Of a stretch of DNA of 28,285 nt, positions 1 through 28,285 are shown piece after piece. Source of the stretch: a virus; the IMG/VR virus record IMGVR_UViG_3300037427_000905, positions 1-28,285 of that record. One strand, written 5' to 3'. Position numbers and translations under genes: made by a program. The notes beneath the pieces were generated by a model. It was not told where the DNA came from. It worked only from the letters and a program-made list of their open reading frames with translations, and ran no database searches. Positions within the stretch are counted from its first letter, which is position 1; every line of letters begins with the position of its first letter.

Positions 1-1910
1 TGGGTTATGATCTATAGCAGTAGGTGTTAAACCAGTGTTAGGTATGAATGTATGAGTTGTTAGATCTGAAGATATACCAACGTTTAATTCTATTGTTGTA
101 TCAGTAACGTTAGCAATCTGTATAGGCTTGTTATAGAATGGATCAGCACCACCATTACCGATATATGCAGATCCAGATGATCTAGGATATGTCTTAGTAG
201 TAACGTTATTATCTAAGAGACATGTAAATGCTACAGAATCTTGTGTTAGTTTAATGCTATGTCCAGCTACTAAATCATGCTCACCAACTGTAAGTATCAA
301 AGTACCATTTGATGGATTGTATGTTGCATCAGATACTGTGAATGGCAACTCAGGTGTCTTACCAACATATACATCAAACTGATCCAAGGATACATTACGG
401 ACATCCATCCACTTATTACTATAAGGGTCAGAAGCACGAGGATATGCATGGTTGGTTGCATTGTTATCCATGTCACAAGTAAATGTGACTCCACCATCAG
501 CAATCTTAACGTAGTCACCATTACCAAATCCATGATTAGTAACAGTCAATCTCATTAAACCAGTAGATCCATTATATGTTGCACCAGATATACTGTGAAT
601 ACTACTATCACGGAAACTGAATTTTCTGTCTGTAGTTAATACTAACGCACCAGTAGAAGTATCGAAGGTAGCAGCATCTACATCGTATTCTACCTGAGGT
701 GTAATACCAACGTTAACTGTAATAGAATTTGAATCAGTAGCAGTAATTACTAATGGCTCATTATGCACTGGATCCTTAGATCTTGGATATGAGTGAGTAG
801 ATGAATGGTCATCCATATCACAAGTAAAGTGTAAGCTGTTTTGTGCTAGTTTGATATGTGTACCAGCTGCTAGACTATGTGATCCAATCACTAGATTGAG
901 AGCACCAGTCTCAGCATTAAATGTGGCAGTAGATGGGTTGAATCCTACGATAGGAGACTGACCAACATTAACTGTAAATGTGCCACCAGGAATATCAGAC
1001 TCAACAACATCTAACCAGTTACCTACACAAGGATCAGTAGGTCTTGGATAAACGTGATTAGTATAATGATTATCCATTGAGCATGTGAATGTCATGGAGT
1101 TTTCAGTAATCTGAATCTGCTCACCATTGGTGATCTTATGTCCAGGTACTGTCATCTTCAAATGACCTTTCTCTGCATCATATTCAGCATAAGATGCAAC
1201 ATGGTGTGTAGCACCAACGAAACGATGGTTTCCTACATCTAATGTTAACTCTCCATCAACCTGATTATATTCTGCATCACTTACGTTATACTCCACTCTA
1301 GGAGTCATTCCAACATTAACTTTAAATACGTCCTTAGATGTTACTGCTTCAACTAATAACCACTGATCACCAGCAGGATCCTTTGCTCTAGGATATCCGT
1401 GCTTAGTAGCATAGTTATCTTGAGAGCAAGTGAATATTATAGATCCGTTGTGTATCTTAACTTGATCACCAGTCTTAAATCCATGATCTTCACAAGTTAT
1501 CTGCAATACACCACTATCAGGATCATATGCAGCATCTTTAGCAGTATGAGTTGTAGAGTCTGCCATTCCATGATCAGGAACGGTAACTGTCATCATACCT
1601 GTTTCAGGATTATATGAAGCAGTATCAGCTGTCCATTCTGTAGATCCTACCTTAAGTACTTCTATCGCAGTGTTACCAGCAGGGTCACCAGATCTAGGAT
1701 ATGAATGAGTTGACTGGTTGTTATCCATATCACAAGTGAAGTTAATCGAATTGCTGACTAACTTGAGATATGTACCAACTGTATGGTTGTGTGATCCAAC
1801 TGTTAATTCTAGATCACCTGTGCTGCTATCATACTTTGCGTTAGAAATGTCATAAGCAATAGTAGGAGCAGGACCAACGTTAAGTGTAAATGTATTAGTA
1901 GTAGCAGATT
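1..1910 (-). repeat. FTC/YPR repeats at the visible C-terminal end of the giant protein
   Basis: Six modules share F-T-C-x-x-D-x-x-x-T/S-x-x-Y-P-R followed by an aspartate- or proline-containing loop. Examples are FTCDMDNNQSTHSYPR, FTCSQDNYATKHGYPR, FTCSMDNHYTNHVYPR, FTCDMDDHSSTHSYPR, FTCDMDNNATNHAYPR and FTCLLDNNVTTKTYPR. Modules are 70-120 residues long and come in a short and a long form; the long form has an additional H-G-F-x-x-G-D strand block. The array runs off the left edge, so the copy number is a minimum. It is probably a beta-structured shaft or a host-contact array. Confidence 0.85.
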
Positions 1911-4900
1911 CTCCAGCAACTAGTGAACCAGCAGAGGATCCAAATCCAGCATAATTAGCAGAAGCAAATATACCACTACCACCTGCTAAACCAGTATTCT
2001 GACCACCAGGAGTAGTTACCTCAGATATAAAGTTACCATCTATCCATAGTTTAATTGCACCAGGACCAACTGTGACCGTACCACCAACTGTTATTTCAAA
2101 TACTATCTCATGATCTCCATTATCAAAGTAAGATGATAGAGTCCCACCTACTTGAAGGTCAAGCATTGCTAAACCAGTATCACTGGTATATGATGCACCA
2201 CCACTATAGGAATTAGCACCATTACCTGCACGGATTCTAAAGTAACTACCACTATCTCTAATACCAACCCAGACACCAGCAGTAGAATCACCTGCTTCAA
2301 ATAAGCAGCAATCTATTGGAGATGAAGGTAACTTAGTAACTAATCTGAATACTGCATCTTCATCAGGTACTAAACCAGTGCCTGAATCAGTTGTAGAAAT
2401 CTTATCTTCACCAAACTTGAATGATCTAGTAACAATATTATTAGGTTGGTTGATCTGAATACCATCAGGACCACTATTAAACAGTGAAGTAACAGGTCTT
2501 GGGACAGCATCATAGATTACTTGATCTACATTATGACCAGCATCATTAGTGATGACTTGACCCTTCATTGCACGAATGGCATATTCCTTCGCTTTGTTAA
2601 TAATCCAATTAGTCTCAGCAGAAGCATTAGTAACGTGATCTAGGTTACCAGTATATGTTGTATAGAATTCAGAAGCATACTGCATCCAGTTGTTACCACC
2701 ATACTTGAGGTTGAATACCAACGATCTCAAGATATCAGTAACGTCATGCACACAGTTAACAGATCCACCAGGAATTAATAGTCCAGGATACTGTTGTAGA
2801 CCAGCAGAAACTGCTTGCTCTGCAATGTATCTGATATTTCCATCAATAGCATCACCACACTTCCAATAGAGATCCTCTCTTGGGTTTTGCTCATATGTTT
2901 GGACTGGTTTCAAGTTTGGCTCATTACCTTCTACATAATCTCTACCAAATGCATTACGCATTACCATAGTGCAGATATCTCTTAATATCTTAACTACAGT
3001 GATAGTTGCTTCATACTCAGTCTCAATATGCTTAAGTGAATTATCTTCTGTCTCAACATATAATGCAGCAGCATCGTATGTCTTCTCGTTACAATCGAAT
3101 CTTATGTCATGTACCAATGCCTCGATCATATCGATGACATCATCTTCACAGTTAACATGACCACCAGGAATTTGTAGATTCTCATACTTAGAAAGGTCAT
3201 TCATTATGCTGACACATTCCTTAGCAATGAGATGTCTATTTGTCCAGATACTTTCAGCAGCATCTAGATATCTGTCATTTGAAGATCTATTTGCTTGAGG
3301 ATATCCTTCTGTATCTAATACGATAGCAGAGTCTCTATACGCACCTCTAGTAGTGTAAGTAGGAGCGAAGTATTCTTCTTGGACATATGCAGGAAGACCT
3401 AGTGGAGTACCATCATTGTCTACTAGACCATTTGCTACTTCTCCAGGAGACATTAGAAGGTTATTGATTGCCTTCATACAGAGCATCTTGGCATAATCAA
3501 ATGCATCCATCATTGCATTTATTTCGTGCTCTATGTTGAGTATATTTTCTTGATCATCAAGATACTTGTCTACAACAGATTGTGTTTGATATGTACCACC
3601 AGTTACCAAGTCAGCAATAACACCAGGAATAATAAAGTCCTTAATGTCTCTTACACAATATGGTTCTCCATATCCAGGCATCTCAAGGAAGTCATATATA
3701 ACACCATTGATTTCTGCTTGATACTTATTCTGAATATATCCAGCAACTTCTTCTGCAATATAATCTCTATTCTTCCAGAGTTGGAATCCACCTTCTCTAA
3801 ATCTCTGATCGTTAGGAGCGATAACCTTAAGTAGATCATCACCTAAAGTAGTGATTTCAGCCTGGACAGCAGCACCAGCAGGAGTTGAGAAGTTATTAGG
3901 AATTCTCATTCTGGTAGTATAGGTACCAGTTAATTCTGTGCTAACAGTTGTTATAACGTCCTTAGCAATTTTAATAACTTCATTCCATGTATAAAGAGAT
4001 TGTAGAATCTCATTACCAATAAAGTTTAACTCACCACCAATAGTTAAATAAGTCCTTGCTGTATAGATTGTATGATAGTTTCCACCTTCTCTTATATCCT
4101 TAACAAGTGCTCCTAAGATATAATCCTTAGTATCTCTAATACACTTATCAGTACCACCATAACTGTTTTCAGAAGGTACGTCACCCTTAATAGTGAAGTC
4201 TGAGAATGCAGCCTTCATTCTACCAACTGCTTCTTCTGCTATCCATGCACCATTAAGGTCAATGATATCAGCACAGTCTCTATACTCTTGACGACCTAAA
4301 TCAACGTCTTCAATGATAGCAAGGAGATTAGCATAGTCAACCTTCTTAGCAGCAGCGTTAGAAGATCTCTGTCCACTATACTCTGCATATACTTCAGTAG
4401 TTGAAAGTATGAATGGTGCTTCACCGTCTATACCTAATACAATACCATCTACTGTATAATCAACTTGAGTTGGTGGAGTAAATCCTGTTTGATGATCTGC
4501 TGTGCCTTTCCTAATATACAAGTTATCAATATGACCAGCCCAATGTGATGTCTGGTTGAAGTCCATACCAACAGATGCAGCAGCATAGAGATATGTGTTA
4601 GTATCTGCCCAGTTGGATCCAACTTGTGCACCATTAACATACATTTGAGTAACACCTGATGCTCTAACAACAGATAAGTGATACCAAGTACCAGTTGTTG
4701 CAACTATGTTACCACTGTCAACACCTAAAGTATTACCGTTATATACCTTAATTGATTGACCATCCATTCTAATATTCAAACCTTGAGCAGAACTCAAACG
4801 ACGGAAGTCAAATAGGTATTGTGTGCCAACGTTGGCAGCAGGACGTATCCATGATTCAATAGTAAAGTCACCAGTGCCAAACTCAAAATCTAGACTTTCT

Positions 4901-7900
4901 GGAGTCTTAAGTATTGCATTACTTGGGATATAGACAGATTTAGATCCATTAAGAGTTGCCTTCTTAACTATTACACTTGTAGTGCAATTTGTTGCAGTTA
5001 GACGACTATTAGTGATATATTCACCTGCTTGGAATGTGCCAGTAATATTTCCAGCAAATATCCATTTTAGACCAGAATTAGATCCTAGAGCTTCAAATAG
5101 TGCTCCAGAAGTCATACCTTTAATCTGATCGCCAATAATGAATAATCCACGAGAACGATTCTTATAACCGATCTTAGTTGTCCTTATTGTTTCATTATCT
5201 TGGAATGTGCCGTCAGTAACTGTTAGAGCATTAACATTGGTTAAATTACCAGCATTGAATGCTACAGTCGCTATATCACTTAAAGTGCCGATATAGGTCT
5301 TAACGTTGGCACAATTGTTAATATCTTGGTTATTACCAGATGCATAGTTTGCATCGTAAGTATTAGCAGGAGCAACACCACCAGAGTAAGTTGTAGGATC
5401 ATTAAGGTTATATCCAACCCCAGAGAGATCCTTCCAATATAATAGGTTATTAATCGCTCTATACATTAAATCTCTTGCTGCTTGGAAGGCAGTAACAGCC
5501 TGTGCTTCTTCTCCAGCAATTCCATTGGTTAGAGGGATACCAGCAGCATCAAAGAATTTCTTAGTGAATTCTACTGTATTATACTGTCCACCAGATCCTA
5601 AGTCGTTAGAAATAGCATCTATGAAATATCCTAGATCTCTACGACATAATGTTTGATGAGGTGAGTATGAACCAATAGTTTCATCAGGAAGGTCATTTAG
5701 ACTTGAGTTGTTTAATGCTTCGTCAGTAAACTCCCAAAGTGTTGTAATTGCAGCTTGGACATCAGTACAGTTATCAGCATCGGTATTTGAAGTGTTTGAA
5801 CCAGGAGTACCGTAATTATCGTTAGGAGAAGGGTCAGCAGTGATTGTAAGATCTTGATAACCAGTCCAAGAGTCTCCAGAGTTTACAGCATTGATTGTGC
5901 CTGAATATTGGTTAGCAACTGCTGCTTTCATTCTATCTTTTGCTTTTTCAAAGGCAAAACGAGTTTCAGCAGATTGTGCGTTTACATGTTGGTAAACACC
6001 TTCAGCAGTAAAGAATTGTTGGACAAATTTACGAGTATAGACATTACCACCTGCAAAACAGTCAATTGAGACAGCATCGATCATATATTCAAGATCTCGC
6101 TTACATTTCGCATCTGAAGGAATAGAAGAGCCAGGATACTGAGTCTTCATATCATCAAACGCCATTCCAGCGATCATTGACTTATTATTCTGAATTAAGC
6201 GATATGCGTCCTTAAATCTACTCCAAGAGTTAGTAATAATGTCATTAGGGAAATAATAGTCAGGATGATCAATTGCAATCTGTGCTTCTGCAAAATCAAT
6301 GATTTCTTGCTTATTATTCGATATATTTCGTTTTGCATCAAGGAACCTGTTTGCAGCATTAGCATGGAAGACAGAAATTGGATTTCCGTAGAATACCTTC
6401 TTATTTCTGATAACTTCACCTAAAGTGAAGTTTCCACCAGTAACTTGACTGTAAGTAACCTCAGTTGTCCTAACTTGCTCGAAATCAAGGAAGTCAGCGT
6501 TAATTCTTTCCTCACTATTGTTAATCTCAGTAGGAGTGATAGAAGACTGTGAAATGTCGTCTAAGATGACATTAGGATTCTCAAGACTAACTAAACGCTC
6601 ATAAAGTAATCCTTGGAAGGTTGTTCCTTTGTTAATGATCAATTCATCAACAACTTCGTCATTAATAGGATCACTGTAAGGAGCAATGTATGTAATCTGG
6701 CCTGCTATCTTAGATGAGGCAGAATATATGAATTCATTAAGTCTGAAGTCAAAGATACCAGTTTCAAATCTAGGAGTACCTGAAGTCTTACTTACAACAA
6801 TACGATCATTAATAACACCCTCTTGATCCACGTTGGTCTCTTCAACATAGGCAGTATCTCCATCTAAGTTAGTAAGTCCCTCACCAAATCTGAATATGGT
6901 AGGACTGTTAACTAGAGTTACTGATTCCACTAATGCAGCGAAGATCTCCCCTCTCTTGATCTGCTCGTTGAGATCAAAGGTACCACCAACTAGATTAATA
7001 ACATCTAGATGGTTAGTACCTGAATCAATAACTGTGGCAACCGTATCAGATAATTGACCTTGAATCTGCTGCCCTAGTGTTGGGAAGATACCATAGTTAG
7101 TACCACCAAATCCATCATAAAGAGCAATTCTGTAGATAGGAGTTGGAGTAACACCTAAGATTCTATAGTTAACTTTAGAAGGTGGTTTAGGTGGCTCAGA
7201 GAATACTAAGTTACCACCAACGATTTGATAAGAAACACCAGGAGACTGAATAATACCGTTAAGAGTAATCAATAACTGGTTTTCTTTAACAATTACAGTT
7301 TGACCTTCAACAGTGATTGGGAATTGCTTCTTAATACCGTCAAACTGATCCCCAATATCATCCATCTTCTTAACAATAGAAGTTAAGATTTCCTCAGAAG
7401 ATGTTAGACGCTTCTTACGGAAGAGAACCTCAGTATTGTTATAGTCTGTATAGATTGGTTGTGCAGCACCGAATGATGTAATCTGGTTTACATTACTATA
7501 GTTTTGTATATTAACTTTCTTCGTAAATTCTGTACCAATCTTACGTCCAGATACATCCTTACCACCACTAAGTTGTAACTGACCAAACATATTGAAACCA
7601 GCAGGGTGGTTATTCTCTAATACCTGTGTCTTCCACTCAGTAATAGGAATCTCAGATTTAACAACATAAGAGAAGTTCTGATAGAAGAAACTATCTTGAA
7701 TCTTCTGGACTATCTCAGAAGGCTTACCAACGTCATCAATAAATCGGCCTGGTGTCTTCGTTAGGGAGCCGATATTCAGCACACCACGAGCAATAGAGAA
7801 GTTATCGATAACTCCAGATGCCTTAGATATAACACCTGTTACCTTCTCACCAGCAGCCCAGTCACCAGTATAATCAACGATCTTAAGAATCTTAGGACCA

Positions 7901-10900
7901 ATCTGCCAACCAGTGTTAGTAGATACGCTACCAATTGCTGAAGCAGTCTCAATTTGAGATCCTTGGAATACCTCTTCTCCTTCTAAGAATCTTGAAGTTT
8001 CAACAACAGCTTCTGCTTTACCACCGAATACCTCAGTTAGAAGTGTCTGTCTACCAGATCCTTGAGTTAGGAATGTAATGTAAGATCCAGCTTGTGCTGA
8101 CTGTAAAGTAAGACCAAATCTTAATTGGTCTGTTTCTAAACCAGCAACCTCACCAGCAATAGCATAATAGGTCTGTCCAGCGACTAACTGAGTCAAACCT
8201 GCGGTACTTGGTTTTGGTAATTCACCTTCTGTGCTACCAATATCATCTGCTCTGAATTGGACTTCTGCACCAGTGGTTATACCATGTGGGAAGTTAAACT
8301 GTAAGTAGTTAAGGTCTAAGTTAACAACGTAGTTAAATTCTGATTTCAGAGTAACAGATGGTTCGGATGAATATCCAGCACCACTGTTTTTGATGATGAT
8401 CTCATTAAGACGATTATTTTTAACAATTGCTTCTGCCTCGGCACCTTCTCCACCACCACCTTCAATTACAACAGCAGGAGTTGAAGTATAACCAGCACCT
8501 GGGTTGGTTATCTTAATCTGACTTAGTATTGATGTATTAAAGAGTTGTAGGTTAACAGGGAATGTAATCTCTGGTTTTAAGGTATAGTCATGTGAATAAC
8601 CGAAACCAAATTCATTATTCTTAAGTCTCTTAATCTTACCAATATTACCACCAGTTAAGAATACAGATGCACCAGTACCTTCAGCAGGGATTACTACATT
8701 TGCAGCACCACCAGAACCTGCAAGTGTGCTACCTAATATTCCAGGAATAGCATCAATATCAATAGATGCAATAGTATATCCTTTACCTGGATCTGCTACA
8801 GAAGCACCAGTTATAGTTCCTGATCCAGTCTCATCATCTACCTCAACAGTAATAGTTGCTTTACCACCTTCACCATCACCTGCAACAGGGACATCATAGT
8901 AAACACCTGGAGCATATTCAGTACCTCCATCAGTAATAACAATCTTCTCAATCTGTCTGAATGATGCAATATCACTAATGATAGGTAACTTCTGATAGAA
9001 TCCACCTGGAGAAACTAGTTTAATAGTATTGATAGGTCCAACTGCTCTTAGAGAAGTAGTTGAATAGTATGAATATACTTGATCAAATTCATCAGTACCA
9101 ACTTCAGCATTGCTTCTCTCTGGCTCTTTTAATAATTGGAATTTAAAACTAGTATCTGTTGGTACTTCGGTAACAGTAAACGTGCCTTCATATGGAGTAG
9201 TAATAACATCAATGAAGGATAGAGGTCCAACAGGAGAATCAGTGCCAGTCCTTGATGGATCGAAGTAGTAAGAGATATTAGTTACATCACCTAATACAGA
9301 GAATTTAACAAACGGATATTGACCAGCACCTAAAGGAACACCTGGTGTGCCAGATCTCTCAATGTTGTTAAATGAGTATTCTAGTTTGTATTGGTTATCC
9401 TGAGAGAATGATAGGTAGTAACCGAAGTTAGAAGTATCAGATACATCGAAGACATACTGATGGTTTCTAGTAAATTCTAATGTTGGATGCTTTGCATAGA
9501 TGTTAACACTATTAATAGCATTGTTATTAAATGCAGGGTCACTTACAGCAGTTGCTCTAATACCAAATGTATATTCTCTAGATCCAATTACCTGATCGAT
9601 AAAGAATGATCCATTAAACTGAGTGCCTTGGAATCCTTCAGTAAAGATAATACTACCAGCAGTAAAGTTATGAGCACTATTTGATGTGCAATAAACATAC
9701 TTGGTACGATTAGTTGCAGTCCTAATAATATCCTTCTCTAAACGTGCTGTAACACGAATCTTCTTAACAGATGCTAATCCACCAACAACTACACTCTTCT
9801 CATCTTCAGCAACAGTTATATTACCAGCATTAACACTAATAACATCTTCTGGGATGTATAGTGAACCAGGATGTATCTCTATAATCTGTACTGTATAGTT
9901 GTTACCTAAATCATATCCTAAGTTTCTAGCATAATCACTAATAGGCTCAGAGGTTGATATAAATGTCCAAGTTACACTTCCATCAGAAGCATCACCAGTA
10001 GTATGAACTGGAGCAGTTGTACCAGATACACCAGCACCACCACTTGCTACCTCATATACATTTAACTTATGTCTTACTTGCTGACCAACAACATATAATA
10101 GGTTGTTGTCCCACTCAGGCATATCACCACCCTGATATTGTGGCATTGGATATGGATGATCAGTTAAGTCTAATGTAAACTTACCTGCATCATCTATAAA
10201 GACCCAGTTTATATTACCATCACTTGCTTGACCAGCAGTATGACTAAGTGAAATTGTACCAGATGTACCAGCACCTAGTGCTTGATAGATCTTCTTATCA
10301 CTGTATACTCTATCATCTTGAGCATATACTGTAGCAGCTTGCCAAGGACTCTCTGGTTCATCGATATTGAAATATTGACCTTCTATTTGGTTTACATCAG
10401 CAACGTCAGTTCTAAACCTGTCAGTATCGTTAAATGTACCATACATTTTACCGACTTCATACTTATTACCGAATCCAGGATTAAGTAAAGTGCCCTCAGG
10501 TACTTTTACGATTGTGCCGTATGCTTGAGTAACTCCAGCACTATTAAATTGCTGTATGATAGCACCCTTAGTTAATTTAACATCTTGATTAAATGTAAAC
10601 TCAAGGACATTATCAATCTTCTGGTATAGAGCATCACGGACATAGAACTTACTAATTACATCAGCACTAATTTCTAATGTCTTACCTAGCGGTGATGGAA
10701 CTGTAGAAGTCTTAGTTGCATACTCAGACTTAGATGTAGTAAAGGAATATGTGCCAGGTATAAAGGTTGCAGCTACCTGTGACATATCCAAGATCTGAAG
10801 ACCACCAGCACCTAGATCCCAAGGACTAAACGCAGATACGTTTAGATCAGCCCAAGTAGTAGGAGTTTCAATATCAGTAAACTCTATAGTTGACCACTTA

Positions 10901-13900
10901 GATAATCCAGTAAGAGTATAAGGTGCTCTCTTATCATGGAGTCTATCAAACTTGATTAAAGCAGAATCTGAAATAGATGTAGTAACAGGAATCTCTTCTC
11001 CTGGTAAAGTGTATGCAGTAGTATATGGTGCAATATCATCAACTACAAGATCATCTATCCAACCAATAAATGAGTTACCTGAATTAGGACCAGAATACTT
11101 ACCAGCAAAGGTTACATCAGCAGCACTAATATCAGATGTAGACTGATAGTTACAAACTAGGTTTCCATTTAAGAATATCTCATACTGATACAATCCAAGA
11201 GACTCTTCTCTCTTCTGGAAGGTTACATGACACCATGCAGCACTACCAAATGTAGTCCAATTAGTAGCAACAGGAGAAGAAGCAACTTCTACTGAGTTAA
11301 CGTAAACAACAAACTTCTCATAGTTACCACTTGTGCTGTCACCATCTAATTCAACCTGAATAGAATCACCAGCAACAGGTGTCACATCAAAGAATAATGG
11401 TTTAGTATTCTGTGCAGTATGTTGAGCAGTTGCCATAGAGTACCATGCCCTATAACTCCACTCCTTACCAGTAAGATTTAAAGCAGGAAGTTTAACAGGG
11501 CAGATACCACTTAACTTAAGTGACCCAACACCAAACTTTTGAATAGATGTATCAACCCATGCATTCGCAGTAGTATGGAATGCCATTGTTGACAAATTCT
11601 GCTTGGTAGTTTCCTCAGATCTATCAGCATCGTTATTAAAACGATATGATGCTATCTGATCTGCTTGTCTACGATCTACAGCAAGAATACAGTCTCCAGA
11701 GTTATCAACAGTATGCCACTTAGTCTGGAATCCAATATTAGCAGTATCATCAACTTTAGTCTCTTTAATTACACTACCATCATACTTAAGGTAATGAATT
11801 ACTGAATATCTTTGATTTTGAGATTCTATAATATCAGTAACTAATGTATAGTTACCAAACACGTCTAAACTGATTCCAGCGTGTTTGATGGAATCTACGT
11901 TACCAGAAACAGTAACTGTCTTAGTCCAAGTCCATGAAGTGTTAGCAGTTGCAATTGGGAACTTATTAATCTGTATTTTTTCCCATTTCGAGGTAGCAGA
12001 GTTATAAACGTTCCAAATCAGTATAACATCGTCATAATTATCAATAATGAATCTTGGGTCTCTTACATATCCACCAACTGTAGGAATTTGTCTAATCCAG
12101 TCAATTTCAATGTTTGCACCATCATAGAAGAATACACCGAAGATACAGTCATCGTTTTGCTCATTTACACCAACAAACATGAATCTATCATTTGAGATCC
12201 ACTTGATTTGATGCATTTCTTCTGAATCATCAGCAGAAGCAAGTTTACGTTTTTCTACAAGGTCACCATCAATGCTACACTGAATAACCCACATATCGTT
12301 AGGATCAGGTGAGTTACTATCGGTATAACCACAAAGGTAGATACGACCATCTTGGTCTAGGTCTAGTCCTGTTACCCAGTCCCTTCTAGAAAGACCTGAG
12401 ATACCTGCAATTGACTTCTGCCATAGTAAGACACCATCAGGTGCATTTGCATTGTTAAACCCTGATTCATACTTACCTAACCAAACATCAGGATTATACT
12501 GTGAATTGTTAGGATCATAACTTTGACCAACAACATATATGATATCTTTCTCAGGAACATCATCAATATGCATCTTGATGAATTCTGCTTTCTTAGTACC
12601 GCTATTAACAGGGATTAAATCTCTTTCCCAGATAAGCTGGCCTAGATCATCAAATTTGGCAAGAATTGCTGATTGATCACCATCTGCCTCAAGCACACTA
12701 CCACAAATGTAAGTATAACGTTGTGCAGTAGTTATTGAGTGGTGTATAGTAACTTGACCAGCTGCTTCTTTATATTCAGTTAACCAATAACGAGTTTTCT
12801 TAAATTGCTGTGGATGAGATACTCTAATCTGTGGAGGATTATTATCATCATATCCATTACCAGAGTTAATGATATTAATAGTGTTAATCTGACCAGTACC
12901 TTCTAGTTGTAGTGTTAACTCAGCATCTTGACCAGATGCAGTAATCAACTCAAATGTAGGTGGAATGTCAAGATTATATCCAGTACCTGCTTGAGTAATG
13001 TCAATTCTTTCAACACCAGCAACAACCTTCATTCTGTAGATCTTACTGGTATTATCGATAACAGGACGGGAATTTACAATGATCTCATCTTGCTGTCTTA
13101 ATTCATGTCCTACAGATGTAGTAATTACACCGTAAGGACGGTCACCTATTATCTCTTTCTGATAACCAATAATATTCTGACCTTGGACAGATTCAATAAG
13201 AGCAGATGCTCCAAATCCACCAGTATCTTCATTATCGAAGAATACGGTATCATTGACCTGATAAGACTCGCCTGGGTTCTCAACAACAAATCCATCTATC
13301 TGAGCATTCTCAAACTGTGTAGTTGTCTCAACTTCGATGTCAACTCTAGACTCTTCTGATACTTTCGGGAAGTAATCATAAATTTGTAGAGTTGCCTCTT
13401 CAGACATCTCTAGTAATTCTTGTTGCTCATTAGCATCAATCAAACCATCATTATTAGAGTCCTGTATTTCAAAGATAATAGGATATCCTTCTATCTCAGT
13501 AGTAAATACATCTGCCTCTTGGTTTGGTTGACGATCAACATCGATATCAACATCAGTATATGGATCTCTATAACGGACAACACCATTAGGAATATTCTCC
13601 TGTGTTGCTATTTGAGAGAAGTTCCAGTTATCTGGAAGTGAGTTAAATTGTGGACCTAGGATATATGGGAATTCTGGAAGACCTGCTTCACTAGCATCTA
13701 TAGTTACAAAGTAAGCATATGTGCCATCTGGATATTGAGGTGTCTTACAGAAACGACCATTATAGTTGTCTAGGTCACCAGACTGGAAGTCGTAATAGTA
13801 GTCATCAACAAAGGTACCAGCATCATATGTTGAAATAGGAGGACCATCTACCCTTGAAGGACTAGGATTAGTAATCTCATCATATACAACGTTTGTCTTT

Positions 13901-16900
13901 AATTTAAAGGAAGTACGCATCCTTCTAATACCACTATTAGCATCAGTAGGATCAATATATCCATATGGACCATATATTGGGTTACCATCAAACGACCAAC
14001 CAATAATAGGTGAGTGTTGGAAGTTAGACTCTAATTCTTTAAATGTCTGAGTAACAGGATCCAAATATACGTTGTCACCAACAACATATCTTAATTCTTT
14101 AGGATCTGATAGGTGAGCATATTCACCACCAAACTGGTTGTTATATCCAGTGAATACATAACCTCTTGCATTGTCAAATTTAGTGTCAAGATCATATTCA
14201 AGGTTTTTATTCCACTGATACACAGTAGGTGTAAAGGTCGCTAATTGACCCACTGCTTCGAGTCTAACGGTTGTTAAACCTTGAGTGTATCCAATTCCCT
14301 TGTTAGTAATAGTTACGCCTAATACACGACCTCTATCTTCTCCAATCGTGCCGATAGTTGCTTTAGCAATAGCACCGAAACCATCACCATTGATGATTAC
14401 AGTAGGTGCTGTTGTATATGATTCACCAGAGTTAATAATAGCGATAGATACGATTCTACCGTTAATAACAATAGGTTGTGCTAAAGAACCTTCACCAGAG
14501 TTAACCTTGATAGAAGGAAGTGAAGTATAACCACTACCAAAGTTTGTTACGTTAACACTCCGAATAGTACCTCTAACGTTAGCAGTTGCAGTTGCCCCGC
14601 TACCGCCACCACCTGTGATGGATACTAAAGGTTGTGTAGTATAATCTTTACCTGGTTGCTCTACTAGAATTCTTGTTACTCTACCACCAGTAATAACTGC
14701 CTGTGCAGTAGCACCGCTACCATCACCACCAACAATAGAAACTAATGGTGAGAATGTATATCCAGATCCTCCCTCAGTTACTTCAAATGAATCTAAACTA
14801 CCATTAACTATAACTTCAGCAGAAGCACCTGTTCCTCCACCACCTGTTATCTCTACGTTAGGTTTAGCACCAGCATCATAGTCTACACCTGAGTTGGTAA
14901 CAGTGATAGAAGTTAAAGGACCATATTGGATGAATTCTCTTGATTTGTAAGACCATATAGAAACACCATTAATCCAAGAACCGATAGGTGTTCCTGGATC
15001 AACTGTCTTACGTTCTGAGATTGTCTGGACTAGTCTGGGGAATCTTAAGAGTTTCCTTTGGTTTCCTGGGATGAGAGCAGACCCAGTGAAAGGACCAATC
15101 TTATAATTGGGTAGACCAGAAGCAGCAACATAAACATAGTTATCGTTGAAGAATGCATTTTGTATATTAGTAGTAAATTCACTAACCACCTTGTTGATGG
15201 ATGTGATATCAGACTTACCTCTGTTGAGGTCAACCGATAACAGGATATTACCGCCAGGTACTATCTCTGTTGGTACTGCTATTTGATATGAGAATTGGAA
15301 TTGGTCAATTCTTGATGTTACAGTAAATGTGCCGTTGTATACAACAGGGTTAGCACCATATATCGTAACCTGATCAGATACTAGTAGACCATGTGGGTTA
15401 TCACAAAGTACAGTAGCAGTCTGGTTATTAACACCACCAGGAGTGATAGTATTAACCTGAATCAGTTTCTTAACGTTATATAACCAAGACTGGAGTCTCA
15501 ACTCCTCAGCAGTAGATCCAAGGTTTGCTACTTTTAGTTTATCTCCTTGAAGATAATATGACCCAGTATCATTAAGAACTGTAGTACCTGCTTCAGCAAT
15601 ACCTAACACTCTTAACTTACATTCTTCTGAAGTACCTCTATTAACGTAGACATAGATGTCCGACTGGACTATGGTACCAGGATCCCAATCTTCGACGATT
15701 CCATTCTTAGACCTAGTACACTCTATGAACTGGTTTAGGGACTTCTCCTTATACTGGACTTCTTCCTCATCATTGACCCTTATAGTACCGTTTCTCTCAG
15801 GCCATCCAATAGTACTGTCAACTGTTAGGATTTGACCGTCTAAACTAAGAGGCTCAACAAGACGAGTCTTATATGGAATAATAAAATTACCAACTAGGGT
15901 TTCTTCAGATATTGCTAATTCATAGATGGTGTCAGTACCTTCAATAATAGTAATGACGTTTTCAATCAACGCAGATGCATTGGTAACACTAGTGTCTACA
16001 TCATCAGCATATTGGTTGATTTGAGAGTCAATAAGGTTTGCAGCATCACCTTCTATTAACTCAGCACGTAAAATAGTGTCTACAACCCAAGTAGCATGAG
16101 ATGGACTGATGATTTCATCTTTAGGATAGTAAAGATCAACATCTTCACCAAATAGAATCTTAAAGAGGTATTGAGTTGCTAATTTGGTTCCTTTAGAGAT
16201 ATAGAAGTCACTAATATTCTTAATGACCTGTACTGGGTTAACTTTGGAAAAATCAATATCCAAAGTAGGCAAATACTGCCTTCTAAACTTATCAAAGACC
16301 TCTTTAATGAATAAAGAGTCTAAATTGGTTACATAAGACGATGCTGGGTGATTTGACTGTCTTAGAGCAGCTTCACCAGCATATACCTCATTATGGAGGT
16401 TATCATACTCTACAGGACCAGATACACCTCTAGCACATCCTAAAAATGCACTAGGAGAATAATTTGCCCCTTCTTCGAGAATATCAAATCCAGTAACTTG
16501 ATCAAACCCAACATCTACAGATGCTCTTGCTGCACGAGGTTCTGCGATGTATATTTTGGGAGGTTCTGTTTCTGAGTAACCAGATCCAAAATTAATGATA
16601 TTAATGTCTGTAATTTCGCCATTAAAGATAGTTGCTTGTGCTAAAGCACCTGTACCTCCAATTGGCACTCCATATCCGTCTTTTCTGTCATCTACGATAT
16701 AAACTGAAGGTGCATCGGTATATCCTTGTCCACCAGTCAACATTTCGATATTTGTGACTGATCCAGATGCTACAGTAACGTCTAAGACTTGAGCACCGAT
16801 AGGATCGATTATTTTAGTCCTAGGAGGGGTCAGATACCCTCTACCACGGTTGGTAATCTGAATTTCGTAAACTTGCCCATCCTGGTTGATTTTAGCGATT

Positions 16901-18315
16901 GCTTGAGCATTGATACCACCATCGGGTGCTTGATCAATATAAACAACAGGAGGATTACTATATCCACTACCCATAGTAGAAACAGTGATAGTATCAACGT
17001 TAACACGTCCTTCACTGTCAATTGTTGGTTGAGTAATGATTGCTCCACCAGGATTCTTAAATGAGATCGCTGGAATGAAGTCATAACCGCTACCACTGTT
17101 AGTAATGGTCAAACTATCGACCATTCCAGTAGTATCGTTAACTGTAAGATTTATTTGTGCAGCAGTACCATTAGAATCGCTTGGAGACGCTACAATTGGG
17201 ATTGGAGGGTTATATGAATTGTATCCCTGACCACCATCGATTAAATTGATGTCTTTAATACCACCAATCAAAGATCTGGCAGTTGAACCTCTACCATCGT
17301 TACTTGTGATAGTAACTCTAGGTGCAAAGTCTAATCTGTACTTAGATCCACCATCTTTAGGGATTAATGCCCCAATTGTCCCATCAGTAGCAACCTTAGC
17401 AATTGCGGTTGCTCCTGAACCGTAAGAAGGAGCAATATATTCAACAGACCTAATATGGATAGCGTCAGCAGCTCCAACTTCATTTTTGAAAACAACTCTA
17501 TCTTCAAAAACGGTAAAATCTTCATAAGGGACTTGTAAACGACCATTTTTATTAATAATTAACCCAATTTCTGAAGTTGGGGTGTATGAAGTCCCATTTA
17601 CTCGTAATGGGTACTCTTTTGTGTTTTGCCACTCCTGATATGGAATAGAATCCGTTACAGTGATGGTTTGATCGGAATATCCGACCAAATATGTTAATCT
17701 AGTGAATTCTGAATCATCTGCACCAGTTCTATCTCTAGGTGCACTATCAAAACGTATATTAAACCCTTCAATGAAGTAATCTACGTTTGGCACCAACATT
17801 GTGTTGTAGGTAATCACAATTAAGTGCTCTGCTGAAGGAGGAGCGACTGGAGTACCTAGAAAGCTTAACTGGAAGTTATTTTCGACCCCATCGAACAGTG
17901 TAAAGGGGTTTTCTAGTTGTTGTTTCTTCTTATTAAACTGTGGAAAGGAAATTCCTGGAGTAATGATGACATCAGGACCACGAGTAACTGTTTCGTAGTA
18001 AATAACCTCATTATCGATCATCAAGGATCCATTCTGACGCTGGAATCCGTCTATTTCCTCAACTTCTATCTTTTTATCATATAAACCAATTTCGTTCAGC
18101 AATTTAGTTGAACTTGACAACTCTTCAGAGGTGTAACTATCAAGATCAAGATATCTCAATAAATTGTTGAGTATATCGTATGGTCTACCTGTTTTTTCCT
18201 GAGACTTATAATATTCAAACAAGAAGTTGACTAGTTGTCTGTCTTCCTGACGAATAAATTCAGGTAACTGATTTTCGACCCTATCAGAGACGTTAATATT
18301 CTTCGTAATCGGCAT
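1..18315 (-). CDS. Giant modular virion structural protein (fibre/adhesin), partial at its C-terminus
   Basis: The frame is open from ATG 18315 to base 1: 6105 codons, with the stop outside the window. The start lies 5 bp after the gp6 stop, with no clear Shine-Dalgarno, and an exact late promoter sits 61 nt upstream inside gp6. Modules in order, with approximate residues: baseplate-type N-terminal region (1-60 and 670-740), GxGY repeats (280-590, 1130-1345, 3110-3325), YHYH signature (1435-1452), EF-hand loop (1619-1630), probable beta-propeller (1848-2218), LamG-like domains (2222-2425, 4452-4615, 5288-5468), carbohydrate-binding-like pair (2650-2780), six helical CxxD repeats (3975-5252) and six FTC/YPR repeats (5480-6105). 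Very large multi-domain proteins downstream of gp6 are, from memory, a feature of marine T4-like phages. I infer a baseplate-attached long fibre or adhesin that binds host glycans. No enzymatic site was recognised. The frame and phage context are clear; the exact role is inferred. Confidence 0.9.
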   Translation of the reverse strand, partial: MPITKNINVSDRVENQLPEFIRQEDRQLVNFLFEYYKSQEKTGRPYDILNNLLRYLDLDSYTSEELSSSTKLLNEIGLYDKKIEVEEIDGFQRQNGSLMIDNEVIYYETVTRGPDVIITPGISFPQFNKKKQQLENPFTLFDGVENNFQLSFLGTPVAPPSAEHLIVITYNTMLVPNVDYFIEGFNIRFDSAPRDRTGADDSEFTRLTYLVGYSDQTITVTDSIPYQEWQNTKEYPLRVNGTSYTPTSEIGLIINKNGRLQVPYEDFTVFEDRVVFKNEVGAADAIHIRSVEYIAPSYGSGATAIAKVATDGTIGALIPKDGGSKYRLDFAPRVTITSNDGRGSTARSLIGGIKDINLIDGGQGYNSYNPPIPIVASPSDSNGTAAQINLTVNDTTGMVDSLTITNSGSGYDFIPAISFKNPGGAIITQPTIDSEGRVNVDTITVSTMGSGYSNPPVVYIDQAPDGGINAQAIAKINQDGQVYEIQITNRGRGYLTPPRTKIIDPIGAQVLDVTVASGSVTNIEMLTGGQGYTDAPSVYIVDDRKDGYGVPIGGTGALAQATIFNGEITDINIINFGSGYSETEPPKIYIAEPRAARASVDVGFDQVTGFDILEEGANYSPSAFLGCARGVSGPVEYDNLHNEVYAGEAALRQSNHPASSYVTNLDSLFIKEVFDKFRRQYLPTLDIDFSKVNPVQVIKNISDFYISKGTKLATQYLFKILFGEDVDLYYPKDEIISPSHATWVVDTILRAELIEGDAANLIDSQINQYADDVDTSVTNASALIENVITIIEGTDTIYELAISEETLVGNFIIPYKTRLVEPLSLDGQILTVDSTIGWPERNGTIRVNDEEEVQYKEKSLNQFIECTRSKNGIVEDWDPGTIVQSDIYVYVNRGTSEECKLRVLGIAEAGTTVLNDTGSYYLQGDKLKVANLGSTAEELRLQSWLYNVKKLIQVNTITPGGVNNQTATVLCDNPHGLLVSDQVTIYGANPVVYNGTFTVTSRIDQFQFSYQIAVPTEIVPGGNILLSVDLNRGKSDITSINKVVSEFTTNIQNAFFNDNYVYVAASGLPNYKIGPFTGSALIPGNQRKLLRFPRLVQTISERKTVDPGTPIGSWINGVSIWSYKSREFIQYGPLTSITVTNSGVDYDAGAKPNVEITGGGGTGASAEVIVNGSLDSFEVTEGGSGYTFSPLVSIVGGDGSGATAQAVITGGRVTRILVEQPGKDYTTQPLVSITGGGGSGATATANVRGTIRSVNVTNFGSGYTSLPSIKVNSGEGSLAQPIVINGRIVSIAIINSGESYTTAPTVIINGDGFGAIAKATIGTIGEDRGRVLGVTITNKGIGYTQGLTTVRLEAVGQLATFTPTVYQWNKNLEYDLDTKFDNARGYVFTGYNNQFGGEYAHLSDPKELRYVVGDNVYLDPVTQTFKELESNFQHSPIIGWSFDGNPIYGPYGYIDPTDANSGIRRMRTSFKLKTNVVYDEITNPSPSRVDGPPISTYDAGTFVDDYYYDFQSGDLDNYNGRFCKTPQYPDGTYAYFVTIDASEAGLPEFPYILGPQFNSLPDNWNFSQIATQENIPNGVVRYRDPYTDVDIDVDRQPNQEADVFTTEIEGYPIIFEIQDSNNDGLIDANEQQELLEMSEEATLQIYDYFPKVSEESRVDIEVETTTQFENAQIDGFVVENPGESYQVNDTVFFDNEDTGGFGASALIESVQGQNIIGYQKEIIGDRPYGVITTSVGHELRQQDEIIVNSRPVIDNTSKIYRMKVVAGVERIDITQAGTGYNLDIPPTFELITASGQDAELTLQLEGTGQINTINIINSGNGYDDNNPPQIRVSHPQQFKKTRYWLTEYKEAAGQVTIHHSITTAQRYTYICGSVLEADGDQSAILAKFDDLGQLIWERDLIPVNSGTKKAEFIKMHIDDVPEKDIIYVVGQSYDPNNSQYNPDVWLGKYESGFNNANAPDGVLLWQKSIAGISGLSRRDWVTGLDLDQDGRIYLCGYTDSNSPDPNDMWVIQCSIDGDLVEKRKLASADDSEEMHQIKWISNDRFMFVGVNEQNDDCIFGVFFYDGANIEIDWIRQIPTVGGYVRDPRFIIDNYDDVILIWNVYNSATSKWEKIQINKFPIATANTSWTWTKTVTVSGNVDSIKHAGISLDVFGNYTLVTDIIESQNQRYSVIHYLKYDGSVIKETKVDDTANIGFQTKWHTVDNSGDCILAVDRRQADQIASYRFNNDADRSEETTKQNLSTMAFHTTANAWVDTSIQKFGVGSLKLSGICPVKLPALNLTGKEWSYRAWYSMATAQHTAQNTKPLFFDVTPVAGDSIQVELDGDSTSGNYEKFVVYVNSVEVASSPVATNWTTFGSAAWCHVTFQKREESLGLYQYEIFLNGNLVCNYQSTSDISAADVTFAGKYSGPNSGNSFIGWIDDLVVDDIAPYTTAYTLPGEEIPVTTSISDSALIKFDRLHDKRAPYTLTGLSKWSTIEFTDIETPTTWADLNVSAFSPWDLGAGGLQILDMSQVAATFIPGTYSFTTSKSEYATKTSTVPSPLGKTLEISADVISKFYVRDALYQKIDNVLEFTFNQDVKLTKGAIIQQFNSAGVTQAYGTIVKVPEGTLLNPGFGNKYEVGKMYGTFNDTDRFRTDVADVNQIEGQYFNIDEPESPWQAATVYAQDDRVYSDKKIYQALGAGTSGTISLSHTAGQASDGNINWVFIDDAGKFTLDLTDHPYPMPQYQGGDMPEWDNNLLYVVGQQVRHKLNVYEVASGGAGVSGTTAPVHTTGDASDGSVTWTFISTSEPISDYARNLGYDLGNNYTVQIIEIHPGSLYIPEDVISVNAGNITVAEDEKSVVVGGLASVKKIRVTARLEKDIIRTATNRTKYVYCTSNSAHNFTAGSIIFTEGFQGTQFNGSFFIDQVIGSREYTFGIRATAVSDPAFNNNAINSVNIYAKHPTLEFTRNHQYVFDVSDTSNFGYYLSFSQDNQYKLEYSFNNIERSGTPGVPLGAGQYPFVKFSVLGDVTNISYYFDPSRTGTDSPVGPLSFIDVITTPYEGTFTVTEVPTDTSFKFQLLKEPERSNAEVGTDEFDQVYSYYSTTSLRAVGPINTIKLVSPGGFYQKLPIISDIASFRQIEKIVITDGGTEYAPGVYYDVPVAGDGEGGKATITVEVDDETGSGTITGASVADPGKGYTIASIDIDAIPGILGSTLAGSGGAANVVIPAEGTGASVFLTGGNIGKIKRLKNNEFGFGYSHDYTLKPEITFPVNLQLFNTSILSQIKITNPGAGYTSTPAVVIEGGGGEGAEAEAIVKNNRLNEIIIKNSGAGYSSEPSVTLKSEFNYVVNLDLNYLQFNFPHGITTGAEVQFRADDIGSTEGELPKPSTAGLTQLVAGQTYYAIAGEVAGLETDQLRFGLTLQSAQAGSYITFLTQGSGRQTLLTEVFGGKAEAVVETSRFLEGEEVFQGSQIETASAIGSVSTNTGWQIGPKILKIVDYTGDWAAGEKVTGVISKASGVIDNFSIARGVLNIGSLTKTPGRFIDDVGKPSEIVQKIQDSFFYQNFSYVVKSEIPITEWKTQVLENNHPAGFNMFGQLQLSGGKDVSGRKIGTEFTKKVNIQNYSNVNQITSFGAAQPIYTDYNNTEVLFRKKRLTSSEEILTSIVKKMDDIGDQFDGIKKQFPITVEGQTVIVKENQLLITLNGIIQSPGVSYQIVGGNLVFSEPPKPPSKVNYRILGVTPTPIYRIALYDGFGGTNYGIFPTLGQQIQGQLSDTVATVIDSGTNHLDVINLVGGTFDLNEQIKRGEIFAALVESVTLVNSPTIFRFGEGLTNLDGDTAYVEETNVDQEGVINDRIVVSKTSGTPRFETGIFDFRLNEFIYSASSKIAGQITYIAPYSDPINDEVVDELIINKGTTFQGLLYERLVSLENPNVILDDISQSSITPTEINNSEERINADFLDFEQVRTTEVTYSQVTGGNFTLGEVIRNKKVFYGNPISVFHANAANRFLDAKRNISNNKQEIIDFAEAQIAIDHPDYYFPNDIITNSWSRFKDAYRLIQNNKSMIAGMAFDDMKTQYPGSSIPSDAKCKRDLEYMIDAVSIDCFAGGNVYTRKFVQQFFTAEGVYQHVNAQSAETRFAFEKAKDRMKAAVANQYSGTINAVNSGDSWTGYQDLTITADPSPNDNYGTPGSNTSNTDADNCTDVQAAITTLWEFTDEALNNSSLNDLPDETIGSYSPHQTLCRRDLGYFIDAISNDLGSGGQYNTVEFTKKFFDAAGIPLTNGIAGEEAQAVTAFQAARDLMYRAINNLLYWKDLSGVGYNLNDPTTYSGGVAPANTYDANYASGNNQDINNCANVKTYIGTLSDIATVAFNAGNLTNVNALTVTDGTFQDNETIRTTKIGYKNRSRGLFIIGDQIKGMTSGALFEALGSNSGLKWIFAGNITGTFQAGEYITNSRLTATNCTTSVIVKKATLNGSKSVYIPSNAILKTPESLDFEFGTGDFTIESWIRPAANVGTQYLFDFRRLSSAQGLNIRMDGQSIKVYNGNTLGVDSGNIVATTGTWYHLSVVRASGVTQMYVNGAQVGSNWADTNTYLYAAASVGMDFNQTSHWAGHIDNLYIRKGTADHQTGFTPPTQVDYTVDGIVLGIDGEAPFILSTTEVYAEYSGQRSSNAAAKKVDYANLLAIIEDVDLGRQEYRDCADIIDLNGAWIAEEAVGRMKAAFSDFTIKGDVPSENSYGGTDKCIRDTKDYILGALVKDIREGGNYHTIYTARTYLTIGGELNFIGNEILQSLYTWNEVIKIAKDVITTVSTELTGTYTTRMRIPNNFSTPAGAAVQAEITTLGDDLLKVIAPNDQRFREGGFQLWKNRDYIAEEVAGYIQNKYQAEINGVIYDFLEMPGYGEPYCVRDIKDFIIPGVIADLVTGGTYQTQSVVDKYLDDQENILNIEHEINAMMDAFDYAKMLCMKAINNLLMSPGEVANGLVDNDGTPLGLPAYVQEEYFAPTYTTRGAYRDSAIVLDTEGYPQANRSSNDRYLDAAESIWTNRHLIAKECVSIMNDLSKYENLQIPGGHVNCEDDVIDMIEALVHDIRFDCNEKTYDAAALYVETEDNSLKHIETEYEATITVVKILRDICTMVMRNAFGRDYVEGNEPNLKPVQTYEQNPREDLYWKCGDAIDGNIRYIAEQAVSAGLQQYPGLLIPGGSVNCVHDVTDILRSLVFNLKYGGNNWMQYASEFYTTYTGNLDHVTNASAETNWIINKAKEYAIRAMKGQVITNDAGHNVDQVIYDAVPRPVTSLFNSGPDGIQINQPNNIVTRSFKFGEDKISTTDSGTGLVPDEDAVFRLVTKLPSSPIDCCLFEAGDSTAGVWVGIRDSGSYFRIRAGNGANSYSGGASYTSDTGLAMLDLQVGGTLSSYFDNGDHEIVFEITVGGTVTVGPGAIKLWIDGNFISEVTTPGGQNTGLAGGSGIFASANYAGFGSSAGSLVAGESATTNTFTLNVGPAPTIAYDISNAKYDSSTGDLELTVGSHNHTVGTYLKLVSNSINFTCDMDNNQSTHSYPRSGDPAGNTAIEVLKVGSTEWTADTASYNPETGMMTVTVPDHGMADSTTHTAKDAAYDPDSGVLQITCEDHGFKTGDQVKIHNGSIIFTCSQDNYATKHGYPRAKDPAGDQWLLVEAVTSKDVFKVNVGMTPRVEYNVSDAEYNQVDGELTLDVGNHRFVGATHHVASYAEYDAEKGHLKMTVPGHKITNGEQIQITENSMTFTCSMDNHYTNHVYPRPTDPCVGNWLDVVESDIPGGTFTVNVGQSPIVGFNPSTATFNAETGALNLVIGSHSLAAGTHIKLAQNSLHFTCDMDDHSSTHSYPRSKDPVHNEPLVITATDSNSITVNVGITPQVEYDVDAATFDTSTGALVLTTDRKFSFRDSSIHSISGATYNGSTGLMRLTVTNHGFGNGDYVKIADGGVTFTCDMDNNATNHAYPRASDPYSNKWMDVRNVSLDQFDVYVGKTPELPFTVSDATYNPSNGTLILTVGEHDLVAGHSIKLTQDSVAFTCLLDNNVTTKTYPRSSGSAYIGNGGADPFYNKPIQIANVTDTTIELNVGISSDLTTHTFIPNTGLTPTAIDHNP
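1910..2450 (-). other. LamG-like jelly-roll domain 3
   Basis: Residues about 5288-5468 include IVTRSFKFGEDKIS, VWVGIRDSGSYFRIRAGNG, HEIVFEITVGG, IKLWIDGNFISEVTTP and a glycine-rich closing strand, SGIFASANYAGFGSS. The strand order is LamG-like but more divergent than in domain 2. It lies between the helical repeats and the FTC/YPR repeats. Confidence 0.5.
2560..6390 (-). repeat. Six helical CxxD repeats in the giant protein
   Basis: Between residues about 3975 and 5252, six diverged helical modules recur at about 110-250 residues. Each has an N-R/D-x-x-I-A-E-E-like helix, then C-x-R/D-D-x-x-x-x-I, then a D-x-x-x-G-G-N/Q-x-x-T turn and a further helix. Core examples are CKRDLEYMIDAVSIDCFAGG, CRRDLGYFIDAISNDLGSGG, CIRDTKDYILGALVKDIREG, CVRDIKDFIIPGVIADLVTG, CEDDVIDMIEALVHDIRFDC and CVHDVTDILRSLVFNLKYGG. 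LamG domain 2 lies inside the series. Similar repeats are, as I recall, present in other marine phage structural proteins, with unknown function. Confidence 0.7.
4470..4970 (-). other. LamG/concanavalin-like jelly-roll domain 2
   Basis: Residues about 4452-4615 fit the classic LamG_3 pattern: SKSVYIPSN, FGTGDFTIESWIRP, YLFDFR, LNIRMDGQSIKVY, TGTWYHLSVVRASGVTQMYV, NGAQVGSN and HIDNLYIRKGTA. It is the clearest of the three jelly-roll domains and is expected to bind carbohydrate. Confidence 0.8.
8340..8960 (-). repeat. GxGY beta-repeat array 3 in the giant protein
   Basis: Residues about 3110-3325 contain further copies, including IVITDGGTEYAPGVYYDV, ASVADPGKGYTIASIDID, IKITNPGAGYTSTPAVVI and IIIKNSGAGYSSEPSVTL, with GGGGEGAEAEA connectors. 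Recurrence of the module in three separate places suggests it is used as a spacer between functional domains. Confidence 0.7.
9960..10360 (-). other. Paired carbohydrate-binding-like modules
   Basis: Residues about 2650-2780 hold two tandem modules. Each begins W-x-x-x-x-x-Y-x-x-x-x-x-V (PWQAATVYAQDDRVYSDKK and EWDNNLLYVVGQQVRHKLN), continues Y-x-A/V, then GTSG or GVSG with an SHTAG or VHTTG motif, and ends with DASDGSVTWTFI or a close variant. The pattern resembles the W-x-x-x-x-Y-x-x-x-x-x-V core of CBM5/12-like chitin/glycan modules in phage tail proteins. The assignment is from pattern memory only. Confidence 0.45.
11040..11655 (-). other. LamG/concanavalin-like jelly-roll domain 1
   Basis: Residues about 2222-2425 have the LamG layout: a GVGSLKLSG entry strand, WSYRAWYSM, VVYVNSVEVASSP, WCHVTFQK, YEIFLNGNLVCNY and the exit strand SFIGWIDDLVVDD. 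LamG-like domains of this kind bind glycans and are common in phage fibres. The ligand cannot be predicted. Confidence 0.7.
11660..12772 (-). other. Probable beta-propeller domain of the giant protein
   Basis: Residues about 1848-2218 contain repeated blades: an aromatic beta strand (YTYICGSV, IIYVVGQS, RIYLCGYT, RFMFVGVN), then a D-x-W-x-x-K/Q strand (PDVWLGKY, NDMWVIQC), then a loop ending in W (LIWERDL, LLWQKSI, IDWIRQI). The pattern resembles SBBP or quinoprotein-like propellers, with roughly 50-65 residues per blade and about six blades by eye. No catalytic residues were recognised. It sits directly N-terminal to the first LamG-like domain. Confidence 0.5.
13426..13461 (-). other. Canonical EF-hand calcium-binding loop
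   Basis: Residues 1619-1630 read DSNNDGLIDANE. All loop positions fit the EF-hand/dockerin consensus: D1, N3, D5, G6, I8, D9 and E12. The loop is followed by an acidic helix-like stretch, QQELLEMSEEATL. I infer that one Ca2+ could be bound here, stabilising a domain junction in seawater. Confidence 0.7.
13720..14200 (-). other. YHYH-type domain of the giant protein
   Basis: The segment IGWSFDGNPIYGPYGY (bases about 13960-14010, residues about 1435-1452) matches the core signature of YHYH-domain proteins, G-W-x-x-D-G-x-P-I-Y-G-P-x-G. YHYH domains occur in bacterial surface and secreted proteins and, from memory, in structural proteins of marine T4-like phages. Their biochemical function is not settled. 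Domain edges are approximate. Confidence 0.75.
14270..14930 (-). repeat. GxGY beta-repeat array 2 in the giant protein
   Basis: Residues about 1130-1345 carry six consecutive repeats with GGGGSGATA-type connectors: ITVTNSGVDYDAGAKPNVEI, FEVTEGGSGYTFSPLVSI, ILVEQPGKDYTTQPLVSI, VNVTNFGSGYTSLPSIKV, IAIINSGESYTTAPTVII and VTITNKGIGYTQGLTTV. The period is about 35 residues (about 105 bp), shorter and more regular than in array 1. The signal is at the protein level; the DNA copies have diverged. Confidence 0.8.
16080..16310 (-). other. Second half of the baseplate-type region (giant protein residues ~668-742)
   Basis: The segment contains KNISDFYISKGTKLATQY, then LFKILFGEDVDLYYPKDE. In marine T4-like structural proteins such a helical KxISDFYxxKGT..LFxxLFGE block usually follows closely on the N-terminal DFLEAYY-like block. 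Here the two are about 600 residues apart, with GxGY repeats in between. Family knowledge is from memory. Confidence 0.5.
16540..17480 (-). repeat. GxGY beta-repeat array 1 in the giant protein
   Basis: Residues about 280-590 show repeats of the form G-x-I-x-x-I-x-I-x-x-x-G-x-GY-x-x-x-P-x-V-x-I. Examples are INLIDGGQGYNSYNPPIPIV, LTITNSGSGYDFIPAISF, ITVSTMGSGYSNPPVVYI, IQITNRGRGYLTPPRTKI, IEMLTGGQGYTDAPSVYI and INIINFGSGYSETEPPKIYI. The repeats are spaced at about 35-60 residues and are separated by GTGA-type loops. They probably form stacked beta strands that give length and stiffness. Confidence 0.75.
17640..18315 (-). other. N-terminal baseplate-type region of the giant protein
   Basis: The first 60 residues (PEFIRQEDRQLVNFLFEYY, then LLRYLDLDSYTSEEL) resemble the aromatic, acidic N-terminus that, from memory, recurs in large structural proteins of T4-like cyanophages. 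The following stretch contains a GSLMIDNEVIYYE segment typical of small beta domains in those proteins. I infer that this end anchors the protein to the baseplate, because it lies immediately downstream of gp6. The matching second half appears near residues 670-740. Confidence 0.5.
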
Positions 18316-18320
18316 CTATC

Positions 18321-20444
18321 TTAGAAACAGGATTCGCTGACTGGATAAGTGAATGAATCACTTGGATAATCAATGATATTTATACCTCCTAGGTCACCGA
18401 AATTATAACCATTAAAGTTATTAGGATCGAAGGTAGGAATTGCTACATCGTTGATTGTATAGTCAATTGGATTGACTGAGGGACTAAAGATTGTTGGATC
18501 TACGCCAGGTGGTACTGTAATTGACCCACCAGCAGGTAAAACCTGAATAGGAAGTCTCTCAGTGTCATCTGGAGTGCCTTGCACCGCTATCGGTCCTACA
18601 CAAACGTTGCCATTTGCATAATCAACACTTCCAACAGAAGGATTTAATGTTAATTCGGTTTCATCTCTAGTTGTAACTAGGATTAAATTACCTTGTCCAT
18701 CATCTCTAATATTTACAGGTACTAAAACCTGATTAGTGACATTTGTTGACAAACCAGGAGATGATACTGCTACAGCAGTCGCTCCATCAGTCAAAGTTAG
18801 GTTAACTAGGTCTTCAGTATAACCAGTTGCGTAGAATGTACCTGATTTTACTGTTGAGAAGGATGGTTTACACTTACTAGTGCCTCCATCTCCATCACCA
18901 TCTCCATCACCACCCGCATCATCGTCTTTTGGACTACCTGCAAAGTTTGAAGGGTCATAAAGTGGGTTACCGAAGTCTAAACACTGGGTAAACACGTTAC
19001 CGAAGGTGAATTGGTCAAGATTTTGACCTAAAGTCATCTGAGTGACATTACCAGAGATCGCAGGGTCGCTACTATCAACCATCGCACCAAATTTAGACCC
19101 ATCTATGCGTCCATTGAAGCGATTATTGATACCTGCCTTATTCCACTGGTCAATTCCTTGTAAAATCTTAGTACCAAGTTGAGATCCAGTTAAATTAGTG
19201 TCATTTCCGTTATAATAAACGTAAGATTTCGGAATAACGTAGAAACTTGTAGGATCAATGATAACAGGATCGATTGAAGCAATAGAATACTTCAATAAGT
19301 CCTTTTTAATCTTTTGTTTTGTAGTTGCGTTGAGTTTATTTCCTGTTTTTGGTCTAATTGCAACATAAACCTTACCATATACAGGGGGAGTCAGTTTCTC
19401 GCCTCCGTAGGCGGTCACAGACGCTGCCTGGGGGTATATTTCAGAGACTATATGCTCATAGTCATTCTCAGTGACTGCTCTATTCTGAGTTGCATACGCT
19501 CTAGGTGCTCTAAACTTGACTGAGAGTGCTGTTTCACGGTCTTCACCGTCTTGAGCAGGGTCTTTAGTAGTTAACTTTATAGCATTGGGTGAAATAATCC
19601 TTGCATCACTGTCAACAACCTGACCAACGAAGTCAAAACCTCTTGCACCGTTAGCTTCAACCCCATCAGTGGTCACATATGTGACTCTTATGTATTCACC
19701 ATCAATTAATTTACGTCCAATTGACCCATCTCCGAAAACAAGACGGTATCTCATGTCATCTGTCTCTTCCAAGTAGTAAATTCTGGAAGTTGCATTGGCA
19801 TTTGTGACGTTTGCAGCAAGACTATAGGTATCAGTCTCTGATGATTGAGCACTTGGAGAAATATCTACGGTTAAAAGACCAGTATCTACGTTTTCATCAG
19901 GAATAACGAAGTCTTGTTTCCTAGTATAGTCAACTGTATAGTTTGCAGTAAGCAAATTACCTTGATAAACAGGGATACACTCAAAAATTGCCTGTCCAGT
20001 AGCAGTATCTACTGATACTTGAACGTCTTGAGTGAGTGCAAAGGTATAACTATCGTTTTCATTGTCTGCAACAAAGACATCACCCTTCCTAACAGTGGCA
20101 AATTCTGGGAAAGTGGTGCCATTTAGACCAACTGTTGTCTGTGCAACCAACTTTACACCTGCTCTAGGTGCTTTTATTGACCTTGGAGTGTAATTTAACT
20201 GCTTTGCGATCCTTACAATGTTATCTCTGACCGTTGCAGTCTCTAAAAATGCTTCATTCAACGCCATGTTAGCGTTAAAAGCAGTATAATATGTGTTATA
20301 TGCTAGTATATCGATCAGATATGAACTTGAGCTACCCTCAAAATCGTAATCGGTAAACTCTTTTCTAGTCCGAAGGTACGATTTAATGGATTCTTTGATC
20401 TCAAAGAAGTCTAAGGACGTTAATTGTGAAGGAATTGCTGCCAT
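18321..20444 (-). CDS. 6: Baseplate wedge protein gp6
   Basis: This 707-residue protein matches T4-like baseplate wedge gp6 of the Baseplate_J type. gp6 forms the ring-joining part of the wedge that links neighbouring wedges and opens during sheath contraction. The N-terminus (LTSLDFFEIKESIKSYLRTR, then YLIDILAYNTYYTAFNANMA and ETATVRDNIVRIAKQLNYTP) is characteristic. Central motifs are VFGDGSIGRKL, VTYVTTDGVEANG and the FRAPRAYATQNRAVTENDYE block. T4 gp6 is about 660 residues; this one has a longer C-terminus. An acidic glycine insert (GGDGDGDGDGG, residues about 504-521) breaks it before the last beta-rich segment. The ATG follows the gp25 stop by one base, so the two wedge proteins are probably co-translated. 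Its 3' end overlaps a late promoter for the giant gene. Confidence 0.95.
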   Translation of the reverse strand: MAAIPSQLTSLDFFEIKESIKSYLRTRKEFTDYDFEGSSSSYLIDILAYNTYYTAFNANMALNEAFLETATVRDNIVRIAKQLNYTPRSIKAPRAGVKLVAQTTVGLNGTTFPEFATVRKGDVFVADNENDSYTFALTQDVQVSVDTATGQAIFECIPVYQGNLLTANYTVDYTRKQDFVIPDENVDTGLLTVDISPSAQSSETDTYSLAANVTNANATSRIYYLEETDDMRYRLVFGDGSIGRKLIDGEYIRVTYVTTDGVEANGARGFDFVGQVVDSDARIISPNAIKLTTKDPAQDGEDRETALSVKFRAPRAYATQNRAVTENDYEHIVSEIYPQAASVTAYGGEKLTPPVYGKVYVAIRPKTGNKLNATTKQKIKKDLLKYSIASIDPVIIDPTSFYVIPKSYVYYNGNDTNLTGSQLGTKILQGIDQWNKAGINNRFNGRIDGSKFGAMVDSSDPAISGNVTQMTLGQNLDQFTFGNVFTQCLDFGNPLYDPSNFAGSPKDDDAGGDGDGDGDGGTSKCKPSFSTVKSGTFYATGYTEDLVNLTLTDGATAVAVSSPGLSTNVTNQVLVPVNIRDDGQGNLILVTTRDETELTLNPSVGSVDYANGNVCVGPIAVQGTPDDTERLPIQVLPAGGSITVPPGVDPTIFSPSVNPIDYTINDVAIPTFDPNNFNGYNFGDLGGINIIDYPSDSFTYPVSESCF
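18377..18384 (-). promoter_or_regulatory. T4-type late promoter inside the gp6 end, for the giant gene
   Basis: An exact TATAAATA (context GGAGGTATAAATATC) lies inside gp6 where it encodes GGINIID, 61 nt upstream of the giant gene's ATG. It would give the giant gene its own late transcript in addition to read-through from gp25-gp6. The exact octamer and the spacing are seen directly; activity is inferred. Confidence 0.6.
18885..18915 (-). repeat. Short tandem repeat encoding the Gly-Asp run in gp6
   Basis: The forward strand reads CCATCTCCATCA twice in succession, followed by a partial copy. On the coding strand this gives alternating GGT/GAT/GGA codons and the GDGDGDG run. Such 6-12 bp repeats can change length by slippage without breaking the frame. 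The run probably forms a flexible or Ca2+-binding linker between gp6 domains. Confidence 0.75.
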
Positions 20445-20445
20445 T

Positions 20446-20859
20446 TTATGCTCTCTCTAGGAGAAATTCGACGTTTTGGGTTTCTGATTCACCTACAATG
20501 GTATAATCTATACCAATCTGCACTGAATTTACTTCAGAATCATCACGAAGTCCAACCCCAGTAACTTTAATACGGGGTTCAAGTCTTGTTAGACAGTTAT
20601 AAATTTCACTTTTAATGGTATCCACTGCAAATGGATCCCAAGGTTCAAACAAAAGTGCTTTAACTTTAGATCCAATGCTACGTTGGAAAGGTCTTTCACC
20701 AAACATTGTCATAATTAAATTACGTACAGACTGTTTGATAGCGTTTTCATTCTTAACCACACCAAAATCTCCAGTATTAGGATTAGAATTAAATGAGACT
20801 GCTAAGTCTTTAAATCCCCTGGAGATATATTTTTCTGATCTGAACCTATACCCAGCCAT
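20446..20859 (-). CDS. 25: Baseplate wedge protein gp25 (lysozyme-like fold family)
   Basis: This 137-residue protein matches the Gp25/IraD family (T4 gp25 is 132 residues). gp25 binds gp6 in the baseplate wedge and helps start sheath assembly. Recognisable segments are the N-terminal FKDLAVSFNSNPNTGDFGVV, then NAIKQSVRNLIMTMFGERPF with QRSIGSKVKALLFEPWDPF, typical of the family's conserved R-x-x-x-P-x-x-G-x-x-x-x-x-x-F-E pattern. The C-terminal strand IGIDYTIVGESETQNVEFLL is also family-like. It is the first gene after a TATAAATA late promoter 40 nt upstream and has no clear Shine-Dalgarno. The gp6 start follows its stop by one base. Confidence 0.95.
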   Translation of the reverse strand: MAGYRFRSEKYISRGFKDLAVSFNSNPNTGDFGVVKNENAIKQSVRNLIMTMFGERPFQRSIGSKVKALLFEPWDPFAVDTIKSEIYNCLTRLEPRIKVTGVGLRDDSEVNSVQIGIDYTIVGESETQNVEFLLERA

Positions 20860-20898
20860 TTTTGTCTGCTGTTACCGAGATATTTAGCTAATATCTTT

Positions 20899-20906
20899 TA
20901 TTTATA
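20899..20906 (-). promoter_or_regulatory. T4-type late promoter upstream of gp25
   Basis: The minus strand carries an exact TATAAATA (in the context CCCTATAAATAAAAG) 40 nt upstream of the gp25 start. In T4-like phages this octamer alone is the -10 element recognised by the phage late sigma (gp55) with the sliding clamp. The position, just before a virion gene pair in a 58-bp gap, fits that role. Confidence 0.75.
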
Positions 20907-20917
20907 GGGTTTCCCGA

Positions 20918-21055
20918 CTATTTTCCTTGACCCCTATACCTTTTCTTCGCTACGTTACGTGAAGTAGGAGAAATCTTTGTGTTTTTTGAGTTACCTTGTC
21001 TGGTTTTCTTAGCTGGTGGAGCAACCCAATCACCATTTGATCCGTATAATGCCAT
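20918..21055 (-). CDS. Small basic conserved phage protein (45 aa)
   Basis: The reading is MALYGSNGDWVAPPAKKT at the N-terminus and VAKKRYRGQGK at the C-terminus, ending in TAG at 20918-20920. The protein is strongly basic (Lys/Arg throughout) and has no hydrophobic core, so it is probably disordered and may bind nucleic acid or a partner virion protein. From memory, cyanophages carry similar tiny proteins ending in KRYRGQG near the gp25-gp6 genes. It lies 17 bp after the PAAR-like gene. It has no recognisable Shine-Dalgarno; the upstream bases are TAATTAAAA. Function is unknown. Confidence 0.75.
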   Translation of the reverse strand: MALYGSNGDWVAPPAKKTRQGNSKNTKISPTSRNVAKKRYRGQGK

Positions 21056-21072
21056 TTTTAATTAGTAAACTA

Positions 21073-21606
21073 CTATGATGATAGCACAGTTGCATGCCCC
21101 CAGGCAACCACAGATGAACAAGGGTAACTCCAACCAGGAAATCCTACTCCTAGTGGATCTAATATCCGTGCAATAGGCAATTTAAGAGCAAATACTGTTA
21201 AAGTTGTTGCCATAACAATTCTAGTATGTCCCACACCACCACCATCTTCGATTGTAAGGACACTACAAGGGATTGGAGTGGGCGTTGGACACATTGCTTT
21301 ACCACAAGGACACATGTACACAACAATATTAGTACATACCGCTATATGCGGTGTAAAGGTATCACCCAATAACATGATAGGAATCCTATTCACCTGCACA
21401 GTTGCCCTATAAGGAGTAATAGGAAATATAGGAATTAGGGGTTGAGGTGGCCACCAACAGGTAAACTCTTTAATGACTATGCTGTAGGGGATAGGAGGGG
21501 TACCACACGCCTGTACAGAGTGCACAGTGGATGGTAAACACAATCCATGACCACTACAAGGTAGTCCGTTTAGAGATGAAACTGGTAGTAAGTATCCAAA
21601 TGCCAT
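21073..21606 (-). CDS. PAAR-like tail-tip protein, Cys-rich
   Basis: This 177-residue protein looks PAAR-like: a beta-rich chain with VQVNRIPIMLLGDTFTPHIA, resembling the V-N-G-x-P-x-x-x-x-G-D-x-x-x-x-H core of PAAR proteins, and Gly/Pro-rich ends. PAAR proteins cap the central spike (T4 gp5.4) and bind a metal through His/Cys. This one is long for the family and carries ten cysteines, including VYMCPCGKAMC, closer to the DUF4280 PAAR-like branch than to gp5.4. Its ATG overlaps the stop of the 1371-aa gene by one base (TAATG), suggesting coupled synthesis with it. The next gene is the 45-aa basic protein, then gp25. I infer the sharpened tail tip; the metal ligands are not certain. Confidence 0.65.
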   Translation of the reverse strand: MAFGYLLPVSSLNGLPCSGHGLCLPSTVHSVQACGTPPIPYSIVIKEFTCWWPPQPLIPIFPITPYRATVQVNRIPIMLLGDTFTPHIAVCTNIVVYMCPCGKAMCPTPTPIPCSVLTIEDGGGVGHTRIVMATTLTVFALKLPIARILDPLGVGFPGWSYPCSSVVAWGHATVLSS

Positions 21607-24600
21607 TATCTTCTAGGTTCTATTACATCGTTAACTGAATCACCATCTGTCCAACTGCCTTCTTCACTACATTCATCGAAGTATGGGTTACCATAGTTAC
21701 GCAACGCCCTACCTAGGGCTATAACACCACCAGTGAGGTAATTTCTTACTACCATGGTACCATTATATGTTCCCATAATCAACCTAGCTTTATCTTCACT
21801 CTCTATAATCCTATTCGGTGGTATTGCAATAGAAGAATCCATAACTTTATCTAGTGCCACACAGGAATCATATAACTCACTGGTCTGACAGAAGGTTTGA
21901 CCTGCTAAAGGATTACCATTAGCATCATAACCACAGTATACACTAAGAGGTCCATCATTAGCAGTTATGTTACGCACATAAGTATCCCAACACTCATTAG
22001 GTGGTACTCCATTAGTGCAAGTAGCTACACTGATAGCAGTATAATCTACAGAGTGAGGTGTACCTGCTGGATCTCCTGCCGTAGGGTGACCTAACCATGT
22101 CTGCACTGCTGATGAAGCAGTGATATTAGTACCTGCCCACATCTGCAATTGCTCCACTTCTGTATACTGAGATCTATTGTAGTCGTAGGTGTTTTCATCT
22201 AACCCCACAGGAACAAAGACAATGTTACCAGCATCTTGAGGATCTCTGTAACATCTACCATCTATACTACTCCTCTTACACGCCCATGTCCTCTCTCCAG
22301 AGTTACCTGGTATATCTCTCTTCTGCTGTTGGAAAGGCACTGGCAACTTCTTGAGGAATTCCATGAATGCTGGTCCCTGAGTACCTCCCACATATCCTTC
22401 TATTTCCATTGATACTCTGAAGGATGCTTCCTTCTGTGCAGAAGCACAATACTTATACGGTAACCATCCAAATGCTTTCTGCTCACCCTCCTCATTAGCA
22501 GCGAGGTATGCACACGGCATATCAAACCAACGAGTAATATTATAGAGCTTAGGTTGTGCAACTGTTATACACCTCTCACCACCAACCGCACCATATAGTC
22601 CAGACATATTCTCACCGAATACATCTACTGATTGTGCACCAGTGTACACATAAGGCATCACATTCTGCTCAAACCCTATAATACCACCACCATCTTTAGT
22701 ATTGTCTAAACTAGACATAACCTCAAACTGTGTACCATCTGGCACACCATTAGCAATCATACCACGGGCATTAACATCAATACATGACTCTGGTAAATTC
22801 ATGCATATCTTAGTTACATCATCATCTATACCATCTCCTGCTGCCCTGATATAACTGTCTGGTACCTCAGCGTATACGTTACTAGGTGAGTTACCGAAAT
22901 GACCAGGTTGAGGTTGTATTCCCATAGAAGACTTAACATACCCCATACTCTCAGCATCCATACTCTCACCAATAGTAGATACTTCATACTGAGGTTGCTC
23001 TACTCTTGCAGAGGAATATACTGCATCCTCTTTTTCAAACTTATGATTCCACGCATCTTCCATCTTTCCGTGCATTTTTTCTCGCTCTTCTGCACCAGTG
23101 CCACCTGATCCTTCATACTTAATCTTCTCAGGATCCACAACATGCACTATGGGTATATTCGCCTGATTATATCCTGATCCTCCATCTACTACTCTTACTG
23201 CTTTAATTACACCTCTCTCATCTAATAGTGATATTTCAACCTCTGCTGTCTTAAGAGTCATAAACTCATTATCCTTATCAGCACTGACAATACCGTTGAG
23301 TGTGCCCCACTTACGACCAGAAGTCTGCACCTCTCTTAGTTGATATCCCTCATCCTTTATTGGATCTCCAATTGCCTTAGAGTAATCAGGATCCATTGTG
23401 AGTCTATCTTCCATAAACTCTGCGGTATCATTAGAGGAGAAACTGTCCATCGCCCGTGGATCCATTACTTTAATCAAAGGTTCAACGTACCCCATACCAC
23501 CGTTAATAACAACCACATCAATTATAGTACCATCATCTCCTACTACCGCTTCTAGTTTTGCCTCATCCATCTTGCGGTGCGGTATCAACGCCTTAGGATC
23601 GATCTCAACTTTCCAGTAGGATATCTTCTTAGGGAATTCATACGTACCACAGAATGCAGACTTATTAGGAATACCATACCCTGCTAGTATCTCTGCTGTA
23701 CCACCATCAGATGAAGTGAATTGCTCTTGATAAGTGAATACAGGAGGATCTACTACTCTGTCTATATTTTGCACCCTAGTCTCTAGAGTGTAATTACCTG
23801 CTGCGAGTGTCATGGGGATTACTTCACTACCCATACCACTAGCGTAAGTAATCTGCCTGTCTATAAGGACATTGTTACTAGAGTCCGTGAGTTTAACGTA
23901 TCCATAGTTATCGGACTCTATTGCTAGAGAGTAGTCTCCATTAGAAGGTATAGTAATTGTCGCAGTGTGTACTTGCCATACACCAATATAAGGATCTGTT
24001 ACGTCATCAGCAGGTTTTATAGAGTATATACCCCATGTCTCCATAAAGTTTGACCACGGTACTGCGGTATTAGTTGGTTCACCTATAGCAACCCATGATC
24101 CTTTCTCCGCAAGTGATGTAGTTATCTCCACAGCACCTACAGTAGTTAACCGCCAGGCTACGCAAGCAGGGTTAACATACCACTTATTATCTCTACTGTT
24201 ATCCCATGTCAGCTCCATTACTCCGCACTTAAGCTCATCTCCGAAGTAATAGCAATTAACTATATCCCATCCATTGATAGTCTCTCCGCTATTAAAGTCA
24301 CCAGTCCTAGTGGTGTAACGGAAGAATATCATATGTGTCTCAGTATCAATAGTCCAGAAGGATTCATTTACACCAGTAGTGCTCTGGTCATGTATTGATA
24401 GTTTAGTCTTAGTAGTATTCCACACATCTGCATTAATCTCATAGAAGTGTGAATGATACGACCATACAGGAGCACAATGAGGGCATCCTTCAGGGTCGGT
24501 AGTGTTAGGACAACACTGAGCATTACTCAGGATATACTGAGTAGAGAATATAGGACCATTCCAAGGGTAAGTAGTATCATAAAGGTAAAATACAAACTGG

Positions 24601-25721
24601 GAGTCATACATATCCTCGAATCCCAAATAGCGAGGTATGGCACCCTTTACAGCACCACTCAGACCATATGACCACTCGAATAGTGCTTCGTTATCTAATA
24701 CGTCTACATTATCAGGCCATCCCCAACCATTAATATTAGGTGGACCTTCTACACTAGCACCACTAGAGTCCCTCTGTTGACGATACATGAACTCAGACCA
24801 TCCACCACCATCTTCATCATAATCTAATTGAGAGTCATTAGTATAGTCATACCAACCAGACTTATTAACACACTGTCCAGTGGGACCAATTTTACCTAGA
24901 TCTACAATAGTATCGGTAGGAGAATCCAGAGCACGAGTCTGGAAACAATAGCATAGTATACCCTGATACACATAGTCTTTACCGTGACTACGTGCAGGGT
25001 CTACAGGAGCACCTTCTGCTATACCCTGTAGGTTAACTTCTTTCTCTGGATATGTGGTATAGAAATGATCAGGATCAGGGTGTAGATACTCATAGAGGGG
25101 TTTACATGTCTCTCCTGGTGAGCAGTATGCATTAGCATGTGCTTCTGTAGTGAAGACATATCCTAAAGTCTGCACTTCTAAGTATTTGTCTCTACCGCAA
25201 CCTGTCACATTAGGTGTATTAGTCCCTACACACAATTGTGTATCATCAGGCCAATAGGAATACCATGCCTTAAGGGGCACACTATTCGCTACCTGAGTAG
25301 TCATTACATAGAATACTGGACTTCCTTTCCTTGGCTCTGCATTATATCCCTTCGCTGCTCTTTCCCAACTCTCATTCTCACATCCTAGATTAACTTTATG
25401 GATCTGAGGATCCCTAGTATACATGTGGTCGTCTTTACTTCCCCTATACCACCTGTATACACCTTGTCTCTCATTACCATTATTACTTACATTAGTATTC
25501 TCTTCATCACCGATATAGTGTACATTATCTTTCCCTAGTGGCATACTCCCTGGTCCACCACCATCAAAAGTTATATTGTAATCCATCCCAGTGCCCACAC
25601 CAGGATAATCTGATGAGGTATCATAGTCTCCACTAGCAGGTCTTTTAAACCCTTGAGTGAAGGCACCAGTTTTTATAGGATTAGGATAACTCCTGCCTGT
25701 TTCTTGAATATAGGCTGGCAC
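21606..25721 (-). CDS. Large Cys-rich tail/fibre structural protein with lectin-like modules
   Basis: This 1371-residue protein was not recognised as a whole. The start is GTG at 25721: the TAG of the 101-aa gene shares its G (TAGTG), and no ATG lies nearby. Residues about 94-260 hold three DUF5648-like repeats, with cores YRWYRGSKDDHMYTRDP, WYSYWPDDTQL and YEYLHPDPDHFYTTYPEKE, and the closing strand YVYQGILCYCF. A four-Cys cluster, CCPNTTDPEGCPHC, is near residue 407. A PA14/GLEYA-like beta segment (ATITIPSNGDYSLAIESDNY) is at about 574-654. GxGY repeats like those of the giant protein are near residues 740 and 850 (VINGGMGYVEPLIKV and VRVVDGGSGYNQANIPIV). About 29 cysteines were counted by eye. 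It is probably a baseplate-proximal fibre or adhesin partnered with the PAAR tip. Confidence 0.7.
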   Translation of the reverse strand: MPAYIQETGRSYPNPIKTGAFTQGFKRPASGDYDTSSDYPGVGTGMDYNITFDGGGPGSMPLGKDNVHYIGDEENTNVSNNGNERQGVYRWYRGSKDDHMYTRDPQIHKVNLGCENESWERAAKGYNAEPRKGSPVFYVMTTQVANSVPLKAWYSYWPDDTQLCVGTNTPNVTGCGRDKYLEVQTLGYVFTTEAHANAYCSPGETCKPLYEYLHPDPDHFYTTYPEKEVNLQGIAEGAPVDPARSHGKDYVYQGILCYCFQTRALDSPTDTIVDLGKIGPTGQCVNKSGWYDYTNDSQLDYDEDGGGWSEFMYRQQRDSSGASVEGPPNINGWGWPDNVDVLDNEALFEWSYGLSGAVKGAIPRYLGFEDMYDSQFVFYLYDTTYPWNGPIFSTQYILSNAQCCPNTTDPEGCPHCAPVWSYHSHFYEINADVWNTTKTKLSIHDQSTTGVNESFWTIDTETHMIFFRYTTRTGDFNSGETINGWDIVNCYYFGDELKCGVMELTWDNSRDNKWYVNPACVAWRLTTVGAVEITTSLAEKGSWVAIGEPTNTAVPWSNFMETWGIYSIKPADDVTDPYIGVWQVHTATITIPSNGDYSLAIESDNYGYVKLTDSSNNVLIDRQITYASGMGSEVIPMTLAAGNYTLETRVQNIDRVVDPPVFTYQEQFTSSDGGTAEILAGYGIPNKSAFCGTYEFPKKISYWKVEIDPKALIPHRKMDEAKLEAVVGDDGTIIDVVVINGGMGYVEPLIKVMDPRAMDSFSSNDTAEFMEDRLTMDPDYSKAIGDPIKDEGYQLREVQTSGRKWGTLNGIVSADKDNEFMTLKTAEVEISLLDERGVIKAVRVVDGGSGYNQANIPIVHVVDPEKIKYEGSGGTGAEEREKMHGKMEDAWNHKFEKEDAVYSSARVEQPQYEVSTIGESMDAESMGYVKSSMGIQPQPGHFGNSPSNVYAEVPDSYIRAAGDGIDDDVTKICMNLPESCIDVNARGMIANGVPDGTQFEVMSSLDNTKDGGGIIGFEQNVMPYVYTGAQSVDVFGENMSGLYGAVGGERCITVAQPKLYNITRWFDMPCAYLAANEEGEQKAFGWLPYKYCASAQKEASFRVSMEIEGYVGGTQGPAFMEFLKKLPVPFQQQKRDIPGNSGERTWACKRSSIDGRCYRDPQDAGNIVFVPVGLDENTYDYNRSQYTEVEQLQMWAGTNITASSAVQTWLGHPTAGDPAGTPHSVDYTAISVATCTNGVPPNECWDTYVRNITANDGPLSVYCGYDANGNPLAGQTFCQTSELYDSCVALDKVMDSSIAIPPNRIIESEDKARLIMGTYNGTMVVRNYLTGGVIALGRALRNYGNPYFDECSEEGSWTDGDSVNDVIEPRR

Positions 25722-26026
25722 TATTTACTTTGTTGATCTTCTAACTTATTTAGTCTCTCTTCTAGGAGTTTTATATTATGTCCTTTATAAGCAACAGGAC
25801 CACTAGCAGAGTAGATATCATCGAATAACTCTTTCATATTAAGATACTCTTCCCTTCCATCAGGTCTATATTTAATCATCTCAGGACCTGGGGGAGGAAT
25901 TTTTTGTATTGCTACTTCTAGTTTCTCTACTCTATCTGTTAAATTCTTCAGTGCAGTGCTTATGTTTTCAAATGCCCAACTAATAAATTCTTCATCAGAC
26001 TTAAACTTTGGAGTTTCACTCGCCAT
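25721..26026 (-). CDS. Small coiled-coil phage protein (101 aa)
   Basis: The function was not recognised. It starts MASETPKFKSDEEFISWAFE. Two heptad-like stretches are visible: residues about 17-45 (ISTALKNLTDRVEKLEVAI) and about 83-99 (IKLLEERLNKLEDQQ). A PPPGPE turn and a short acidic linker separate them. This suggests a small oligomeric or chaperone-like protein. It ends in a TAG that overlaps the GTG of the 1371-aa gene, so it may act as a cofactor or assembly partner for that fibre. A late-promoter-like TATAAAAA lies about 25 nt upstream of its ATG, and its leader is A-rich with no Shine-Dalgarno. Confidence 0.75.
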   Translation of the reverse strand: MASETPKFKSDEEFISWAFENISTALKNLTDRVEKLEVAIQKIPPPGPEMIKYRPDGREEYLNMKELFDDIYSASGPVAYKGHNIKLLEERLNKLEDQQSK

Positions 26027-26049
26027 TTTTTTTCTTTGAAATCGCTAAT

Positions 26050-26057
26050 TTTTTATA
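26050..26057 (-). promoter_or_regulatory. Possible variant late promoter for the 101-aa gene
   Basis: The minus strand reads TATAAAAA, one mismatch from TATAAATA, 24 nt upstream of ATG 26026. It lies in an 83-bp AT-rich gap, so chance occurrence is quite possible. The same variant occurs upstream of the NlpC/P60 gene. Confidence 0.35.
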
Positions 26058-26109
26058 AGACTAATAATGTTACAGATAACAAGTATTGTCAGACATATCT
26101 GATTATATC

Positions 26110-26271
26110 TCATTCGTCAACTTTATGCAATATAACAGACCCATCGGTCTCTTCTTGATATTCTAACACAGTGCCAATGATCCATCCACAATCTCTCATG
26201 ACATCTTCAGGGATGTGTATATAATTATCACCATACTCATCTTCCTCTATGGTTAGTGTAAATCGTTTCAT
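26110..26271 (-). CDS. AbrB-like small protein (53 aa)
   Basis: The reading is MKRFTLTIEEDEYGDNYIHI, then PEDVMRDCGWIIGTVLEYQE and ETDGSVILHKVDE, stop TGA. The segment I-P-x-D-V-x-x-x-x-G-W-x-x-G-x-x-L-E-Y followed by D-G-x-x-x-L-x-K is the swapped-hairpin AbrB/MazE-like pattern. It is also seen, from memory, in short cyanophage proteins with an LPxxLxxxLGWxxGDxLEW core. Family members bind DNA or act as antitoxins, but no toxin gene is adjacent and the N-terminal half is acidic, so DNA binding is not certain. It follows the NlpC/P60 gene by 19 bp without a clear Shine-Dalgarno. Confidence 0.7.
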   Translation of the reverse strand: MKRFTLTIEEDEYGDNYIHIPEDVMRDCGWIIGTVLEYQEETDGSVILHKVDE

Positions 26272-26290
26272 AAGCAATACTATAACTGTC

Positions 26291-26779
26291 TTATGTAGTG
26301 TTTTCCCTAACTATACCCACACAGCATGTCTGATATCTCTTATAGACCCCTCTACGCATATCTATGATACTACTATTCTCTTGCCATAACTGATGAAGTA
26401 AGAATCCATCACCTAAGTAAACCCCACCGTGATTGGGTGCTCTCTCTTCAAACTTTGCCTTGTCTCCCATAACTGTGTCGTATACCTTAAACAATAGGAG
26501 ATCGCTCTTCTGTAACAGAGACAAATCTAATTCCTCTCCCCATGTAGGTCTGTCAATCCATACCCCATCCTCTTCTGCTACCGCCTCATTCATAAAGGAT
26601 GTATATAACCCTGAGAAGTCCTTCAGAGACCTTCCAAGACGTGTCTGGGCATATTTCTGCACAATTCCATAGCAACCTGGATATCTCCTACCAGACCAAG
26701 GGAGTCCTATGAGGTCTGCGAATTCTTCCTCTAATTCTCTCTTGCGAATTTCTCTCTCGTTTTCGTTTGCTATAGACAT
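26291..26779 (-). CDS. NlpC/P60-family peptidoglycan hydrolase, tail-associated
   Basis: This 162-residue single-domain protein has an NlpC/P60 layout. It has a catalytic Cys at C36 in PGCYGIVQKYAQ (family DCSGLVxY), a QKSDLLLFKVYD strand at 90-101 (family GDLxxF), and H117 in NHGGVYLGDGFLLHQ (family HVGIYLGxGxFIHA), with H129 as the third polar residue. The family cleaves peptide bonds in peptidoglycan stem peptides. In phages it often sits with tail genes and softens the wall during entry (lambda gpK is an example), and its position ahead of the tail-tip genes agrees with this. It has an acidic N-terminal helix (residues 5-24), no signal peptide and no membrane segment. A TATAAAAA element lies 20 nt upstream. 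Confidence 0.8.
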   Translation of the reverse strand: MSIANENEREIRKRELEEEFADLIGLPWSGRRYPGCYGIVQKYAQTRLGRSLKDFSGLYTSFMNEAVAEEDGVWIDRPTWGEELDLSLLQKSDLLLFKVYDTVMGDKAKFEERAPNHGGVYLGDGFLLHQLWQENSSIIDMRRGVYKRYQTCCVGIVRENTT

Positions 26780-26798
26780 GAAAAACCTATGGGGGATT

Positions 26799-26806
26799 TT
26801 TTTATA
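26799..26806 (-). promoter_or_regulatory. Possible variant late promoter for the NlpC/P60 gene
   Basis: TATAAAAA on the minus strand, one mismatch from TATAAATA, starts about 20 nt upstream of ATG 26779, with further A/T runs behind it. It would be the first late element of the virion module. Confidence is limited because the whole leader is A/T-rich. Confidence 0.35.
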
Positions 26807-26829
26807 TTGGAAATATTTTTATTTCTCTC

Positions 26830-26989
26830 TCGATCCTATACTTTTGTAGGTTACACAAACTCGAAAAGTTAATAACTGTTAATTAACATTTAGTGTGTAT
26901 ACGCTAATTGTTATTTAGTGCATGCACATATACCACTATGTGATACTAACTGTGCACACACTATGTGTTATTTAACCCCTACACAGTTG
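26830..26989. other. Palindrome-rich non-coding gap between early-type and virion genes
   Basis: No gene was found in the 210 bp between 26780 and 26989. The gap holds perfect palindromes: TGTTAATTAACA (26877-26888), GTGCATGCAC (26918-26927) and TGTGCACA (26951-26958). It also has two copies of CACTATGTG (26934-26942 and 26959-26967), 25 bp apart. None has a U-tract typical of a terminator. The gap may be a regulatory region separating the early-type block from the late module. Confidence 0.6.
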
Positions 26990-27163
26990 TTAACAAGAAT
27001 CACTGCTAAATTGCGTTGCGTCCATTAATGCTAACTTCTCGCTTTTAAACGGTCCATTCTTATTACATAGTGGGTAATTATACGCCCAAAAGTATTTCCT
27101 ACGTGTCTCCCATACTTTAACATCTACTGGAGGACTTGTGTTGATTGTTGTTACTTTGGTCAT
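26990..27163 (-). CDS. Small hypothetical phage protein (57 aa)
   Basis: The reading is MTKVTTINTSPPVDVKVWET, then RRKYFWAYNYPLCNKNGPFK and SEKLALMDATQFSSDSC, stop TAA. It is aromatic in the middle, with two cysteines, and looks like a small folded domain with a K-x-F-x-x-A-Y-N-Y strand. The family was not recognised. It is 21 bp downstream of the 56-aa gene and is probably on the same transcript from the sigma-70 promoter at 27378-27406. No Shine-Dalgarno is visible. The gap after it is rich in palindromes. Confidence 0.65.
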   Translation of the reverse strand: MTKVTTINTSPPVDVKVWETRRKYFWAYNYPLCNKNGPFKSEKLALMDATQFSSDSC

Positions 27164-27184
27164 GGTAATTAGAGAGATTAAATG

Positions 27185-27355
27185 TTATGCGGGGTGGGGG
27201 TAATCGTTGCGGGGTTGTTGATAGTTTTCCACATATGTTGTGGAATTCTTATCATTTTCCCTTCTATACTTTGTCTTTGATTGTTTTCTCTTTTCTCGCA
27301 AACTCTTCGCCTTATGTGATGAATAAAGGTCATTACGTTTGTAAGATCTTCCCAT
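27185..27355 (-). CDS. Small, very basic phage protein (56 aa)
   Basis: The reading is MGRSYKRNDLYSSHKAKSLR, then EKRKQSKTKYRRENDKNSTT and YVENYQQPRNDYPHPA, stop TAA. The N-terminal 35 residues are about one-third Lys/Arg, followed by a polar tail. This composition and the MGRxxKRND start resemble small uncharacterised cyanophage proteins, from memory. RNA or DNA binding is plausible but not shown. The start is 23 nt after the -10 box of a consensus sigma-70 promoter, so the mRNA leader is very short (about 16 nt) and has no Shine-Dalgarno. The opposite-strand frame over the same bases looks like a shadow. Confidence 0.7.
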   Translation of the reverse strand: MGRSYKRNDLYSSHKAKSLREKRKQSKTKYRRENDKNSTTYVENYQQPRNDYPHPA

Positions 27356-27377
27356 TGGTAATTGTGCTTACATTGTT

Positions 27378-27406
27378 ATTATATAGCAGAAAATGTGTGG
27401 TGTCAA
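27378..27406 (-). promoter_or_regulatory. Consensus sigma-70 (early) promoter
   Basis: The minus strand has TTGACA (27406-27401), a 17-nt spacer, then TATAAT (27383-27378). All twelve core bases match the bacterial sigma-70 consensus. Transcription should start near 27371 and run into the 56-aa and 57-aa genes. It fits an early phage gene read by host RNA polymerase. Confidence 0.85.
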
Positions 27407-27616
27407 GGTGTTAGCGAGGATTGACATATTTCTCCACAGTTGTTGACAAAAAAATCTCGCTATGTTACGCTCTTAGATAACACTAACTAGAGTCAAATAA
27501 GGGCAAAGTAAATAACACGTACCTATGTTTAATTAACCCTTTTAAATATACACTTGTTTTCCACAATATGTCCGCTAAGTGTGGAAAACTCTCTTGTAAT
27601 TGTGTTTTAATTGTTA
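27407..27616. other. Non-coding gap with TTTTCCACA boxes and TTGACA repeats
   Basis: There is no supportable gene between the 56-aa gene's promoter and the 109-aa gene. TTTTCCACA boxes form an inverted pair (27557-27565 and 27580-27588), and a one-mismatch box is at 27430-27438. TTGACA occurs at 27421-27426 and 27443-27448, 22 bp apart. TAGCGAG (27412-27418) and CTCGCTA (27456-27462) form a distant inverted repeat. An A/T-rich stretch, TTTAATTAACCCTTTTAAAT, lies at about 27528-27547. Confidence 0.6.
27556..27589. repeat. Inverted repeat of DnaA-box-like TTTTCCACA
   Basis: Perfect 10-bp arms GTTTTCCACA and TGTGGAAAAC are separated by 14 bp. Each arm contains TTTTCCACA, which from memory is the consensus DnaA box of cyanobacteria. 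A third exact TTTTCCACA is at 27225-27233. It could act as a pair of protein-binding sites, or as a weak hairpin just downstream of the 109-aa gene. Confidence 0.65.
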
Positions 27617-27946
27617 TCATCTTATATACAAATATGATCCGTTACAGTCTACATTATTGAAGCATTGTTGGGCATTAGTTAATAAATTGTATCGGACGAT
27701 TGCAGCAGGTTTGTTATAACTAGCAGGTTTATATACATTACCATTGTTTATATCTACAAAGCAATGTACTGAATTGTCAGTAATAACTTTGTAATACTTT
27801 CTTCCCTTATTAACTGTTACATTGTATTCATGATTGCCCCATCTTTGATTATAATCATTGAGGACATATTCAGCAAGTTTATATACATTTTCTTCTATAA
27901 CTTGTGTGTCGTTAATGTTGTTAACTAGAGTTGAAAGTTGTGTCAT
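27617..27946 (-). CDS. Conserved phage protein with VHCFVDxxxGxVYKPAS motif (109 aa)
   Basis: The protein starts MTQLSTLVNNINDTQVIEEN and has a central GRKYYKVITDNSVHCFVDIN block followed by NGNVYKPASYNKPAAIVRYN. From memory, a K-Y-x-K-I-x-x-x-x-x-x-S-V-H-C-F-V-D-x-x-T/N-G-x-V-Y-K-P-A-S-x-x-x-P-A pattern recurs in small uncharacterised proteins of T4-like and podovirus cyanophages. Function is unknown. It follows the 75-aa gene by 24 bp with no Shine-Dalgarno and is probably in the same early transcript. It is followed by the TTTTCCACA inverted repeat. Confidence 0.75.
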   Translation of the reverse strand: MTQLSTLVNNINDTQVIEENVYKLAEYVLNDYNQRWGNHEYNVTVNKGRKYYKVITDNSVHCFVDINNGNVYKPASYNKPAAIVRYNLLTNAQQCFNNVDCNGSYLYIR

Positions 27947-27970
27947 GTTTGTGTTAATTAGTTGGGTGAA

Positions 27971-28198
27971 TTAGAGTCCTTTGAGATTTACTGAATTTGA
28001 ATGATCTTGCTTTAAATGTAAACAAGTCCTATGAATTGAGAAGAGCAAACTAAAGTTAACTCCCTCCCAATCTGTCCACTCTGATACATAATCTTCTACG
28101 TCAAAATCACCTGTGCCGTTAACACATAGTGGGCATGATTTGAAATCTAGGTTATCATCAACCCAGAAAATACGTCCGAAAGAATCACTTGAATACAT
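27971..28198 (-). CDS. Small acidic hypothetical phage protein (75 aa)
   Basis: It starts MYSSDSFGRIFWVDDNLDFK and has a CPLCVNGT motif followed by an acidic, Trp-rich segment, VEDYVSEWTDWEGVNFSLLF. The C-terminus is SIHRTCLHLKQDH and a polar tail. The two Cys of CxxC plus C and H near the end could bind a metal, but this is only a possibility. The layout resembles small phage proteins that read as RIFWxDDxxxF followed by a WxDWEG block, from memory. It is the only gene here with a strong Shine-Dalgarno (AAGGAGG, 8 nt spacing). Function is unknown. Confidence 0.75.
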   Translation of the reverse strand: MYSSDSFGRIFWVDDNLDFKSCPLCVNGTGDFDVEDYVSEWTDWEGVNFSLLFSIHRTCLHLKQDHSNSVNLKGL

Positions 28199-28206
28199 GA
28201 AATTAC

Positions 28207-28213
28207 CCTCCTT
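28207..28213 (-). promoter_or_regulatory. Strong Shine-Dalgarno for the 75-aa gene
   Basis: AAGGAGG on the minus strand ends 8 nt before ATG 28198. It is the only full anti-16S match found upstream of a start in this window, so it fixes this start and suggests high early translation. Confidence 0.85.
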
Positions 28214-28240
28214 AATAGTTGTTTAGTGTGCGATAGGGTT

Positions 28241-28272
28241 TGTAAACATAACTCTTTTGAGAGTTGTTTACA
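28241..28272. other. Bulged 13-bp hairpin upstream of the 75-aa gene
   Basis: The sequence TGTAAAC, AT, AACTCT, TTTG, AGAGTT, GTTTACA folds into 6- and 7-bp stems with a 2-nt bulge and a 4-nt loop. A T-rich run follows on the plus-strand side only. It could be a terminator of a neighbouring transcript, an operator, or an RNA leader element. The role is undecided. Confidence 0.55.
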
Positions 28273-28285
28273 TTTTGTTTCTTAG

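Follow-up and report, generated by a model that had tools for sequence, protein, structure and literature searches.

Exact host-type DnaA boxes form a conserved, helically phased module upstream of the baseplate genes of T4-like marine cyanophages, possibly a DnaA-tuned early replication start or promoter

The window analysed here is the whole of IMG/VR virus record IMGVR_UViG_3300037427_000905, 28,285 bases in length. Its genes for the T4-type baseplate proteins gp25 and gp6 lie on the minus strand, together with one for a PAAR protein and one for a 1371-aa product whose match to the baseplate wedge is partial. Downstream of gp6, positions 1-18315 are occupied by a single reading frame on the minus strand, longer than 6105 aa and open at the record end. 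By protein, the relatives of the window were Kyanoviridae, the T4-like cyanophages, a lineage known for host-independent replication. Neither a tRNA gene nor a phage-coded DnaA was found in the window, and the Rfam search of the window returned a single weak, chance-like match. The features of the region of interest were as follows:

26990..27163, minus strand: 57-aa ORF (phrog_24597), the next gene downstream of the 56-aa ORF
27185..27355, minus strand: 56-aa basic ORF under the promoter, with dyad 2 in its 3' part
27225..27245, no strand assigned: dyad 2, an exact TTTTCCACA (27225-27233), a 5-bp spacer and the shorter arm TGTGGAA (27239-27245)
27378..27406, minus strand: consensus sigma-70 promoter TTGACA-17-TATAAT, 12 of 12 matches, between the two dyads
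27441..27478, minus strand: 38-bp non-coding element, with a mean conservation of 0.96 over 27 sequences and 25 of its 38 columns invariant
27517..27556, no strand assigned: AT-rich conserved element beside dyad 1, mean conservation 0.85
27557..27588, no strand assigned: dyad 1, TTTTCCACA, a 14-bp spacer and TGTGGAAAA, two DnaA boxes in inverted orientation
27617..27946, minus strand: DUF7717 gene (109 aa), the upstream neighbour of dyad 1

Along the gene strand, the DUF7717 gene is followed by dyad 1 (27588-27557), the AT-rich stretch (27556-27517), the 38-bp element (27478-27441), the promoter (27406-27378), the 56-aa ORF with dyad 2 (27245-27225), and the 57-aa ORF. Relatives of the 56-aa ORF were encoded in 26 IMG/VR loci, and a 16-sequence alignment was built. 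A first, sequence-only reading of this DNA had described a cluster of DnaA boxes here. The boxes lie as it described, and the module is wider than that cluster, since it also takes in the 12-of-12 promoter, the conserved non-coding elements and the two small genes.

Within 365 bp lie three exact copies of TTTTCCACA, at 27225-27233 (+), 27557-27565 (+) and 27580-27588 (-), and the 28,285-base record has no others. In 100 dinucleotide shuffles of the window, the mean was 0.41 exact boxes and the maximum 2, with none reaching 3. The three 9-mers named at these positions by the sequence-only reading are therefore the sole exact copies and stand above shuffle expectation. With one mismatch allowed, the whole window contained 9 boxes against a mean of 9.19 expected; the clustering is thus restricted to exact boxes. 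The inverted arm TGTGGAA, said to pair with the first box, was also present, and 21 of the 27 aligned sequences retain it. The near match TTCTCCACA at 27430-27438 does occur, but among the 27 aligned sequences it was found in the window alone, and it was rejected as a fourth box.

For the alignment, 37 loci with the 57-aa protein were found, of which 8 were dropped for too little upstream sequence. The remaining 29 and the window made 30, and the removal of 3 duplicates left 27 aligned sequences (the window plus 26 relatives). The third box, that of dyad 2, was exact in 27/27. Dyad 1 retained at least one exact box in 27/27 and an exact inverted pair in 19/27, with no such pair in the other 8. 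The spacers of these 19 pairs measured 14, 15, 25, 26 or 27 bp, so that the length of the dyad shifts by about one helix turn, and the distance from dyad 1 to the third box stayed near 330 bp across relatives. TTTTCCACA was rare elsewhere in the related records and the cluster kept its position among relatives, two points on which the original claim could have failed. These boxes belong to a conserved module and are not clustered by chance. In a codon-wobble test, the GTG GAA at the third box within the 56-aa ORF was invariant in all 27 sequences; several other invariant residues likewise kept a single codon, which makes this test weak.

The promoter of the module scored 11 or 12 of 12 in all 27 aligned sequences. 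Apart from the box and the -35, the 38-bp element was the most conserved non-coding part of the module, and its conservation (0.96) exceeded that of the dyad (0.81). On the plus strand, against the direction of the genes, it carries a TTGACA (27443-27448) whose -10 is poor. The AT-rich element at 27517..27556 is a possible candidate for an unwinding element, and it was partly retained in the isolates S-WAM1, S-SZBM1, P-TIM40 and P-RSM6.

Furthermore, IMG/VR was scanned for the inverted TTTTCCACA pair alone (spacer 5 to 30), which gave at least 120 stretches and at least 80 loci. Loci were taken as cyanophage-like when at least 3 ORFs had a mean identity of at least 45% by blastp against 12 cyanophage genomes. 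By this rule, 55 of the 80 loci listed were T4-like cyanophages, and the other 25 failed it. The baseplate gene gp25 or gp6 was in reach for 37 of these 55, and the dyad lay upstream of it in 37/37, at 2.1 to 9.1 kb. A reversed-motif control scan gave 4 cyanophage-like loci among the 93 listed, a count that pools two reversed-motif patterns, one with one additional base per arm. The control pair ACACCTTTT-N10-AAAAGGTGT proved to be a recurrent inverted repeat in other viral contigs, with spacer 10 in 55 of the 93 pairs listed. Being itself enriched for this repeat, the control was unfit as a null for spacer length and was used solely for the share of cyanophage-like loci.

The 55 cyanophage-like loci listed yielded 64 unique pair spacers, nested pairs from one site included: 5 bp (5), 12-13 bp (3), 14-16 bp (40) and 25-27 bp (16). 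The peaks at 5, 14-16 and 25-27 bp are about one helical turn apart, and the phasing of these spacers at 10.5 bp (R 0.87) exceeded the null maximum of 0.51. The box flanks were also biased at these loci, with G before the box in 71% and A or G after it in 96%. Moreover, when sense-strand promoters with at least 10 of 12 matches were counted, the 400 bp on the downstream side of the dyad contained 55 and the 400 bp on its upstream side 7, and promoter density was 1.46 per kb near the dyad compared with 0.58 elsewhere. AT content around the dyad was 0.645 compared with 0.625 in the locus, and was higher in 40 of these 55 loci.

The cluster was also studied in 22 cyanomyovirus isolates, whose genomes of 174-252 kb contained 0 to 8 exact boxes each. 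When a cluster was defined as two or more exact boxes within 700 bp, it was present in 11 of the 22 (P-SSM7, S-WAM1, S-SZBM1, Syn9, S-PM2, S-SM2, Syn1, S-ShM2, S-SSM5, S-SM1 and Syn19), compared with a chance mean of 1.30 and a largest value of 7 in 20,000 simulations. It was absent from P-TIM40, P-RSM6, P-SSM2, P-SSM4, S-RSM4, S-SSM7, P-HM2, P-RSM4, P-RSM1, P-SSM3 and MED4-213, and from T4, the pelagiphage HTVC008M and the T7-like P-SSP7. According to the annotation of P-SSM7, Syn9, Syn1, S-PM2 and S-SM2, the distance from the cluster to the downstream gp25 is about 3 to 8 kb in these five. In an unbiased 9-mer clustering scan of six genomes, TTTTCCACA clustered in 5/6 and shared first place in the list with the GC-rich ACCACCGCC, which also clustered in 5/6. 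Cluster strength was also compared with 60 permuted 9-mers per genome. None of the 60 was as high in S-SZBM1, Syn1, S-WAM1 and S-PM2, 1 in P-SSM7 and Syn9, 2 in S-SM2, and 18 to 60 in P-TIM40, P-RSM6, P-HM2, S-RSM4, P-SSM4, HTVC008M and T4.

The arrangement of the boxes differed among the isolates. S-SSM5, S-SM1 and Syn19 had a 22-bp spacer, out of helical phase, and same-strand arrays were found in Syn1 (three boxes, 12-bp steps), S-WAM1 and S-SM2. P-TIM40 had no dyad but kept the promoter along with parts of the non-coding frame, and P-RSM6 kept parts of the frame with no clear promoter or dyad. The three boxes of S-PM2 (19231-19264) overlap annotated tRNA-Asn and tRNA-Leu genes, so this cluster may be fortuitous. 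The deposited circular record of S-SZBM1 starts about 600 bp from its box cluster (1-1006), which may be a coincidence. By host genus, taken from the phage name or host field (the S-RSM4 record gives no host), the cluster occurred in 10/12 Synechococcus phages and 1/10 Prochlorococcus phages (Fisher p 0.0019, a statistic that ignores kinship).

Most cyanobacteria have TTTTCCACA as their DnaA box and oriC next to dnaN according to PMC4674748 and PMC2275245, of which the former also describes Prochlorococcus as having no box near dnaA. For comparison, 31 dnaN-upstream regions were examined, 26 drawn from the family of Synechococcus RCC307 and 5 picked earlier; 4 of 35 dnaN loci were excluded for lying at contig starts. 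Exact TTTTCCACA was found in 17/31 of these regions (22 copies), whereas the initial 600 bp of dnaN had it in 0/31. A run of trinucleotides, CTACTACTA, was present in 21/31 and fits the DnaA-trio as characterised in the accessible text of PMC8287927, and the picocyanobacterial oriC regions have a DnaA-trio layout of two DnaA-box-like sites and then CTACTACTA. Two exact boxes on one strand were found in only 2/31 host regions, and several high-GC hosts had none. Upstream of dnaN, the Prochlorococcus genomes G014, G016 and G018 had near-match boxes only, and G019 had two exact boxes.

The 9-mer TTTTCCACA is thus common to host oriC and the phage module. The module differs from the cyanobacterial oriC in having no dnaN, no DnaA-trio and another box spacing, one seen in none of the 31 host regions. 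The identification of the 9-mers as cyanobacterial DnaA boxes in the sequence-only reading stands as far as the motif goes: it equals the printed box, sits upstream of host dnaN, and is clustered and conserved. No DnaA family match was obtained in 23 phage records, so the reader of the boxes would be the host's DnaA. From the sequence evidence, host DnaA probably binds at the module. If it does, a replication start and promoter control alone would be about equally likely.

Several results count against an origin. A DnaA-trio beside the boxes was found in 0/55 of the cyanophage loci listed and was absent from the window. The change of strand skew which the sequence-only reading had proposed as a check did not appear, as none of six whole phage genomes showed a GC-skew switch at the cluster. 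The skew extremes lay at the record ends in five of these genomes and, in Syn1, elsewhere and far from the cluster. The absence of the cluster from half of the 22 isolates also counts against an origin. Further points against the leading reading set out below are P-TIM40 with its promoter but no dyad, the lack of helical phase between dyad and promoter, the out-of-phase 22-bp spacer of three isolates, the host regions without the phage spacing, the missing repEA/repEB match and the overlap of the S-PM2 cluster with tRNA genes.

Comparison with T4 oriE points the other way. According to the accessible text of PMC3016281, oriE lies between genes 5 and 6, and it resembles the module in lying ahead of gene 6 and the PAAR gene, in its spaced repeats like protein sites, in its early-mode promoter and in its small early ORFs. 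As with oriE, the site precedes the gene 6 baseplate module at 37/37 of the listed loci with gp25 or gp6 in reach, and the module has, by sequence, an early-mode promoter with no need of a phage factor. The differences are that the T4 repeats are another 9-mer, AAGGTAATG, in 24-bp steps, that the accessible description of oriE has 0 mentions of a DnaA role (PMC3016281), and that oriE adjoins a switch of transcribed strand while genes run one way on both sides in the window. In addition, blastp of T4 repEA and repEB against four window ORFs gave no match, with a single alignment at E 4.5. In the T4 genome, AAGGTAATG occurs three times in 24-bp steps at 79430-79486, close to oriE (79355), and these copies are probably part of the printed iterons. 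A precedent for host DnaA beside promoters activating a phage origin is phage lambda, which has host DnaA boxes near promoters at its start according to the accessible part of PMC3985674. Lambda is, however, another phage type, and its boxes merely resemble the consensus.

On account of the likeness to T4 oriE and the lambda precedent, a DnaA-tuned, transcription-activated start is favoured, with plain promoter control close behind. Our leading reading, held tentatively and at somewhat less than an even chance, is that the module is a host-DnaA-binding, DnaA-tuned, transcription-activated early replication start or promoter of T4-like marine cyanophages. Host DnaA would bind pairs of perfect cyanobacterial boxes set about whole helical turns apart, and at the dyads it would tune an early promoter close to the consensus and immediately usable by host RNA polymerase. 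As at T4 oriE and in phage lambda, the start would be transcription-activated, with transcription across the AT-rich neighbourhood opening the DNA to the phage's own replisome, one of T4 type. The DnaA boxes would take the role of the T4 oriE repeats in a module of comparable place and like parts. A more specific form, rather unlikely as it stands, is an oriE-type origin with host DnaA boxes as its repeats, in which the first round is under the host initiator and the boxes were lost on the move to Prochlorococcus; several Prochlorococcus oriC regions hold near-match boxes only.

Among the alternatives, an early promoter regulated by DnaA and lacking origin function, through which the small early genes follow the replication state of the host, is slightly less probable again. 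The strong one-sided association of near-consensus promoters with the dyad speaks for it, as does the window promoter between two dyads. However, the distance from dyad to promoter ranged from about 80 to 400 bp with no helical phase among the loci listed, and P-TIM40 has the promoter without boxes. Moreover, a further exact box beyond the strong promoter was present in 3/50 of the loci listed, so a promoter flanked by boxes is not general.

It is less likely, at roughly one chance in seven, that the boxes act as a DnaA sink or switch, with multiplying phage genomes absorbing host DnaA or altering its nucleotide state in the manner of datA/DARS and halting new host rounds. Perfect boxes, few per genome and in fixed pairs, are consistent with this explanation, and the E. 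coli loci datA and DARS have small sets of paired DnaA boxes located in promoter regions (PMC5835720, accessible part). The cyanophage boxes differ in being phage-borne, exact and in phased pairs. Furthermore, 2 to 5 cluster boxes per phage genome would be a weak sink until late, and the fixed position before the baseplate genes and the promoter would be left unexplained.

Marginally less probable still is that the dyads serve as the operator of some dimeric regulator, either phage-encoded or another host protein, with a site that equals the DnaA box by coincidence. A dimer would fit inverted pairs whose spacers are phased, and the phages have no DnaA of their own (0/23 records). Against it are the exact identity with the host oriC motif and the link to host genus, and the same-strand arrays of Syn1, S-WAM1 and S-SM2 are ill-suited to a simple dimer. 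The model of the DUF7717 protein, encoded beside dyad 1, shows a long helix together with a beta-sheet; no PDB match at E 0.001 and no known DNA-binding fold were found for it.

An RNA hairpin or terminator, with the dyad acting in the transcript and not as a protein site, is very improbable. Dyad 1 does fold into a hairpin of 10 bp on each strand (z -2.6 and -2.3), and one terminator-like match was obtained at 27227-27245 (+), compared with 0.8 expected. However, 8/27 sequences have no exact inverted pair, the same-strand arrays of other phages form no hairpin, and the gene strand has no T run. Finally, a chance cluster, for which the low total box count and nothing else speaks, was rejected by the shuffles, the 9-mer clustering scan, the isolate simulations (11/22 compared with a mean of 1.30) and the 27/27 conservation, and its probability is negligible.

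In the mainly non-subscription literature searched, no report of a cyanophage DnaA box, DnaA role or replication origin was found, nor a described replication origin of T4-like cyanophages. The accessible text of PMC3037559, a comparative paper on T4-like cyanophages, mentions neither DnaA nor an origin of replication; the matching text in the accessible part of PMC2297514 was the word DNAase, and PMC6359870 gives viral dnaA genes in a table in its accessible part. Our results suggest that many ocean cyanobacterial viruses carry a host DnaA-box array before their tail-baseplate genes, and that the host start protein may tune their replication. The module offers a single, testable place to seek the replication start of T4-like cyanophages, and suggests that these phages sense or seize the replication state of the host. 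If host genus truly predicts the boxes, they would mark, at the sequence level, how abundant ocean phages are adapted to their hosts. As a minor observation on the hosts, the Prochlorococcus genomes G014 (C10:171472-171524) and G016 (C8:5082-5134) each carry an inverted TTTTCCACA pair 44 bp apart, which lies away from dnaN and adjoins a DUF1818 gene.
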